In this document: positions 1 through 64,000 of the stretch, one piece after another | Layout: every line of letters starts with the position of its first letter | Numbering within the stretch: the stretch's first letter is position 1 | Assembly: GCA_029258795.1 (NCBI GenBank) | Contig: JAPDKB010000007.1 | Span: forward strand, 181,070-245,069 | Origin: an archaeon | GTDB lineage: Archaea > EX4484-52 > WAPT01 | Length of the DNA: 64,000 nt | Direction: 5' to 3' | Translations under genes and position numbers: made by a program | Notes under the pieces: model-generated | The model's database searches: none | What the model saw: the letters and a program-made list of their open reading frames with translations, nothing else | What the model was told of the DNA's origin: nothing

Positions 1-1
1 C

Positions 2-1606
2 TGGGCTGACGCGATAGCGAGAGAGATAGTTACGAGAAAAAAGTACAGGTATGTGGATAAGGAGATAGAATTACCCAAAAAGCTGGTGGTGAAGACATCA
101 GCATCCATTTCGGGAGTGCTGCACATAGGCAGGCTCAGCGATACCGTGAGGGGAGAGGCGGTTGTCCGCGCTTTAAGGGATGCTGGCTACGATGCTGAAT
201 TGATATGGGTCGCCGAAGACATGGATCCGCTGCGCAAGATTCCGGAAGGTGTGCCGAAAGAGTATGAGGAGTATATAGGCATGCCGGTAAGTGATATTCC
301 TGATCCTTGGGGGTGTCATGATAGCTACGCGGAGCACCACAAGCTCAACTATTTTGAAACGCTGGACGAGTTTGTTGGGGTGGAGATGCCGAAATATTCC
401 ATGAGGGAGGAGTACAGAAAGGGTAACTTCAATCCCTTCATAAAGATGCTGATGGAGAAAGTGGAGCTTGTCAAAGAAATTCAAAACAAGTACCGCACCA
501 ATCCTTTGCCTGCTGGCTGGAGTCCTTGGGTACCCATCTGTGAGAACTGCGGCAAGATAATAACTCCTCGCGTTATAGGAATTGAGGATGGTAAGGTGCA
601 TTACATTTGTCAGGACTACAGCTTTGAGAAGTACACTGCCAAAGGGTGTGGGTATGAAGGCTATGCTGATCCCATGAGCGGGAACGGAAAGCTGATGTGG
701 AAGAGCGAGTGGGCAGCTCAGTGGGCAAGATGGAAGGTTGTTGCAGAGGGAGCCGGTAAGGAATATCAGGTGCCATCCAGCGCTTTCTGGGTGAATGCTG
801 AGATAGTGGAGAGAGTGCTTGACTTTCCCTCTCCTGTGCCCATATTCTACGAGCACATCATGATAGATGGACAGAAGATGTCCGCCTCTCTCGGCAACGT
901 TATCTATCCGCGGGACTGGCTGGAGGTTGCGAGGCCTGAAGTGTTGCGATACTTCTACTGCAAGAAGCTTATGAAGACCAGAAGCTTCTCGTGGCGTTTG
1001 CTCCCTAACCTGTATGATGAGTTCGACTGGGTTGCGAGAATCTATCACAACATGGAGAAGGTGGATAATGAAAGGGAGGAAAAACACTTGAAAAGGCTTT
1101 ACGAGATGTCGATGGTAAGAGATGTTCTCCCTGTTGTGCCATTATCTTACAGTCACGCAGCTATGATAGCTCAGCTATTCAGAAACGAGAATGATGTTAT
1201 CAGAGCATTGCAGAGAACAGGACATTATGATGAAAGCATGAAAGATCTCATTCTAGAAAGGGTAAAGCACGCAGGAAGGTGGGTGAGGAAGTACGCCCCT
1301 CCCGAATACAGGTTTGAGGTGCAGGAGAGGGTTAAGGATGAAATCAAAGCCATGCTTGAAGGGAAGGAAAGGGATGCGATGGTTGAGCTTGCCGAGCTTC
1401 TGAAGAGCGGAAAAAGCTGGAACGAAGAGGAGCTCAAAAACACGTTTGCCGAGATCATGGAGAAGCACGGGCTTGATGCGAAGAGATTCTTCAGAGCGTT
1501 TTATCTATGCGTGCTCGGAAAGGAAAGAGGGCCGAGGGCCACGACTTTGATCATGAGCTTAACGCCCAAAAAAGTCGCTTCCATTCTTTCGAGCTTGAAG
1601 GAATAA
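2..1606 (+). CDS. lysS: Lysyl-tRNA synthetase, class I (5'-truncated by window edge)
   Basis: Charges tRNA-Lys with lysine in the cytoplasm. The reading frame is open to the left edge of the window, and the residues before the GTG at 53 (WADAIAREIV...) match the usual N-terminus of class I LysRS, so the true start lies outside and the GTG at 53 is not it. The class I HIGH signature appears as HIGR at about 122-133 and the KMSKS loop as KMSAS at about 875-889. A CENCGK knuckle near 540 and a later CGYE fit the zinc insertion of the archaeal enzyme. The C-terminal part is helical, as in the family. The gene converges on GGGP synthase with a gap of about 35 nt. Family assignment is firm. Confidence 0.95.
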   Translation, partial: WADAIAREIVTRKKYRYVDKEIELPKKLVVKTSASISGVLHIGRLSDTVRGEAVVRALRDAGYDAELIWVAEDMDPLRKIPEGVPKEYEEYIGMPVSDIPDPWGCHDSYAEHHKLNYFETLDEFVGVEMPKYSMREEYRKGNFNPFIKMLMEKVELVKEIQNKYRTNPLPAGWSPWVPICENCGKIITPRVIGIEDGKVHYICQDYSFEKYTAKGCGYEGYADPMSGNGKLMWKSEWAAQWARWKVVAEGAGKEYQVPSSAFWVNAEIVERVLDFPSPVPIFYEHIMIDGQKMSASLGNVIYPRDWLEVARPEVLRYFYCKKLMKTRSFSWRLLPNLYDEFDWVARIYHNMEKVDNEREEKHLKRLYEMSMVRDVLPVVPLSYSHAAMIAQLFRNENDVIRALQRTGHYDESMKDLILERVKHAGRWVRKYAPPEYRFEVQERVKDEIKAMLEGKERDAMVELAELLKSGKSWNEEELKNTFAEIMEKHGLDAKRFFRAFYLCVLGKERGPRATTLIMSLTPKKVASILSSLKE

Positions 1607-1641
1607 AACATAGTTGTTAAAAATGGGAGATATAGAGTCAA

Positions 1642-2466
1642 TCACTTTTCTTCTTTCTTTGCTTCTTCCTTCTTCCGCTTTTCAACCCTCTTCTTTCCAA
1701 CCTGTTTTATGACGCGCACCATTTTGATTAGCTCTTCCTCTGGTTCTTTCGACTTCTCGACCAGCGTACCCGTAACTATTATGTCTGCTCCTGCCTTCAC
1801 GAGTTTTGTCGCCTCCTTGGGCTTCTTAACTCCTCCACCCACAATGATGGGCACGGACACAACTTTTCTGACCCTTTCAACCATCTTCGGCTCAACTGGC
1901 TCCTCAGCTCCAGAGCCAGCTTCAAGATAAACGAACCTCATACCCAGATACTGGCCTGCGAGAGCATAAGCCGCGGCTATATCCGGCTTTTTGCGCGGGA
2001 TGGGTTTTGCATCCCCGATGAAGGACACAGTTCCACCGGGCTCTATAATTATGTATGCCATCGGGATGGGCTCAATACCAAGCTTCTTGACTATGGGCGC
2101 ACCTAAAGCTTGAGCTCCGCTGATCCAGTAAGTGTTTCTGGAGTTGAGCAAGCTCATGAAGAATATGGCGTCTGCATACCTTGTAACATTATCCACGTTG
2201 CCGGGGAAAATTATGAGCGGCTTGGTCGTTGTTTCTTTGATTGTCTTCACAACACGCTCCGCAGACATCGTTCCAACTCCGAGGGATCCGCCCACCAGAA
2301 AAGCGTCACTCCCTGCATTATCCGCTGCTTCAACGATCTTACGCACGAGGTAAGGGTCGTCGTACTCGGGATCGAGGAGGGTGAAGTGCAGTGCGCCTTC
2401 CTTCTCAAGCTTATCCATCAGGTACTTCTCAACCCTCCCAATCGAAATGCTCTGCATGAAAATCAC
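1642..2466 (-). CDS. Geranylgeranylglyceryl phosphate synthase family protein
   Basis: Joins geranylgeranyl diphosphate to sn-glycerol-1-phosphate, the first committed step of archaeal ether-lipid synthesis. The protein is a TIM barrel: HFTLLDPE near the start, then DAFLVGGSLGVG, and a C-terminal phosphate-binding region VPIIVGGGVKKPKEA followed by GADIIVTGTLVE. The last 20 or so residues are a Lys/Glu tail. The start may be GTG at 2466 or ATG at 2457. A TTATATAA box at 2493-2500 places transcription start near 2470, so the mRNA is nearly leaderless. The related PcrB/heptaprenylglyceryl phosphate synthase is the main alternative, but the archaeal setting favours GGGPS. Confidence 0.9.
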   Translation of the reverse strand: MIFMQSISIGRVEKYLMDKLEKEGALHFTLLDPEYDDPYLVRKIVEAADNAGSDAFLVGGSLGVGTMSAERVVKTIKETTTKPLIIFPGNVDNVTRYADAIFFMSLLNSRNTYWISGAQALGAPIVKKLGIEPIPMAYIIIEPGGTVSFIGDAKPIPRKKPDIAAAYALAGQYLGMRFVYLEAGSGAEEPVEPKMVERVRKVVSVPIIVGGGVKKPKEATKLVKAGADIIVTGTLVEKSKEPEEELIKMVRVIKQVGKKRVEKRKKEEAKKEEK

Positions 2467-2492
2467 ATGCGGGCCATTGTGGTATTTCGGGC

Positions 2493-2500
2493 TTATATAA
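2493..2500 (-). promoter_or_regulatory. TATA box of the GGGP synthase gene
   Basis: TTATATAA lies about 30 nt upstream of the GTG start, as expected for an archaeal TATA element. It reads equally well on either strand; the spacing to the minus-strand gene fits best. Confidence 0.55.
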
Positions 2501-2587
2501 TCGAGCAGTTAAATTTTAAAAATTATTCCTTCCAAAAGTTAAGAGTCAAAAGCGCTTTTACCGTATCACATTTTTTGGGTGGTGTTG

Positions 2588-3148
2588 ATGGGATTGAGAC
2601 CTGCAAGGTGTTACAGGGCATGGGAGAGACCTTACACAAGAGTGGCGATAAGAGTTCCGAAAAAAGCTTACATAAAGGGTGTGCCCGGCATAAAATTAAG
2701 AATATTTGAGATGGGAACCAAACATAATGAATACACGAAAGCTGTGCACCTTGTTACTGAAGACAGGGTGCAGGTAAGGCACAACGCGCTTGAATCAGCG
2801 AGAGTTGCGGCAAACAGCTACATGAGGAAGAGAGTTGGAGATAAGAACTATTTCATGAAGATCAGGATTTACCCGCATCATGTGCTCAGAGAGCATGCTC
2901 AGGCGGCTGTTGCTCAGGCAGACAGATATTATCAGGGTATGCGCAGACCCTTTGGTAAGCCGACGGGAAGGGCTGCACAGGTGGATAAAAATCAGAAGAT
3001 AATGACGATATGGACCACAGACGAATTTGTGAATCAGGCTAAAATAGCAATGAAGAGGGCCGGTTACAAGATTCCCGGCTCAACAAAGGTTGTGGTGGAA
3101 GAGTGGAGCGGGCCTATAGACAAGCCCCTCGCCGGCTCTACCAATTAA
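2588..3148 (+). CDS. rpl10e: Ribosomal protein L10e (L16 family)
   Basis: Large-subunit ribosomal protein of the uL16/L10e family, placed near the A site of the 50S subunit. Starting at ATG 2588 gives MGLRPARCYR, matching the conserved N-terminus; the three codons further upstream (GTG GTG TTG) are not needed. Conserved stretches include RPYTRVAIRVPKKAY, VRHNALESARVAAN, YPHHVLREHAQAAV and the MRRPFGKPTG loop. About 186 residues, a little longer than many homologs. It leads a run of plus-strand translation genes, with aIF2-alpha 15 nt downstream. Confidence 0.95.
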   Translation: MGLRPARCYRAWERPYTRVAIRVPKKAYIKGVPGIKLRIFEMGTKHNEYTKAVHLVTEDRVQVRHNALESARVAANSYMRKRVGDKNYFMKIRIYPHHVLREHAQAAVAQADRYYQGMRRPFGKPTGRAAQVDKNQKIMTIWTTDEFVNQAKIAMKRAGYKIPGSTKVVVEEWSGPIDKPLAGSTN

Positions 3149-3163
3149 AGGGCTTGTTCTGGG

Positions 3164-3955
3164 GTGAAGAACATCAGGAGATACGAGGAGTGGCCGGAGA
3201 AAGGAGAACTTGTAATGGTTAAGATAGTGGAAGTCAGGCCAAACAGCGCGATTGTGGAGCTTGAGGAGTATCCGGGAAAGAAAGGTATGATACACATCTC
3301 CGAGATTTCTTCCAGATGGATAAAGAACATAAGGGATTTCGTTAGAGAGGGTCAGAAATGGGTCGCGAAGGTGCTTGAAGTTGATAAGGACAGGAAGCAC
3401 ATCACACTATCCATTAAGAGAGTAAGCCCCTCCGCCAGAAGAGAGAAGCAAAAGGAGTACAATAACGAAATAAAAGCTGAAAAATGGCTGAAGATGATCG
3501 CAAAACAGCTCGGTAAGGATGAAAACAGGATTTATGAAGAGATCGGATTCCTGCTCCAGAAAAAGTTTGATCTCATGTATGCTGCATTTGAAATAGCCAA
3601 AGAAGAAGGTAAGGAAGCTCTCATCAAGGAAGGTGTGCCTACAGACTGGGCTGAAAAGATGGAGGAATTCGCCAAGGAATACATAAAGGAGAAGGAGGTT
3701 GTGATCAGGAGGGAGCTTGAAATAATGAGCAAGGACGGAAGAGGAATAAAATGGGTTAGGGAGGCTCTGCTCAAGCACGGAAAGGGTGAACGGCTTGAGT
3801 TAAAATACATATCATCTCCTGTTTATTACATAAGGATAAAGGGCAGGGACTACAAAGAATGTGAAAAGTTACTGAAAGATTTTGTTGGGAAAGTGGACGA
3901 AGATCTGCGGAAGCATGCAGGACACTGTAAACTGGTGGGAGAAATAGAAGAATGA
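3164..3955 (+). CDS. Translation initiation factor 2, alpha subunit
   Basis: Alpha subunit of aIF2, the factor that brings initiator Met-tRNA to the small ribosomal subunit. The N-terminal 85 residues are an S1/OB RNA-binding domain (GELVMVKIVEV, GMIHISEIS, KVLEVDKDRKHITLSIKRV). A helical middle domain follows, then a C-terminal alpha/beta domain ending with KLVGEIEE. The length of 263 residues is typical. Start is GTG at 3164, preceded by GGGGTG. It is followed by Nop10 and a PAC2 protein, the usual archaeal gene order. Confidence 0.95.
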   Translation: MKNIRRYEEWPEKGELVMVKIVEVRPNSAIVELEEYPGKKGMIHISEISSRWIKNIRDFVREGQKWVAKVLEVDKDRKHITLSIKRVSPSARREKQKEYNNEIKAEKWLKMIAKQLGKDENRIYEEIGFLLQKKFDLMYAAFEIAKEEGKEALIKEGVPTDWAEKMEEFAKEYIKEKEVVIRRELEIMSKDGRGIKWVREALLKHGKGERLELKYISSPVYYIRIKGRDYKECEKLLKDFVGKVDEDLRKHAGHCKLVGEIEE

Positions 3956-3973
3956 GCACAAATGTGAAGCGAG

Positions 3974-4135
3974 ATGCCGCACATTTATAAATGTTTGAAC
4001 TGTAATGAATACACACTGAAGGAAAAGTGTCCGAGATGCGGTGCCCAAACCGCTAAAGCTCAACCGCCCCGCTTTTCGCCAGAAGACAAATACGGCAAGT
4101 GGAGGCGGATGGCAAAACAAGACCATGGTGGTTGA
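3974..4135 (+). CDS. nop10: H/ACA RNP component Nop10
   Basis: A 53-residue protein. Nop10 binds Cbf5 in the H/ACA ribonucleoprotein that makes pseudouridine in rRNA. Two CxxC knuckles (CLNC and CPRC) form the zinc ribbon; the downstream segment PPRFSPEDKYGKWRR is the conserved Nop10 linker and C-terminal helix. ATG at 3974 follows the aIF2-alpha stop by 18 nt. The stop TGA directly abuts the ATG of the PAC2 gene, so the three genes form one operon. Confidence 0.93.
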   Translation: MPHIYKCLNCNEYTLKEKCPRCGAQTAKAQPPRFSPEDKYGKWRRMAKQDHGG

Positions 4136-4981
4136 ATGGCGGAAAAAATAAAGGATGTGTACGATGGTACTTTTAGGGAACACGGCACATTTATCAGGTG
4201 GTTGAAGAAGCCCAAACTCAAGGACCCTGTGTTCATTCAGGGTCTTCCCGGCATAGGTTATGTTGGAAGGAACGCTGCCGGCTATCTAGTTGATGAGCTG
4301 GGGGCAGAAAAGTTTGCCGAACTTTATTCTTATCATTTTCCTCATGTCGTTCTCGTTGACCCTGAAAGGAAAGGGGTGATAAGAGAGATAAAGAATGAGT
4401 TCTTTTACTGGAAAGCCAGGAAAAAGGGACAGCGCGACCTCATAATCCTTATCGGGGATGCGCAGAGCATGGATCCTAAAGGTCATTACCTCATAGCGGA
4501 GAAGATAGTGGATGTTGTGGAATCCCTCGGCGTGAAGGAAGTGATAACGCTTGGCGGCTTTGGAACGGGTGAGCTGATTGAGGGAGAACCCAAGGTTTAT
4601 GGAGCTGCAATAAGCGAGGGAGATATGAAGCCGTTTGAGAAGCTGGGTGTGCAGTTCAAGGATACTGCCATAGGCCAGATAATCGGCGGAGCAGGCCTTG
4701 TTCTTGCTGTTGCGAAGCACCGTGGGATGAAGGGTGTGTGTTTGATGGGAGAGACATCCGGCATGCTTGTCTCAGATCCCAAGGCAACGGAAGCCGTGCT
4801 TAAAGTGCTCGATAAGCTCTATAATCTTGGACTTGACTTCTCCAAGATAGAAGAACGTGTGAAGGAACTCGATAAAATCATAAAGAAGATGGAGACGCTG
4901 CAGGAACAGCTGCTGGCTTCACTCCTGCAACCCAAGAAAGAAAAGAAAGAAGAGGAGAAGGACTTGCAATACATAGGGTGA
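4136..4981 (+). CDS. PAC2 family protein (proteasome assembly chaperone-like)
   Basis: Member of the archaeal PAC2 family, related to eukaryotic proteasome assembly chaperone 2; the exact archaeal role is not settled. The characteristic N-terminal motif GLPGIGYVGR is at about residues 35-44, with a conserved middle GGFGTGEL. The C-terminus GETSGMLVSDPKATEAVLKVL is typical and is followed by a charged coiled-coil tail. The gene starts at the base after the Nop10 stop, so it is translationally coupled. Family membership is firm, function is not. Confidence 0.88.
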   Translation: MAEKIKDVYDGTFREHGTFIRWLKKPKLKDPVFIQGLPGIGYVGRNAAGYLVDELGAEKFAELYSYHFPHVVLVDPERKGVIREIKNEFFYWKARKKGQRDLIILIGDAQSMDPKGHYLIAEKIVDVVESLGVKEVITLGGFGTGELIEGEPKVYGAAISEGDMKPFEKLGVQFKDTAIGQIIGGAGLVLAVAKHRGMKGVCLMGETSGMLVSDPKATEAVLKVLDKLYNLGLDFSKIEERVKELDKIIKKMETLQEQLLASLLQPKKEKKEEEKDLQYIG

Positions 4982-5055
4982 ACTGAGTGGCTGTGGAATC
5001 TAAAAAAGGTCATGCTTATACGTGCGTGTCCAGAAGTGGTGAGTGGTGGTGTGAA

Positions 5056-5253
5056 ATGGAGGAATACAACAGATATGAGAGAGCGAGAATAATTGCCGCA
5101 AGGGCACTTCAGCTATCCATGGGTGCACTGCCTTTGATAAAAACAAAAGAAATCGACCCCATAAAGATCGCAAGAATGGAGTTTGAGAAGGGCGTGCTAC
5201 CAATAACCATCATAAACAAGAGCGAGCGCAAGACGCTCGGGTGGTTCTTCTAG
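5056..5253 (+). CDS. rpoK: RNA polymerase subunit K (Rpb6-like)
   Basis: Small RNA polymerase subunit homologous to eukaryotic Rpb6 and bacterial omega, which clamps the largest subunit. The signature is [20 protein letters not shown], then [21 protein letters not shown] chose ATG 5056 (65 residues) because RpoK proteins are about 57 residues and the conserved domain starts right after it; GGTGGTGTGA precedes it. An in-frame ATG at 4987 would add 23 poorly protein-like residues. It lies between the PAC2 gene and rpsB. Confidence 0.9.
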
Positions 5254-5321
5254 TTCCAAAAACTTTAAAAAAGTGTGCATTCATTTTAACGATGTTCAAG
5301 TAACAAGCGGGTGAGATATGG

Positions 5322-5996
5322 ATGGCTGAGAAAGGTAAGGAAGTGCAGCAAGTACAACAGCAGGGAAATAGTGGTGATACTCAACAGGACATGCTTGTAC
5401 CTCTCAACACGTATCTGGCTGCGGGAATCCATATTGGTATGAGGTTCCGCGTCAAATACATGAAAAAGTTCATTTATAAGGTAAGGCCCAACAGAATATG
5501 CGTTTTCGATGTTCAGAAGATAGATGAGAGGTTGAGGATTGCCGCAAAATTCCTTGCAAAATACAAGCCGGAAGATATTCTGGTTGTGGGAAGGAAGCCA
5601 AATTCCCACAAGCCCGTGGTCAAGTTCGCTGAGGCAACTGGGGCAAAAGCGGTCTACGGCAGATTCATGCCGGGAGCCCTCACCAACCCCTATCAGGAAG
5701 TTTATCTTGAGCCAAAGATAGTTGTGATCACGGACCCCATAGCTGACAGGCAGGCGCTGGAAGAAGCGGTCAAGAGCAACATACCGGTGATAGCGTTGTG
5801 CGATAGTTTCAACCACCCATCCAACGTTGATCTGGTTATTCCGTGCAACAACAAAGGAAGGAAATCTCTGGCTCTGATTTACTGGATTCTTGCGAGGGAG
5901 TATCTCAAGGAAAGAGGTACGATTAAAGGAGATGCGGAGTTCAAGTACAGCCTGGATGACTTCATAATGCCCGTAGAACAGCATCAGAATGAATAA
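5322..5996 (+). CDS. rpsB: Ribosomal protein S2
   Basis: Small-subunit ribosomal protein uS2. After a Gln-rich N-terminal tail of about 25 residues comes YLAAGIHIGMR, then FIYKVRPNRICVFDVQKIDERL, and later RFMPGALTNP and VITDPIADRQALEEA, all S2 hallmarks. Start is ATG 5322 with GGGTGAG 6 nt upstream. A TATA-like CTTTAAAAA near 5264-5272 would put the RNA start near 5295, so this gene has a short leader and a ribosome binding site. A final EYSLDDF-like segment is archaeal. Confidence 0.95.
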   Translation: MAEKGKEVQQVQQQGNSGDTQQDMLVPLNTYLAAGIHIGMRFRVKYMKKFIYKVRPNRICVFDVQKIDERLRIAAKFLAKYKPEDILVVGRKPNSHKPVVKFAEATGAKAVYGRFMPGALTNPYQEVYLEPKIVVITDPIADRQALEEAVKSNIPVIALCDSFNHPSNVDLVIPCNNKGRKSLALIYWILAREYLKERGTIKGDAEFKYSLDDFIMPVEQHQNE

Positions 5997-6022
5997 AAAG
6001 CTTCGAATTCTCATCTCAGTGA

Positions 6023-6487
6023 ATGATAGAATACATTTTCAGCTCACCAACAGTGAGGGTTGCGGTTCTTGCTTCTCTTCCTTTTAGCGAGAATAGGGGT
6101 GCTATTATCTATGGCGTGGCTTCAGGCATGAACCCTTTGTTAACTTACGTTGTCTCATGCACTTTCAACATCCTTGCTGTCATTCTTGTCTACTGGATCG
6201 TCACCAATTCCTTTGTGGGAAAGCTTCTCCATAAGATTTTTCAAAAGCACATAGAGAAGAAAATAGCAGGTAATAAAGAAAAACTGGAAAAGTATGAGGA
6301 GCTTGCTCTTCTCATTTTCGTTGCTGTGCCGTTTGTAGGTACTGGCGGCTATACAGGACTTTTAATTGCTTCATTTCTCGGTCTGGATTTCAAAAAGAGT
6401 TCTGTGGTAATTTCAGCGGGGATATTGATCGCTGGACTGATAACTTTACTGGCCTCACTCGGATTCAGATTCGTTACAGTAGGGTGA
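6023..6487 (+). CDS. Small multidrug export family membrane protein
   Basis: A 154-residue integral membrane protein of the small multi-drug export (COG2426-like) family. The conserved N-terminal motif LASLPFSENRGAIIYG is present, followed by membrane segments near residues 36-58, 95-115 and 125-150, with a charged cytoplasmic loop in between (KHIEKKIAGNKEKLEKYEE). PFVGTGGYTGLL is also family-typical. Transport function of this family rests on weak evidence. It starts 26 nt after rpsB and converges on the V4R pair. Confidence 0.8.
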   Translation: MIEYIFSSPTVRVAVLASLPFSENRGAIIYGVASGMNPLLTYVVSCTFNILAVILVYWIVTNSFVGKLLHKIFQKHIEKKIAGNKEKLEKYEELALLIFVAVPFVGTGGYTGLLIASFLGLDFKKSSVVISAGILIAGLITLLASLGFRFVTVG

Positions 6488-6509
6488 AGTGGAAGAAAGA
6501 AAATCCACT

Positions 6510-7049
6510 TCACTCGAATATCTCGAATTCACATCTGTCATGGCCTGCAGCCATACACTTGACCTCTCTGACGTCAAGCTGCTTTTTGAACAGCTCTGAA
6601 AGGAACCCTGCAAAAAGTCCTGAAAGGTAATAACATGTTTTTGTTTTCTCTCCTATGTTCTTGCTCCACATGTCTGCTGTTGGTGATGAAGGCACGATGA
6701 TTTTCTCACCATCAAATGTTATCTTGGAATAACCGGAATACATCAGGAACCCGAAAAACTTTCCTATGGTGTCTTCCACACTTTCGCCCTCCACATGATG
6801 TGCCTTGAAATATTCCTTTCCAGCTTCCACTCCTATGTTGTACAGTATTCCCCCTCCTGTAGGGCCAACATACTCCTTCAGTATTTTGAGCACCTCTGCC
6901 ATGAAGTAGTCGGCACCCATCAGCACCAATCTCTTACCATTCACTATAAAGTTACCGTTGGTATCGCCATGCGCCTTCAGGCCCACAAGCCTCTTGAACT
7001 CACCATCCCTTATCTTTTCTATTTTTTTGGTGTCGAACTCCATAACCAT
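6510..7049 (-). CDS. V4R domain protein
   Basis: A 179-residue stand-alone V4R (4-vinyl reductase) domain, a fold that binds small hydrophobic or tetrapyrrole-like ligands in other proteins. Family marks are GGGILYNIGVEAGKEYF in the first half, then YYLSGLFAGFLSELF and the closing CMAAGHDRCEFE. It is the second gene of a two-gene minus-strand operon, 18 nt after its paralog. GGAGGTGAGG lies just before the ATG. It lacks the roughly 20-residue N-terminal extension of its paralog. The ligand is unknown. Confidence 0.8.
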   Translation of the reverse strand: MVMEFDTKKIEKIRDGEFKRLVGLKAHGDTNGNFIVNGKRLVLMGADYFMAEVLKILKEYVGPTGGGILYNIGVEAGKEYFKAHHVEGESVEDTIGKFFGFLMYSGYSKITFDGEKIIVPSSPTADMWSKNIGEKTKTCYYLSGLFAGFLSELFKKQLDVREVKCMAAGHDRCEFEIFE

Positions 7050-7067
7050 TTACCTCACCTCCATTCA

Positions 7068-7736
7068 TTAACTCTTTGCTTTTTCACCAACAAATTCGCA
7101 GTAATCATCACCCATTGCCTCGCATTTGGTTTCCCTCACCACTATTTCCTCCCCTACAAGCTCGGACACCACACCTCCCACAACTCCAGCTATGAAATGA
7201 CATACTGGCTCTTTTGCTTTTATACCGTTGTTGCGGTAATATGCCGCTACGAACGTGTTCCTTATTCTAGCTATGTAGTGGTGGTTATCGGTATCGAAAC
7301 AGACAATGTCTGTGTTGCCCAAGAAGCCCGAGTGCTTCCCGTATCCAACAATTTTTGCACACATCTCGAATGGTGTATCTCCCTTTATTTTCTCCAAGGT
7401 TTTCAGGTCGAAACCGCTCTTGAGGAGAGCGAGTGCAGCCCCGCCCATACTCTTTGATGAACGCTTGAACATGACCGCTATATTTTTTCCGGCGTTGTAA
7501 CCAAAGTCATACGTCATTCTTTTCGTCATGGCCTCTCCAACGAACTGTTCCAGAGCCTTGACCACATCGTGAAAAATTACATAATTAATAAGAACGAATC
7601 TTCTTCCATGATATTCTATAACTCCATTCTTATCGGGCTCGATTGGGGTTAATTTGGGGGCAAGAGCGTAAAATGCTTCTCTAATCTCCGCAAATCTTTT
7701 CATCTCCTCTTCAGGAAGCTGTTTATACTCTGGCAT
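7068..7736 (-). CDS. V4R domain protein, longer paralog
   Basis: A 222-residue V4R domain protein, clearly homologous to the downstream gene: it ends with CEAMGDDYCEFVGE against CMAAGHDRCEFE and shares the FIAGVVGGVVSELVGEE helix. The N-terminus carries an extra helical segment (EEEMKRFAEIREAFYALAP). A conserved-looking FEMCAKIVGYGKHSGF may line the pocket. A TATATATAG box at about 7788-7797 would start RNA near 7765. The pair may form a heterodimer; that is inference. Confidence 0.78.
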   Translation of the reverse strand: MPEYKQLPEEEMKRFAEIREAFYALAPKLTPIEPDKNGVIEYHGRRFVLINYVIFHDVVKALEQFVGEAMTKRMTYDFGYNAGKNIAVMFKRSSKSMGGAALALLKSGFDLKTLEKIKGDTPFEMCAKIVGYGKHSGFLGNTDIVCFDTDNHHYIARIRNTFVAAYYRNNGIKAKEPVCHFIAGVVGGVVSELVGEEIVVRETKCEAMGDDYCEFVGEKAKS

Positions 7737-8135
7737 GCGACCACCCTGCTCTTCGAAAACCTGTTATATCCATATTTTCTCGAAAGTCGTATATATAGAT
7801 TGCAGTTCGATGATTGCTGAACAAAAATCACATTTTTCACCCGTAAACTGAGGTCAAAATCCATAGCAGAAGTTCAGCACCACCCACCATTGCAATAAAA
7901 ACAGGCACCTGTTGGAAGTAATGCTTATTTTGTCTTTTCTGTTTATCCGTAGTCCGATTAGGAAGGTGACGCAGAATGCGACCAAAAAAAGAAAATAGAG
8001 ACAAAGTGTACTGCTGTGATGAAGTATCATGAGAATTTTTTGTGTGATTGCAGGTTATGAAAATTTTTAGAAAAATCAAAACAAGATAGATTGATAAAAA
8101 TTTCCGGCTGAAATCATGTGGTACAATTGTAGAAG
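7737..8135. other. 399-nt gap between V4R operon and DUF116 gene
   Basis: Contains a TATA-like box (about 7788-7797) suited to the V4R operon, a possible small minus-strand membrane-protein gene (next entry), and AT-rich sequence before the DUF116 start. No RNA gene was recognised. Confidence 0.5.
7854..8030 (-). CDS. Possible small membrane protein, perhaps frameshifted
   Basis: ATG at 8030 opens a 58-residue frame with a clear hydrophobic segment (LYFLFLVAFCVTFLIG) followed by positive residues (RINRKDK), a topology that looks real. Its C-terminal third is less convincing. The adjacent frame contains a second membrane-like helix (VPVFIAMVGGAELLLWILTS) ending at the TGA near 7837-7845. One lost or gained base between about 7900 and 7920 would join both into a two-helix protein of about 65 residues. 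No family recognised; it may also be a decayed gene. Confidence 0.3.
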   Translation of the reverse strand: MILHHSSTLCLYFLFLVAFCVTFLIGLRINRKDKISITSNRCLFLLQWWVVLNFCYGF

Positions 8136-8717
8136 GTGAAGGGTGTGGACATCGAAGGCATTATATCAAGACTTCTCGCGCTCGGAGCTGATCTGAGCAC
8201 GAGAGGGGCTGTTAAAAAAGCTCTGAAAGGAATTGTGGAGGATGATGAAGCACTCGACCAAATTTATGTGGCCATAAAGAATCGAGCTTATCGAGAGGCA
8301 TTTTCCAGAGTGCCGGTAAATAAGAGAGCTGTGTTCCTTCCGGCATGCCTGAGAAACTCGCAGAAGTGCAAAGCTGAAATGACACCTGAAGCGGGTTATG
8401 TTTGCAAGAGATGTGGAGCATGCGTGATAAAAGATCTGGTTGAGTTTGCTGAAAAGCTGGGATACAAGCACATTTATGTTGTGCCGGGAGGAAGTCTGGT
8501 AATGAAAATAATCAAGAGAGGTCTGAAAAATCGAGAGATACTTGCGGCTTTGGGTGTTGCATGCACAGCAGAACTTGTTGAAGCATCGGAGAAGCTGTCC
8601 ATTTTAGGGTTGCCGCAACAAGGAGTCCCTCTGCTGAAAACAGGTTGTGTGGATACTCTGGTTGATAAAGAAGAGGTTATGCGCGTTCTTGAACTCGGGG
8701 TTGATGAGAAAAAATGA
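8136..8717 (+). CDS. DUF116 family protein
   Basis: A 193-residue protein of the DUF116 family, function unknown. The hallmark is a cysteine-rich centre: VFLPACLRNSQKC, then YVCKRCGACVIKDL, then a late CTAEL and KTGCVD, suggesting metal or Fe-S binding. VVPGGSLVMKIIKRGLKNRE is also family-typical. Start is GTG at 8136 after AAGG; another GTG lies three codons later. In other archaea DUF116 genes often sit near formyltransferase or methyltransferase genes; here it is beside an MFS transporter with which it converges. Confidence 0.82.
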   Translation: MKGVDIEGIISRLLALGADLSTRGAVKKALKGIVEDDEALDQIYVAIKNRAYREAFSRVPVNKRAVFLPACLRNSQKCKAEMTPEAGYVCKRCGACVIKDLVEFAEKLGYKHIYVVPGGSLVMKIIKRGLKNREILAALGVACTAELVEASEKLSILGLPQQGVPLLKTGCVDTLVDKEEVMRVLELGVDEKK

Positions 8718-8724
8718 AATGAAA

Positions 8725-9933
8725 TCAGCTTAACTTTTTGCCACTCCAAACCCTCAGCTTTCTCAGGAAGAGCAGATATCCTGCCAAAAACCCTGCAAGT
8801 GTGCACAGCGCATATATGAAAATCACTTCCTTCGGAGCCAGATATCTGAGCATCACACCTGTTATGAATGCTGCCCCCGCTCCGGTCAAAGTATCGTAGG
8901 CCTGAAAATATCCCAGATATTCTCCTCTCAGCTTGCTGGGTATGTGGAGCGTTTCTATTCTTGCTATTGAAGGACCATTAAATGTTTTGCCAAGGGAAAG
9001 GAGTAATGCTCCTGTCACAAAAACCAGTATATTTGGAGCAAGAGCCATGATGAGAAAGGACAGGCAGTACAGCGTGAACGCTATCTTTAATCCTGTCACT
9101 GCTGAATGCTTGTCCACAAATCTTCCTGAAAGTGGGAGAGCGAACATGGCTATCACACCCATAAGCGAGAACACCAGTCCTGTGTAAAAATCGGAATGAG
9201 TCATGGCGTAGATTGCAAAAGGGAACACTATCGGCTCCATCGCCCAGTGGGATTGAGTTATACCCTCCGTGAAAAACCGGAAGAAAAGGAAGGGATTGGA
9301 GGTTATATCTCCTAGAGATTTCCGCATGGTTTGATTGTGAGGTGGTGTTTGTGCACCATCCTCCTCCCTGTACTCGCGGAAGACCCGTATTACAAGAAGT
9401 GCGATCAAAAGATAAACAGCCGGAAGCATAAAGTAAGGAGCCCTCAACCCGTAAACATCAGCAACGTATCCTGAAAAGAGCGCACCACAGCTTCCCGCTA
9501 TGGATTGAGCTGAGAATCTGTAGCCGGAAAGCTCCGCAATGTTCTTCCTCTTTTTTACCATATCCTGAAAAATGGCGTTTATCATTAGTCCCATGGTGGC
9601 TGATGAAAACGCCCAGACAGCCCTGCCAGCCGCGTACTGAAACGCGTTGTGGGAAGTAGCATAGATGATGGGAAAGATGAGGCCAGCAATGACTCCCACC
9701 ATGGTGGTGCGTTTCTTTCCCCATTCAACGCTCTTCCGCCCTACATAAATTGAAAAGAAGAAGGACAGCAAAGTTCCAAGAGAGAATATTGCACCAACAA
9801 CTCTTGTATCATTGCAGATCGAGTTTATGAACCTCGATTCTATAGGGGCAAGCAAGGATCCTGCGAAGACAGAAAGTGATGAAATGAGGATCAAGATAAT
9901 TACGGGTGTGGCTTCTGAGTTCTTACTTTCCAT
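8725..9933 (-). CDS. Major facilitator superfamily transporter
   Basis: A 402-residue transporter with about 12 membrane helices. The MFS loop 2-3 motif appears as VGRKSVEWGKKR, and a second, related loop appears in the second half as LSGRFVDKHSAV. It begins with VIILILISSLSVFAGSLLAP and ends with a basic cytoplasmic tail. The substrate cannot be told from sequence. The start ATG at 9933 lies 27-28 nt from the centre of a TATATATA box shared with the divergent Memo gene, so its mRNA is probably leaderless. A palindrome sits directly at its start. Confidence 0.85.
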   Translation of the reverse strand: MESKNSEATPVIILILISSLSVFAGSLLAPIESRFINSICNDTRVVGAIFSLGTLLSFFFSIYVGRKSVEWGKKRTTMVGVIAGLIFPIIYATSHNAFQYAAGRAVWAFSSATMGLMINAIFQDMVKKRKNIAELSGYRFSAQSIAGSCGALFSGYVADVYGLRAPYFMLPAVYLLIALLVIRVFREYREEDGAQTPPHNQTMRKSLGDITSNPFLFFRFFTEGITQSHWAMEPIVFPFAIYAMTHSDFYTGLVFSLMGVIAMFALPLSGRFVDKHSAVTGLKIAFTLYCLSFLIMALAPNILVFVTGALLLSLGKTFNGPSIARIETLHIPSKLRGEYLGYFQAYDTLTGAGAAFITGVMLRYLAPKEVIFIYALCTLAGFLAGYLLFLRKLRVWSGKKLS

Positions 9934-9934
9934 G

Positions 9935-9951
9935 TTGTGAAAATGTCACAA
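9935..9951. promoter_or_regulatory. Palindrome TTGTGA-N5-TCACAA between divergent genes
   Basis: A perfect 6-bp inverted repeat with a 5-nt spacer, lying between the MFS start codon and the shared TATA box. It covers the predicted transcription start of the MFS gene, a good place for a repressor. No cognate regulator is identified. Confidence 0.45.
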
Positions 9952-9956
9952 ACATT

Positions 9957-9964
9957 TATATATA
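9957..9964. promoter_or_regulatory. Bidirectional TATATATA box
   Basis: A self-complementary TATA box. Its centre is 24-25 nt from the Memo ATG (9985) and 27-28 nt from the MFS ATG (9933), so both divergent genes fit leaderless transcription from one element. Confidence 0.6.
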
Positions 9965-9984
9965 CCTTACTTAAAATTTAGTGT

Positions 9985-10827
9985 ATGCGTTATCCCGTGG
10001 CACAGGGTTTCTATCCGTGGAGAAAGAACGAGCTTCTAAAAATGCTTGAAGCTCTTTTCGAGAAAGCGGAGAAGAAGGACGTGGGCAACATAATTGGGGG
10101 TGTTGTGCCCCACGCGGGCTATGTTTACTCCGGACTCACGGCAGCGCACTTCTACAAAAACATCAGGGATAGTTATGATGTTGTTATCATTCTCGGCACA
10201 AATCATACCGGACTTGGAGAAAAAGCAGCCATCTCCCGAGAGCCATGGGAAACTCCGCTTGGTACGGTGGAGGTCGATCTCGAGCTTGCTGATGCCTTAA
10301 TGGACGCATGTCACCACATAAAAGCTGATGAGCTAGCTCATCTCTATGAGCACAGCATTGAGGTGCAGCTTCCGTTTCTTCAGTACAAGCTGAAGGATTT
10401 CAGGTTCGTGCCAATCACGATCATGAGCAACGGTAACCCTGCTTTCTACATGGAAATTGGAAAAGCGATTCACTCTTGCTTAAAAGGGGTGGATGCTCTG
10501 GTTATAGCAAGTTCAGATTTCACGCATTTTGGAGAAGGGTATGGGTTTGTGCCCACAACATCTGACCCCCTTCAATGGGTTAAGAAAACGGATTTGAAGG
10601 CGGTGGATGCCATAATTGAGCTTGATGACATGGAGTTCCTCTCCATAGCAAAATCCACCACGATATGCGGGGCTGGAGCAATAGCAACCCTCATAAATGT
10701 TATGAAAGAGGAGAAGGCAAAGGGCACACTCCTCCATTACTCCACATCTTACGATGTTTCTCGGAAGAAGGACATCATAGTGGGTTATGCTTCTGTGGGT
10801 TTCGTGAAGGAAAGAAAAAAGAAATAA
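9985..10827 (+). CDS. Memo family protein (AmmeMemoRadiSam system protein B-like)
   Basis: A 280-residue Memo protein, homologous to human MEMO1 and the middle part of bacterial AmmeMemoRadiSam. Family residues are in place: PHAGYVYSG (His 43), GTNHTG, EHSIEVQLPFL and CGAGAIATL, the histidine and cysteine set proposed to bind metal. The N-terminus is RYPVAQGFYPW. In many archaea memo lies near rpsB; here it is about 4 kb away, with the V4R/MFS block between. ATG 9985 is leaderless by TATA spacing. Precise activity is unknown. Confidence 0.9.
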   Translation: MRYPVAQGFYPWRKNELLKMLEALFEKAEKKDVGNIIGGVVPHAGYVYSGLTAAHFYKNIRDSYDVVIILGTNHTGLGEKAAISREPWETPLGTVEVDLELADALMDACHHIKADELAHLYEHSIEVQLPFLQYKLKDFRFVPITIMSNGNPAFYMEIGKAIHSCLKGVDALVIASSDFTHFGEGYGFVPTTSDPLQWVKKTDLKAVDAIIELDDMEFLSIAKSTTICGAGAIATLINVMKEEKAKGTLLHYSTSYDVSRKKDIIVGYASVGFVKERKKK

Positions 10828-10861
10828 GCCGATTTAATGCTGAGAAAGGAGGTGTAACGTT

Positions 10862-12178
10862 ATGAAGGTGTATGCTATTGGCGGATATAACGAAGTGGGC
10901 AAAAACATGACTGCTGTTGAGGTTGATGGAGAGGTTGTGATATTCGATATGGGTTATTCAATGGAGAAGATAGTTGCGATGGAGGATGAGGAGAGGGAAG
11001 CTTCAACTTCTACCATGATAGAGATGGGCGCCATACCCGATGACTCGGTGCTGAAGGGCAAGAAAGTTGTGGGTATCGTTGTTAACCACGGCCATCTTGA
11101 CCACTGTGGAGCCATTCCTAAACTTGCGGAAAAATACGGATGCAAAATTTACGCAACTCCGTACACCCACGAGGTGATTAAGAAACTGCTGGATGATGAA
11201 GGTAAGGGATACATGAGGAGCTTGCTTTACCCGATGGAAGCCGGTGAGACCGTTGAGCTCAGCCAGAACATCCAGCTGGAGTTCGTGCACATAACCCACA
11301 GCATCCCGCAAACGGTGCTTTCCGTACTCCACACAAAGGAAGGAGCGGTGGTTTACGCGAACGATTACAAGCTGGATGATGAGCCCACGCTTGAGAAGAA
11401 GCCGGACTACAGAAGGATAAAAGCCCTAGGCAAAGAGGGTGTAAAGCTCCTGATTTCGGAATGTGTGCGCGTCACCGAGCCATCCATAACTCCTCCGGAG
11501 AGAGTGGCTAAAAATCTCGTGAGATATGCGCTCAACAAAGCTTATGATTATGAAAAGTCTGCCGTGATAATCACAACGTTCGCATCCCACATCGCGAGGT
11601 TGAGAAGCATAATAGAGGAGAACAAGGGAAGAAGAAAGATTGTAATGGTTGGTAGATCCCTCGATAACTACGTGGTGCCGGCAGCACAGCTCGGTTTGAT
11701 TGATGCAAGCGGGATAAGGATTTTTGGGAGGAAGAGAGGAATCAAGAAAACCATGAAAAAAGTTGCCGAAAATCCGGAAGAGTATCTTGTGATATGCACA
11801 GGCAATCAGGGTGAGGAGAACTCCGTGCTGTGGAGGATGGCAAGGAAGCAGTACGAGTTCCGCATAAGGAAGGATGATGTCGTCATTTTTGCCTCGGAAA
11901 CCATACCCCATCCGATAAACAGGGCAAGCAAGTACATGGTGGTTGAACTTCTCAAGGAGCAGGGTGCAAAGATAATAGATGGGGTTCATGTTTCAGGACA
12001 TGCGAGAAGAGAAGACCATCGCGAGCTCCTCAAAATGCTCAGTCCTGAGTACGTCATACCGAGCCACGGAGAAACGGAAAGACTTGCAAGCTATGCTGCC
12101 ATGGCGCTGGAAGAGGGATACAAAATAGGGGATACTGTCAGGATTCTGTATAATGGGGCAATTACCGAAATAAAATAA
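10862..12178 (+). CDS. Archaeal RNase J (beta-CASP ribonuclease)
   Basis: A 5'-3' exoribonuclease of the metallo-beta-lactamase/beta-CASP group, acting in RNA decay. The metal motif HGHLDH is at residues 76-81. Further markers are HITHSIPQTV (motif 3 region), YANDYKLDDEP, the beta-CASP segment VIITTFASHIARL, TGNQGE, and a C-terminal VSGHARREDHRELL and PSHGE. The length of 438 residues suits aRNase J and there is no N-terminal KH domain, which separates it from the aCPSF1 type. It follows memo by 34 nt, with GGAGGTG upstream. Confidence 0.92.
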   Translation: MKVYAIGGYNEVGKNMTAVEVDGEVVIFDMGYSMEKIVAMEDEEREASTSTMIEMGAIPDDSVLKGKKVVGIVVNHGHLDHCGAIPKLAEKYGCKIYATPYTHEVIKKLLDDEGKGYMRSLLYPMEAGETVELSQNIQLEFVHITHSIPQTVLSVLHTKEGAVVYANDYKLDDEPTLEKKPDYRRIKALGKEGVKLLISECVRVTEPSITPPERVAKNLVRYALNKAYDYEKSAVIITTFASHIARLRSIIEENKGRRKIVMVGRSLDNYVVPAAQLGLIDASGIRIFGRKRGIKKTMKKVAENPEEYLVICTGNQGEENSVLWRMARKQYEFRIRKDDVVIFASETIPHPINRASKYMVVELLKEQGAKIIDGVHVSGHARREDHRELLKMLSPEYVIPSHGETERLASYAAMALEEGYKIGDTVRILYNGAITEIK

Positions 12179-12207
12179 TGTAAAGAACGAAGGAAAAGGT
12201 CTCTGGA

Positions 12208-12429
12208 TTACCACTCTTCATCCTCTTCATCGAAGAAGTCCTCGTCCTCCTCTCCAAAGCCGAGTTCGTCTTCATCCAGCTCTTCATCCCATTCCTCGCT
12301 TGTCTCGAAGATGCAGTCCTCACAGAGCTCCTGCTCAAAGTCCCCGCAATCCTGGCAGAAGAGCACACCGCACATCTTGCACTCCTTAACCTCGCTTACT
12401 TCTTCCCCACAAATTTCACAAACAGGCAT
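12208..12429 (-). CDS. Small acidic zinc-ribbon protein
   Basis: A 73-residue protein with three or more CxxC pairs in its first 40 residues (CEICGEEV, CKMCGVLFCQDCG, LCEDC), followed by a tail of almost only Glu, Asp, Phe and Trp. The layout fits treble-clef or B-box-like zinc binding plus an acidic tail that could contact a basic partner such as a ribosomal protein or DNA-binding domain. A TATA box near 12461-12469 and GGGTGAGG before the ATG support expression. No named family recognised. Confidence 0.65.
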   Translation of the reverse strand: MPVCEICGEEVSEVKECKMCGVLFCQDCGDFEQELCEDCIFETSEEWDEELDEDELGFGEEDEDFFDEEDEEW

Positions 12430-12598
12430 GTAACCTCACCCGCGCACCTGCGTGGTTGATATAAAGCATGAGCAAACATTTTTAAAGGTTTCTTTATGTG
12501 TGAAGATGGGCTTCGGCAATGAATGAACTTTCCATATATTTTTAACGGCATGCTGGTGACATTTAAATTTAAAAGTTAACCAACAACACCTCATTTAT

Positions 12599-13360
12599 AT
12601 GGCAAGTGAGATCAACTTCCGCTTCTTGAGGGAGCTTCAAAGAAAGGAGAGGGAGAACGCTGAGCTTCAGAAGCTTCCTGATGATTTTCTTGATCAGCTC
12701 AGAACTTACATAAAGAGGAAGGTTGATCTCCTTTCCAAACCCGAAATGCTAACCTTCACTGAAAAGAAGGAGATAGAGAATTTGAAGCCGGTCATAAAGT
12801 ACATCTTTGACAAAAGAGAACAGAAGATTGTGATTTCTGCACTGCGTGCCGCGAGGACGGGAATAAAGCCGAAGAACATGCTGCCACATGAGGAAGCTCT
12901 GTTCAACGCGCTTAAGACGGAGATAGTCAAAAACCGTCTTCTGCTGGATGATCTTCTGATGTTAATAGATCCCGCACACCGGAGTGTGGTCCATATCGAA
13001 ATAACGGAGGAAAAAAGGGTGGAGGAGGAAATTGAGAAGAGTGAGGAGGAAAAAGGTGAGAGTGTTGCAAAAGAGGTTGAAATGGAGAAGAAAGTAAGCG
13101 AGGTGGAGAAGGAGAAAAAGGAAGCGTATGAAGTAAAAGAAGAAAAAAAGGAAAGCGAGGTAGAGGAGAAAGAGCAGAAGGGAGAAATTGCTGTTGGAGA
13201 TGTTGTGGTGAGGGTTGAGATAATCAAGGATGTTCCTGCATTCATTGGAATAGACCTCAACAAGTATGGCCCATGGAAAAAGGGGCAGGTGGTTGCGCTT
13301 CCTGAAAAAATAGCAAAAGCGCTAATAAAAACGGGTAGAGCCAAGGAGCCGGAAGGTTGA
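12599..13360 (+). CDS. GINS complex subunit (Gins51-like)
   Basis: Subunit of archaeal GINS, which joins MCM helicase and GAN/Cdc45 at replication forks. The first 135 residues are the helical A domain (LPDDFLDQLRTYIKRKV, then ALRAARTGIKPKNMLPHEE). A Glu/Lys linker of about 60 residues follows. The last 50 residues are the small B domain (VRVEIIKDVPAFIGIDLNKYG). This A-then-B order marks Gins51. A TTTAAAAG box centred near 12572 gives a leaderless ATG at 12599. It sits upstream of rpl44e/rps27e. Confidence 0.87.
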   Translation: MASEINFRFLRELQRKERENAELQKLPDDFLDQLRTYIKRKVDLLSKPEMLTFTEKKEIENLKPVIKYIFDKREQKIVISALRAARTGIKPKNMLPHEEALFNALKTEIVKNRLLLDDLLMLIDPAHRSVVHIEITEEKRVEEEIEKSEEEKGESVAKEVEMEKKVSEVEKEKKEAYEVKEEKKESEVEEKEQKGEIAVGDVVVRVEIIKDVPAFIGIDLNKYGPWKKGQVVALPEKIAKALIKTGRAKEPEG

Positions 13361-13381
13361 GCTGTTGGTAGGGTGTAACAC

Positions 13382-13405
13382 TTTTTGAGTGGGCCCTCCA
13401 AAAAA
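13382..13405. promoter_or_regulatory. Quasi-palindrome centred on GGGCCC
   Basis: A 24-bp imperfect palindrome flanked by T- and A-runs, between the GINS stop and a TATA-like TTATAAAAT near 13407-13417. It could end the GINS transcript or be a regulatory site for the ribosomal protein genes. Confidence 0.35.
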
Positions 13406-13464
13406 CTTATAAAATTTAGCAATTAGGATTAGGTTATTGTTGTTCTGGGGTGGTTAAAATTAAG

Positions 13465-13767
13465 ATGCCTAAGGAAATTAAGAGGCACTGCCCGTACTGT
13501 AAGAAGCACACAGTCCACAAAGTGGAGGTTGTGAAAACCGCTGGTAGAAGGAAGACATCCTCGCTGAAAGCAGGTACAAGATATAGAAAGAAGAAGCTGG
13601 AGAAGGGTTATGGTAGCTCTCCTTATCCCGTCATAGAACACGGAAGAAAACACGGCTCCAAAACAACAAGGAAGGTGTGTCTCAAGTTCAAATGCTCTGA
13701 ATGTGGAAAAGCCCACATGATAAAGAATGCACAGCGCTTCAAGAAGTTTGAGGTAGCTACCCAATAA
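13465..13767 (+). CDS. rpl44e: Ribosomal protein L44e
   Basis: Large-subunit protein eL42/L44e with a zinc ribbon made by CPYC near the start and CSEC near the end. Conserved segments: MPKEIKRHCPYCKKHT, RYRKKKLEKGYGS and KHGSKTTRKVCLKFKC. ATG 13465 gives the family N-terminus; a GTG at 13450 would add five residues (MVKIK) and cannot be excluded, since GGGGTGG lies before it. S27e follows by 14 nt, the normal archaeal pair, though aIF2-alpha and Nop10, which often follow, are about 10 kb away here. Confidence 0.94.
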   Translation: MPKEIKRHCPYCKKHTVHKVEVVKTAGRRKTSSLKAGTRYRKKKLEKGYGSSPYPVIEHGRKHGSKTTRKVCLKFKCSECGKAHMIKNAQRFKKFEVATQ

Positions 13768-13781
13768 ATTGGTGATGCCGG

Positions 13782-13967
13782 ATGGTCGGCAGGTTTTTGA
13801 GGGTGAAATGCTACAAGTGCAATAACGAGCAGAACATATTTAGCAAGCCAGCAATGGAGGTGAGATGCCTTGTGTGCAATGCAGTGATAATGCAAAACAC
13901 AGGAGGCAAGGGTAAGCTTCAGAACGCCAGGGTGCTTGAAGTGCTGGACAAGGATGTGCTGGGGTGA
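13782..13967 (+). CDS. rps27e: Ribosomal protein S27e
   Basis: A 61-residue small-subunit protein with a zinc ribbon: CYKC, then CLVC 20 residues on. [19 protein letters not shown] is the family start. The conserved [16 protein letters not shown] end is complete. Directly follows rpl44e and is preceded by GGTGATG. Confidence 0.94.
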
Positions 13968-14005
13968 TGTGAGCTCCTTCTCTTAAACCAATCTTATGGT
14001 GGAAC

Positions 14006-14536
14006 ATGCCTGTCTATGAGCCACGTGAGGACTCTTTTTTCATGGCAGAGTTTCTGAAAAAGAACGGAAAGCTTGGCACAATATGTGTGGATGTTGGAAC
14101 CGGGAGCGGGATTCTTACGGAAACTCTGGCTGAGAAATGCGATGTTGTGGTGGCAAGCGATATCAGTAGGGAAGCGTTGAGTTATGCAAAAGCGCGGATG
14201 AGGAAAAATAACGTTTTCTTTGTGCTCGGAAATCTGATGGATTTTGTGAAGCGCTGCGATGCGGTGGTTTTCAATGCTCCGTATCTTAGCAGAGAGGAAG
14301 GGGAGGGATACGATATTGCTACCCACCACCAGATGCCTGATGGGAGAGATGTGCTTGAGGAATTCATAAAATCGCTCTCCTGCACAGATTTTAAGCGAGC
14401 ATATCTCCTCACATCCACCCAGACGGATAGAACACGCATGGAGAATGCAATTCATGCTCACAAGATGAAGGCAAAGGTGGTTGCGAGGAAGCGCATCTTT
14501 TTTGAGGAGTTGGTGATTGAGGAGATAACAAAATAA
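14006..14536 (+). CDS. HemK/Mtq2-type methyltransferase
   Basis: A 176-residue SAM-dependent methylase. The opening YEPREDSFF and the motif I VDVGTGSGILTE mark the archaeal/eukaryotic HemK2-Mtq2 group, whose known members methylate the GGQ glutamine of the release factor; that substrate is inferred here. The catalytic NPPY motif reads NAPYLS, a common variation in this group. D-x-S segment VVASDISREAL binds SAM ribose. It follows S27e in the same direction, fitting a translation-related role. Confidence 0.85.
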   Translation: MPVYEPREDSFFMAEFLKKNGKLGTICVDVGTGSGILTETLAEKCDVVVASDISREALSYAKARMRKNNVFFVLGNLMDFVKRCDAVVFNAPYLSREEGEGYDIATHHQMPDGRDVLEEFIKSLSCTDFKRAYLLTSTQTDRTRMENAIHAHKMKAKVVARKRIFFEELVIEEITK

Positions 14537-14601
14537 ATAAATTGACCATTTTAAATTCACCTGAACACAGCACTGTTCTAACTGCTTGCTGCGTGATGCT
14601 C

Positions 14602-15726
14602 ATGAGCTCGCTTGAGGAAAGGATAAAACAGGTGGAGGAGGAAATAAAGAAAACTCCTGTGAACAAAGCTACTGAAGCGCATCTTGCAAAGCTGAAGGCA
14701 AAGCTTGCAAGATTGAGGGAGGAGCTGGAGCTCAATAAAGCAAAGAAAAAGGCGTCGAGAGCCAGAGAGGGTGTGAAGAAAACCGGGGATGCCACTGTCG
14801 TTCTTGTGGGTCCTCCCTCAGTCGGAAAGAGCAGTTTGCTCAACAAGCTTACGGATGCGGAGTCAAAAACAGGAGATTACGCTTTCACAACCACAACCAT
14901 CATTCCCGGTATGATGGAGTATAAGGGTGCCAAAATCCAGTTTCTGGATATACCCGGACTTATAAGCAATGCTGCCAGCGGAGTGGGTGGTGGTAAAGAA
15001 ATCCTCTCCTATGTCAGGATGGGAGACATACTTCTGATCATGGTGGACGTCTACACCTACACCATGATCAACGAGATCATGAAGGAGTTGTACGCTGCGG
15101 GCATCAGAATAAACGAATCACCGCCGAAGGTCAAGGTTGTCAAAAAGGATGGGGGGTCCATTCAGATTTATTCCCGGGTTAATTTAACAAACATCAGCGA
15201 GGAAATGATAAAATCCGTGCTCCATGAGTTCAAGATACACAATGCTGAGGTGGTGGTGGAGGAAGACATAACTGTTGAGAGGTTTATAGATGCTCTTGCA
15301 AGAAACAGAGCTTATCTCAAGGGGCTTGTGGTGGTGAATAAAATAGATATGGTTGGAAGAGAAGAAAGGGCTGAGATTGAGGAATGGCTGAAAAAGAAGT
15401 TTGATGGTGGGATGGATTACATCCTTGTTTCTGTGGAGACGGGCGAAGGGCTTGAGAAACTCAAGGAAATGGTATACAAGCTATGCGACTTCATAAGGAT
15501 ATATACCAAAAAGCCGGGTGAAGCACCAAACCTGAAGGAAGCAATGATAATGAAGCGTGGCTCCACAGTTAGAGATGTGTGCGAGAAGATAAGGAGCGAT
15601 TATGTTGAAAGGTTTAAATTTGCGCGGGTTTTCGGTAGCTCTGTTAAGTTTGATGGGCAGCGCGTGGGGCTTGACCACGTGCTGGAAGATGGAGACATAG
15701 TTGAGTTAAACGTCAGCCGTGTATGA
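14602..15726 (+). CDS. DRG family GTPase with TGS domain
   Basis: Developmentally regulated GTP-binding (Rbg/DRG) protein, which binds ribosomes in eukaryotes. Starting at ATG 14602 gives SSLEERIKQVEEEIKKTP, matching the family; earlier in-frame starts add unrelated residues. The helix-rich N-terminus is followed by the P-loop GPPSVGKSS at about 71-79, a G3 DIPGL, a G4 NKID and the inserted S5D2L segment. The last 80 residues form a TGS domain (IRIYTKKPGE, AMIMKRGSTV). Length 374 residues. Confidence 0.93.
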   Translation: MSSLEERIKQVEEEIKKTPVNKATEAHLAKLKAKLARLREELELNKAKKKASRAREGVKKTGDATVVLVGPPSVGKSSLLNKLTDAESKTGDYAFTTTTIIPGMMEYKGAKIQFLDIPGLISNAASGVGGGKEILSYVRMGDILLIMVDVYTYTMINEIMKELYAAGIRINESPPKVKVVKKDGGSIQIYSRVNLTNISEEMIKSVLHEFKIHNAEVVVEEDITVERFIDALARNRAYLKGLVVVNKIDMVGREERAEIEEWLKKKFDGGMDYILVSVETGEGLEKLKEMVYKLCDFIRIYTKKPGEAPNLKEAMIMKRGSTVRDVCEKIRSDYVERFKFARVFGSSVKFDGQRVGLDHVLEDGDIVELNVSRV

Positions 15727-15729
15727 TCG

Positions 15730-16152
15730 CTAATCCTCTTCACTGTCCTTGCTTTTTTTCTTTTTCTCTTTTTTGTAGTTCTTATCGCGCTTCTCCCCAC
15801 CCCCCTTGATTAATCTGCTCGCTGATTTGATAACTGAAGCGATAATCCTGAAGGGCAACAACACCAGCTTTAGCGTGAGAGCTCCAGCTTTGATGACAGT
15901 AACCGTGGTTTTGAAAAGGAGGTAAATGAGGTATAAGCTTCCAGCAAGAATTGCATAGTACAGTATTGTCTGAATGCTTATAACGACATTCATGTGCATC
16001 ACATATTTGAGGAAGAATGGGAACATGGCTCCAAGGAACATGAATATGATTGCTCTGGATACCACTTTGAAGATAACATACGCTGCTATCAGAAACAGGA
16101 GGAAAAACAGTAAAAGAGCTGGTTCTATCGAATTGAAAATCTCCGGAATCAT
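15730..16152 (-). CDS. Uncharacterised membrane protein
   Basis: A 140-residue protein with about three membrane helices (PALLLFFLLFLIAAYVIF, AIIFMFLGAMFPFFL, ILYYAILAGSLYLIYLLF), an amphipathic stretch and a very Lys-rich cytoplasmic tail. No family recognised. It is the second gene of a minus-strand pair, 24 nt after the secreted-type protein at 16177-16902, so the two may act together at the membrane. It converges tightly on the DRG gene (3-nt gap). Confidence 0.65.
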   Translation of the reverse strand: MIPEIFNSIEPALLLFFLLFLIAAYVIFKVVSRAIIFMFLGAMFPFFLKYVMHMNVVISIQTILYYAILAGSLYLIYLLFKTTVTVIKAGALTLKLVLLPFRIIASVIKSASRLIKGGGEKRDKNYKKEKKKKSKDSEED

Positions 16153-16176
16153 GGCGCCTGTACCTCTAATTCACCT

Positions 16177-16902
16177 TTACCCTCCTATGTTCGGCATTAT
16201 AAGCAAGTTGGGTCTGTAGGTGGCCTTGCCCTCCAGAATTATGCGCGTGCCATTTATGATCATATCGCCCTCAAATCTGTCAAGAGTGATTTTTCTCGGG
16301 CCCTCTATTCTGTGCGTGATGGATTCCTTCTCCCATGAAAGAACCACAGTTCCCTCAACATTCTGGAGATTCAGGTTGGTGATGGTGACGTTTTTCATCT
16401 GGATGTAAAGGAATGGTAAGGAATAAGCTTCAAGCCGGATCGGGTTTTTCTTTGATTTGAAAGATATTGTTGTTGAGCTTATCTCTTCCGCTGTGCCGTC
16501 CAACTCCACACCATCACTAATCATCAGGTTTCCTGTATAGCTTTTCAATTCAACCTGACTGAACGGGTGGAGTTCCAGCTGGAACGGATTTCCGATGAGC
16601 TGGCTCACCTCCATACTTCCCTGCTCTCCGCCAATAAGGATTGTGATGGCAGTGGAAGACGCGATTTGAAGCTCCTGCACACTGCTCATCCTTGTTGTTA
16701 GATTGGTCTGAATGTAAGATTTGGACGGGTTTGATAAGTAATGGGTGAACAACCCGGTAAACTTTCCGAACAGTCCGGAGACTGAGCCAGAGGGGAGAGA
16801 AGGTAAGCTGAATGATGGAGCATGCTGAAGAACGACATTAAACACACCTGCAAGCATGAATATTAATCCAAGGAAAAGAAATGCAATGGATTTTGAATTC
16901 AT
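16177..16902 (-). CDS. Uncharacterised membrane-anchored extracellular protein
   Basis: ATG 16902 (an earlier frame opens at 16923) gives MNSKSIAFLFLGLIF, an N-terminal signal or anchor helix. The remaining 215 residues are beta-rich with many Thr, Ser and Asn, and end with LIMPNIGG. Repeated short hydrophobic/polar alternation (TNLNLQNVEGTVVLSW, GTRIILEGKATY) suggests a beta-sandwich or beta-helix outside the cell, resembling LptC/OstA-like strands only superficially. Operon with the downstream membrane protein. Function unknown. Confidence 0.65.
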   Translation of the reverse strand: MNSKSIAFLFLGLIFMLAGVFNVVLQHAPSFSLPSLPSGSVSGLFGKFTGLFTHYLSNPSKSYIQTNLTTRMSSVQELQIASSTAITILIGGEQGSMEVSQLIGNPFQLELHPFSQVELKSYTGNLMISDGVELDGTAEEISSTTISFKSKKNPIRLEAYSLPFLYIQMKNVTITNLNLQNVEGTVVLSWEKESITHRIEGPRKITLDRFEGDMIINGTRIILEGKATYRPNLLIMPNIGG

Positions 16903-17089
16903 GACATCACGCCCCTTAGCCACTTTATCTTTCTCTTCTCCTTTTTATTTGAGGTTTAAATGCTTAAATAAATTTTATCACGCATTCGAAACAACGCTTT
17001 GAATGTATCAGAAGTTTTTGCTCTGGCTAATTCTTAAAAAGTTATCTGCATCCTATAAGTGTAGTTAAGTAACTGGAGTGTGATGTGAA

Positions 17090-18298
17090 ATGTTTGAAAA
17101 GGTTTCCTTCCTTTTCGGGAACAATGATTTACTTTCCTTCTTGCTACTCATACTGTTTTTTTATTTCTACCCGCGTATCTACATCTGGCAGATGGTAAGC
17201 AAGCTGGAGACGGAGCTGGTCAAACTGGAGGAATACTCGAAAGAAGTGCAGAACGAGGTAACGAAAAAAATAAAGAGCACTCACAAGAGAAAGAAAGTGA
17301 ACATCAGAATGTTAAAGAAAAGGGTTGGTGAATTCATGGATTTTTTTGTTGTTTCTCCCGTGGATACTGATCCTTACGGGATACTGAAAAAGATTGAGCA
17401 CATAACCAAGATTTCTGAAAGCAGGATAGAAAGGTTCCTGGACAGGATCGGAGGAACAGCAAACAGGGATGAGAAAAAGAACATAAAGTACGGGCTGGTA
17501 GGCGCGATGGGTGTGACCATGATCTACAAAATCATGAGGCACTACATAGAGTTAATAAAGAAAACGAACAATCTCCAGCTCGCTATGGTACTGCAGATGA
17601 TGCTTCCAGACATATTGAAAACAGCAAAAGCCAACGTCAAGGCCACAAAGGCATTTCTGGACGGTATACCGATAGGGGATGGTGTGGGACCGCTTGTGGC
17701 TGCCAAGCTCAAGAGTAAGGTGGGTGATGAGATAGAGCGGGATGTTGTGGTTAGTGCTGAAAAGTTGGGGAAAAAGAAGGTTTTTGTGATGAAAGCAAAG
17801 GGAAAAGGAGCTGAAATCTCACAAGCCAAGATGTGGCATGCTATAGAGAAGCTTGTGAAAAAGGAGAAAATAAAGCACATAATTTCCATAGATGCTAGTG
17901 TTAAACTTGAGGGTGAAAAAACGGGCAGTGTGGCTGAGGGTGTTGGTTTTGTCATGTCTCCTCACGGTGTGGACCGACCATTTGTGGAAGAGCTGGCAAC
18001 GAAGCATGGTATAGAGCTGGATGGTGTGATAATCAAAATGTCCGATTATGAGGCATCAATACCCATGAAGAAGGAAATATATGATGCAGTACCTGCCGCA
18101 ATTGAGAAGGTGAGGGAGCTTGTGGAGCTGAGCCCTCACAATAGAATATTGGTTGTTGGTGTGGGCAATACATGCGGAATAGGTAATTCGGCAAAAGAGG
18201 TTGAAAATCTGGAAAAGGTGCTTAGACCCGTATGGAGGAAGCTGAAGAAGGAAGAGGAGGAAGAAAAGAAGAGAAAGTGGTCTCTGCTTCCTGCATGA
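17090..18298 (+). CDS. DUF1512 family membrane protein
   Basis: A 402-residue archaeal DUF1512 protein. One N-terminal membrane helix (SFLLLILFFYFYPRIYIW) is followed by a coiled segment and a large cytoplasmic domain. Notable conserved-looking parts: GVTMIYKIMRHYIEL, DGIPIGDGVGPLVAAKL, IISIDASVKLEGEKTG and VVGVGNTCGIGN. The C-terminus is a Lys/Glu helix. GDGVGP and GVGNTCGIGN look like nucleotide- or metal-contact loops, but no activity is known. A small inverted repeat AGTTA-AG-TAACT lies at 17063-17074 near the expected transcription start. Confidence 0.82.
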   Translation: MFEKVSFLFGNNDLLSFLLLILFFYFYPRIYIWQMVSKLETELVKLEEYSKEVQNEVTKKIKSTHKRKKVNIRMLKKRVGEFMDFFVVSPVDTDPYGILKKIEHITKISESRIERFLDRIGGTANRDEKKNIKYGLVGAMGVTMIYKIMRHYIELIKKTNNLQLAMVLQMMLPDILKTAKANVKATKAFLDGIPIGDGVGPLVAAKLKSKVGDEIERDVVVSAEKLGKKKVFVMKAKGKGAEISQAKMWHAIEKLVKKEKIKHIISIDASVKLEGEKTGSVAEGVGFVMSPHGVDRPFVEELATKHGIELDGVIIKMSDYEASIPMKKEIYDAVPAAIEKVRELVELSPHNRILVVGVGNTCGIGNSAKEVENLEKVLRPVWRKLKKEEEEEKKRKWSLLPA

Positions 18299-18336
18299 TG
18301 ATAATCTGGAATAATTATGCTCTGGGTTGAGGAGTC

Positions 18337-18846
18337 ATGAGTGAGGACAAAAAAAGTGAGAATATGGCTCAAGAAGAGGGCTTTCGGAAGAAGAGGATCA
18401 GCTTGGATGAATACTTTGCAAAGATGACCTGGGTTGTTGCTGAAAGGTCAACCTGCATAATCCCCGGAAGACAGTACGGAGCCATTGTTGTGAAAAACAA
18501 GCAGGTGTTATCCACCGGCTACAACGGCGCGCCGAGAGGCATGACCGACTGCCTTGAACTGGGTTACTGTCCAAAAAGAGCAAAGGGCGGAACAAGCGGA
18601 ACGATGCATGAGGAATGTATAGCAGTGCATGCCGAGATGAACGCCCTGATTCAAGCCGGCAGGAATGCAGAGGGTGCAACTCTTTACGTTAATGGATTTC
18701 CGTGCAAGCTCTGCGCGAGGTTGATAGTTAACGCTGGCATAAAACGGGTTGTAGTTTGCGGGGAGTACAGCGATAGAGAGGGGTTGAAGATTCTGGAGGA
18801 TGCAGGAATTCAGGTAGATTACATCGATGTATCTCACCTGCTCTGA
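18337..18846 (+). CDS. dCMP deaminase
   Basis: Deaminates dCMP to dUMP, feeding thymidylate synthase (encoded at 30111). The zinc site of the cytidine/deoxycytidylate deaminase fold is intact: HAE at residues 98-100 and PCKLC at 122-126. STGYNGAPRGM and the Cys-containing insert MTDCLELGYC are typical of dCMP deaminases. Length 169 residues. ATG at 18337 with GAGG upstream; a second ATG is nine codons in. Just upstream of the MtrA-like gene. Confidence 0.9.
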   Translation: MSEDKKSENMAQEEGFRKKRISLDEYFAKMTWVVAERSTCIIPGRQYGAIVVKNKQVLSTGYNGAPRGMTDCLELGYCPKRAKGGTSGTMHEECIAVHAEMNALIQAGRNAEGATLYVNGFPCKLCARLIVNAGIKRVVVCGEYSDREGLKILEDAGIQVDYIDVSHLL

Positions 18847-18882
18847 ACACATCTCTCCTTGCTTACGGAGGAGGAGTATATC

Positions 18883-19491
18883 ATGAAAAAATGGCCGGTG
18901 TTCGTTGGAGACTTCAAGGTTGGAAACTTTGAGGGCTGGATTGCCATAGCCACGTTAAACACACCGTGGGAAGATATGCAGGAACTTCTCGGAATCGAGG
19001 GTGTGGCGATAATCGGAAGCGTGAAGACGGAAAATCTCGGTGTGGAGAAGATAGTTGCAAACGTGATAAGCAATCCAAATATAAGGGTCCTTGTTCTTTG
19101 TGGAAGAGAGTCGAAAGGTCATTATCCCGGAGATGCGCTTATATGCCTTCTCAAGAATGGTGTTGATGAAGAGGGGAGGATAATTGATGCGAGGGGTGCA
19201 ATTCCCTATCTGGAGAATTTGAGCAGGACGCATGTGGAACATTTCAGGAAGCAGATAGTTGAAATTATGGATTTGCGTGAGATTGAGGATGTGGAAATAA
19301 TAAAGAAGGAGCTGGAGAAATTGAAGGAAAAAGAGGTTCGACCTTATGAAGGTGGGGCGGTTTATGTTGAGATTGAGGAAAAGAAGGGTGGCGGGCTGCA
19401 ACATTTTGAAGGAGATGTTGTTTTCATTAATGAGGCGGCGCAGATCGACACCTCAACATTTAAAGTTGAGCTGGTAAATCAGCAGGGGTGA
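18883..19491 (+). CDS. Corrinoid protein of the MtrA family (soluble)
   Basis: Homolog of subunit A of tetrahydromethanopterin S-methyltransferase, the corrinoid-carrying subunit. KTENLGVEKIVANVISNPNIR is the family signature, and His 80 in CGRESKGHYPG corresponds to the cobalt-binding histidine of MtrA. ATG 18883 is chosen: GGAGGAG lies 8 nt upstream and WPVFVGDFKVGN is the normal start. Unlike methanogen MtrA there is no C-terminal membrane helix, so the protein is soluble. It is followed 4 nt later by mtrH. Probably a soluble pterin:corrinoid methyltransferase rather than a sodium pump. Confidence 0.88.
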   Translation: MKKWPVFVGDFKVGNFEGWIAIATLNTPWEDMQELLGIEGVAIIGSVKTENLGVEKIVANVISNPNIRVLVLCGRESKGHYPGDALICLLKNGVDEEGRIIDARGAIPYLENLSRTHVEHFRKQIVEIMDLREIEDVEIIKKELEKLKEKEVRPYEGGAVYVEIEEKKGGGLQHFEGDVVFINEAAQIDTSTFKVELVNQQG

Positions 19492-19495
19492 TTTT

Positions 19496-20383
19496 GTGTT
19501 CATCTTTCCGGAGCAGAAGAAGATAAAGATAGGGACTGTGGAGCTGGGCGGACAGCCGGGAGAGTTGCCTGCGGTGATGGTCAGCACGATGTTTTATGAG
19601 GGGCATAAAATTGTGAAAAGTGATGGTGGTTTTGACAGGGAGAAAGCTGAAGAACTCCTGAACCTCCAGCAGGAGAAGAGCGATGAAACAAAACTGCCAT
19701 ACATAACCAACGTTTATGGGAATGATGCTTCCTCCCTCATCAAGAGGGTGGAATTCGTGGCTGAAAATGACGAAAATCCCATCATGATTGATTCTCCCAG
19801 CTATTCTGCCAGAGTTGAAGCCATGAAATATGCTAAGGATTGTGGACTGATTGACAGATGCGTGTACAACTCTCTCAACATCACACTGAATAAAGATGAG
19901 AAGGATAAACTTGCTGAGCTCAGCGCGAGGAACGTGCTTGTGCTTGCTCATGCTATCAATGAGCAGAGTGTTGAGGATAAGATATCGTGCCTTGAAAAGG
20001 ATGGTGCGATGGGGAAGGGCTTGCTTGATCACGCTAAGGAGATAGGAGCAAGTAACGTGCTGATAGATACTGCGACAACACCCCTGCAGCAAGGAGCATC
20101 TCTATCCTTAACTTCTCTGGTCACCTTGAAAGCCAAATATGGCCTGCCTGTTGGATGTGGAATACACAATGCTGTGAGTTCGTGGGAATGGATAAAGAAA
20201 AGAGAAAGCTATAAAGTTGTGGATGCTGCCTCCGCACTACTGCCTGTGATCCTTGGAGCGGACTTCGTGCTCTACGGACCCATAGAGAATGCAAGATACG
20301 TTTTTGATGTTGCTGCGTTTGCTGAAATTCTGGTAGAGGAAAACGTTTCTCGTTTCACTTCCACATTCGGACTGAGCCTGTGA
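19496..20383 (+). CDS. MtrH-like pterin methyltransferase
   Basis: Homolog of subunit H of methyl-H4MPT:coenzyme M methyltransferase, the TIM-barrel subunit that moves the methyl group between the pterin and the corrinoid of MtrA. Family segments: GTVELGGQPGELPAVMVST, YITNVYGNDASSL, IDSPSYSARVEAMKYA, IDTATTPLQQGA and GCGIHNAVSSW. Length 295 residues. GTG start at 19496 preceded by GGGGTGA. Tightly linked to the soluble MtrA; the other Mtr subunits (B-G) are absent from the window. Confidence 0.9.
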   Translation: MFIFPEQKKIKIGTVELGGQPGELPAVMVSTMFYEGHKIVKSDGGFDREKAEELLNLQQEKSDETKLPYITNVYGNDASSLIKRVEFVAENDENPIMIDSPSYSARVEAMKYAKDCGLIDRCVYNSLNITLNKDEKDKLAELSARNVLVLAHAINEQSVEDKISCLEKDGAMGKGLLDHAKEIGASNVLIDTATTPLQQGASLSLTSLVTLKAKYGLPVGCGIHNAVSSWEWIKKRESYKVVDAASALLPVILGADFVLYGPIENARYVFDVAAFAEILVEENVSRFTSTFGLSL

Positions 20384-20396
20384 GGGCATGCACTTT

Positions 20397-23300
20397 TCAG
20401 TCACACCTCAAGCATCTCCCGTTAACGAGCCTCATGCCACATGATGGGCATCTTTCCTTGCTTTCTATGGCCTTCTTGAGATATGTGAGGTACTCATCTC
20501 TCGCTACGGGCTCAGTGAAATAGACCAAATCGGGTCTTCCTGCTGGCTCTGGTTGTTGCGTGGTTCTGGCCACTGTTACCGGCACATTCCCTGCCATAAG
20601 TGGAGGAGTTGCGGGGAGTGTTGGCGATTTATACGTGGTGACACCTTTCGATTTTTCTGCATGAGTTCTTGCACGTGCGAAGGGGAGCAAGGAAGGTATG
20701 CTGAGCTTGCGCTTTCCGTAGGAGTAGGTGGTGGAAGAGCTCATCCTCGTGTAGTACATCAGTCCAAACAATCCGAGCAGTCCTAAGCTCACGATAACGA
20801 TCAGCATCGTTTTCCATGGTTTGGCGGGCTTTTCTTTTGATTCAATAAGATAGCTCTCCATCTGGTTGAGGTAATTTGATGCTCTCGCTATTTTTTGCTG
20901 TGCCGCTTCATAATTTCCGCTCATGACGTCATCTCTCGCTGATGCCAAAAGGGAGGAAGCTTCATCGTACAGCTGCTGGAGTTCCTGTGGAAGCGACTCT
21001 CGATTTATGGCTGTGAGCCTTCCAGCCATGTTGTCGATGGTGTTCATGAGTGTTTCATATACATCTTCTTGTGTTTCTTCTGATGCCTCTTCACTCACGA
21101 TGTTTATTTGTGCTGTTGCTGTGGTGCTTATCTGGTCAGATGTTATGAGTACGTAGATATCGCTAGAGTAGGAGTAGAGGCACAGGCTATACTCCAGCTC
21201 TACACTTTCATTGGGAAGCAGTGTGATCGGACTGGATTCAAATGTTATGGAATGTGTGCTTGAAGTAACATCTTTCACCCGTAGATTTGTGATTATTTTC
21301 TTGCCCTTATTAGTAACACGAATCGTTCCGATTGTGCATCCACCTACCGACACGGACACAGGCGTGGCATAAACGCTCAACTTATACTCATCTTCCTTTT
21401 CTGTTGGCTGAGTAACTACTGATGACGTTCCAGCAATGGAGGTTGTTGGCTCGTAACTCTTGCCATGCGAAGGCGTCGGACAGTAGAAGGACACATATAT
21501 ATCCTTCACTTCCTGATCCGTGAGGTTGAAAGCTTCCGTCTTAAAGTCGTTACATCTGGGCTTTGTTGCTTTTATCATTACATTTGTGGCTTGTGTTGTT
21601 GAGTTCAAAAGGACAAAATTCTCAGCTCCTTCTTCAGTAATATTTATGGTTTTCACCAGCGTTCCATTGGAATATACGTAAACCATGGTTCCTGCCTGCT
21701 GTGAGCTGCTCACAAGGATGTGTAAAATAGCATAACCACTTGTCGAGTTTAGCACCAGCGTTAGATTATTACCTGCCTTTTCATTTCCGCCAGCTTTAAC
21801 CTCAATCCATCTTGGCTCAGCGGGGAAATATCCAGCTTTGTAAGCTGATAGCGCATTCATCTCAAGCGTATAGTTGCCGGGAGTCATTTCTCTGAAGAAA
21901 ACCAGCCCGCTTCCATTTGTTTCTGCACAAGTCGTCGTGTTGAGGCAGAGCTGAATGTTGCTCAACGGTGTGCCAGTCGTATTAATAACATGGATTGAGT
22001 AGCGAGTTTCATTGAAGATTGCAGTTATATTTGCTATCTTGCCATGTTCATCGAGCTCCACGGCAGTTGGAGCTGAAACCGGGATATACGCATCACTCAC
22101 AACGTAAGTGATGGTGTAATTACCAAGCGGAAGCCGTAAGAACTGAACTTTACCGTCTTGAGTCGCGTTTTCAAGCTCAAGTCCAAGCTCCGCATTCCTT
22201 ATCTTCACCTTTCCATCAAAGCTCTCGTTGAGATCGTTACTCAAATTAATTATGATAGATGTTGGTTGAAGTTCAATCGTTATTTCCTCAACCTTCCCGC
22301 TCTCCATAAAATGATGGACATGGGCTGTGCCGTAGTTTTCCTCAGTTCCATCAAACACGAAGGTGTAGTTACCCTGACCTAGAAACACAACAGCTTCGCC
22401 GTCCTCATTGCTCACCACATGACACAAGTCTGGCTGTGAGGTTCCAACAAGATAACAAGATATAGAAACGTTTGGGATTGGCATTCGTGTTATGGAATCC
22501 ACTACTTTTATCCTCATCTCTGACTCGCCGGCAGTGTAAAGATAAACGCTCTGATTTATGATCTCGTACGTTGTTGACGGAATCTTTATTGGCTGAGGAG
22601 CGTTGTATCCTGCAGTCATCACTTCCAAATAAGACACACCATAATATGGATTAAATCTACCTTCAAGGAGGTTACCTTCCTTCCAGTAAGCTGTGTAAAG
22701 AGGAGATCCTACTTCATCAGTTAGCGTGAAGTTCGCAATTCTGATCTCAACATTTATCGGATCGCCTGTTTTTGCATCGTAAAGATAGATGTAAGATTTT
22801 CCAATCGGGACCATTGGAATTATGAAGTTCTTACTCTCGCCATCTGAAAAGGTTATGAGGTGTGTTTCAGCACTTTCATTATAGTAAGTGTAAGTTTCAT
22901 AACCCTCCTTGACCACAACGAGCTTGTAGTGCTGCAGCTCAGCATTTCCCTCCACAGGTGAGCCGAGGGTGTAGGGTGATACTCTTGCATAAAAGTTTCC
23001 TGCCGTGTCAGTATGCAATACATATCTTGCCTGCTGGTCTAATGTTGGGGAAGCATCATAAAGGTAGATGGTGGCGTTGTATATGTTCTTTCTCGAATCA
23101 AGGGGATTTATAAAGTAAAGGTCATATACGTGCCCGCTTATCTCCGCAGTACCGTTCAGATATATTCGGAATGCTGGCTTTATGCCGTAACCGTCCACAA
23201 CATCATCCAGATAGCTACCTGAAAACCTGATTCCCAAATCCTTGGAATTGTAGCTCTCGTAACCTCTAGCGCGTATCAGAACATAATACCGTTTCTGCCC

Positions 23301-26300
23301 GTCGATACTCAATTTCAAGTGACCGCTTGAAGTTGTATTTCCTGCATTCATCTTGAGCCATCCAACCATGAACGCATTTTCTATTATCAACACACCGTAA
23401 CCCATGGATGTGCCATTAATCACAACATCAAACGCATCGGAGGTAACATTGAACGTTGCTTTTCCGCTTGAGTTGGTGTAATTAACATATTCATTTCCTG
23501 TAAGGTGAGATATTAGCTTTACAGTGACGTTTTCAAAAACATTATTTCCTTCTTCATCAACCACAGTTATGGTAATTATAAATCTGTCGTCACTTATGTT
23601 CATCGGTTCGAAGGGTGATGATCCCTCCACAACATCTGGATCTAGAGCCACAATTTTATGCTCTCCGGTATCGATGTCAATTAGGGTCCAATTTATGGTT
23701 CCGCTCTTGTTTACAGTTAAATTACAGTTATTGCAGGGGAGCAACCTTCTGAAAATCACCCTACCATTGCTGTCAGTTGTACCATTTACATAGTTGCCGA
23801 GAGCGTCTTTTGCAACTCTCCACTCCCCACTAACATTTTCAAACAGAGTGACCAATGCCCCACTTACGGGATCTCCTTCTGGAGTGTGTACAGTAACGTT
23901 CAGCGTCGTGATATTCAGTTTAACATTTAGCACGCCTCCCCAGACAACGTTGTAATCATCAAAATTGGCATTCCCGTATCCTTTGTCTTCTCCGATGACT
24001 GTTATATCGTATTTTGTATTGTTTTTGAGGTCCGTGAATCTCGCAATACCGGTAGTGGTGTTTTTCTCTGTCTGATAGTCCGTGCCAGTTACTATAACTG
24101 TGATGTTATCGAGAGGATTACCATTCTCGTCAGTGACATTAACTGTAAAGGTGCTGTCCACTATAGTGAAGGTGTAATTAACCTCCGTGGTGCAGTTTTT
24201 GTTTAGATCGCATATGGTTATGTTCCATCTCCAATTACCGCAACTGAATAGCATAGATGCGGTGTGATTTGTAGAAAATACATTAGAGGTCCATTTGTAT
24301 GAATTGCTGCCGTTGTAGAACACTACAGAGATATTGGTAGATTCGCTTGTAGAGATATTTATTTTGAGACTTATCGGTCCCCTTGAACATGGAGCGCCCA
24401 GTACTGTATTGTTCTCCGGCTCAACGGATGTAACGGACGGAAGCCTGTAATCAACTTTGATGTAATTGTTTCCCGAAAACACGAGAACAGTATTATTGAC
24501 ATCAGGATATCCCAATTTGGTTATAGTGAGTGTATAGAGTGTTGGTATGACGCCTGAGAATTCCACCTTACCTTCGGTGTCAGTGAGATCCGTTAGCGGT
24601 GCACCCGTTTGGTTAAAAGCAATACCGCTTTCATTCCAGAAAGTAACATTTGCATTGCTTATCTTAGTTGTGCCGTTCACAACTTCAACCAGTACATCTG
24701 TAGTGCTATTTGCAAGGATAAAGAAGACCACACTGTTGTTACAGTTGTTGGATTCATCGCACACTTTTATTTTCCATTTCCATGTACCGCAGATAAGTGC
24801 TATTTTACGTGTGTGGTTGGTGCGGAGTTCCGTATCATTGAAGTAATTTAACGGTGTGCTCTCCTGATCCTTGTAGAATTCTGAATAGAGAGTCGTGTTC
24901 TCATTTGTTGCGACCCAGTAGGTCATTTTCTCTGGAGAGTCTTGATTACAGTCAATGATTACGAAGGAATTGTTTTTGGGGTTGGTGCCCACTATCAATG
25001 GAGGGTATATATCTAAAGTCACGTTATTCTCGCCTTCACGAACGGTAATAGATTTTTCGTAGTGATGCTGTGTGGGGGAATAAACATCAACAGTGAGCTT
25101 GTAAGTGTATGGTTGAAGCATATCGAAAAGCACGCTTCCGTCTGATGATGTAAGTGATGTTAGTGGAGTCCCAGCAGTGTTCCTTGCTATAGATGAGCCG
25201 TTCCAGAGTGTGACATTTGCGTTTGCTATGGGTTTGACACCATTCGTGATTACGACTTTCAGATAGGTTCGAACGAAGTTAATCGTGTAGTTGTTCTTCT
25301 TACCCGCCATATCGGTAGTGAGCGTGTAGGTATCATATTTTATTCCACATCCCTGCGATACAGCGTCCACTTTTATTCTGTATGCGCCGACTGGTACGAA
25401 CTTGAACATGACTGATCCATTATCATTTGTTGTTGCTGTGAATCTGCACAGATTTCTTGTTGCTTGTGCTGGGGTGCATCCGTCTGTCTTGTTCATCTCC
25501 ACCAAAATTCCGCTGTGAGAACACCCGGTGGTGTTAATAGTTAGATTCAGTGTTGTTATGTTGAGGCCCTGAGTTTCGTATTCTCCCTTTTCATCAGTTC
25601 TGAAGAACAAAATTACTTCAGCGTTTGGAATAGGTTTGTTGTTATAATAATCGTAAACGAACGTCTCAAAGTAAGCTTTCAATTTTATTGAATTTTCTCC
25701 TGTAAAATTGTAGTTGGGTGGGTAAACCTTACTATAACCGTCCCATGCAAGGTATCCGTGTTGATAAGCTCTGATCTTGTACTGTGTGGTGTTGTCAACG
25801 TGAATGGTGAAGCTTCCGTCGATGTTCTTTTTCTGATATATGAGTTCACCGGTATCCGGCAGATAGAGCTCAACCGTGGCGTTGTGCAGCGGCTCTCCTG
25901 AGTATGCATCCACCAAGCTACCTTTTATGGTGCCTGCACCTCTCAGCTTATGAACTGTCCACATGTTTATGAATGCTGTACCGGTCTCGTTTTTCGTTAG
26001 ATAACCTTCTTTACTGAAATTGATGATATAATTCGAGGTAACACCCAGATAGGCATCGAAATAACCATCTCCATCCGTCATAAAGACATAGCGCAATATC
26101 GTGGTGTTACTGGAGTTTTCCTTTATTTCAATTCTAACGTTGGAGAGGGGCCGATCATTTTCTTCATCTATTACATATCCGTGAAAATGAGTGTATCCTC
26201 TCAAAACAAAGTTCTTAGTTACGGTATCTCTATCGATTATTAAATCGTAATAGGGACTGCTATTGTAACCGAGTCGAGAAGCTTGAATACGAATCATTTT

Positions 26301-29300
26301 ATCCTTAGGCACCCTTATGGAATATGCTCCGTTTTTATCTCCCACCACTACAGGATAAATTTCTTTACCGTTTATATTGAATTCAACTTTAATTTTCGGA
26401 TTTGGTATATTACAGGGATTAACATAAAGTATTCTGGAATCGCTACAAGCTTCGTCCCTAACAACTCCTTTAATAACTGATCTTCCCTCCAGAACAAGAT
26501 CCACACTCAAGAAATCGGTTCCCCTACCATCCACAGAAATGGTGGTGTGGTTGTAACCTTCCTCGGTTCCATTAGCTGTTATCTTGTATATCTCGTTGCC
26601 TTTAACATAAAGCGAGAAATTACCTCCGTAACTTGAGGTTACATCATAGCAGTATGCTAATCCTGAGGATGGGCAAAGTTTAATCGGTATCAATGGGAGA
26701 GTTATTGTGGCATTGTTTTCATCTCTATTAACGTCCAGCACTCTACCGGATATGTAGAGTGTGCCCTCTAGGTAGTATGTGCCATTGATATCCCCAACTG
26801 CATACAGTTGTAACGGTTTGTAACCACTGTCCGAACCCCCTACTATTAGTGTATAATAGTTGTTTTCACGGATGTAAGCATCCACAAAACCTTCCGAATC
26901 AGTATAGAAATTGTATGTTGCGTATTGAGGATAATTGAATCCGAAATTATCCAGTTCCTCGATTTTAACATTAATTCCTGGAACTGGTTTATTGCTGTAA
27001 AAATCCAACAATTTAATTTTAACATGAATGGCACCTCTCATGAAAAATGGTGGTAAATATCTCGTGCCGTTTTCCGATATCGTGTAACCAGAACCTTCAT
27101 TCGTAAAGTTCGCTGCAAAATAACCATCTCTCTGCGCTTCAATTACGAATCCGTGTTCATCAAGCATGTACGGAGGAACATATATTTCCCAGTCGCCGCT
27201 ATCGTTTGAAATGGTGGAGTAATTGTACCCATATTCTTCTCCCACAAAACCTCCTATGCCGTTAGGAGTCCACTTTCTGAGCGTAACATGTGCTCCGCTA
27301 ACTCCTAAATCTGTATTAAACTCATCAACAAGCCGACCCCTCATGAGATAATTTCCTTTCAAGGTTATACTACCCAAATCCTTCTCTTCGCCTTCCATAA
27401 CACAGTAACTTGTAAATGTTTCATTCCTTGTTCTGTAACCGTATCTCTCAACAACCAATCTGTAGCAGTATGGAAATCCTTCATCCACATACCCGCCTCT
27501 AACAAAAATCCAGGCAAAGCCGCTACTGTTCGTTACTGTAGTGAAGTTCGTGCTTTCAGACAGTACAAAAGTGACCGTGGCATTGTCCAGAGGCATTCCA
27601 TTCTGGTAATCCACAACTCTCATTTTGAAACTTGCGAGTCCGCGTTTGTAAACATAAAAGGTGTAATTGTTCAGTTCTGTGGAGGCGGTGAAATTCCATC
27701 TTCTCATGATGAAGTTCGTTCCCGCGTCCACCTCAAGGGTGTAATCGAACGTGCCCCTTATGCGCAAGGAGAAATATCCTTCATCATCCGTCTGAAGAAC
27801 GTACTCCACCATGCCTGTCTGGTTGTTTATTATTCTGACTGTGGCGTTGGAGATTGTCAAAAATCCGTACTCGCTAATACCTATAACTTTCCCGTTGATT
27901 GTTGTGTTTCCAAAAATCGGCACTGTGAGATTATTCGTTGTGGAAAGATTGATATTCGTCAAAACGGTCGTTATATACCCTTCCTTATCTGCGTATATGT
28001 TGTAGAGGAGAGTTTTGTCTACAAAAACGGTGGTTTTTCCGTCCGCATTGGTGGGTTGGGTTATTGATAATCCAAATGGGTATCCTGTGACAGTCACACT
28101 CACCCCACTTACAGGTTGGAGGTTCTCGCCATCAATAACAGTGATGTTTAACGGTGTTGTTGACACATCAAAGACGAGGAAACTCGAGTTGGTCCAGCCA
28201 GCTGAATCAACAGCATAGACTGTTATGTTGTGGATACCGTCATTAAAAGTTAGAGTAGTTGTTCCTCCAAAACAATTTGTGCAAAGGGTGAAGACGGTGC
28301 CATTGCTGTCTATTTCGTAAGTTATGTTGGCCGGAGTTGTGTCTGAAATTGAGATGTTTAAGTCGAGGACATTTGTGGTGTATATAGTGGTGTTTTGTGG
28401 TGAGAGGATATCAATAACGGGGGGTGTTGTGTCAACAGTTACTGTTATGGTGCTTGAGTTCACCCATCCTGCTGAATCTGTGGCATAAACCGTTATGGTG
28501 TGAGTACCATCTTGCAATGTCAAGGTTGTTGCTGCATTAGAACAGTCATTACAAAGGGTGAAAATTGTACCGTTGTTATCGATTTCGTAGGTTATGTTAG
28601 TGGATGTCAGGTCTGAGACCGAAACATTGAGCATAATGTTACTGGTGTTCACAACAGAATTATTTTGAGGAGAATTAATGTGGATTACGGGCGGGGTAGT
28701 ATCAACCGTCACCACCATAGTTCCTGTTGTGTTAAGGGTGGTGGAATTGTCCTCCACCCATATAGCAAATGTGTGAGTTCCATCACTCAGGTTGAAAGGA
28801 ATAATAAGATACTCCCATCGAGTTGTGTTTAATTTTGCAAGATAGCTTAAGGAAAATATCTTTATTATTTCATCCTCACTCAAAGTTCGATTATATATAC
28901 GGAGTTCATCCACAATACCGTTAGCAGCATCCGTGCCTGCAAGCCGTCTGCCTATCCTTAAAGGATCGTTTGAAACGTCCATAAGCCCTCTGTTAGGCGC
29001 TGTAATTACAAAGAGTTGCGGAGCATCTTCCTCCAGAATAATCAATTTGGTTGTTGTTGAGTTTCGCGAAATTGCTACGAAATACGCGTCATGAAAGAGA
29101 TTTAATGGGTACTGTATCTCCTTATCAAACTCCCCACTTACATATGTGTAGAATGTCAGATAGCCGTTCGAATCTACAAAGAGGTAATATGACCCATTTT
29201 TTTCAACGATAGTATGGTTTAAACCCGTTTCACCAACGGAAATCCATGCCATAATGGTAAGCTCATCAGTAATATGTAAACTTGGCGAATCATCAATCTC

Positions 29301-29732
29301 TATATAATCATCTACTCCATCAAACTCAACTCCTCTGAGTACTACATCAACATAGTTCGGACATGTTCCCGCCGTTGCATTACACGTACCGTTGTTTCCA
29401 TAAAGAGAAATGTCTACAAACTTACTATTATTCTCACCTATGGCGGAGATGTTGTTGAAGCCCAGATAGAGCACAAGGGAAGCATCATAGATGGAGTAAT
29501 TCGCGCCATCCAGCGTGAGATTCAGCTGCGTCATGTTCACTGCCTCAACACTTGAGTTGACCTCGAACCACGAGTGGTTCAGTATCGAGTTGTTGGAAGG
29601 AGTTGGTGGGACGAAAGTTGCAACCGGCAGCGCTAATGCTGCTTCTGCAGAGATCAACAGGAGTAATAGCAGTATCGCCGCGCCTCCTGCTCGCTTTCTA
29701 CTCATGAACTCTCTACTCTTCTTCCTCCTCAT
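20397..29732 (-). CDS. Giant 3111-residue surface protein with cytoplasmic zinc ribbon
   Basis: Signal peptide (AAILLLLLLISAEAALA) after a basic start. Residues about 110-280 form a LamG/concanavalin-like lectin domain (GVEFDGVDDYIEID, IVDELRIYNRTLS). Two Ig-like repeats follow (VDTTPPVIHINSPQNNS and relatives). Most of residues 530-2850 is a long chain of carboxypeptidase-regulatory-like/PEGA-type beta-sandwich modules. Near the C-terminus come an extracellular beta domain, a helical segment, one membrane helix (TMLIVIVSLGLLGLFGLMYY) and a cytoplasmic tail of about 110 residues ending in a zinc ribbon, CPSCG then CLRC. N-glycosylation sequons are very frequent. Starts are possible at 29732 or 29705. 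The first codons overlap the end of an HTH gene, so the two are co-translated. Probable cell-surface adhesin or receptor. Confidence 0.85.
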   Translation of the reverse strand: MRRKKSREFMSRKRAGGAAILLLLLLISAEAALALPVATFVPPTPSNNSILNHSWFEVNSSVEAVNMTQLNLTLDGANYSIYDASLVLYLGFNNISAIGENNSKFVDISLYGNNGTCNATAGTCPNYVDVVLRGVEFDGVDDYIEIDDSPSLHITDELTIMAWISVGETGLNHTIVEKNGSYYLFVDSNGYLTFYTYVSGEFDKEIQYPLNLFHDAYFVAISRNSTTTKLIILEEDAPQLFVITAPNRGLMDVSNDPLRIGRRLAGTDAANGIVDELRIYNRTLSEDEIIKIFSLSYLAKLNTTRWEYLIIPFNLSDGTHTFAIWVEDNSTTLNTTGTMVVTVDTTPPVIHINSPQNNSVVNTSNIMLNVSVSDLTSTNITYEIDNNGTIFTLCNDCSNAATTLTLQDGTHTITVYATDSAGWVNSSTITVTVDTTPPVIDILSPQNTTIYTTNVLDLNISISDTTPANITYEIDSNGTVFTLCTNCFGGTTTLTFNDGIHNITVYAVDSAGWTNSSFLVFDVSTTPLNITVIDGENLQPVSGVSVTVTGYPFGLSITQPTNADGKTTVFVDKTLLYNIYADKEGYITTVLTNINLSTTNNLTVPIFGNTTINGKVIGISEYGFLTISNATVRIINNQTGMVEYVLQTDDEGYFSLRIRGTFDYTLEVDAGTNFIMRRWNFTASTELNNYTFYVYKRGLASFKMRVVDYQNGMPLDNATVTFVLSESTNFTTVTNSSGFAWIFVRGGYVDEGFPYCYRLVVERYGYRTRNETFTSYCVMEGEEKDLGSITLKGNYLMRGRLVDEFNTDLGVSGAHVTLRKWTPNGIGGFVGEEYGYNYSTISNDSGDWEIYVPPYMLDEHGFVIEAQRDGYFAANFTNEGSGYTISENGTRYLPPFFMRGAIHVKIKLLDFYSNKPVPGINVKIEELDNFGFNYPQYATYNFYTDSEGFVDAYIRENNYYTLIVGGSDSGYKPLQLYAVGDINGTYYLEGTLYISGRVLDVNRDENNATITLPLIPIKLCPSSGLAYCYDVTSSYGGNFSLYVKGNEIYKITANGTEEGYNHTTISVDGRGTDFLSVDLVLEGRSVIKGVVRDEACSDSRILYVNPCNIPNPKIKVEFNINGKEIYPVVVGDKNGAYSIRVPKDKMIRIQASRLGYNSSPYYDLIIDRDTVTKNFVLRGYTHFHGYVIDEENDRPLSNVRIEIKENSSNTTILRYVFMTDGDGYFDAYLGVTSNYIINFSKEGYLTKNETGTAFINMWTVHKLRGAGTIKGSLVDAYSGEPLHNATVELYLPDTGELIYQKKNIDGSFTIHVDNTTQYKIRAYQHGYLAWDGYSKVYPPNYNFTGENSIKLKAYFETFVYDYYNNKPIPNAEVILFFRTDEKGEYETQGLNITTLNLTINTTGCSHSGILVEMNKTDGCTPAQATRNLCRFTATTNDNGSVMFKFVPVGAYRIKVDAVSQGCGIKYDTYTLTTDMAGKKNNYTINFVRTYLKVVITNGVKPIANANVTLWNGSSIARNTAGTPLTSLTSSDGSVLFDMLQPYTYKLTVDVYSPTQHHYEKSITVREGENNVTLDIYPPLIVGTNPKNNSFVIIDCNQDSPEKMTYWVATNENTTLYSEFYKDQESTPLNYFNDTELRTNHTRKIALICGTWKWKIKVCDESNNCNNSVVFFILANSTTDVLVEVVNGTTKISNANVTFWNESGIAFNQTGAPLTDLTDTEGKVEFSGVIPTLYTLTITKLGYPDVNNTVLVFSGNNYIKVDYRLPSVTSVEPENNTVLGAPCSRGPISLKINISTSESTNISVVFYNGSNSYKWTSNVFSTNHTASMLFSCGNWRWNITICDLNKNCTTEVNYTFTIVDSTFTVNVTDENGNPLDNITVIVTGTDYQTEKNTTTGIARFTDLKNNTKYDITVIGEDKGYGNANFDDYNVVWGGVLNVKLNITTLNVTVHTPEGDPVSGALVTLFENVSGEWRVAKDALGNYVNGTTDSNGRVIFRRLLPCNNCNLTVNKSGTINWTLIDIDTGEHKIVALDPDVVEGSSPFEPMNISDDRFIITITVVDEEGNNVFENVTVKLISHLTGNEYVNYTNSSGKATFNVTSDAFDVVINGTSMGYGVLIIENAFMVGWLKMNAGNTTSSGHLKLSIDGQKRYYVLIRARGYESYNSKDLGIRFSGSYLDDVVDGYGIKPAFRIYLNGTAEISGHVYDLYFINPLDSRKNIYNATIYLYDASPTLDQQARYVLHTDTAGNFYARVSPYTLGSPVEGNAELQHYKLVVVKEGYETYTYYNESAETHLITFSDGESKNFIIPMVPIGKSYIYLYDAKTGDPINVEIRIANFTLTDEVGSPLYTAYWKEGNLLEGRFNPYYGVSYLEVMTAGYNAPQPIKIPSTTYEIINQSVYLYTAGESEMRIKVVDSITRMPIPNVSISCYLVGTSQPDLCHVVSNEDGEAVVFLGQGNYTFVFDGTEENYGTAHVHHFMESGKVEEITIELQPTSIIINLSNDLNESFDGKVKIRNAELGLELENATQDGKVQFLRLPLGNYTITYVVSDAYIPVSAPTAVELDEHGKIANITAIFNETRYSIHVINTTGTPLSNIQLCLNTTTCAETNGSGLVFFREMTPGNYTLEMNALSAYKAGYFPAEPRWIEVKAGGNEKAGNNLTLVLNSTSGYAILHILVSSSQQAGTMVYVYSNGTLVKTINITEEGAENFVLLNSTTQATNVMIKATKPRCNDFKTEAFNLTDQEVKDIYVSFYCPTPSHGKSYEPTTSIAGTSSVVTQPTEKEDEYKLSVYATPVSVSVGGCTIGTIRVTNKGKKIITNLRVKDVTSSTHSITFESSPITLLPNESVELEYSLCLYSYSSDIYVLITSDQISTTATAQINIVSEEASEETQEDVYETLMNTIDNMAGRLTAINRESLPQELQQLYDEASSLLASARDDVMSGNYEAAQQKIARASNYLNQMESYLIESKEKPAKPWKTMLIVIVSLGLLGLFGLMYYTRMSSSTTYSYGKRKLSIPSLLPFARARTHAEKSKGVTTYKSPTLPATPPLMAGNVPVTVARTTQQPEPAGRPDLVYFTEPVARDEYLTYLKKAIESKERCPSCGMRLVNGRCLRCD

Positions 29733-29937
29733 TCACCACACCAACACCACTCACAACATGTTTCGGCAAGTAAACATGCGCTCTGCCAACCACCACCCTC
29801 TCAAGCAGTCCCTGCTGCCTCATTGCTTCCAGATACCCCGTCAAGAATTCTCTTCTAAGCTTGAGACGTTTGGCTAGTTCAGAAACAGACATGGGCTTCC
29901 TTGAGAGCTCTTCCATTATCCTCTCATGAATCTCCAT
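29713..29937 (-). CDS. Small winged-helix DNA-binding protein
   Basis: A 74-residue helix-turn-helix protein: IMEELSRKPMSVSELAKRL (helices 1-2), then RREFLTGYLEAMRQQGLL (recognition helix and next) and a short wing (ERVVVGRAHVYLP). It ends in a run of Glu. This is the pattern of small archaeal ArsR/MarR-like regulators. Its stop overlaps the first codons of the 3111-residue surface protein, so it may regulate that gene, or contact the surface protein's cytoplasmic zinc-ribbon tail; both are inference. Confidence 0.7.
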   Translation of the reverse strand: MEIHERIMEELSRKPMSVSELAKRLKLRREFLTGYLEAMRQQGLLERVVVGRAHVYLPKHVVSGVGVVNEEEEE

Positions 29938-30110
29938 CCAACATCACAAAACCGCACTTGTTCTCTTTATCTCTATACCTCAAGCACTCGAGTTAATGAG
30001 TTAAAGGACAAAAAGCCCTATATAAAGATTTCCATATTGCCGTCAATATGATGTGCAAGCTTTGCGACAAATTCGCTTATAATAAAAATTTTACCCACGA
30101 AGGTCTTATC

Positions 30111-30803
30111 ATGCTAATAATAGGCACGAACACGGAAGACGCTTGGAGAAAGGCCGTTAAAGCTGTGATGGAACACGGCAGAACCATAGTTAGTGAAGAT
30201 GGTGATGAAACTAAGGAGATAATAGGGCTTGCGGTGAGGATACTCAAACCCACCATAAGCATAGATAAAGCTCCACCCGAATACCCATTCCATGGAAAAG
30301 CTCTGCAGGATTATGTTGATCAGCTCATGACACCTGAAAACAGATGGGGCTTTGAGTACACTTATGGTGAGCGTATATGGAACTGGAACAATCAGGTCAA
30401 TCAGGTTGAAGCGATAATTGAGCGGCTTGCTAAGAGTCCTTTCAGCAGGCGTGCGGTCATTGACCTCACCATTCCCACCATGGACCACTTTCCCGAAAAG
30501 ATAAGAGATCCTCCCTGCCTCAGAGTTATCTGCTTTAACATAAGGGAGGAGAAGGAAGCGCCAATGCTGCCTGCGGTAAAGAAACTTCACACGGACGTGC
30601 TCTTCAGAAGCCACGATATATTTGGAGCAAGCTATGCGAACTGGGTGGCGCTCGCTCACCTTCAAAAACATGTTGCTGATGAAGTTGGAAGACGGAGAGG
30701 AGAGCGGATATTCATGGGAGAGCTGCACAGCTATTCCGTCTCAGCCCATATTTATGGCAGGGATTTTGAGATGGCCGATAGGGTTGCAAGGTCAACTAAT
30801 TGA
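30111..30803 (+). CDS. Thymidylate synthase, archaeal type
   Basis: Makes dTMP from dUMP. The active-site cysteine is in PPCLRV (residue 136); downstream RSHDIFGASYANWVALAHLQ and GELHSYSVSAHIYGRD are the folate/dUMP-binding and closing motifs of archaeal ThyA-like enzymes. ATG 30111 starts the conserved part (LIIGTNTEDAWRKAV). A TATA box at 30019-30026 also fits a leaderless start at ATG 30048, which would add 21 residues with CKLC; the second box near 30076-30085 fits 30111. Works with dCMP deaminase (18337) and SHMT (33891). Confidence 0.87.
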   Translation: MLIIGTNTEDAWRKAVKAVMEHGRTIVSEDGDETKEIIGLAVRILKPTISIDKAPPEYPFHGKALQDYVDQLMTPENRWGFEYTYGERIWNWNNQVNQVEAIIERLAKSPFSRRAVIDLTIPTMDHFPEKIRDPPCLRVICFNIREEKEAPMLPAVKKLHTDVLFRSHDIFGASYANWVALAHLQKHVADEVGRRRGERIFMGELHSYSVSAHIYGRDFEMADRVARSTN

Positions 30804-30938
30804 ATTCTTTAGCTCAAACTGGATTAACTTAAGGTGAAATGATGGCTGGTCATACTGTGGAAGTGCTGGCAAAAAAATGGAGAGATATCGAGAAGATACT
30901 TTACAGAAGTTATATATGGAGTTACGTGTGCTGAAGTC

Positions 30939-31394
30939 GTGAAAGCAATCTATTTTCAGCAATTGGAAGAAGCAAAAAAGTTCAAGTACCCGGCCATCCA
31001 TACATCGGAAACTCTGGGAAAACTGGTGAGGTCCATCAGAAAGGTCGACGCGAAAGAGGACGAGAGACATGACGTAAAACTCGGGAAAAGGGTGCTGAAG
31101 TGTTTGAGAAATATCGAGTATCTGTGCAATTCAGGAAAACCCGTTCTCTCTGATTACGACATAACACTTGAAATAAACACCTACAGGATGCACGATCTGC
31201 TGATGGATGTTTGTGAAGATTGTGAATTTATGATAAATCCAAGAACCTGTTACAGGGAAGGTTTCTGTGGTGCTGAAAAAATCCAAGAGAGGATTCTCGA
31301 AGTTGTTCGAAAGAATTATGGAAAGAAGGGTGTCAAACCTCAAATACACGAAATAAGCGTGAGCGCAGAGTTCTATAGTCTCCTCCGAAAGTAA
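30939..31394 (+). CDS. Cys-rich protein, first of a tandem paralog pair
   Basis: A 151-residue protein of unrecognised family. The N-terminal half is helical and charged. The C-terminal half has a beta strand (DITLEINTYRMHDLLMDV) followed by four cysteines, C92-x2-C95-x8-C104-x5-C110 with CYREGFC, which looks like a zinc site, and a closing strand (IHEISVSAEF). The gene at 31482 has the same layout. GTG 30939 is 25-26 nt from the centre of a TATATAT box at 30910-30917, supporting a leaderless start. Confidence 0.7.
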   Translation: MKAIYFQQLEEAKKFKYPAIHTSETLGKLVRSIRKVDAKEDERHDVKLGKRVLKCLRNIEYLCNSGKPVLSDYDITLEINTYRMHDLLMDVCEDCEFMINPRTCYREGFCGAEKIQERILEVVRKNYGKKGVKPQIHEISVSAEFYSLLRK

Positions 31395-31481
31395 TGCTGA
31401 TTCAGTTTAAACTAAATAGAGATATGTTTAAATTTCATCGAATAAAAATTTAAAAATATTTGTTATGATTATTACTTATTA

Positions 31482-31949
31482 GTGGTTACCATGATCGAAG
31501 ATGCGCGCAGGCTGGAAAAAAGAAAGGAAAAGGTGTTGAGAAACAAACCCGGTGGTGTAAAAGTAGAGGAGTTCTTAAAAAGACTTTCCGAAATGCAGAA
31601 AGGGTATGAGCCTCTGTACACACGGGAAGACATCCATAAAATCATGAAAAGTTTCAATCCGGAGGTTCCTCCTCACTCAGTTAATTGTATGCTTGAATAT
31701 ATTAAAGAGCTCTCCAGATTAAATGGACACGGCAATGGAATAAAGGTGGAAATAGAAACAAATTATCTATGGAATGTTATAGAGAGGTACTGCCGCAGAT
31801 GTCCGGGCGAACAAAGACTCTCGTGCTACAGAAAGGGTGAGTGCACACTCAATATATTACCAAAGAGTGTAGTGGAGCTATACAAGGAAAAGATGCCCTG
31901 TGCAGAAGGAAGAAAGACTCGAGTTTATAATATTAGGGTCACGATGTGA
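31482..31949 (+). CDS. Cys-rich protein, second tandem paralog
   Basis: A 155-residue paralog of the preceding gene: IKVEIETNYLWNVIERY, then C104-x2-C107-x7-C115-x5-C121 containing CYRKGEC, and a final strand VYNIRVT. The N-terminal helical region differs more. A TTTAAAAATA box centred near 31454 lies 28 nt before GTG 31482; ATG 31491 is the alternative start. Having its own promoter, it is probably transcribed separately. The four cysteines suggest zinc binding. Function unknown. Confidence 0.7.
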   Translation: MVTMIEDARRLEKRKEKVLRNKPGGVKVEEFLKRLSEMQKGYEPLYTREDIHKIMKSFNPEVPPHSVNCMLEYIKELSRLNGHGNGIKVEIETNYLWNVIERYCRRCPGEQRLSCYRKGECTLNILPKSVVELYKEKMPCAEGRKTRVYNIRVTM

Positions 31950-31987
31950 AGATTCATATAAAAATTCTGGTGCTGTATGAATAAACT

Positions 31988-32476
31988 ATGCGCATCTCCC
32001 AGCAAATATGGCCGAGAAGCGTTGTGCTCGTGTGCAGCGTGGATGAAGATGGTAAAGCAAATGTTATGACCGCGAGCTTTGTCATGCCTGTAAGCTTTAA
32101 CCCAAAATACATAGCTGTTTCCATCTCTCCCAAACGTCACACCTTCTCCAACCTTCAGAAAGTTAGAGAGATGACCATCAACGTTTGCGATGTGAACATG
32201 AAGAAAGCTGCTGATATCTGCGGTACTTACTCGGGCAAGAATGTGGATAAGTTCGAGCTAGCAAACCTCACTGAGGAGAAATCAAGAAAGATCAGGGTAC
32301 CGTGTATAAAGGAAGCACCAATCAGTTTTGAATGTGTGGTTGAAGGTATGCATGAATACGGAGACCATTTTATCGTTGTGGGGAGGGTTGTGGAGGAGCA
32401 CGTGAGGAAAGCTGAGTTCGAGCCGCTGCTTCATGGAAGTGGGGATGATTACTTCACCGCAAGAAAGATCGACTGA
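31988..32476 (+). CDS. Flavin reductase-like protein (flavoredoxin family)
   Basis: A 162-residue FMN-binding split-barrel protein. RSVVLVCSVDEDGKANVMTASFVMPVSFNP and the ISPKRHTFSNLQ segment are the flavin-binding parts of the flavin reductase/flavoredoxin family; EFVVxxG-type ending is represented by HFIVVGRVVEEHV. Likely an FMN protein that moves electrons; partner unknown. Its 3' end overlaps the end of the convergent MetV-MetF gene by 23 nt. Confidence 0.85.
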   Translation: MRISQQIWPRSVVLVCSVDEDGKANVMTASFVMPVSFNPKYIAVSISPKRHTFSNLQKVREMTINVCDVNMKKAADICGTYSGKNVDKFELANLTEEKSRKIRVPCIKEAPISFECVVEGMHEYGDHFIVVGRVVEEHVRKAEFEPLLHGSGDDYFTARKID

Positions 32477-33488
32477 GGATTTCATCCAGCAGCTCATATT
32501 TATTGAAGCACATGAGGTGTACACCCCTGAAGTCAAGTTCTCTGCTCAATTTGATCATTTCCCTCGTTCTTTCAATTCCGGCAGCTTCGCCTTCTTTTTT
32601 TACCGCTTTGATGAGCTCTTCATCTATTCTCATACCCGGCACTCTTTTCAGCTCTTCAACCATTTCAGCCGAGATCAAGGGTAACACGCCCACGATCACC
32701 TTTCTTCTGAACTCTTCATCCAGTTTCCTGGCCAGCTCTTCGAGAACTGTAAAGCTGAACACTGCCTGTGTCTGGGCAAAATCAGCGTACCTCATCTTCT
32801 TTCTGAACTTGAGCAACTCATTCTCAAGCGGGACTGCGTTTGGGTTAAGAGCGACACCCACGCTTAGCGTGCGGAACCTCTCATTCTCGTCCTTCTTGAG
32901 CTTCCATGCAAGATAGGTTGAATCCACAAAGAAGTGTGCTTTCCTCCCTTTAGAGTAATCTCCAGTCAGCAGGAGCACGTGGTTTATGCCAGCAATTCTT
33001 GCAGCGAGCAGCTTTGAAGTTATCACTTCCATACTCTTGTTCCTGCAGACCACCTGCAGAATCGGGATGATATGTTTTTCCATGAGCCAGCATGCAACCA
33101 TAAGATTGTCAGCATGTTCTTTTCCCATCGGGTTGTCCGTCACATTTACTGCATCGATAAGGTGAGATCTTTTTTGTAACTTTTCCATCAGTTCAGCTAT
33201 TTTTTCCTTTTCACCGAACGGAGCAAGCTCGGTTGTGACTACAAAATCCTTGGAAAAAAATGATGGCTCAACTCTCGGTGGCGTGAAATCCTCAAGCTTC
33301 TGCCCTTCATGAAAAATGGAAATGATTTCGTTTTCCATGCCCGCGTTTCTCAGCTCGTTCATGATTTCAGCCCATGCACACCTGCCGCCAAGCTCACAAA
33401 TCCCATCATGGCTTCCGCCACATGGCCCATTCCACATTTGTTTCGGGCAGCGATCGTGTGCTTCTACAACCAGTTTGAAAATATTCAT
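32454..33488 (-). CDS. MetV-MetF fusion: methylene-tetrahydrofolate reductase-like protein
   Basis: From ATG 33488: the first 50 residues are a MetV/MTHFR_C zinc domain, with CPKQMWNGPCGG and GICELGGRCAW cysteines. The rest is a TIM barrel of the 5,10-methylene-H4F/H4MPT reductase type (VVTTELAPFGEKEKI, INHVLLLTGDYSKG, FRTLSVGVALNPNA, FAQTQAVFSF). In acetogens MetV and MetF are separate subunits; here they form one chain. An upstream in-frame start at 33536 adds 16 unconvincing residues. It would make methyl-pterin, the substrate of the MtrH/MtrA pair, if pterin types match. Confidence 0.85.
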   Translation of the reverse strand: MNIFKLVVEAHDRCPKQMWNGPCGGSHDGICELGGRCAWAEIMNELRNAGMENEIISIFHEGQKLEDFTPPRVEPSFFSKDFVVTTELAPFGEKEKIAELMEKLQKRSHLIDAVNVTDNPMGKEHADNLMVACWLMEKHIIPILQVVCRNKSMEVITSKLLAARIAGINHVLLLTGDYSKGRKAHFFVDSTYLAWKLKKDENERFRTLSVGVALNPNAVPLENELLKFRKKMRYADFAQTQAVFSFTVLEELARKLDEEFRRKVIVGVLPLISAEMVEELKRVPGMRIDEELIKAVKKEGEAAGIERTREMIKLSRELDFRGVHLMCFNKYELLDEILSRSFLR

Positions 33489-33613
33489 TAAAGCCACCTT
33501 CAATCCCGTTTTTCTTACCACTTTCAAGCACTTCAAGATAGATATGGATGTTAGATGTTAAAATTGTTGTGTTGTTTCGCTCTCTCAAAAAATGCCACTT
33601 CCTGTTCATCATT

Positions 33614-33834
33614 TCATCCTGACACAAACTTTTCCATATCTTTCAGGTCGAAGCACCATACTTTCCTGCTCTCAAACTCATCAATTCTTTTGCTGAAGCT
33701 CTTGGCAAAAATGGCAAAGCTTTCCTTTCTCTCATCGCTGTGCCAGTCAACGTGCTTTGATTTTTCGGCAAGTTCTTTAACAATCTTTCAGCAAATTCAA
33801 TCATTTCAAGATTCTGTGGCTCATGCGTGACTGC
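33614..33834 (-). pseudogene. Remnant of an archaeal ATPase C-terminal domain (DUF234-like)
   Basis: The 405-nt gap between the MetV-MetF and SHMT genes holds a decayed coding fragment. The main piece, KHVDWHSDERKESFAIFAKS followed by KRIDEFESRKVWCFDLKDM, ends at a TGA at 33614-33616 and looks like the C-terminal endonuclease-like domain of archaeal AAA ATPases (DUF234 type). Upstream, near 33780, the frame shifts: LEMIEFAE in one frame continues as KIVKELAEK in the next, repairable by one extra A. No ATPase domain remains. The family call is from memory of the motif pattern. Confidence 0.5.
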
Positions 33835-33890
33835 TCACCCAGCTGCATCAGAGCAACACATTTTAATTAATTACCGTCCAACACCATTCT

Positions 33891-35141
33891 GTGATGAGGA
33901 TGAACCCTGATGAAATTATTGGAGAGGTTGTACATCTTACCAGGCTCCACGATCTCTGGCGCAAATACGAGTGCATAAATTTGATAGCTTCTGAAAACAT
34001 TATGTCCCCGAAAGCAGAAGAGCTTTATATCAACGACATGATGCACCGCTATGCTGAAGGACTGCCGTTCAAGCGGTACTATCAGGGTCACAAGTATCTC
34101 GATGAAGTGGAGGTAAAAGCGCAGCAGCTCATGGCCGGGCTTTTCAATGCCGCACATGTTGATTTGCGCCCCTTAAGCGGCACGATAGCTAACCTTGCTG
34201 TCTTTGTCGCGTTTCTGGAAAACGGGAATAAGGTTGCTGCGCTTGACGTCCCTCACGGCGCTCACGTCTCTCACACGATTCATGGCGCGTTGGGATTGAG
34301 GGATGTGGAGGTGCTGCAGCTGCCGTTTGATAAGGAAAGAATGAACATAGATGTTGATAAGGCGGTAAAGCTTGTGGAGCAGGAAAAGCCAGATATGATT
34401 ATTCTGGGGGCGTCGCTATTCCTTTTCCCGCATCCAGTAAAAGAGATAAGCGATGCCGCCAAGAGTTATGGAGGGCTTGTTGTGTATGATGCCGCCCATG
34501 TACTCGGATTGATAGCGGGTAAGCAGTTCCAGCAGCCATTTGAGGAGGGAGCAGATGTGGTCACGAGCTCAACCCACAAAACCTTCCCCGGCCCGCAGGG
34601 CGGCGTGATAATGGCTGCTGAGCATGTTGATTTCGAGAGGGTGCAGAAGGCGATATTTCCAAAACTTGTGTGCAATCACCACATCCACCGGCTCCCTGCT
34701 TTGGCTCAGACCGCCTGGGAGATGTGGAGGTATGGTGAAGCTTACGCCAGACAAACAATAAAGAACGCCAAAGCGTTGGCTGAGAAGCTGTCTGAGCTGG
34801 GCTTTAAAGTGCTGGCTGAAGAGCATGGATTTACCGAAAGCCATCAGGTTGTGATAGATGTGAGGGAGTACGGTGGCGGAAAGGTTAACGCTGAGAAGCT
34901 GGAAGCAAACAACATCATAGCCAATAAAAACATGATTCCGGGAGATGAGGCAAGCAGCGAGACCATGAAGAATCCTTCCGGCATAAGGATCGGCACGCAG
35001 GAGATGACGAGATGGGGCTGCAAGGAGAAGGACATGGAGGCAATAGCGGAGTTCATACATCGTGTTGTGGTCAAGGAAGAGAATGTGAAGGATGATGTAA
35101 TGGAGTTCAGAAAGAGTTTTAGGGAGGTGCGCTACTGCTGA
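33891..35141 (+). CDS. glyA: Serine hydroxymethyltransferase
   Basis: PLP enzyme interconverting serine and glycine with transfer of a one-carbon unit to a pterin. INLIASENIMSPKAEE and HRYAEGLPFKRYYQG are the N-terminal SHMT marks; the PLP lysine is in SSTHKTFPGPQGG, about residue 230. About 416 residues, archaeal-length. GTG 33891, ATG 33894 and ATG 33900 are possible starts; a TTTTAATTAA box centred near 33866 favours the first two as leaderless starts. The stop overlaps the ATG of a DUF4346 gene (TGATG). Confidence 0.95.
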   Translation: MMRMNPDEIIGEVVHLTRLHDLWRKYECINLIASENIMSPKAEELYINDMMHRYAEGLPFKRYYQGHKYLDEVEVKAQQLMAGLFNAAHVDLRPLSGTIANLAVFVAFLENGNKVAALDVPHGAHVSHTIHGALGLRDVEVLQLPFDKERMNIDVDKAVKLVEQEKPDMIILGASLFLFPHPVKEISDAAKSYGGLVVYDAAHVLGLIAGKQFQQPFEEGADVVTSSTHKTFPGPQGGVIMAAEHVDFERVQKAIFPKLVCNHHIHRLPALAQTAWEMWRYGEAYARQTIKNAKALAEKLSELGFKVLAEEHGFTESHQVVIDVREYGGGKVNAEKLEANNIIANKNMIPGDEASSETMKNPSGIRIGTQEMTRWGCKEKDMEAIAEFIHRVVVKEENVKDDVMEFRKSFREVRYC

Positions 35142-35473
35142 TGCTTCCCCACAAGATATTTGAGATAAAAGCTGAGAAGCACAGCGAGGCAGAAATAAAG
35201 CTGGACAAGCATTTCTTCGTTATAAACGTTGATCATGAATCAAAGGAAATCGTGGTTGAAGCTTATGAATATCTGGGCACGGAAACAAGACCGGGGAGTG
35301 GAAAGCTGAAGTTCATCTTCAGGGGGAAGAATGGTATAGATCTTTTTCGCACAATACTTAAGTATGACCTCGTGAGCATGCTGGATCATGCTGCATATCT
35401 GGGCTATGAGCTTGCCAGAGCCGAGGAATGCCTGAAATCCGGCAAAAAGTACGTGCAGGACGAGAACGGATAA
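35141..35473 (+). CDS. DUF4346 protein
   Basis: A 110-residue single DUF4346 domain. The signature is LVSMLDHAAYLGYELARAEE followed by SGKKYVQDE. In methanogens and some bacteria this domain is joined to MtrA-like or pterin-binding proteins. Here it is separate and its start codon overlaps the SHMT stop by one base, so both are co-translated. That coupling ties it to one-carbon transfer; the molecular role is unknown. Confidence 0.78.
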   Translation: MLPHKIFEIKAEKHSEAEIKLDKHFFVINVDHESKEIVVEAYEYLGTETRPGSGKLKFIFRGKNGIDLFRTILKYDLVSMLDHAAYLGYELARAEECLKSGKKYVQDENG

Positions 35474-35506
35474 TGCTAAACATTTCTCTTCAGCAATTTT
35501 GCTCGA

Positions 35507-35866
35507 TCACTGCTTCACTCTAAAAACATGGGCGGTTCCATTCTCCTTGTATATGAGTTCCTTGAATCTCGCTCCTGACGGCACGAGATAGATGCGAAGG
35601 AAGTAGTCCTTCACCCTGTCAAACTCAACCTCCCTGCCGTTTGAAAGCGCGCTTTCTATCACGGGCCATAAAGTTTCTTTGTCGTAGAGAGAAAGCCATT
35701 GAGCCAAGGTGCCCCGCACTACCTTTCCATTCTTTTGGGCTTCATATTTCAGCTCAAGATATATCTCTCCCGCCAAGACGCCCACTTCCATTTTGGATGA
35801 ACCACAATATATAATTTTCCTTTCAGAAAGCAAGTCTGCTGTGCATTCGTCGAATTGAAAAATCAA
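35507..35866 (-). CDS. Uncharacterised protein
   Basis: A 119-residue soluble protein without a recognised family. The middle part (VGVLAGEIYLELKYEAQKNG, TLAQWLSLYDKETLWPVIES) looks alpha/beta and a closing strand TAHVFRVK follows. The start at TTG 35866 is uncertain: it is the first usable codon after an in-frame stop and lies close to the TATA box shared with the plus-strand small gene; ATG 35791 is the conservative alternative. Confidence 0.55.
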   Translation of the reverse strand: MIFQFDECTADLLSERKIIYCGSSKMEVGVLAGEIYLELKYEAQKNGKVVRGTLAQWLSLYDKETLWPVIESALSNGREVEFDRVKDYFLRIYLVPSGARFKELIYKENGTAHVFRVKQ

Positions 35867-35895
35867 GGGAAAGAAGAATACACGCCAGAATACAA

Positions 35896-35906
35896 ATTTT
35901 TATATA
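35896..35906. promoter_or_regulatory. TATA region between divergent genes
   Basis: TTTTATATATG lies between the minus-strand gene (start near 35866) and the small plus-strand gene (ATG 35942). Spacing suits both directions. Confidence 0.5.
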
Positions 35907-35941
35907 TGGCGGAGTAAGCACTTTTTAGTGAGGTGTTGCTT

Positions 35942-36040
35942 ATGATAAGGAAGGTGAAGCCGGAGGAGGAGGAGTTCATAAAGGAATGTATCTGGAACTG
36001 GGATAAGGCGAGCGAGCTTATGGAAAAATTGAAGGAGTGA
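35942..36040 (+). CDS. Possible 32-residue peptide
   Basis: ATG 35942 follows GAGGTG at 35931-35936 and a TATA box 40 nt upstream. The peptide is acidic and helical (KPEEEEFIKECIWNWDKASE, ending LMEKLKE). It is 43 nt upstream of the desulforedoxin gene in the same direction. The ribosome binding site and promoter are good; conservation is unknown. Confidence 0.45.
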   Translation: MIRKVKPEEEEFIKECIWNWDKASELMEKLKE

Positions 36041-36083
36041 TCCCTCCTATCGCCTACCCGTTCCATTATTTTAGGTGTTGGTC

Positions 36084-36209
36084 ATGTCGCGTGTTGAGGA
36101 AGTGGGGCAGAAGTTCAGATGCAATATATGCGGGAATGTGGTGGAAGTTGTTGAGGTAGGCGGCGGCACGCTTGTCTGCTGTGATGAAGAAATGGAGCTT
36201 GTGGACTAG
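36084..36209 (+). CDS. Desulforedoxin-like iron protein
   Basis: A 41-residue protein matching the desulforedoxin domain (the N-terminal domain of desulfoferrodoxin): [20 protein letters not shown] then VCCDEEME. The CxxC and adjacent CC pair are the four ligands of the Fe(SCys)4 centre. AGGTG lies about 7 nt before the ATG. In other prokaryotes desulforedoxin serves superoxide reductase; no reductase domain follows here, so it is a stand-alone electron carrier. Confidence 0.85.
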
Positions 36210-36261
36210 TTTTTAATTTTCCTGTGATTAAACACAGATTTCTCCGAAAAGGTTAGAGAAA

Positions 36262-36388
36262 ATTTTATATAAATTAACTCACTATAAATTACACCTGTTG
36301 GAAAATATTATTTTTCAGTGTTGGTAAAAAAACTCAGAAATTTTTTGTGTTTTTCCTCAAAATTACACAAAAGGGGTGAGATTTATGG
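36262..36388 (+). promoter_or_regulatory. speD promoter and leader with hairpin
   Basis: A TATATAAA-like box near 36262-36269 would start RNA around 36290, giving a leader of about 100 nt, long for this genome. An 8-bp perfect inverted repeat, TTTTGTGT (36343-36350) with ACACAAAA (36365-36372), ends right against the ribosome binding site GGGGTGAG (36373-36380). Folding could control access to it. No known riboswitch class recognised. Confidence 0.4.
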
Positions 36389-36829
36389 GTGATAGCGATG
36401 ACGAAGGGCATGCACGTAATCATGGAGCTTTACGGATGCCCTTCAGAGGCAATAGCTACGGTTTCTTCTGTAAAAGAGTTAGTGGATACTATAATTAAAG
36501 AGTCGGGAGTTAACAGGATAAGCGAGTTCTACCATCAGTTTAGGCCCCATGGTGTTACTGGCATAGTTCTGCTTGCTGAATCGCACATATCCGTACATAC
36601 ATGGCCAGAGAAGGGTTATGTTGCTCTGGATATTTATACATGTGGAAGTGCAACCAAAGCCCTCAAAGCTGCCGAGGTAGCCGTGGAGGTTTTCAGACCG
36701 AAAAAGGTTGTGAGAAAGGACATGATGCGCGGCTTGGAGCATGAGACAGAGGTGGGAAAAGCGGTGGAAGTGCAGAAGCCCGTGCTAATAAGCTCTGTTG
36801 ATGGTGCGAGAATGGAGGAAGGAATTTAA
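36389..36829 (+). CDS. speD: S-adenosylmethionine (or arginine) decarboxylase proenzyme
   Basis: Pyruvoyl enzyme for polyamine synthesis. Self-cleavage occurs between Glu 64 and Ser 65 in AESHISVHTWPE, and Cys in DIYTCG is the second catalytic residue. The core resembles SpeD; in some archaea a close relative decarboxylates arginine instead, so the substrate is open. The C-terminal tail after residue 115 is longer than usual. GTG 36389 is 8 nt after GGGGTGAG; ATG 36398 is an alternative. Confidence 0.9.
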   Translation: MIAMTKGMHVIMELYGCPSEAIATVSSVKELVDTIIKESGVNRISEFYHQFRPHGVTGIVLLAESHISVHTWPEKGYVALDIYTCGSATKALKAAEVAVEVFRPKKVVRKDMMRGLEHETEVGKAVEVQKPVLISSVDGARMEEGI

Positions 36830-36835
36830 ATTAAG

Positions 36836-37534
36836 ATGTTGAATTTTCTTGATATGATGGTCGACATCACGCTGACGCCCGAGAGCATATACAGCTCTGT
36901 TCTTTCCGAACTTAGGAAAGAGAAAAAGGAAGTTAGCGATGTGGTGGAAAATGTTTATCTCGATTATCTTTTGCCTGATGTTGCTCCCTCCGTTATAGGT
37001 TACGTTCCCGACATTGGAATCAGAGGTAACATTGACAGGTGGTGCAGGTATTTTTATTCAGGTTATGAAAAACCTGCGTCACCACCCATGTTCTTGAATC
37101 CCGTTGCTCCCTATATGCTTGATGTCTATGACCTTAAAGCAGCGGTGTATCACGAAGCGGTGCATCAAAAACAAATGCTTGCGGAACTAACCATGGATAG
37201 AAATCCGCTGGAGGAAGTGATAGAGAGGTATGTGGAGTTTGAAAATGAAAAGGAGAAGGAGATGTTCTACAGGGTGAGAGATGCGCTTTGCAGAACTCCC
37301 GAGCTGAGGCATGTGATTCTGGAGGGGGAAGCGCAGTATTTGATGAGTAGGGCATTTCCGTATGCAAGCAAGTCCATCAAGCCGTATTGGAAAGAAGAGG
37401 TTATTTACCGCTCGATGCTGGAGATGGTCAGGGGTGCTGTCAGAAAGGGTGGGAGCCCGAAAGATGTGAAGAAATACGTTGCCTTCCTCACCTATTTGTT
37501 TAAGCCAAGAACTCTTTACAGGCATGCTTCCTGA
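36836..37534 (+). CDS. Uncharacterised protein with HExxH motif
   Basis: A 232-residue soluble protein. YHEAVHQKQM at about residues 101-110 is an HExxH zinc-binding motif; a Glu in HVILEGEAQYLM about 60 residues later could be the third ligand, as in gluzincin-type metallopeptidases. It begins 6 nt after speD, so they are co-transcribed. No family recognised; peptidase activity is inference from the motif only. Confidence 0.65.
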   Translation: MLNFLDMMVDITLTPESIYSSVLSELRKEKKEVSDVVENVYLDYLLPDVAPSVIGYVPDIGIRGNIDRWCRYFYSGYEKPASPPMFLNPVAPYMLDVYDLKAAVYHEAVHQKQMLAELTMDRNPLEEVIERYVEFENEKEKEMFYRVRDALCRTPELRHVILEGEAQYLMSRAFPYASKSIKPYWKEEVIYRSMLEMVRGAVRKGGSPKDVKKYVAFLTYLFKPRTLYRHAS

Positions 37535-37628
37535 CAAATTTTTCTCTAACCCGGATTTTCTTCACCACGTGTTGATGAAAAACCGATAACCCTTAGCTTT
37601 ATATAGATTGATTGCGATGATTGTATTC

Positions 37629-40085
37629 ATGCCGGTGCTGAAAAAAATGAGGAAGAAGGACAAAAGCAAGGCATTCATTCTGTGGTTCGACGAGATAAAT
37701 CACAAGGATGTGCCTCTTGTTGGCGGAAAAAACGCGTCTCTTGGAGAGATGTATAGTGAGCTCTCCAAACAGGGTGTGAACGTACCCTACGGATTTGCGA
37801 TAACTGCTTATGCTTACGACTTCTTTGTGGAGAGAACAGGAATAAAGGACAAAATCTACGAGCTTCTGGACGGGCTTGACACGAGAAATGTGGAGGATCT
37901 CGCAAGAAGGGGTAAGGCCATAAGGGAGCTTTTCCTTCATGCAGAATTTCCGGAAGAGCTCAAAAAGGAGGTGGTGGATGCTTATCTCAAGCTCAGCCAA
38001 AGGTATGGCACGGATGCTGTCGATGTTGCCGTGAGGAGCTCGGCAACAGCGGAAGATTTGCCGGATGCAAGCTTTGCAGGGCAGCAGGAAACCTATCTAA
38101 ATGTGGTTGGGGTGGATGCGCTGCTTGACGCATGCAAGAAGTGTTTTGCCTCGCTCTTCACCGATAGGGCCATCTCCTACAGGGTGGATAAGGGGTTCGA
38201 TCACTTCAAGGTTAAGCTTTCCATAGGCGTGCAGAAGATGGTCAGGAGCGATCTCGGTGCAAGCGGAGTGATGTTCACGCTTGATACGGAAACAGGCTTC
38301 AGGAATGTGGTGCTGATAAACGGAAGCTATGGCTTGGGGGAGTATGTGGTGCAGGGCAAGGTTACGCCGGATCAATTCTACGTTTTCAAGCCCACGGTGG
38401 AGAAGGGTTACAGGCCAATTATTTCCAAAAAGCTCGGCGACAAGCGGGTTAAGCTGGTTTATGCTGAAGGTGGCGGAACAAGAGAGGAAGAGGTTAGCGA
38501 GGAGGAAAGAAAGCGATTCTGTCTGAGTGATGATGAGATCCTGCAGCTTGCGAGATGGGGTGTGATAATCGAAAAGCATTATTCTAAAAAGCTCGGCAGG
38601 GCGCAGCCGATGGACATAGAGTGGGCCAAAGATGGCATTACAGGAGAATTATTTATAGTGCAGGCAAGGCCGGAGACCGTGCACTCGCAGAAGGACGTGA
38701 ACGTGATAGAATATTATCATCTTGATGAAAGCGGGAAAGTGCTTGTTGAGGGTCTTGCCGTAGGATCGAAGATAGCCACAGGAAGAGTTCGTGTGATTGA
38801 GGATGTAAGCAGGATGCATGAGTTTCAGGAAGGAGAAATACTTGTGACAGACATAACTGATCCTGACTGGGAGCCGATAATGAAGATCGCCTCAGCCATA
38901 GTGACCAACAGAGGTGGAAGAACCAGCCATGCGGCCATAGTGGCTAGAGAGCTTGGCATTCCGGCCGTGGTTGGTACGGGAATAGCCACGCAGGTGCTCA
39001 AGACCGGGCAGGAAGTGACGGTGAGCTGTGCAGAGGGAGAGAAAGGAAAGGTGTATGAGGGCAAGCTGAAATATGAAGTTAGGCGCATCCATGTGGATAA
39101 GATCCCGAACACCCGCACGATGATAACTCTGAACGTCGGCGAGCCGGAGAAAGCTTTTGCGTATTCCTTTTTGCCGAATGATGGGGTGGGGCTTGCAAGA
39201 GAGGAGTTCATAATAAACGACTGGATCAAGATTCATCCGAACGCATTGCTGGAATTTGACAGGCTGAGAGAGCTGGGAGCTGATGAGGAAACGATAAGAA
39301 AGATTGAAGAGCTGACCGCTGGCTATGAGGATAAGAAACAGTACTTTGTGGACAAGCTTGCTGAAGGCATAGGCATGATCGCTGCAGCATTTTATCCGAA
39401 AGAGGTCATCGTGCGCTTCTCCGACTTCAAGAGTAATGAGTATGCAAGGCTTATTGGCGGGCATCTCTTCGAGCCGAAGGAAGAGAACCCCATGCTGGGG
39501 TGGAGGGGGGCATCGCGCTACTACTCCGAAAAGTTCAGATTTGCTTTTGCTCTTGAGTGTAAAGCTATAAAGAAGGTGCGCGACGAATTCGGCCTAAAGA
39601 ATGTGAGCGTTATGATACCCTTCTGCCGCACGGTGTATGAAGCTGAACGTGTAATTCAGGAGCTCAAGCTGAACGGGTTGAAGCGCGGAGAAAATGGCCT
39701 GAAAGTTTACGTGATGTGTGAGATTCCATCCAACGTTGTTCTGGCTGAGAAGTTCTTGGAATACTTTGACGGCTTTTCAATAGGCACGAACGATCTAACA
39801 CAGCTCACGCTCGGTCTTGACAGGGATTCGGAGCTCGTCTCCTATCTCTACGATGAGAGGAATGAAGCGGTTAAAAAGCTGGTGGAGATTGCGATAAAGA
39901 AAGCTCACAAGATGGGCAAGAAGATCGGGATATGCGGAGATGCTCCATCCACCCATCCCGATTTTGCGAGATTTCTGGTGGACTGCGGCATAGATTACAT
40001 TTCCGTTAGCCCTGACGTCGTGCTGAAGACGAGGATGATAGTGGCTAAGGAGGAGAAAACGCTGGGGAAACGGGTTAAGCGTTGA
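37629..40085 (+). CDS. ppsA: Phosphoenolpyruvate synthase
   Basis: Converts pyruvate and ATP to PEP, AMP and phosphate, the entry to gluconeogenesis. From the N-terminus: ATP-binding domain (VPLVGGKNASLGEMYSEL, RSSATAEDLPDASFAGQQET), the phosphohistidine domain with GGRTSHAAIVARELGIPAV (His about residue 433), and the PEP-binding barrel with GTNDLTQLTLGLDRDS and the catalytic-loop IGICGDAPS. ATG 37629 is centred 27 nt after a TTATATAG box near 37598-37605, so I take it as the leaderless start, giving 818 residues; a frame start at 37608 lies in the promoter. Confidence 0.95.
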   Translation: MPVLKKMRKKDKSKAFILWFDEINHKDVPLVGGKNASLGEMYSELSKQGVNVPYGFAITAYAYDFFVERTGIKDKIYELLDGLDTRNVEDLARRGKAIRELFLHAEFPEELKKEVVDAYLKLSQRYGTDAVDVAVRSSATAEDLPDASFAGQQETYLNVVGVDALLDACKKCFASLFTDRAISYRVDKGFDHFKVKLSIGVQKMVRSDLGASGVMFTLDTETGFRNVVLINGSYGLGEYVVQGKVTPDQFYVFKPTVEKGYRPIISKKLGDKRVKLVYAEGGGTREEEVSEEERKRFCLSDDEILQLARWGVIIEKHYSKKLGRAQPMDIEWAKDGITGELFIVQARPETVHSQKDVNVIEYYHLDESGKVLVEGLAVGSKIATGRVRVIEDVSRMHEFQEGEILVTDITDPDWEPIMKIASAIVTNRGGRTSHAAIVARELGIPAVVGTGIATQVLKTGQEVTVSCAEGEKGKVYEGKLKYEVRRIHVDKIPNTRTMITLNVGEPEKAFAYSFLPNDGVGLAREEFIINDWIKIHPNALLEFDRLRELGADEETIRKIEELTAGYEDKKQYFVDKLAEGIGMIAAAFYPKEVIVRFSDFKSNEYARLIGGHLFEPKEENPMLGWRGASRYYSEKFRFAFALECKAIKKVRDEFGLKNVSVMIPFCRTVYEAERVIQELKLNGLKRGENGLKVYVMCEIPSNVVLAEKFLEYFDGFSIGTNDLTQLTLGLDRDSELVSYLYDERNEAVKKLVEIAIKKAHKMGKKIGICGDAPSTHPDFARFLVDCGIDYISVSPDVVLKTRMIVAKEEKTLGKRVKR

Positions 40086-40091
40086 GATCTA

Positions 40092-40428
40092 TCACGCCAC
40101 CACAAAATGATCCTCCTCGCTCCACGGAGGTATGCTTATCACGTAAAGTTTGAGTGGTGTGCCGTCCTTGATTTTGTGCTTTATTCCGGGCTTGATGTGT
40201 GCCACCATGCCCCCCCTTCAGCTTGAATTCCCTATCATCGAGAATGAGTGTGCCCTCACCACCAACCACCAGGTAAATTTCCTGTGTGCTGTTGTGGTAA
40301 TGAAGCTTCGATTCCTTAACTTCCGCATAAGCAAGCCCAAAACTCCTGAAATCTCCGAGCTCCCAGATTTTCTCGCTGCCGAGATCCACAAAATTCCCAT
40401 CTTTGTTGTGATACACGCAATCTTTCAT
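40092..40428 (-). pseudogene. Cupin domain protein, frameshifted in a G7 run
   Basis: Small single-domain cupin. ATG 40428 gives a normal start; HYHNSTQEIYLVVGGEGTLI is the first cupin motif (metal His and Glu). In the run of seven C on the plus strand (40210-40216) the frame breaks. Reading six instead restores GGMVAHIKPGIKHKI, the second cupin motif, through SIPPWSEEDHFVVA to a TGA at 40092-40094, for 111 residues. Uncorrected, translation continues into a non-cupin tail to 40075. Either a sequencing error, a real inactivation or a slippage site. Confidence 0.8.
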
Positions 40429-40522
40429 GAGAATTAGGAAGATGTTAAAAATTTAATCATTTTTTATTCACACGAGCTAAAAATCGAGTTCAGATCTAAC
40501 CTGTGGTGCAAGCTGTGAGCGA

Positions 40523-41098
40523 TTACTGTTGTTTTCTATATTTTAGTTGTTCCATGGTTTCTTTAGCATCTTTAACAACATTCAGACCTTCTTTTATGAT
40601 AGGTTGGTGTTCTCTGTGAATTTCTTGCCTATAAAACAAATCCAACGATCTGTACTGCAATTTCAACCGACCCACGTAACTTTTTAGATCTCTCATCTGA
40701 GCATCGCTCAGTTTCTTCCCCCTATTTTCTTTGATGTATTCCATAACCTTAGATACATTCCGTTTCAAATCTTCATAAGTACGCTGGATATTTTCTGCGT
40801 TTTCACCCTTTGGATTGTTCAATTTGCTATGGACGTATTTAGCCAGCGGTCGTGTTCTTTCTTGTGCTTCTTGAGGCGATAAGGTACCTTCTCCAGCCAG
40901 CTTATCGAGTATGCCGTATGCCATCGTTAAAGTGCCGGAAATTTCATTTAGAGAATACTTCTCCCCCGCACCATACTGCTCACTCGCTCTTTTTTCCTTA
41001 GAACTATCTCTATAACTCATAACACCCACGGCCAGAATCGCTCCGCAAAATGCCAAGCAGTAACTCATGACCATGAGAAGAATATTTATGCCGATCAT
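40523..41098 (-). CDS. Uncharacterised membrane-anchored coiled-coil protein
   Basis: ATG 41098 gives MIGINILLMVMSYCLAF and then a membrane helix continuing to ILAVGVMSYRD; an upstream ATG at 41164 would add 22 polar residues. The remaining 150 or so residues are charged and helical (LAGEGTLSPQEAQERTRPLA, YEDLKRNVSKVMEYIKE, LKSYVGRLKLQYRSLDLFYR), likely a coiled coil on one side of the membrane. No family recognised. Borders the small-gene island. Confidence 0.6.
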   Translation of the reverse strand: MIGINILLMVMSYCLAFCGAILAVGVMSYRDSSKEKRASEQYGAGEKYSLNEISGTLTMAYGILDKLAGEGTLSPQEAQERTRPLAKYVHSKLNNPKGENAENIQRTYEDLKRNVSKVMEYIKENRGKKLSDAQMRDLKSYVGRLKLQYRSLDLFYRQEIHREHQPIIKEGLNVVKDAKETMEQLKYRKQQ

Positions 41099-41227
41099 AT
41101 GCTCGATGCTTAGAACGGGATTGTTTTTATGAATTTGTTTACTGTAAAATCTACATTTTAACACACAAATTTCTTGGAAAAGGAAGGATTACGCTGAAAA
41201 ATACTAAAAAGGGAAACAAGAAAAAGT

Positions 41228-41422
41228 TCAGCTCTCCATCTCTGCTTCCATTTCCTTCTTGCTGGGCTTGTAGCCGTACATCATCAGTATCTTGTTTATC
41301 CTCTCAACCTCTTTCCAGTTACCCCTGGCGAAAGCATCAGCTTTATTCCTGAGCCACTGCTGAATAAGTCTTTTCCTTTCCTCCTCACTAATCTTGACCG
41401 GAATAACCTTTTTTCTACCCAT
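41228..41422 (-). CDS. Small basic protein in RHH operon
   Basis: ATG 41422 (MGRKKVIPVKISEEERK) is placed by GAGGTGA about 8 nt upstream; ATG 41428 is too close to it. The 64-residue product has a strand (KVIPVKI), then helices (SEEERKRLIQQWLRNKADAF, GNWKEVERINKILMMYG). It follows the RHH gene by 46 nt. It could be a second small DNA-binding protein or the partner of an antitoxin-like pair; neither is proven. Confidence 0.6.
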   Translation of the reverse strand: MGRKKVIPVKISEEERKRLIQQWLRNKADAFARGNWKEVERINKILMMYGYKPSKKEMEAEMES

Positions 41423-41468
41423 AACCATCACCTCATAAACACTAACTTTTAAAAATTTTACGGAAATT

Positions 41469-41639
41469 TCACTCCATTTCCTTTTGGTATGCTCTAGCCA
41501 TCTCGATGATGGCCTCGCTTGTTGTGACACGTTTTCCTCCATTTTTGATCTGCAAATGGGAAATCACGCGGAGGAGCTGAGCATAAGCTTCACACGTTAT
41601 CTTGAGGGTCTTGTAGTTGTTGTTGGCGTCCTGACTCAT
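41469..41639 (-). CDS. Ribbon-helix-helix-like small protein
   Basis: A 56-residue protein: a strand (YKTLKITCEAYAQLL) followed by two helices (RVISHLQIKNG and TTSEAIIEMARAYQKEME), the ribbon-helix-helix layout of CopG/antitoxin-type repressors. GGTGGTG precedes ATG 41639. Three TTAGTAA boxes lie between its TATA box and start codon, as expected for autoregulation. Downstream gene is a 64-residue basic protein. RHH assignment is from pattern only. Confidence 0.65.
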   Translation of the reverse strand: MSQDANNNYKTLKITCEAYAQLLRVISHLQIKNGGKRVTTSEAIIEMARAYQKEME

Positions 41640-41657
41640 CACACCACCGGATGAAAT

Positions 41658-41691
41658 TTAGTAAATTTCTTCCCGTTAGTAATTTTAGTAA
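41658..41691. promoter_or_regulatory. Three direct TTAGTAA boxes
   Basis: Copies at 41658-41664, 41676-41682 and 41685-41691, between the minus-strand TATA box (TTTAAATA, about 41697-41704) and the RHH start codon. The first two are 18 nt apart and the last two 9 nt. Likely operator of the RHH gene. Confidence 0.5.
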
Positions 41692-41708
41692 GCAAAGTAT
41701 TTAAATGT

Positions 41709-41724
41709 TTCAGCAGTTGCTGAA
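41709..41724. promoter_or_regulatory. Palindrome TTCAGCA-GT-TGCTGAA
   Basis: A perfect 7-bp inverted repeat with 2-nt spacer, just upstream of the RHH TATA box and just after the stop of the 78-residue gene. It may be an operator or a terminator hairpin. Confidence 0.45.
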
Positions 41725-41732
41725 CATCAATG

Positions 41733-41969
41733 TTAAGGAATGTAACGATAAGCACTCACTTCTCCTTTTTCACTCTGAACCGGCTCGAATTTTCCCGTGT
41801 CTTCGAGCTTGCTCACAACGATTGCGTAGAGCTCTTTGGGACTCACTCCATGACAAACCTCATTGACATAGTTCTGGATGGTTCTTGCTGGAATCATGCC
41901 CTCTTCTTCTCCAAGTGCCAGCAACCTCTCAACTATGTAGTTCGCAAGCTCCTCCACATACTCGTCCAT
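41733..41969 (-). CDS. Uncharacterised small protein, possibly winged-helix
   Basis: A 78-residue protein: N-terminal helix (YVEELANYIVERLLALGEEE), then ARTIQNYVNEV and SPKELYAIVVSKLEDTG, and a closing strand pair (KFEPVQSEKGEVSAYRYI). The helix-helix-hairpin order resembles a winged helix. ATG 41969 is 26-27 nt from the centre of an ATATTTAAAT box (41991-42000), so leaderless. A TTACTA-N5-TAGTAA palindrome covers the start region. Confidence 0.6.
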   Translation of the reverse strand: MDEYVEELANYIVERLLALGEEEGMIPARTIQNYVNEVCHGVSPKELYAIVVSKLEDTGKFEPVQSEKGEVSAYRYIP

Positions 41970-41972
41970 ATT

Positions 41973-41989
41973 TTACTACTTAATAGTAA
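41973..41989. promoter_or_regulatory. Palindrome TTACTA-N5-TAGTAA
   Basis: An inverted form of the TAGTAA box found before the RHH gene, placed between the TATA box and start codon of the 78-residue gene. Suggests control by the same regulator. Confidence 0.5.
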
Positions 41990-42081
41990 CATATTTAAAT
42001 TGTTGTTCTCCCTACCCTCTTTAATTCGACTATCAACGAACTTACAACCAAATTTAAAGCTTCTGAGCGATGTTTTTCATC

Positions 42082-42663
42082 ATGCAGGTAAAGCGTGAGA
42101 TACGGGTCGTAGGGATTGATGATGCTCCGTTCAGCTTCAAGAAGGACAAGGAGTGTTTGGTTGTTGGGGTGGTTGTGCGCGGGAAGGAATATCTGGATGG
42201 TGTGCTCTCCTGCAGAATAAAAGTTGATGGGATGGACGCAACAGAGAAATTTGCGGACATGATCAACTACTCCCATTTCAAGGACCAGCTACGTGCCATC
42301 TTTCTGGATGGAATTTCCTATGCTGGATTCAACATGGTGAACATAAAGGAGCTCTATGAGATGACAGGCATTCCTGTGATAGTGATAATAAGGAAGATGC
42401 CAAACAAGCATGAGTTCATTGAAGCGATGAAGCGGCTGGATGACTGGGAGGAAAGGGTTAAAGCGGTGGAGGTTGCCGGGGAGATTAAAAAGATGGTCAA
42501 CAAGAAAGGTACGATCTACTTTCAGCACCACGGCTGTGATGAGAAGAAGGCGAGAGAGTTGATAAAGAAGAGCATAAAAAGGGCAGCAATACCGGAATGC
42601 TTGAGAATGGCTCATCTTATAGCGAGAGGAATCGTGGAAGGGGAGAGCGGGAGAGGAAGGTGA
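42082..42663 (+). CDS. DUF99 (endonuclease dU-like) family protein
   Basis: Archaeal DUF99 protein, about 193 residues. Marks: IRVVGIDDAPFSF at the start, LVVGVVVRGKEYLDGVL, FLDGISYAGFNMVN and the late IPECLRMAHLIARGI. Pfam lists the family as endonuclease dU, implying a cut at deoxyuridine in DNA; I rely on family knowledge for that. ATG 42082 is 27 nt from the centre of an AAATTTAAAG box (42050-42059), hence leaderless; the frame start at 42070 is less likely. Confidence 0.82.
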   Translation: MQVKREIRVVGIDDAPFSFKKDKECLVVGVVVRGKEYLDGVLSCRIKVDGMDATEKFADMINYSHFKDQLRAIFLDGISYAGFNMVNIKELYEMTGIPVIVIIRKMPNKHEFIEAMKRLDDWEERVKAVEVAGEIKKMVNKKGTIYFQHHGCDEKKARELIKKSIKRAAIPECLRMAHLIARGIVEGESGRGR

Positions 42664-42672
42664 AGGTCTGAG

Positions 42673-43209
42673 TTATTCCTCATTCTTGAAGTAATTCTCC
42701 ACGATTTTCCTTATTTTGCAGAATTCGAATCTATTTTTGTATCCAGCTAAGCCCTCTCTGCCATCTATCATACATTCTCCATAGCTGATGCAATTGAGGG
42801 GATCGCCACTCACCACAAAATTTTTCGATTCGGGAGTTTTCTTCACGAAGATTGTACAGGTGTACCTCTTTCTTCTTGTCTTCTGTATTGGATCAACATC
42901 AAGATTAACATCTGCTATAGCTTCTGCAGCGTTGCAGAGACCTTCCAGAAATCTGTTCATCATTCTCTCAACAATCCCTCCATTTTCTCCATGGATCTCT
43001 TCCAAATAAACATCCATACTCATACTCTTGGTCTCGTAACCCTCTCCTTTTTCCTGCAACACACTCTTTCCAACAGGGTTGGCGTATTTGTTTTCTATTT
43101 TGCTACGCAGCACAAGATTGCAATAACTTCTGCATCTCTGCACGTACTCATTCTCTATGATTTCCTTCAGAATTCTGTAAAGATCCTCCTTGCTTACCTC
43201 GAGCTTCAT
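42673..43209 (-). CDS. Cys-rich uncharacterised protein
   Basis: A 178-residue protein with cysteines at 26, 30, 92, 118, 140, 146 and about 164. It opens with a strand-helix (KLEVSKEDLYRILKEI) and contains CISYGEC, spaced C-x5-C like CYREGFC and CYRKGEC in the two proteins at 30939 and 31482. It may be a distant, larger relative of them. No known family. Lies between DUF99 (convergent, 9-nt gap) and the methylthiotransferase (divergent). Confidence 0.55.
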   Translation of the reverse strand: MKLEVSKEDLYRILKEIIENEYVQRCRSYCNLVLRSKIENKYANPVGKSVLQEKGEGYETKSMSMDVYLEEIHGENGGIVERMMNRFLEGLCNAAEAIADVNLDVDPIQKTRRKRYTCTIFVKKTPESKNFVVSGDPLNCISYGECMIDGREGLAGYKNRFEFCKIRKIVENYFKNEE

Positions 43210-43260
43210 GAGCGTTATTTCGCATCAAATTTTAATTTTTCATCGCAAAACTCCGGAAAC

Positions 43261-44580
43261 ATGGAAAGGGAGAAGAGCGAAGCCAGAATTTACGTGGAAA
43301 CATACGGATGCGCTGTTAACAGGAGCGATGCGGAGATAATGAAGGGCTTGCTAGTCAAAGCTGGCTTTAAGCTCGTGGATAGCTGGCAAAGTGCTGATGT
43401 TGTCATCATCAACACATGTATAGTCAAGCAAGCGACGATGAGCAGAATGCTTGCCCGTATAAGATTCTTCACCCAAAACTTCAGGCCGGAGAGAGTGGTG
43501 GTTGCCGGCTGCATATCCAAACCTTTCGGCAAGAAGGTAAAGGAAATAAATCCGAGAGCTTCTCTTGTGGGCACTGAAGCGGTAAGTAGGATTGTGGATG
43601 CTGTGAGGGCTGTGCTTGAGGGCAAAAGAGTTGAATTTCTGGAAGGAGAGGACGTTAAGCTCAAAATGCCGCGCGTGAGAAGCAATAAGAACATAGCCAT
43701 AGTGCAGATAAGTTCTGGATGTCTAGGAGCTTGCGCTTTCTGCGCTACCAGATTTGCGAGAGGGAAATTAAGGAGCTACCCTCCGGAAGATGTGGTGGAG
43801 GATGTGAAGCAGGCCATTGAGCAGGGATGCGTGGAAATCTGGCTCACCAGTCAGGATAACGGGTGTTACGGCATGGACATAGGCACCAACTTGGCTGAGC
43901 TGTTGAAGATGATAACCTCTCAAGTTAGAGGCAGATACATGATCCGTGTGGGCATGATGAATCCTCACTTCGCAAAGCACATAATTAAAGATTTGATTCA
44001 GGCCTATCGCTCCAGAAAGATATACAAGTTCATACACGTTCCTGTGCAATCCGGCTCTGACAGAGTGCTGAGAATAATGAAAAGACAACACACTGTACAA
44101 GATTTTGTGGATGTTGTGAATGCGTTCCGCAGAGTTTTTCCCCGCGTTTCCGTGTGGACTGATATCATTGTGGGTCATCCGGGCGAGGAGGAAGATGATT
44201 TCCGTAGGACGGTTGAGCTTATGAAAAGGGTCAAGCTAGATTTTATAAATGTTTCGCGCTTTTCAAGCCACGGCATAACCGAGGCAAGCAAGCTTGTTCA
44301 GCCACCAAGTCAGGTGAAGAAGGAGAGAAGCAGAATTATGACCAAGCTGATGAGACAGCTCTCATATGAGAGAAACAGGGAGTGGGTTGGGTGGAAAGGC
44401 GTTGTGCTCGTGACGGATTACGACACGAGCAAGAAGAACTGGATAGCCCACAACTACGCCTACAAGCAGGTGATCATAAAGGATGAAAATAAGGAGCTTA
44501 AGCTGGATGGAAAGTTCGTGAAGGTGAAGATTGTGGATGCGGGGCACGCACATCTTGAGGGGGTGATCGTGAATGAGTGA
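43261..44580 (+). CDS. tRNA t6A37 methylthiotransferase (CDKAL1/e-MtaB type)
   Basis: Radical-SAM enzyme adding a methylthio group to t6A37 of tRNA. N-terminal UPF0004 domain from RIYVETYGCAVNRSDAE with cysteines for a second Fe-S cluster (TYGC, INTC, VAGC). The radical SAM motif is SSGCLGACAFCATR (C-x3-C-x2-C). A barrel with HVPVQSGSDRVLRIMKRQH follows, and a TRAM domain closes the protein. ATG 43261 (439 residues) is chosen; upstream frame to 42991 is antisense to another gene. Overlaps the HIT gene by 8 nt. Confidence 0.92.
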   Translation: MEREKSEARIYVETYGCAVNRSDAEIMKGLLVKAGFKLVDSWQSADVVIINTCIVKQATMSRMLARIRFFTQNFRPERVVVAGCISKPFGKKVKEINPRASLVGTEAVSRIVDAVRAVLEGKRVEFLEGEDVKLKMPRVRSNKNIAIVQISSGCLGACAFCATRFARGKLRSYPPEDVVEDVKQAIEQGCVEIWLTSQDNGCYGMDIGTNLAELLKMITSQVRGRYMIRVGMMNPHFAKHIIKDLIQAYRSRKIYKFIHVPVQSGSDRVLRIMKRQHTVQDFVDVVNAFRRVFPRVSVWTDIIVGHPGEEEDDFRRTVELMKRVKLDFINVSRFSSHGITEASKLVQPPSQVKKERSRIMTKLMRQLSYERNREWVGWKGVVLVTDYDTSKKNWIAHNYAYKQVIIKDENKELKLDGKFVKVKIVDAGHAHLEGVIVNE

Positions 44581-44983
44581 GAATTGTGATGGAAAATGTG
44601 TCTTCTGCACCATCCTGAAAGAGAGGAGAGATGAAATTGTGGTTGAAAACGAGCACTGCTTTGCAATCTTTGACAAATATCCTGCTTCTGCAGGTCACAT
44701 GCTGGTAGTGCCAAAAAGGCACGTTTCATCCTTCTTCGAGCTGGATGAAAGGGAGGTTGTGGATGCTTATAACCTCACCAAACGGGTTAAAGCTCTGCTG
44801 GACGAGAAATACAGACCGGATGGCTATAACGTCGGTGTCAACGTTGGTGGCGCAGCAGGCCAGACCATCTGGCATGTGCACATTCACGTCATTCCCCGCT
44901 ACCTCGAAGATGTTAATAACCCAACTGGTGGTGTGAGAAACGTGATTCCGGGGAAGGGAGATTATACGAGGCTGCGAGATTAA
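44573..44983 (+). CDS. HIT family nucleotide hydrolase
   Basis: A 136-residue histidine-triad protein; such enzymes cleave AMP-linked small molecules. The triad HVHIHVIP is at residues 101-108, and CVFC near the start with His 50 forms the zinc site seen in many HIT proteins. GHMLVVPKRHV is a further signature. ATG 44573 overlaps the previous stop; co-translated with the tRNA methylthiotransferase. Confidence 0.92.
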   Translation: MSENCDGKCVFCTILKERRDEIVVENEHCFAIFDKYPASAGHMLVVPKRHVSSFFELDEREVVDAYNLTKRVKALLDEKYRPDGYNVGVNVGGAAGQTIWHVHIHVIPRYLEDVNNPTGGVRNVIPGKGDYTRLRD

Positions 44984-45915
44984 CTATTGGCTGGCTTAGG
45001 CAGATTTTTCACCCATTCATCCAGCTTTTCCAGCACGCTTCGAGGGGTTTGATTTTGCAGATATTGCACAATATCTTCATCTTCAAGCATCTCCCTGGTT
45101 AAGGGCAGGGCAATGCCGTCAACTGTCCTCGCATCCTTCATGTGCAGCGAGAAGGGACATCTTGCAAGCTTACCGCTTGGTGTCTGGCTCGGATCAACGA
45201 CTATGCGATCATGTCCCTTCTCGTGCCCACCAATCACAGGCAGTCCCGTTCTCTCCCGAACCTTTCTGACCCACGGGTTGAGAAGGTTGAAGAGAGAGGG
45301 GGTGGTTTTGGAATAGCTCAAATACTTGTCGTAGAAAGAGTGGTCAAGCTGCCTTTCAGGAAAGATGTAGAGATGGAAGGACGAGCCGGTCCACATCGCA
45401 AAAAGTTTAAAATCACCCACAAGCTTCCTGAAATTTTCATCGCTTTCCACTTCCTCCCACAGGGCAATAGCAACCTTCCTCGCATCTTCCGCTGCTATCC
45501 CCTTACCCCTGTCTATATCTATGAAGATCCTTTCTATCGGCTTGTCCTTGCCCTCGCCGTTTGTGGCATAATAATAATCCGCGAGCTTCCTCGGAGGAAA
45601 GTAGCTCCAAGCTTTAGCTTCTGCCTCACTCAACCTTTCCTTCACCTCTCCTAGGTGCTTCTCCCTCAGCCTCAAGAAATTGATATTGCTTGAGAGAGAT
45701 GCCATCTCCTCCACACTTAACTTCGGGAGCTTGGAGCCCCTCTTCAGTATGAGCGGTCCATCAGGTATCCATATTTTGGATGCGAGCTCCTTTCCAGAAA
45801 GGAAATTCTCCAGCCGGGTTGAAACCACAGCATAATAAGGCAGGACATCCAGAAATCCAAATGGTCTGAGCACATCCTCGCTCTCCAATAAAATTTCAAG
45901 CAACTCATCCGTCAT
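44980..45915 (-). CDS. Archaeo-eukaryotic primase superfamily protein (stand-alone)
   Basis: A 311-residue protein with the three motifs of the AEP superfamily: IFIDIDRG (Asp 133, Asp 135), GSSFHLYIF (Ser 179-x-His 181) and RIVVDPSQTPSGKLARCPFS (Asp 241). It does not match the replicative PriS pattern and is closer in look to LigD-type polymerase/primase domains. No PriL, ligase or helicase domain is attached or adjacent. Roles in repair or in a mobile element are both possible. It overlaps the HIT gene's stop on the opposite strand by 4 nt. Confidence 0.75.
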   Translation of the reverse strand: MTDELLEILLESEDVLRPFGFLDVLPYYAVVSTRLENFLSGKELASKIWIPDGPLILKRGSKLPKLSVEEMASLSSNINFLRLREKHLGEVKERLSEAEAKAWSYFPPRKLADYYYATNGEGKDKPIERIFIDIDRGKGIAAEDARKVAIALWEEVESDENFRKLVGDFKLFAMWTGSSFHLYIFPERQLDHSFYDKYLSYSKTTPSLFNLLNPWVRKVRERTGLPVIGGHEKGHDRIVVDPSQTPSGKLARCPFSLHMKDARTVDGIALPLTREMLEDEDIVQYLQNQTPRSVLEKLDEWVKNLPKPANS

Positions 45916-45951
45916 TACCCATATATTTGTTTCTATTCAAATTTATGTGTT

Positions 45952-46638
45952 ATGAACACTCAGGCAATGCAGCTTGTGAATGTCTGGAAGATCTACGAGC
46001 CCAGCAGCAGAGTAAGAGTTGAAGCGCTGAGAGGCGTTAACCTGTCCATAAAGCGGGGAGAGATGCTTGCCATAATGGGTCCGAGTGGCTCGGGCAAGAG
46101 CACGCTCATGTACATAATGGGGTGTCTGGACAGACCCACTAAAGGGAAGGTGCTGATTAAAGGAAAGGATGTGTCAAAGCTGGATGATGATGCTCTCTCC
46201 CAAATAAGGCGCGAGTACATCGGCTTCGTGTTTCAGGCGTACAATCTCATCGCTAACCTTACTGCTCTGGAAAACGTCATGCTGCCGATGGCTTTCAGGG
46301 GGGTGGTCGGGGAAGAAGCGGAGAAGAAAGCGCTCGAGCTGCTCAGAATGGTTGGTATGGAAAAGCGTGCAAACCACAGGCCAAAAGAGCTGAGTGGTGG
46401 TGAGCAGCAGCGTGTGGCAATAGCTAGAGCTCTGGCTAACGATCCGGAAGTGATACTTGCGGATGAACCCACTGGCAACCTTGACAGCAAGAACACAGAG
46501 CAGATTATGGAGCTCTTTGAAAAGTTAAATAAAGAAAAAAACAAAACAATAGTTGTGGTAACACACGATGAAGCATGGGAAGAACATGTTGAAAGGGTGC
46601 TGAGAATAAAAGACGGTAAGATAGTTGAGGAGGTGTGA
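45952..46638 (+). CDS. ABC transporter ATP-binding protein (LolD/MacB type)
   Basis: A 228-residue ATPase: Walker [10 protein letters not shown] near residue 43, signature [15 protein letters not shown] near 142, Walker [13 protein letters not shown], and the switch His in VVVTHD. The family pairs with FtsX/MacB-type permeases for lipoprotein or peptide export. It heads an operon with a secreted protein (46642) and such a permease (47888). Confidence 0.92.
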
Positions 46639-46641
46639 AAG

Positions 46642-47868
46642 ATGAGAAATGTGCTTTTAATTTTGGCGTTTATGGGAATGGTGTTGGCTTTTGTTCCATG
46701 CTCAGCGGCGCAGAGCAGCGTTGCTCTTGAAGTTAGCGTGACCAAATACGAGCCATATCCCGCTGTGCCCGGCAACTACGTTGATGTGTGGATAAGTGTG
46801 AAAAATGTTGGAATGGCGGCTGCTCCTGATGCTGAGCTTGAGGTATTGGAAGCGTTTCCCTTCTCGAAGCTTGAAGGTTATGAATACACATGGCATGTTG
46901 GTAGGCTCAGTCCGGGGGAAAGCGCGGTTAAGATGTTCCGGCTGGCTGTTGACAGGAATGCTGTAGCGGGAGCGAACAAGCTGAAGGTTAAGTACACTTC
47001 TGACACTTCCTCCGATGTCTGGGTGGTTAAAGAGTTGGATGTGGAGGTACAGCCCTACCAGTCCTTCATCTCCATCGAGGAGGTTAAGGTGAATGGCACG
47101 CCTTATCCCGGCACCACGTCGGAGCTCGTTTTGAAAGTAAAGAATGGCGCGTCAGCATACCTGAAAAATGTTAGGCTTACTCTCTCTCCCCTTGTGGAGG
47201 AAAATGCTAGGATAGTGCCTTTGGGTGCTTCAACAAAGGTCATTGATGTTATGGCTCCGCTTGAGGAGAAGGAATTGGTTTTCTCCCTTGCAATCGATTC
47301 GGGAACAAAAGCAGGGGTGTATGTGCTCCCGCTTTCCATATCATATTATGATGAAGCAGGCACGATTTACACACAGAACGAGAATGTGGGGGTGGTGGTT
47401 AATGGAAAACCTCAGCTCAAGGTGGTGGTTGAAAGCTCAAACGATTATGTTGTGAGAGGCAGGATAAACGATTTGCGCGTATCCGTCATAAACACTGGCA
47501 CAGTTGATGCGGAGTTCGTTGAGGTGAGGGTTGGAAACTCTGAGGATTTCGTGGTTCTCGGAGAGAGCGAAAAGTATATCGGCAGTGTGGAAAGTGACGA
47601 TAAGGAGACGTTTGTGGTAAATTCCTATGTCTATCCTAATGCCCATAAGAACATGGTGGTGCCTATCCATCTAGAATACATGGACGTTATGGGCTCAAAA
47701 TATGTGGAAGATAGGAATGTAGTTGTCAAAACCTATTCCATGGAAGAGCTTGTGAAGTATGGTGCCACCAATGAAACCCACTCCAAGTACATATATCTAG
47801 TCATCTTTCTCCTCGTGCTCTACTTTGCATGGAGGAAGGGCTGGCTAACTAAAAAGAAGAGAAAGTGA
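46642..47868 (+). CDS. Surface protein with CARDB/NEW3-like domains
   Basis: Signal peptide of about 25 residues ([19 protein letters not shown]), then three or so beta-sandwich modules of the CARDB/COG1361 kind ([28 protein letters not shown]-like and [19 protein letters not shown]). One C-terminal membrane helix ([15 protein letters not shown]) has a basic tail [11 protein letters not shown]-like. It is sandwiched between an ABC ATPase and an FtsX-type permease with 3- and 19-nt gaps, so it is probably the extracellular partner of that transporter. Confidence 0.82.
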
Positions 47869-47887
47869 TGATAACAAAGTGGATAGC

Positions 47888-49105
47888 ATGCTGAGAACGC
47901 TTTTCACGATAGCTCTCAGGAACCTTTTCACCAGAAGAAAGAGGAGTTTTCTCACAATCATAGGGATCTTCATAGGCATAACTGCCGTTGTCGCCCTCAT
48001 TTCCCTGGGAAAAGGTATGGAGGAAGCCATATTAGGTCAGTTTGAAAGGATGGGTTCTGATGTCATAACTGTAATTGCTCTTTCTGGTGGAGCGGCAACA
48101 CCTATGGCATCGCTTATATCACCCACACCTCTAACTGATAAAGATGCGAAACTCATAGAATCCATAAATGGCGTGGAAAGGGTGAGCAGATGGGCTCTCA
48201 TGCCGGATGCCGTGTTCATTGATGGGGAGCGTGTCGACACATTTGTGACAGGGGTGGATCCAGAAAACATAGATTTGCTGATAGGCGAGACCAAATGGAA
48301 AATAATAGCGGGGAGGAATCTTGAGAAGGGTGATAAGTATAGAGCTATTATGGGTTATGATTTTTATTCCGGCTTTGGTGTGCCGAAGCTCGAGATATAC
48401 GACAAGATTGTGATAAGAGGACACGAGTTCCGTGTTGTGGGCTTCATCGAAAAAGTCGGTAACAGGCAGGATGACAGAAGTATAATCATTCCGCTTGACA
48501 CGATGAGGGAGATGTACGGGATGGAGGACAGGCTCAGCCTGATATACATAAAGGTTATGGATGGGTATGATGTGGATGAGGTTGCTGAGAGAATAAGAGA
48601 AGAGTTGCGCGATAAGAGAAATGAAAAGGAAGGTCATGAAACGTTTCAGGTGTCAACCGCCAAAGAGCTGCTGGAAATTGTGGGTAGAGTCCTTGCAATA
48701 GTGCAGGCGGTTCTTGTGGGTATAGCAGCCATTTCCCTCCTTGTTGGAGGAGTGGGTATAATGAATACCATGTATACTTCAACACTGGAGAGAACGAAAG
48801 ACATAGGTATAATGAAAGCTGTAGGGGCAAGGAAACGGGATATCCTGCTCATCTTTTTATTCGAATCCGGGCTGCTGGGGTTACTTGGTGGGGTGATTGG
48901 TGTGATAGCCGGACTTTTCTTGGCCAAGGTAGTGGAAATTGGCGCAGCAGCCTATTATGGCTTTGAGCTGATAAAAGCATCCTACAATCCCTTTTTGATA
49001 GGTGGGGCTCTGCTCTTCTCCTTCTTCGTGGGAGCAATAGCGGGGTTCATCCCCGCCAAAAACGCTGCAGAGCTTGACCCCGTTGAGGCTTTGAGGTATG
49101 AGTGA
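47888..49105 (+). CDS. MacB/FtsX-type ABC permease
   Basis: About 405 residues. A first membrane helix (FLTIIGIFIGITAVVALISLG) after a basic start, a large extracellular MacB_PCD-like domain (residues 45-250) and three C-terminal helices of the FtsX domain (VGIAAISLLVGGVGIMNTM, GLLGLLGGVIGVIAGLFLA, ALLFSFFVGAIAGFIPA), ending with the typical ELDPVEALRYE. ATG 47888 is preferred over GTG 47879. The following ATPase gene overlaps its end by 8 nt. Confidence 0.92.
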   Translation: MLRTLFTIALRNLFTRRKRSFLTIIGIFIGITAVVALISLGKGMEEAILGQFERMGSDVITVIALSGGAATPMASLISPTPLTDKDAKLIESINGVERVSRWALMPDAVFIDGERVDTFVTGVDPENIDLLIGETKWKIIAGRNLEKGDKYRAIMGYDFYSGFGVPKLEIYDKIVIRGHEFRVVGFIEKVGNRQDDRSIIIPLDTMREMYGMEDRLSLIYIKVMDGYDVDEVAERIREELRDKRNEKEGHETFQVSTAKELLEIVGRVLAIVQAVLVGIAAISLLVGGVGIMNTMYTSTLERTKDIGIMKAVGARKRDILLIFLFESGLLGLLGGVIGVIAGLFLAKVVEIGAAAYYGFELIKASYNPFLIGGALLFSFFVGAIAGFIPAKNAAELDPVEALRYE

Positions 49106-50072
49106 GCCATTAAAAAATCTTTCCTCCCAACAGAAATGCATGTTCTTTCGGAAAAAGAAGAGGAGAATCGTGCTGGAAACTCGGAAACTGAGGTATGGAT
49201 ACAGAGATAAAGACGTGCTGAAGGGCATTGATTTGAGTGTGAAAGCAGGTACAATTCTTGCTCTCATAGGGCCGAGCGGTTCTGGCAAGAGCACCCTGCT
49301 GAAAATACTTACCGGAGAACTGAAAAAGAGAAAAGGTGTGGTGAAGAAAAAAAGGCGCTTTCTCTTCCCGCTTCCCATCGGTTATGTTCCGCAGGAGCTG
49401 GCGCTCCTTCCAAACTTAACACTGCGCGAGAATGTGAGGATTTTTGGAAACTTGTATGGGTTGAGTGGAAAGGAAGCGGAAAAAAGAGGGATTAAGCTGG
49501 CAAGCATGCTGAACATGCGAGATTTGATGGATAGGAGGATAAAAAACATGTCCGGAGGGCAGAGGGTGAGAGCCAACGTCATGTGCTCTGTCTTGCATGA
49601 CCCTACAATCATCCTTGCTGATGAACCGTTTACCGGGCTTGACTTCAACAACAGAATCTTGCTGTGGAAATTTTTGCTCAAGATGAAGAAGAAAGGCAAG
49701 GCGATAGTGCTTACTACCCACAACCTGAATGAAGCTGAGAAATTCTGCGATGAGATTGTGATTCTCAAGCAGGGCAGGGTGCTTGTGAAGGGCAAACCTT
49801 CCTTCATCAGAGAGAAGTTGCGCGCGGGTCTGTGGCTGGAAATCGTGGTTAAAGGAAGTATTGGAAAGTTTGTGGGTGAGCTCCAGAAAATTTGTGAGAA
49901 AAACGACATGGTTCTGGTTGTTTACGATTCCTCACGATTTGCAGTGATGATGAAGGATGAAAATGAGAGGAAGAAAGTTGAATCGGTGCTGAGAAAAGCG
50001 GGCGTGGAGTTTGAGATTGTTGAGGCGAGAGTGCCGACGCTGGATGAAATATTCCTGAAGGTGGGTTCGTGA
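49098..50072 (+). CDS. ABC transporter ATP-binding protein (ABC-2 type)
   Basis: A 324-residue ATPase with Walker [10 protein letters not shown] near residue 56, signature MSGGQRVRANVM, Walker B ILADEPFTGLD and a C-terminal regulatory region typical of DrrA/NatA-like exporters. A basic N-terminal tail (FFRKKKRR) precedes the domain; ATG 49140 is an alternative start. It partners the permease that starts inside its stop codon (GTGATG). Confidence 0.9.
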   Translation: MSEPLKNLSSQQKCMFFRKKKRRIVLETRKLRYGYRDKDVLKGIDLSVKAGTILALIGPSGSGKSTLLKILTGELKKRKGVVKKKRRFLFPLPIGYVPQELALLPNLTLRENVRIFGNLYGLSGKEAEKRGIKLASMLNMRDLMDRRIKNMSGGQRVRANVMCSVLHDPTIILADEPFTGLDFNNRILLWKFLLKMKKKGKAIVLTTHNLNEAEKFCDEIVILKQGRVLVKGKPSFIREKLRAGLWLEIVVKGSIGKFVGELQKICEKNDMVLVVYDSSRFAVMMKDENERKKVESVLRKAGVEFEIVEARVPTLDEIFLKVGS

Positions 50073-51322
50073 TGCTCCACTACAAGATAGCCGGCCTCGT
50101 GAAGAAGGACTGGAAACTGCTTCTGCAGGGTAAAAGCTATCTTGCTGTTGCAGCACTCCTCCCTCTTATTCTGGGAGTTGTGTTTGTCGCTTCCACCAAG
50201 TATAATGTAAGCAACTTGAGAATTGGTGTATGTGCCGAGGATGAAAAGCAAGACATCTCCATGCTATTTCACAATGCTGAAAATGTTGGTGAGATAAGGG
50301 TTGTGCACGGAGAGAATGAGAGTTGTTCTGCGGTGCTGGAAGAGATGATAAAAAGTGGTGAGATTCATGTTGGCATAGCAGTACCACGCGGCTTTTTTGA
50401 GAACGTCAGCTCATACAGGAAAAGCAAGCTGGTCCTTATGGTGGATAACACCAAACCCGTTATGGCACGACTTGCCGAAATGGTGAGCGAGGAAATCGTT
50501 GAAAGCTCAGCTTATCAACTAAGGCAGGAGGCAAGGACCGAGCTATCCACCAGAATCGAGCTGGTAAAAGATGCGATGGAGCTGGTGGAAAGTGCGGCTC
50601 GCAATTATCCTGCAATCGTGCTGTTGCTTGAAACTATGAAGAGGAAGGTTGAAAGTGTTGAAAATGTGGACCTGGAGTTTTTCGTCACACCTGCGGAGGT
50701 TGAGGTTCATTATCTCCACCCCGAAATCGATTTGAAGGGCTCCGTGTTCATTTACCTCCTTTCCATCCTGCTCTTCTTCACAGTAGTTATGCTCTCAGCT
50801 CTTACCGTGGTGTTTGAAAGAAACAATGGCTTTTTCAGCAGGATGAGAAATGCATCCATACCTTACGCGCTCTACCTTTTAAGCAAGATGCTCGTGTTTT
50901 TCCTTTTCTCAGCGCTTCAGCTGGTGGTGCTTTTAGCTGTGTTCTTGCTTGCCGGTGCTTCCCTTCCGTTGTGGAACCTCGCCTCCTTCACAAATATGAT
51001 TGCTGCGATAGCATTCATATCATTTATATACGCTCTTATTGGCGTTATCATAGGCAATGTGGTGAAGGAGAGTGGGGAAGCTGTGCTCGCAACGCTTTTA
51101 CTTGCGCTTCCCATGACCTTCATGACTCACCTCTTTTATCCCCTTGATCTTCTCTCACCAAAAGTGTACAAGTTCGTCATGCTCATGCCCATAAACTATA
51201 GTAACTACCTGCTGAACAGCGCGCTCACAGCTGTCAAGCTCCCGCTTGAAAGTGTTATGTGGATGTTGATTGTTCTCTTTCTTGCAGCACATGTGAGCTG
51301 TGCTCTCTCAAGGAAGACGTGA
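50069..51322 (+). CDS. ABC-2 type permease
   Basis: About 417 residues. One membrane helix near 20-40, an extracellular domain to about residue 225 (VHYLHPEIDLKG at its end), then five membrane helices (VFIYLLSILLFFTVVMLSAL, then SKMLVFFLFSALQLVVLLAV and others), the ABC2_membrane_3 layout. Starts at GTG 50069 or ATG 50072, overlapping the ATPase stop. Substrate unknown. Confidence 0.9.
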   Translation: MMLHYKIAGLVKKDWKLLLQGKSYLAVAALLPLILGVVFVASTKYNVSNLRIGVCAEDEKQDISMLFHNAENVGEIRVVHGENESCSAVLEEMIKSGEIHVGIAVPRGFFENVSSYRKSKLVLMVDNTKPVMARLAEMVSEEIVESSAYQLRQEARTELSTRIELVKDAMELVESAARNYPAIVLLLETMKRKVESVENVDLEFFVTPAEVEVHYLHPEIDLKGSVFIYLLSILLFFTVVMLSALTVVFERNNGFFSRMRNASIPYALYLLSKMLVFFLFSALQLVVLLAVFLLAGASLPLWNLASFTNMIAAIAFISFIYALIGVIIGNVVKESGEAVLATLLLALPMTFMTHLFYPLDLLSPKVYKFVMLMPINYSNYLLNSALTAVKLPLESVMWMLIVLFLAAHVSCALSRKT

Positions 51323-51344
51323 AGGAGCTGAAGGGTGGTGAAGC

Positions 51345-51953
51345 TTGAAACCAAAACTCAAGCTGATTGTGGAGCACCTCGAGCCCAAGCTCACGGAATG
51401 GCTATTGCTGGAGTACAGGCATGCTTCGAAGTGGTGGTATCCTGATCTAATTTTCACGAATGTGAAGAGCGGTGAAGATGCGGAAAAGCTCGGGCAGCTG
51501 GGTGAGGTGATGAGGGAGAGATTCTATGAAGTTGTGGAAGAGAGTGACAAGATTGTGGTGCTCGACCCTTTTGGGGAAAAGGTGCTTGAGCCCGAAGATT
51601 TGAAGGATGCGAGCTTTGTTGTGATAGGAGGGATATGCGGAGATGTGGAATTTGATGGCAGAACAAGGAAGATGGTGACCGCGCAAGCTTTGTCCTGCTT
51701 GAGGAATGTCGTGGTGCGAAACCTCGGCAGGGTTCATTTCCCCATAGATCAGGCAGCGATAATTGCAAAGCTGGTGGCCGAGGGGAGGAAGCTGGATGAA
51801 ATAGAGGTGAGGGAAGGCATGGACATCGTGCTGGAGGAAAGCCGGGGGTTTAAGCGGGTGGTTCACCTTCCTTACGGGTACGTCGTGATCAACGACAGGG
51901 TTCAGCTCGCCGATGGCTTCACAGAATTCCTCAAAAAGGGGTGGGAACTCTGA
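51345..51953 (+). CDS. SPOUT methyltransferase of the SFM1/DUF431 family
   Basis: A 202-residue protein matching the family of yeast Sfm1, which methylates an arginine of ribosomal protein S3. Marks: LIVEHLEPKLTEWLLLEYRH at the start, VLDPFGEKVLEPEDLK, VIGGICGDVEFDGRT (knot region), HFPIDQAAIIAKLVAEG and LPYGYVVIND. The archaeal substrate is not known. TTG 51345 has GGTGG about 8 nt upstream. The stop overlaps the start of THEP1 by 13 nt. Confidence 0.85.
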   Translation: MKPKLKLIVEHLEPKLTEWLLLEYRHASKWWYPDLIFTNVKSGEDAEKLGQLGEVMRERFYEVVEESDKIVVLDPFGEKVLEPEDLKDASFVVIGGICGDVEFDGRTRKMVTAQALSCLRNVVVRNLGRVHFPIDQAAIIAKLVAEGRKLDEIEVREGMDIVLEESRGFKRVVHLPYGYVVINDRVQLADGFTEFLKKGWEL

Positions 51954-52492
51954 AGGAGTTCAGGATCGTGATAACCGGCAGGCCGGGGGTTGGAAAGAGC
52001 ACGATGGTTAAGCTTGCGGTGGAGCTTTTGAAGGAGCATGGCGCAAGAGTGGTTGGCTTTTACACTGAGGAGATCAGGGATGAGAGCGGGAGACGTGTTG
52101 GGTTTGATGTTGTGGACGTTGAATCTCAGGAAAGATTTGCGCTGGCGAGAAAAGGGAAGGATGCCGAGAGAAAGCTCGGAAGTTATGGCGTAATGGTGAA
52201 GGAATTTGAGAGTTATCTTACGGGTCTGGAGAAAAGGATTGACAGCGCTGAAGTTGTGGTGGTGGATGAGCTCGGTCCGATGGAGTTCTTCAGCAGGAAG
52301 TTCGTGGAGCTCATGAAAAGAGTTGCAGAAATGAAACGCTGGATTATTACGCACCACTTCCGTGCCAAGAATTACCAGGTTGTCAGAAATTTCTTGGAGC
52401 GTGCAACATGGAAATGCGCGCTTACTCCAGAAAACAGAGATGAGAAAATGGAGGTACTGCTTAAACTACTCCAAACATCTTTAGAAATATAG
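51941..52492 (+). CDS. Nucleoside-triphosphatase THEP1
   Basis: A 183-residue P-loop NTPase of the THEP1/NTPase_1 family. Walker A GRPGVGKST at about 13-21, GFYTEEIRDESGRRVGF (family motif), Walker B VVVDELGPME at about 106. Hydrolyses NTPs in vitro; cellular role uncertain. GTG 51941 lies inside the preceding gene. Its 3' end overlaps convergent mgtE by 32 nt. Confidence 0.92.
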   Translation: MGTLKEFRIVITGRPGVGKSTMVKLAVELLKEHGARVVGFYTEEIRDESGRRVGFDVVDVESQERFALARKGKDAERKLGSYGVMVKEFESYLTGLEKRIDSAEVVVVDELGPMEFFSRKFVELMKRVAEMKRWIITHHFRAKNYQVVRNFLERATWKCALTPENRDEKMEVLLKLLQTSLEI

Positions 52493-53807
52493 CTCCTATG
52501 CCCAGAAAGCTCAGAAATCCAAAGATATCGGTGAATGTCGTCAAGATAACTGTGGAGGATGAAGCAGGATCACTCCCTAACTTTTCGAGCAGGAGCGGGA
52601 TGGTCGCTCCAGCCAGAGCAGCAACCACCATGTTCACAAGCATGGCCAGAAGCAAAGCCAGCGCTATGAGCATACTTCCTTTCCAGAGGAATGCAAAGGC
52701 CGCACCCACAACTCCTACCACCATTCCATTAACCAGGGCTACCGCAAGCTCCTTCTTCACGACCCTGAAAAAATCTGCTGTGCTTATCTCTCTAAGAGCG
52801 AGGGATCTAACCACTATCGCCATGGTTTGGGTAGTAGCATTACCTCCCTCTCCAGCAACAACAGGCATGAAAACAGCGAACAGCACGAAGGTCTTGATAA
52901 CATCCTCAAAAACATTCACAACGCTTGCAGCGAGAAATGCCGTGAAGAGGTTTATGATGAGCCACGGCATTCTGTTCCTTATGGACTTGCGCACGGGATC
53001 GAAAACGCGCTCCTCCTTCTCAAGCGAGAACATCTTGAATATATCCTCTGCATGCTCCTCTTCCATTATCTTCAGCGCTTCATCGATAGTTATTACGCCC
53101 ACAAGTTTTCCATTTTCAATCACCGGGATGGACATGCATTTGTGCTTTTTGAAGAGGTTCGCCACCTCCTCCCTGTCGGTGGTGATGCCAACCTTGACTT
53201 TCGGTTTTTTCATAATACTCTTTATTTTGGAATTGAGTTGTGCTGTGATAAGCTTCTCCAACTTCACCCTGCCCACAAGCTTTCCATCCTCATCCACCAC
53301 ATAAACTTCCTTGGTGTACGTTGACTTCCCTGCTTTCTTCAGTTTCTTCACCACTTTTCCGACCCTCTCATCAGGATGTGCTGTTATGATTTCCCTTTGC
53401 ATTATTCCTCCTGCAACTTCCTTGGAATAGCGAAGCTGTCTGAGTATGCTCTGCCTCTTTCTTTGAGGGAGGTAGGAGAGCACAGCATCCACCCTTCTCT
53501 CATCTTTAATAGCGCGGAGAATCCTACACGCGTCATCTGATGCAAGTTCCTCAAGTATGGATGCTATTTCGCTATCGGAAAGGGAGGAAAGAGCATGCTC
53601 TCGCTCCTCCTCTGTCATGAGCAGAAGAACGTCCCTCTTTTTTTCAGCATCAATCATTTCAAACAATTGGTGCCATTTCTCCCTTTTAATCCTTCTCAGA
53701 ATGTGCACTATTTCAGCAGGGCTCATGTGGGTGAGAATGGACGATGCTTCTTTTTTCAAGCCCTTCTCCAGCAGCTGTGCAAGTTTTGAAATAATCCTCT
53801 GCATCAA
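52461..53807 (-). CDS. mgtE: Magnesium transporter MgtE
   Basis: Mg2+ channel with the standard layout in 448 residues: helical N domain (residues 1-125), two CBS domains (GGIMQREIITAHPDERV and SIPVIENGKLVGVITIDEAL) that sense Mg2+, and five membrane helices with the pore motif FMPVVAGEGGNATTQTMAI and PLLLEKLGSDPASSSTVILT. Ends at the membrane without extra domain. Stand-alone gene; regulation expected to be post-translational via the CBS domains. Confidence 0.95.
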   Translation of the reverse strand: MMQRIISKLAQLLEKGLKKEASSILTHMSPAEIVHILRRIKREKWHQLFEMIDAEKKRDVLLLMTEEEREHALSSLSDSEIASILEELASDDACRILRAIKDERRVDAVLSYLPQRKRQSILRQLRYSKEVAGGIMQREIITAHPDERVGKVVKKLKKAGKSTYTKEVYVVDEDGKLVGRVKLEKLITAQLNSKIKSIMKKPKVKVGITTDREEVANLFKKHKCMSIPVIENGKLVGVITIDEALKIMEEEHAEDIFKMFSLEKEERVFDPVRKSIRNRMPWLIINLFTAFLAASVVNVFEDVIKTFVLFAVFMPVVAGEGGNATTQTMAIVVRSLALREISTADFFRVVKKELAVALVNGMVVGVVGAAFAFLWKGSMLIALALLLAMLVNMVVAALAGATIPLLLEKLGSDPASSSTVILTTFTDIFGFLSFLGIGAIFLKMFGVV

Positions 53808-53845
53808 GAAATTACTTCTTCAAGGGTGCATATATGCTTTTGGGT

Positions 53846-56800
53846 TCATCCCGTATCTTCTCCCTCTTTTTTCCTCCTCTTTGCCAGCAGGAAGAACAGC
53901 AGAAGGGCTGCAAGCAACAGGAAGAGCAGTGCACCTCTTGTGCTCTTGAGCCATGCCAATCCCGTTATTCCAGAAGGTGGCAGTTTCTCTTTACTCAGGA
54001 GTTCCTCCACTATCGTTGAGGGTGAACTCACCACTTTAACATCAATGGTGAAGCTTGCGTAAGGCACCCCATCCCTGAACAACTTCCATCTTGTGGTAAA
54101 GGTTCCTTCCTCCTCTGGCACCACGACAAAAGAGTATGTTTCGCCATCACCAAGAGTAAAGCTATCCTCGATGCTCATCCATTCGGGGCCAGTTATACTA
54201 ATCGTGTAATTACCGCCCTCCGCAAAGCTCACCATCACCTCGTTCTCCTCCATGTAGTACAGTACGAGCTCTCCATCCTTCAGGTTGTGGATTGTGATGG
54301 AAGATGGTAAGCCTTCAACCACAAACACTTTGCTATAGAGCGTCTTCCCCTCGTGCTTTATTTCAAGCAAGTGCTGACCTGGTTCCAGCCCTACCAGAGT
54401 AAAAGTGGCAAAGCCGTTCTTATCCGTTGTGATTGTTGTGTAGATATTGCCATCTACATAAACATCCATCTCTGCATTTGGTGTGGCTTCCACATTTACC
54501 ACGTAGGGAAGCTGGATGAAATCATCAATCACAACGTTTTCCACTTCCGGAGTTTCTTCTTTAATAGTGGGTGGTGCTACATAATACGTTCCGCCTCCGC
54601 CACCTCCACCGCCTCCTGACGGCTTCTTGATAACATTTACTTCTATCCTTTCGGAGGTAAAGCTGTTGCCTGCGTTATCATAAGCCACCAGATAATAAAC
54701 TAATGTGGATGGAGTGGTGATGGTGAAGGTGCAGCTCGAGCTGTTGCAGGTTGATTTAAGCGCGTCGTTAACGTAAAGTTCTATTCTTTCCACCCCACTG
54801 AGATTATCTGTTGCGTTAGCCGAGATTGTCAGCTGCTCACCCTCCTCCGGCTCCTGTGGGCTGTGCTGAATCGCTTCGAACAGCGGAGATTCCATATCAA
54901 TCTTTATCTCCACACTCTTGATTTCCTCGACATTTCCAGCATTATCAACTGAGTAGAAGCGCACATACCACACGTTGCTTTCATTTATCAGCTGTTCCTG
55001 CTGGAAAACGTTTTCTGGATTGCAGGTGTTGATTGTGTCAACGCAAAAGTATGTTGCGTTACATCCGCTACTGTCATCAGTACAGGTGAGATTGAAGCTC
55101 ACGCTTGTTGTGTACCATCCATTGTTGCCGTTCGGAGCTGGTGGATTTAGCGTAATGGTTGTTGTAGGAGGTGTTGTGTCCTCTCCTTCTGACTCTCTAA
55201 CGGTGAAGCTTCCCTCGGGGGTGGTGAAAGTGTTGCCAGCTTTGTCGTAGATCTTGGCGTAGTAGGTTATGGTTGTGCCTGCAGAATAAGGTCCGCTAGT
55301 ATAACTGCAATCCGCAACATCATCACATGTCTTCTCCAGCGTTCCATTCACATAGATCTCTATTTTCTCTATTCCAGACCCCTCATCGGAAGCCTGAGCA
55401 GTAAAGCTGACCTCGTCAACATCCGTTGGGTTTTGTGGAGAATGTGTTATGCTGCCCGAAGGTATTGCCTTGTCGATATAGAATGGGTTACTTTCCTTTA
55501 TGCTTTCTGTGTTGCCTGCAACATCAACACTGTAATAACAAACCTTCTTGATGCAGACGTTTCCTGTTGAACATGTTACTGTTCCGCTCTGTCCAGAAGT
55601 ATAGCCGGTTGTTCCGCATTCAGCTGTATTATCCACAACCTTGTAATAAGTATTCTGGCATCCGCTTTTGTCGTCATTGCATGTAAGGGTGAAGCTAACA
55701 TTCTGATTGGTCCAGTCGTGGCCGTTTGGAGAGATGGTTGTGGTGGGAGGTGTTGTGTCCTCTCCTTCTGACTCTCTAACGGTGAAGCTTCCCTCGGGGG
55801 TGGTGAAAGTGTTGCCAGCTTTGTCGTAGATCTTGGCGTAGTAGGTTATGGTTGTGCCTGCTGGAAAGCTTCCTGCATTGTAGGAGCATGAAGTTGTGGA
55901 GGTGCATGTGGTTGCGAGATTACCATCAACATAAATCTCGATTTTGTCTATGCCCGAGCCATCATCGCTGGCTGTTGTGGAAATGGTCACAGCATCCTCA
56001 TCTGTTGGGTTCTGGGGGGAGTGAGTCACACTTCCGGTTGGCGCTTTCTTGTCGATGTAAAATGGGTTGCTCTCCTTAACGCTTTCCTTGTTTCCTTCGT
56101 TATCAACGGAGTAGAAGCAAACCTTCTTGATGCAAACACTTCCGTCAGCACACGTTACCGTGCCGCTCTGTCCACTAGTATATCCACTTGATGGACACGT
56201 CTGGTCGTTGTTGATAATAGTGTAGTATGTGGCGCTACACCCCGAATAATCGTCAACACAAGTGAGGGTAAAGCCCACATCTTCATTCGTCCAGCTGTGT
56301 CCGTTTGGAGAGATGGTTGTGGTGGGAGGAGTGGTGTCAGTAACAACGATATTCACCACCACCGTGTCTTTTCCTTCCAGACCCTTATCATCAGCAACAA
56401 CCAGTTCTATCGTGTAGCTTCCCTCCTCGCTGAATGTGAGCTGTATGCTCTGTGCTGTCGAATCAGCAACACCATCACCGTCCGTGTCCCAGCGATAGGT
56501 TATCGGATCTCCGTCCGGATCGTAGCTTGGTGAGCCATCAAAGGTGAGGGTTGTTCCCGGCTCAACCGTTACGCTGTTTACATCCTCTCCGTTGGTGAGG
56601 ATAATGGCTACGGGGGCTGTGTTTTTTGGCTTCTCAAGCACAGTAACCTTCCAGCTTGCTGAGACGGATGATTTACCGTCTGTGACCTTAACCTCGATGG
56701 TGTAAAGGCCGGCTGAGCTTCCCTCAAACAGGAAGGATGATGTGGCTGTGCTTGAGAGTGTCTCGCGCTTGGATTCCGCTCCATCAACCCTCCAGATGAA

Positions 56801-58744
56801 CGTCAACGGGTCTCCATCGGGATCCGTGGCTTTTACGAAAAATGCCATGCTCTCTCCAACATAGATAGAGTAGTCGCTCCCGGCAGTTTTGTCAACTATA
56901 ACAGGCGGATCATTCTGCACGAATGTGAAGCTTATCGAATCTGACGCGCTTGCACCATCAGGATCCGTGGCTGTGAATGTGACTGTAGCACTGCCTTCCT
57001 GCGATGCGGTTATGGTTGCCGCCCCGTTGTTTATGGTCACGGTGACAAAGCTTTTGGAAGGTGTTGCTTGTATGCTCAAACTGTCGAAAGCATCGTCGGG
57101 ATCATAAATGTAATTCTTCAAGTTTATGGTATATGCGGTTCCAACATCTACACTTACAGGCTGGTCTATGGATGAGAAATCAACAACCGGCGGGATGTTC
57201 ACCTTTCTGAGGTATATTACCTTTGTGATGTCAGTATTAACGCTGAGCACATCCGATTCAGTGTGGTATCCGGATTTTGAAGCTTCGTAATGATACTCTC
57301 CTTCCGGCACGGAGGTGAATGTTGCTTTTCCATCCGAGCCCGTATAGAGAGTTTTGTCATAGTTTCCAACGTCATCCCACAATCTGATCTGCGCATTTTC
57401 AAGAGGGGATTTCGTTTCATCATCATAAACGGTGAATGTTACCGTGTGAGTTTTTTTCAGCACGTTAACATTCGCTTCCTGCACCTCCACCTCATTGCTC
57501 AACCCATCGCACATGCTGCTTGAAGCCACACCTTCCACTCTCAGCGTGTAGGAAGCTGGTGGATATGCTCCGATCACATCTTCATAGCTCTTGTAGGTGA
57601 GAGTTTGAGGAGCGCTTGAGGTGAACGTGGTGGAGTAAGCAGCTGAGCCTGTGGAAGAGTCCACCAGAGTTATGGTGAGCTTGGTGTCAACCGGTATCAC
57701 CGTGCTTTCATCTATGTAGAGAGCACTCAAATAATTAAAAGCGACCTTTATCGCTTCACCTTCCACTATCTCATAATCTCCATGCTCATCCGTCACAGCC
57801 AGATTCTGTATTCTGGTGTAACAGTAAGATGATGAAGGATCCCTCACATAAGTTGTGGTGCTCTCATAATCATCCACGGGATTTCTTATCTGGCTGTCCA
57901 CTATTTTGGATATAACCTTGATTGTGTACTTGCCTGTGGCATCGGGCGTCCACGTGAACTTGTCCTGGAAGGCGCATTCATCAGCGGGCACGCTTGTCTG
58001 TAACGAGTCCGTATAAACAAGGTTTCCGCTAGCATCTCTCACCTCGAGCACAAGCTGTGTATCCACACTGTAATCTATGTACACTCCATCTTCTGGAGGA
58101 TAGTAGCCCACTATGTTCGTTTTCTTGAAGGCACTGCACACCTCGTTTGAAATGCTGGCGGGCACGCCAATCTCAAGCGGAAGATTCACATCGTTTATGT
58201 TGGTCACTTCCAGCTTCTGAATTTCAGCTATACCTCCATCTTTTTTGATGAGGGTTGCTATGTAGGGATTTGAAGGATTGTTGTTTGTAGGATCTCCACA
58301 TGCGAAATGTTGATATGATGATTCACAGTAAGGGCGTGCTACATCAGCGTAGCCTATGTAATCCTTTCCGAAGTAGTAAGTTGCATATTTCTTGCTTTTA
58401 ACATTAGGAACGTTCTGATAGCGCACTACTATTGGCTCATTCGTGTTCACAATACTTACTTTATATGATGACAGACAACTCTCTAGCAAGTCCTTGTCGT
58501 AATAATATTTGAGCACGCATGCATTCCATGCTTCTCCCTTGTAAAAAAGCACAGGATTGTTAAAGTTCATGGACGAACATGTCGCATCAGCACACTCCCA
58601 ACCGAGAAGCTTTACCTGCGTGCTGCCACCATCGTCCGTAACTACCTTCCACACCTCGAAATAATCTTTAGCTATAGCTGAAGCCGGTAAAATAAGAATG
58701 AGTGCTACCACCCACGCCAAAATCGTGAACAACTTTCGCATCAT
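53846..58744 (-). CDS. 1632-residue surface protein with PKD and repeat modules
   Basis: Signal peptide (LFTILAWVVALILILPASAIA), then an N-terminal region of about 430 residues with several cysteines, a PEGA/carboxypeptidase-like module (TVYDDETKSPLENAQI), a cadherin-like module, two PKD domains (DPDGDPLTFIWRVDG, YDPDGDPITYRWDTDGDG), and three tandem modules of about 190 residues beginning DTTPPTTTI and holding Cys pairs (CxDDxSGC, CIKKVC). A Gly run and a stalk follow, then a membrane helix (ALLFLLLAALLLFFLLAKRRKK). Second gene after the 746-residue protein, 3-nt gap. Likely cell-envelope or adhesion protein. Confidence 0.85.
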   Translation of the reverse strand: MMRKLFTILAWVVALILILPASAIAKDYFEVWKVVTDDGGSTQVKLLGWECADATCSSMNFNNPVLFYKGEAWNACVLKYYYDKDLLESCLSSYKVSIVNTNEPIVVRYQNVPNVKSKKYATYYFGKDYIGYADVARPYCESSYQHFACGDPTNNNPSNPYIATLIKKDGGIAEIQKLEVTNINDVNLPLEIGVPASISNEVCSAFKKTNIVGYYPPEDGVYIDYSVDTQLVLEVRDASGNLVYTDSLQTSVPADECAFQDKFTWTPDATGKYTIKVISKIVDSQIRNPVDDYESTTTYVRDPSSSYCYTRIQNLAVTDEHGDYEIVEGEAIKVAFNYLSALYIDESTVIPVDTKLTITLVDSSTGSAAYSTTFTSSAPQTLTYKSYEDVIGAYPPASYTLRVEGVASSSMCDGLSNEVEVQEANVNVLKKTHTVTFTVYDDETKSPLENAQIRLWDDVGNYDKTLYTGSDGKATFTSVPEGEYHYEASKSGYHTESDVLSVNTDITKVIYLRKVNIPPVVDFSSIDQPVSVDVGTAYTINLKNYIYDPDDAFDSLSIQATPSKSFVTVTINNGAATITASQEGSATVTFTATDPDGASASDSISFTFVQNDPPVIVDKTAGSDYSIYVGESMAFFVKATDPDGDPLTFIWRVDGAESKRETLSSTATSSFLFEGSSAGLYTIEVKVTDGKSSVSASWKVTVLEKPKNTAPVAIILTNGEDVNSVTVEPGTTLTFDGSPSYDPDGDPITYRWDTDGDGVADSTAQSIQLTFSEEGSYTIELVVADDKGLEGKDTVVVNIVVTDTTPPTTTISPNGHSWTNEDVGFTLTCVDDYSGCSATYYTIINNDQTCPSSGYTSGQSGTVTCADGSVCIKKVCFYSVDNEGNKESVKESNPFYIDKKAPTGSVTHSPQNPTDEDAVTISTTASDDGSGIDKIEIYVDGNLATTCTSTTSCSYNAGSFPAGTTITYYAKIYDKAGNTFTTPEGSFTVRESEGEDTTPPTTTISPNGHDWTNQNVSFTLTCNDDKSGCQNTYYKVVDNTAECGTTGYTSGQSGTVTCSTGNVCIKKVCYYSVDVAGNTESIKESNPFYIDKAIPSGSITHSPQNPTDVDEVSFTAQASDEGSGIEKIEIYVNGTLEKTCDDVADCSYTSGPYSAGTTITYYAKIYDKAGNTFTTPEGSFTVRESEGEDTTPPTTTITLNPPAPNGNNGWYTTSVSFNLTCTDDSSGCNATYFCVDTINTCNPENVFQQEQLINESNVWYVRFYSVDNAGNVEEIKSVEIKIDMESPLFEAIQHSPQEPEEGEQLTISANATDNLSGVERIELYVNDALKSTCNSSSCTFTITTPSTLVYYLVAYDNAGNSFTSERIEVNVIKKPSGGGGGGGGGTYYVAPPTIKEETPEVENVVIDDFIQLPYVVNVEATPNAEMDVYVDGNIYTTITTDKNGFATFTLVGLEPGQHLLEIKHEGKTLYSKVFVVEGLPSSITIHNLKDGELVLYYMEENEVMVSFAEGGNYTISITGPEWMSIEDSFTLGDGETYSFVVVPEEEGTFTTRWKLFRDGVPYASFTIDVKVVSSPSTIVEELLSKEKLPPSGITGLAWLKSTRGALLFLLLAALLLFFLLAKRRKKEGEDTG
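55167..55282. repeat. 116-bp direct repeat, copy 1
   Basis: Identical by eye to 55746-55861 over all 116 bp. It encodes the same peptide, ending one module and starting the next (AKIYDKAGNTFTTPEG to ESEGEDTTPP). Confidence 0.9.
55746..55861. repeat. 116-bp direct repeat, copy 2
   Basis: Second identical copy, 579 bp from the first, a multiple of three, so recombination between them would remove or add one module in frame. Confidence 0.9.
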
Positions 58745-58747
58745 ACC

Positions 58748-60988
58748 TCACCCTAACAAGTTACCTCCTCCGTGATCGGAGCCACCTCCGCCAAAACCTC
58801 CGCCTGAAGGCGGTTTTGTTCCTCCACCACCTCCGCCTCCACATGAAACATCCAATATGGCCTGTCTGTCTCCCGCATACAACCTAGAGCACCTTTCTCT
58901 GACCGTGGCTTCATCGATAAAGTTTGGATCGGTTGAAATGGCAACGATGGTATTGGCACCTTTTATTGCGTATATCCCAACACTTTCTCCGTTGCGGGAC
59001 GCGTTGACCATGAAATCAAGGAAGTATTTTTCGGGTTCGGAAGGAGTCTTGTTCAATTCCTCCGCTTCCGCTCCTCCTTCCTCATCCACACTCAAGTCCA
59101 CAACCACACCATAACTTCCCGTCTCATTGGCCTTTCCTCCCGGCAGCCAGTTTGCCAAGCTGCAGATGTACTGCTTGATCTTGCCCGGAATTTCCGCCAG
59201 CCTGAGTTTGCCAGCCTTAACATCAGCTTTCAGCGTTGTGCTCTGCTCAAGACACTCAGTCACATTCCCGCTTTTGACTTCTTTCCACACTATATCAGAT
59301 ATGCTGATCTCTTTCAGCGCTGTGAGGTTGGTCTGCTGGCCAGCTTCACCATTTCTCATCAGCAGCGCAGTCCAATCGTCTAGATAGAGCCTCTTTTTGC
59401 TTTTACCTGAGTCCACCAGCTTCGTGGCAGCATCCTCCTCACTCTTTCCATAATTCAGCACAAAAATCTTCGCTTCGGCTTCCTTTCCATCCCCCTTTTT
59501 GAGCTTGACCTTCCCTTCGGCAATGGAGTAGTACGGAAGCTTGCTCTCGTTTACTCTCGCCATGTTCTTGGCTTCAAGCACAATCTTATAAAGATCCTGA
59601 AGAGACATTGCTGTTGTTTCTATTTTCTCTTTGGTTGTGGTGTTGTGCATAACAACATCAACAGGATATATGTCACTTGTAGGCACGAGATAGGTGTCAT
59701 TGCCAAGGGATATTGCATTCTTGCTTTTCTCAAGCTTCTCCTTGACTTTCTCAGCAGCAAACTTTTCAATCGAGCTCTCATTGCCTGCCACCACAGCAAC
59801 ATTACCATTAACTTCTGCTCCGAACATGCTGTTTATTTTAACTGATTTGTACACCGTAGAACCATCCTTTTCCAAGCTAAAGTTCAGTGCAACAACTTTC
59901 ACTTCTTCAGGAGTGAAGAGAGCCACACCCTCCTTTTCCTTTCCGTCCACAACCGCTGAGACTTTCAGCCAGTAACTTTCACCCGGCTTGAGTTTCTCTG
60001 TTATTTCTTTGTATATCTCATCTACACTCTTCGTCCCATTTTTTGGGAACTCCTCTCCTACAATAGCATTCACAATATCCAATGGAACCGAGAAAATGGT
60101 CTTGTTCTCCTGAACATCAAGCTCCTCTTTTGGCACAGTTGTCTCGTAAATAACATTCTTTCCGTCGGTTATGGATATCTTCACTTCTTTAGCCATGCCC
60201 AGAATCTCGCTCGTGATGTTAACTTCCTGCTTGAGAGGATTATACGCCACAGAGACCTCCACATCCTCATGCCCAACCTTATACTTTTCCTTTATAACTT
60301 CATAGGTGCCAACAACTTTCTCGCCCACATGCCCAGCTTCATCCTCAGCACAAACCACAAGCTTGTAATGATCCACACCCATCTTCTCGAGCTTTTCAAC
60401 CACATTCTTCAGATTTGCATGCCCAATCTCGTGTGATGAATCATACGCCCCGTCCATCGGCTCAAGCGGGATTTTTTCAATCAGATTGCCATTAGCATCG
60501 TAAACTTCCACCCTCATATTAACTATCCTATCCGCAAAAAAGTCAGCATCATCCTCTGCTTTCACAACAAGATCTCCACTTTCCTTGCCATACACTGCCT
60601 GCTTGATGACGGGCGGTTTCTGCTTATCTTCGTTGTATTTCTCCCATGTTAGATACCCTCCCACACCGAGCAACAGGGTAGCAAGAGCGGCAGCCACGCC
60701 CCTTTTTCCACCACCATCCAGCGGCTTCGGTTTGCCACCTATCGAGTCGGGTATTATCCCGCCCGGGCGTTTGTCCGGGTTTGCCAGATCAGCTATGTCT
60801 TTACCGGGTCCACCGTAGAATCTTTTGAGAAAAGGCCCGAGCCATGAAGGTAATTTTTCAAGAGCATTTTCCAGATCGCCAAACGCTTTCACCACTTCGT
60901 TAACAATGGCTCTGTTCTCCAACTCTCTGGGATCAAGAACCTGATCAGGAGAGTAAACTCCCCTCCAGTTCACCCTGTACTCGCTCAT
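58748..60988 (-). CDS. 746-residue membrane-anchored extracellular protein
   Basis: No signal peptide: about 95 cytoplasmic residues rich in Gly and Pro after residue 60, then one membrane helix (VAAALATLLLGVGGYLTW) and about 630 outside residues. The outer part is alpha/beta with Ca-binding-like acidic patches (VKAEDDADFFADR) and two cysteines near the end (ERCSRLY, DVSCGGG). It ends in a Gly/Pro-rich tail. No family recognised. First gene of the surface operon; an inverted repeat ATTACTA-N8-TAGTAAT is upstream near its TATA box. Confidence 0.75.
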   Translation of the reverse strand: MSEYRVNWRGVYSPDQVLDPRELENRAIVNEVVKAFGDLENALEKLPSWLGPFLKRFYGGPGKDIADLANPDKRPGGIIPDSIGGKPKPLDGGGKRGVAAALATLLLGVGGYLTWEKYNEDKQKPPVIKQAVYGKESGDLVVKAEDDADFFADRIVNMRVEVYDANGNLIEKIPLEPMDGAYDSSHEIGHANLKNVVEKLEKMGVDHYKLVVCAEDEAGHVGEKVVGTYEVIKEKYKVGHEDVEVSVAYNPLKQEVNITSEILGMAKEVKISITDGKNVIYETTVPKEELDVQENKTIFSVPLDIVNAIVGEEFPKNGTKSVDEIYKEITEKLKPGESYWLKVSAVVDGKEKEGVALFTPEEVKVVALNFSLEKDGSTVYKSVKINSMFGAEVNGNVAVVAGNESSIEKFAAEKVKEKLEKSKNAISLGNDTYLVPTSDIYPVDVVMHNTTTKEKIETTAMSLQDLYKIVLEAKNMARVNESKLPYYSIAEGKVKLKKGDGKEAEAKIFVLNYGKSEEDAATKLVDSGKSKKRLYLDDWTALLMRNGEAGQQTNLTALKEISISDIVWKEVKSGNVTECLEQSTTLKADVKAGKLRLAEIPGKIKQYICSLANWLPGGKANETGSYGVVVDLSVDEEGGAEAEELNKTPSEPEKYFLDFMVNASRNGESVGIYAIKGANTIVAISTDPNFIDEATVRERCSRLYAGDRQAILDVSCGGGGGGGTKPPSGGGFGGGGSDHGGGNLLG

Positions 60989-61037
60989 CCACTACACCCT
61001 CGACGATTATCCACAATAATTTAATGCAAAGATTTAA

Positions 61038-61059
61038 ATTACTATCTCATGGTAGTAAT
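61038..61059. promoter_or_regulatory. Inverted repeat ATTACTA-N8-TAGTAAT
   Basis: A perfect 7-bp inverted repeat between the surface operon and the TFB gene, overlapping a minus-strand TATA-like ATTTAAATC (61033-61041). It has the same TAGTAA core as the boxes at 41658-41691 and 41973-41989. Confidence 0.5.
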
Positions 61060-61174
61060 CAAAACCAATAATCAGAAAAAGATTCGACAAAAGACGACAG
61101 AAAACTTTTTAAATTTTTGTTCAGGATGTTTAAAAATCGCGAAAGATTTATAAACTTTTTCCCGGGTGGTGCTC

Positions 61175-62191
61175 GTGGTCGAAAAACTCAAGTGTCCCGA
61201 ATGTGGCGGGGAGGAGTTCATAGAGGATGAGAGCAGAGGAGAACTTGTTTGTAAGAAGTGCGGATACGTGCTGGAAGATGAGTACATAGACACCAGCCCC
61301 GAATGGAGGGCTTTTGATTCTGAGCAGCAGGCCTCAAGGACCAGAACCGGAGCCCCCATAACATTCACCAAGCATGATAAGGGTATAAGCACCGAAATTG
61401 GTATAAGCTCTGCTGAACTTTACAAGGTGCCTGCAAGAAAGAGAGCGCAATACTACAGAATGATTAAATGGAATAAGAGGCTCACAAAATCTAAGGACAG
61501 AAACCTCTCTTACTCTCTTTCGGAGCTCGCGAGGCAGATAAGCTATCTCGGATTGCCAAAATCCGTGCATGAGGAGGTGGCAAGACTTTACGAGAAAGCT
61601 GTTGATATGGGATTGGTGAGAGGCAGAAGCATGGAGAGCATAATTACAGCTCTCATCTATGCTGTTGCCAGAGAGAAGGGCACACCAAGAACTCTTTCTG
61701 AGCTGAGTGCTGCTTCAGGTATAGAGAAGAGAGAGATAGGCAGGGCTTACAGATACATAGCCAGAGAGCTCGGCATAAAGATACTGCCTGCCAAGCCGGA
61801 AGATTACATACCCAGATTCGCTTCACTCCTTGGTTTGAGCGGAAGGGTGCAGGCAAAAGCAAGGGAGATTCTGGAAAAAGCTCTGGATGAGGATATAGTT
61901 TCCGGAAAGGGTCCAACTGGTATAGCTGCCGCAGCTCTATACATAGCAGCTGTGCTTGAAGGCGAGAAGAGAACTCAGCGCGACATAGCTGACATAGTTG
62001 GCGTTACAGAGGTGACCATAAGAAACAGGTACAAGGATCTGGTGGAGAAGCTGGGCATAGAGGAGGAAGTGGAAAGAAAAGCTCAGGAAGGTGTGAAGCC
62101 AAAGGAGGAAGAAGAGGCGGCAGAGGAAAAAGAGAGTGAAGAGAAAAATGAAAAAACGGAAGGAGAAAAGAAGAAGATCGTGCTGGAGTAA
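61175..62191 (+). CDS. tfb: Transcription initiation factor B (TFB)
   Basis: General factor that bridges TBP on the TATA box to RNA polymerase. Zinc ribbon CPECGGEEF with CKKCG, the B-reader/linker (DTSPEWRAFDSEQQASRTRTG), then two cyclin folds (ELARQISYLGLPKSVHEEVA and FASLLGLSGRVQAKAREILE; second has the HTH GVTEVTIRNRYKDL). A TTTATAAA box centred near 61151 is 24-25 nt before GTG 61175, so I take that as a leaderless start; GTG 61166 is possible. An unusual extra tail of about 45 Glu/Lys residues ends the protein. Confidence 0.94.
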   Translation: MVEKLKCPECGGEEFIEDESRGELVCKKCGYVLEDEYIDTSPEWRAFDSEQQASRTRTGAPITFTKHDKGISTEIGISSAELYKVPARKRAQYYRMIKWNKRLTKSKDRNLSYSLSELARQISYLGLPKSVHEEVARLYEKAVDMGLVRGRSMESIITALIYAVAREKGTPRTLSELSAASGIEKREIGRAYRYIARELGIKILPAKPEDYIPRFASLLGLSGRVQAKAREILEKALDEDIVSGKGPTGIAAAALYIAAVLEGEKRTQRDIADIVGVTEVTIRNRYKDLVEKLGIEEEVERKAQEGVKPKEEEEAAEEKESEEKNEKTEGEKKKIVLE

Positions 62192-62200
62192 AAATCTACC

Positions 62201-62227
62201 CTCTTTTCCCTTTTTATTTCCTTCTTC
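62201..62227. terminator. Pyrimidine-rich tract between convergent genes
   Basis: A T/C-rich run just after the TFB stop, the type of U-rich RNA end that stops archaeal RNA polymerase. It also covers the end of Trm1 on the other strand. Confidence 0.4.
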
Positions 62228-63395
62228 AAAGCACCTCGATGTTTCTCATCAGCTCCGCTATCTCATCGATTCTCGCGTCAGTTTTGATGGCTGTTGCATT
62301 CAGATGGGTTCTCGATGCCCGATATCCGTGTGCCTTTAACTCTTCAATAACGCGTTCAAGTGGGGGAACGTGCTTGATCTTCCACTTCTTGCAGATGAAG
62401 TGTGTATCGTAAACCAGCCCACCTCTCACCTTCGATTCCTCAGCCATCACGCTCAGGAGTTTTATACTCTTCTCATTTATCCAATCCTCCTCTTTTTCCG
62501 CAATTTTCAGCATATCATTGCATAGTTTATCATCGATAAGCTCTCCCGTCCACAAGGGTCCGAGTGTTTTTATTTTCTCATTCTTGCAGACTTCACAAAT
62601 GTCATGCTTTTCATCCACAATCTCTCGATGTCCGCATTTCTCGCAGTAAGCAATGTATCCGATATGATTTAAGAGGAGGTCGTCCACAATCTTCAGTTTC
62701 CTTTCAACCTCCCCCTGTACCCTAAAGAAATGCTCCATACCAAAGCAGAGGACAGGTTTGAAAGCTTTTTCGTGCTTTGCAAAGCTTCTTATGATAAATC
62801 CCGACAGTATTCTAAGACCTGCTTCATACATACCATCGTACCTGTAAGATTTTGCAAGATATTTCCTATAACATGCAATAGGATACGTGCCGCAGAGCGG
62901 AGCGGTGTCTGTGGCGGTAACACCAAGCATGGAAATCTTGGTGAGGGATTCTGCGCTGCAGTCGATGTATTTGGAAGGAGAGCCGAACGGATCTATGTCC
63001 ACAAGAGCACAAGCATTGCGCAGCTTTATCATTGCCACCCTCGCGTCTTCCCGCATCAGCTCAACCTTGCTTTTGTCAATTCCGTTGAGCTTGAGGTTGT
63101 GCTTTATCCATTCCAGAGCTTTGGGATTCAGGTCGTTGAAAACCACTTTGGATACATGATCCTCACACTCAAGGAGATAGCGTATCCCCCTTATGCCTGA
63201 TGCGGCAAAGGCATCCAGCACAACAGCGTTCTTCATGTTGTGCCTTTCAAAAAAGCTCAGAGCCGATAAAACGCTCAAATCCCTGCACACGAGCATGCGC
63301 GGATTGTAGAACACCTCATCGCTTTTGCTCACCTTCCCTGCTGGCACTTCCAGTTTGACAAGGCCTTCCCGCACCTCCACAACCTCCCCTTTCAT
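62226..63395 (-). CDS. trm1: tRNA (guanine26-N2)-dimethyltransferase
   Basis: Dimethylates G26 of tRNA. ATG 63395 gives the family start KGEVVEVREGLVKLEVPAG; an upstream frame to 63569 runs through the C/D RNA and is not coding. SAM motif I is VVLDAFAASGIRGIRYLLE (about residues 57-75), then VVFNDLNPKA and VDIDPFGSPSKYID, the catalytic region. A zinc module follows (CEKCGHRE, CEVC). The C-terminal domain ends with IAELMRNIEVL. Length 390 residues, typical for archaea. Confidence 0.94.
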   Translation of the reverse strand: MKGEVVEVREGLVKLEVPAGKVSKSDEVFYNPRMLVCRDLSVLSALSFFERHNMKNAVVLDAFAASGIRGIRYLLECEDHVSKVVFNDLNPKALEWIKHNLKLNGIDKSKVELMREDARVAMIKLRNACALVDIDPFGSPSKYIDCSAESLTKISMLGVTATDTAPLCGTYPIACYRKYLAKSYRYDGMYEAGLRILSGFIIRSFAKHEKAFKPVLCFGMEHFFRVQGEVERKLKIVDDLLLNHIGYIAYCEKCGHREIVDEKHDICEVCKNEKIKTLGPLWTGELIDDKLCNDMLKIAEKEEDWINEKSIKLLSVMAEESKVRGGLVYDTHFICKKWKIKHVPPLERVIEELKAHGYRASRTHLNATAIKTDARIDEIAELMRNIEVL

Positions 63396-63478
63396 GATAA
63401 GTGGTTTGTATGCCAAGCTTTTAATTTTAAAAATCAGCAAAAAACAAGATAAGTTACTGGCTGAACCGGGCCCAGGCA

Positions 63479-63551
63479 AACGAGTGATGAGCGCTAGCAC
63501 TTCTGACCTGCGTGCCTGCAGGAATGATGAGCGACCTACGGGCTGAACGCA
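63479..63551 (+). ncRNA. C/D box sRNA with two 12-nt guides
   Basis: All four boxes are present: C GTGATGA (63484-63490), D' CTGA (63503-63506), C' ATGATGA (63524-63530), D CTGA (63543-63546). Each guide between C/D' and C'/D is exactly 12 nt (63491-63502 and 63531-63542), the normal archaeal spacing. Such RNAs direct 2'-O-methylation at the base pairing five nt before D or D'. A TATA-like TTTTAATTTTAAAAA near 63418-63432 could be its promoter. Ends are approximate. Targets could not be identified by eye. Confidence 0.85.
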
Positions 63552-63565
63552 GAAAGAAAATGTTA

Positions 63566-64000
63566 TCACATCCTCTCAAACTTTTTGAGGTATTCGTCCA
63601 CTATTTTACACAGCTTGTTTCTGCATGCGCCACGTATCCCCTTCAGATCCTCGGCAATCTCACGGCATATTTCTGCTTGTCTGAGGTCTCTCTCCAGCTC
63701 TACTCTTTGTCCATCCTCCAAGTATCTCAGCTTTTCTTTACAATACATGATGTGATCTTCGAGCATTCCTTTCGACTCTTCCACCCAAGGAGAAAGGAAA
63801 TCCTTTCCGAGCTTGTAAGCTTCATTCCTGAAGTCGTGCGTCATATGTTTGAATCGATCCACAAGCTCTTCGTTTTTTCCCGTGTTTTTACATTCTCCAC
63901 ATATCTCGCTGATATTCACTCTTATTCTATCGGTAAGGTCGGAGATGTAAGGGTGTGGTTTTTGTCGGTAAATGTTGAAGGTTTTGGTTGTCGAACTAAC
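63566..64000 (-). CDS. Uncharacterised Cys-containing helical protein (5' end outside window)
   Basis: From a possible GTG start at 63919 the protein has 117 residues, but the frame stays open to the right edge, and the upstream part (FNIYRQKPHPYISDLTDRIR) looks like protein, so the gene probably starts beyond the window. ISEICGECKNTG gives a CxxC; the rest is helical and charged with further cysteines (MYCKEKL, EICREI, GACRNKLCKI). No family recognised. Confidence 0.55.
   Translation of the reverse strand, partial: VSSTTKTFNIYRQKPHPYISDLTDRIRVNISEICGECKNTGKNEELVDRFKHMTHDFRNEAYKLGKDFLSPWVEESKGMLEDHIMYCKEKLRYLEDGQRVELERDLRQAEICREIAEDLKGIRGACRNKLCKIVDEYLKKFERM

Follow-up and report, generated by a model that had tools for sequence, protein, structure and literature searches.

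A small gene for a putative DNA-binding protein that runs into the gene of a giant surface protein raises the question of whether the product of the first gene controls the second and, if so, by what route. The arrangement occurs in a 64,000-nucleotide stretch of DNA (hereafter, the window) from a 1.17 Mb archaeal assembly of 23 contigs. The first gene of the operon (29713..29937, minus strand) encodes a 74-aa winged-helix (wHTH) protein and the second (20397..29732, minus strand) a protein of 3111 aa. As originally predicted, the giant starts within the last codons of the 74-aa ORF: in the ORF list of the window, its ATG (29732) is 20 nt inside the wHTH gene. This inner ATG is supported by a GGTGTG word 4-5 nt 5' of it that is kept in both same-genus genomes, where the giants likewise begin within the wHTH gene; a second in-frame ATG at 29705, past the wHTH stop, is a possible alternative start in the window genome. 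Because the two ORFs overlap, their translation is probably coupled.

The 74-aa protein, which was characterized using Pfam, AlphaFold, Foldseek and family alignments, matches PF01022 (HTH_5/ArsR) with 25.6 bits against a cut-off of 22, and its AlphaFold model (pLDDT 79) consists of three helices and a wing. The nearest solved folds are those of the ArsR-type regulators SmtB and CzrA, and the best sequence match is 2oqg. The score with the NCBIfam metalloregulator family NF033788 is far below the cut-off (28 bits compared with 55), and the protein contains no cysteine, no ligand domain and no transmembrane (TM) segment within its 74 aa. The recognition-helix residues RR..L.GYLE are invariant across the families aligned, with overall identity of 81-84% within the genus and 44-55% to most other families. 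Sequence identities indicate that evolution has been slower in the wHTH core than in the giant: the window and genome G001 share 92% in the core and 45% in the giant, and the respective values for G012 and G033 are 95% and 41%. A viral or mobile origin of the wHTH protein was rejected, no relative having been found in viral contigs.

This conservation bears on the reading in which the giant is controlled by translation of the wHTH ORF as a leader peptide and not by the protein made from it, for example, through exposure of a ribosome site. Such a role would accord with the overlaps seen at many loci (4 to 32 nt) and with the ribosome-binding words within the end of the ORF, but is highly improbable given that the amino acid sequence is conserved, with invariant helix residues, that gaps of 5-117 nt separate the genes at some loci, and that the region of the transcript start folds no better than shuffled sequence. 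Neither the overlap nor the leader has an Rfam match to a structured RNA or riboswitch, and with the folding result this candidate was rejected.

The giant had been described as a single-pass surface protein with a C-terminal CPSCG/CLRC tail, and the ORF, the Pfam matches and the hydropathy profile agree with this description. The protein has one hydrophobic segment at the N-terminus, which is either a signal peptide or an anchor, a LamG (concanavalin A-like) domain at residues 138-289 (28866..29321, minus strand; Pfam PF13385, 57 bits), many CarboxypepD_reg (14 passing stretches, 229 bits) and Ig-like repeats, a Big_13 match and 129 N-glycosylation sequons. A C-terminal TM helix at residues about 2975-2993 (20754..20810, minus strand), seen both in hydropathy and as a helix in the structure model, is followed by a tail of ~115 residues that ends in CPSCGMRLVNGRCLRCD. 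Profile and alignments delineate in this tail a module, VYFTEPVARxEYL..CPSCGMRLVNGRCLRCD (20400..20531, minus strand), with a predicted cytoplasmic helix and a zinc-ribbon-like CxxC/CxxC motif; in the structure model, the juxtamembrane helices are confident, the linker is disordered and the ribbon is moderately confident. The giant is most likely an adhesin or a surface-coat protein that mediates contact with a partner cell. The window encodes another large surface protein (53846-58744, minus strand; 1632 aa) with PKD/Ig domains and a C-terminal TM helix, which is preceded by a 746-aa protein without a convincing domain match (58748-60988, minus strand); there is no member of the 74-aa wHTH family in front of this locus. 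The genes around the giant (18859-20383, plus strand, and 32454-35141) include homologs of MtrA and MtrH, a methylenetetrahydrofolate-reductase-like gene and SHMT, a group of C1 (tetrahydromethanopterin/folate) enzymes that is unexpected in a small DPANN genome.

Whether the gene pair is more than a local coincidence can be gleaned from its distribution. Separate searches of 60 relatives with the wHTH protein and with the giant yielded matches on the same contigs. The broader sample consisted of 34 genomes of the window's phylum and 156 genomes of a second DPANN phylum, whose named members are Aenigmatarchaeota; the same-genus relatives carry the database name 'DPANN group archaeon' and the other members of the phylum are mostly listed under Nanohal(o)archaeota, 'archaeon' or Aenigmatarchaeota, the named relatives all being metagenome assemblies. 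Within the window's phylum, the wHTH protein is encoded in 15 of the 34 genomes and directly precedes a giant secreted membrane protein, homologous to that in the window, in all 14 of those with downstream sequence; 11 of these giants are complete (2638-3351 aa), three run off the contig at 1323-1489 aa, and at the junctions the two genes either overlap by 4 to 20 nt or are 9 nt apart. The second phylum has 30 copies in 27 of the 156 genomes, and 29 of these lead into a surface-protein operon, 26 directly (one of these as a wHTH-surface protein fusion) and three via a gene for a MinD/ParA-like ATPase, which in one case (L146) is itself fused to the wHTH domain. The exception is a weak family member in G085 that leads to non-surface genes. 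A DNA-pattern scan of 85,000 genomes detected 23 loci, none of them outside these archaea, and the gene order is the same wherever the downstream sequence is long enough to show it. The order, the overlap and both proteins thus recur in other genera, other families and a second phylum, so that, by sequence comparison, the pair is not an accident of chance; its conservation beside homologs, on which the original prediction had staked itself, holds in both phyla.

Outside the two phyla, no strong member of the wHTH family was found among the 394 sampled archaeal genomes, the matches with E-values about 1e-9 being mostly domains of larger proteins. The closest outside match (G428, E-value 1e-12) is located upstream of a type I restriction methylase; this more distant 70-aa wHTH protein of the same type (L181) hints that archaea possess a broader class of wHTH proteins encoded at the head of operons. 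A literature search found no description of a wHTH-led surface operon in DPANN or of this wHTH family.

Within these operons, the wHTH protein is the constant partner, and the surface partner is highly variable, belonging to several families. Among the giants scanned, LamG was found in the window's genus only, CarboxypepD_reg arrays are present in most of the window's phylum, and the partners in the second phylum contain Ig-like or other repeats or are proteins of ~750-830 aa associated with MinD. Operons of the latter type (L143, L144, L147, L152 and L153), which combine the wHTH protein, a surface protein of that size and MinD/ParA-like ATPases, suggest a surface apparatus that is served by a positioning ATPase of its own. 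The cytoplasmic ribbon is still more restricted. The profile matched 12 genomes, 11 of them clearly, all from the family of the window or from a single related one; each giant of the window's genus has one copy of the module, whereas it is doubled in genus g9 and present on separate contigs in genus g11, and it is confined to these giants. It is missing from the wHTH-giant pairs of a third family in the same taxonomic order and from those of the second phylum, save for one marginal match in G026. The ribbon as a universal part of the system is thereby ruled out. Because the module is found in two families only, it is, as far as this comparison reaches, not needed for the pairing of the wHTH protein with a surface protein, and its restriction to a few lineages marks it as a lineage-specific addition.

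The proposal that the wHTH protein and the surface protein form one signalling unit, with the tail holding or releasing the wHTH protein depending on events outside the cell, has to be weighed against these observations. The overlapping, probably translation-coupled genes in a fixed order and the restriction of the tail module to these giants would be compatible with such a unit. So would a locus in G111 (L142:1883-4318, plus strand), where a single 812-aa in-frame ORF, followed by a MinD-like gene, combines the wHTH domain, a TM segment, an ectodomain of beta domains and a second TM segment, the topology of membrane transcription regulators (class: PMC10269533). This fusion is, however, a single metagenome-assembled case that could be natural or could reflect an assembly indel between overlapping genes; furthermore, most of the wHTH-led surface proteins lack the ribbon, and several lack a C-terminal TM helix and hence a cytoplasmic tail. 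The signalling unit is accordingly a doubtful proposition, and the relay of one-step signalling through the inside ribbon, which had been suggested for this locus, finds no comparative support. Equally doubtful is an elaboration in which the two proteins constitute a split transmembrane switch, the giant sensing a partner cell and altering the activity of the wHTH protein at a single operator, which in turn would set the number of giants; the G111 fusion would then be the one-chain version of a DPANN-specific system.

If, instead, the wHTH protein regulates its own operon, a binding site could be expected upstream of 29937, as had been anticipated, and a candidate was indeed found there. It is the inverted repeat TATTG-ACGG-CAATA (TATTGACGGCAATA; 30035..30048, minus strand), which is conserved in the genus and surrounded by the palindrome ATATTGACGGCAATAT (30034-30049, minus strand), conserved in the same-genus genomes. 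The repeat touches a predicted BRE, GGAAATC (30027-30033, minus strand), and lies eight bases before a predicted TATA box, TTTATATA (30019-30026, minus strand), both of these elements being assigned by consensus match only and conserved in the same-genus alignment; upstream alignments within genera reveal conserved blocks directly before the TATA box, and an inverted repeat of this type is common to these blocks. A thymidylate-synthase-like gene that is kept in the two same-genus genomes diverges from the other side of the site (30048-30803, plus strand), so that the candidate operator might affect both genes.

Across 28 genus-level representatives, the pattern TATWG-N3/4-CWATA was present upstream of the wHTH gene in 13 genera, compared with a mean of 0.23 (maximum 2 of 28) in 200 dinucleotide shuffles, figures that are optimistic because the repeat was first spotted by eye in part of the tested sequences. 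Two tests are independent of that choice: the pattern occurs in only one of 337 control regions, taken from upstream of other genes at these loci, and spacings of 2, 5, 6, 7 and 8 occur in 0, 0, 1, 0 and 1 genera, respectively, so that only 3 and 4 are enriched. A match is lacking in half of the genera; in a 14th genus (g9), the repeat is present in another member (L071) and absent from the representative. The site precedes the TATA box by 8 bp in the genus of the window and by 6 bp in three others; elsewhere it is found at other distances before the box or beyond it, with a site that overlaps the box or lies past it in L112, L122, L123 and L127. Tandem sites about 11-12 bp apart in g11, g40, g79 and g133 suggest dimers side by side on one helix face. 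A related word, TACAATATRG, occurs in five of the 23 loci that were taken to represent the second phylum (expected, 0.06; five was reached in none of 1000 shuffles); its role as a general promoter word is ruled out by genome-wide counts close to those of the reversed control.

The distribution of the site also bears on the view that the wHTH protein is a general small DNA-binding protein with distant targets that precedes the giant only by virtue of an ancestral operon. Descent can preserve gene order, and archaea commonly encode wHTH domains of this class; yet the wHTH gene stays first while the partners and other neighbours change, and within the window's genus the candidate operator occurs at no other promoter, which makes this view unlikely. 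TATWG-N3/4-CWATA has a single match in the 64-kb window, namely, the candidate operator, and the extended palindrome, with 0-1 mismatch, occurs once in each of the three genomes of the genus, solely upstream of this operon. In most of the genomes tested, the degenerate pattern is found genome-wide at about the control frequency, so that no large regulon is seen, which argues for a dedicated rather than a global regulator. Two genomes of the second phylum, G062 and G114, contain more sites than the control pattern, and in such genomes the regulon may extend beyond a single operon.

The preferred reading, to which we assign a probability of about 0.7, is that the wHTH protein is an operon-dedicated regulator that putatively binds TATWG-N3/4-CWATA in the promoter of its own gene and, in doing so, controls expression of the surface protein. 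Because the wHTH gene and a shared candidate site lead surface-protein operons across two phyla, a dedicated on/off regulator is probable. Under this mechanism, the wHTH protein would be made first and would bind the inverted repeat, presumably as a dimer; once bound, it would determine how much of the surface protein is made from the following gene, whose translation is probably coupled to that of the first. In the window, the protein would act as an activator, since the candidate site directly adjoins the BRE on its upstream side, and the usual site of archaeal activators is just upstream of this element (PMC5512572). In other genera, sites overlapping or downstream of the TATA box, where a repressor would be expected, make autorepression, or both modes, possible, so that the sign of regulation may differ by lineage or dose. 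Two observations run against this scheme: the wHTH protein lacks the C-terminal dimerisation helix of the ArsR proteins, and the edge of the family reaches non-surface genes (G085 and the more distant L181). With the conserved pair and the candidate site, a co-transcribed, overlapping regulator of a self-regulating surface or adhesion operon, one part of the original prediction, gains support from the sequence comparisons. A wHTH family with a readable candidate operator in two phyla offers a handle on how DPANN symbionts control host-contact proteins: in each genome it points to a principal surface-protein operon, and in vitro tests of the regulator do not depend on cultivating the organism.

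Several known systems resemble parts of this one. The wHTH protein shares the fold and HTH_5 membership with ArsR/SmtB regulators but lacks cysteine and the dimerisation helix and scores below the metalloregulator cut-off. The giant, in turn, resembles the SPEARE proteins, giant surface proteins of Nanohaloarchaeota with a proposed role in host contact (PMC6642349, PMC10266531), in being a giant DPANN surface protein with LamG, a C-terminal TM helix and a cytoplasmic end. It differs in lacking the VirB4/type III restriction-helicase-like domain, of which its ~115-aa tail yields no Pfam match, in having a small zinc-ribbon-like tail instead, and in being paired with a wHTH gene, none being mentioned for SPEARE in the passages of those reports that were consulted. 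The ToxR/CadC transmembrane transcription regulators (class: PMC10269533) are matched by the G111 fusion, which joins a wHTH domain, a TM segment and an ectodomain in one chain, whereas the window and nearly all other loci encode a separate soluble wHTH protein. A parallel in the mode of action is EarA, the archaellum regulator of Methanococcus and Pyrococcus, which recognizes the words TACATA and A(C/G)(C/G)TACA(T/C) immediately upstream of the BRE/TATA and is required for transcription of the archaellum operon (PMC5512572, PMC10665913). Unlike EarA, which forms its own transcription unit where examined and controls the archaellum operon, the wHTH gene is the first cistron, overlaps the next gene, precedes giant adhesin-like or other surface proteins, and has a TATWG-N3/4-CWATA inverted repeat as its candidate site; an NCBIfam scan of the wHTH protein named no archaellum regulator. 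Like EarA, the wHTH protein would be an archaeal regulator dedicated to one surface-structure operon, and in four genera, including that of the window, the candidate site lies 6-8 bp before the TATA box, a position like that of the EarA site. The best explanation appears to be that the wHTH protein is an autoregulator that works like EarA, the proposed likeness being one of mode of action.
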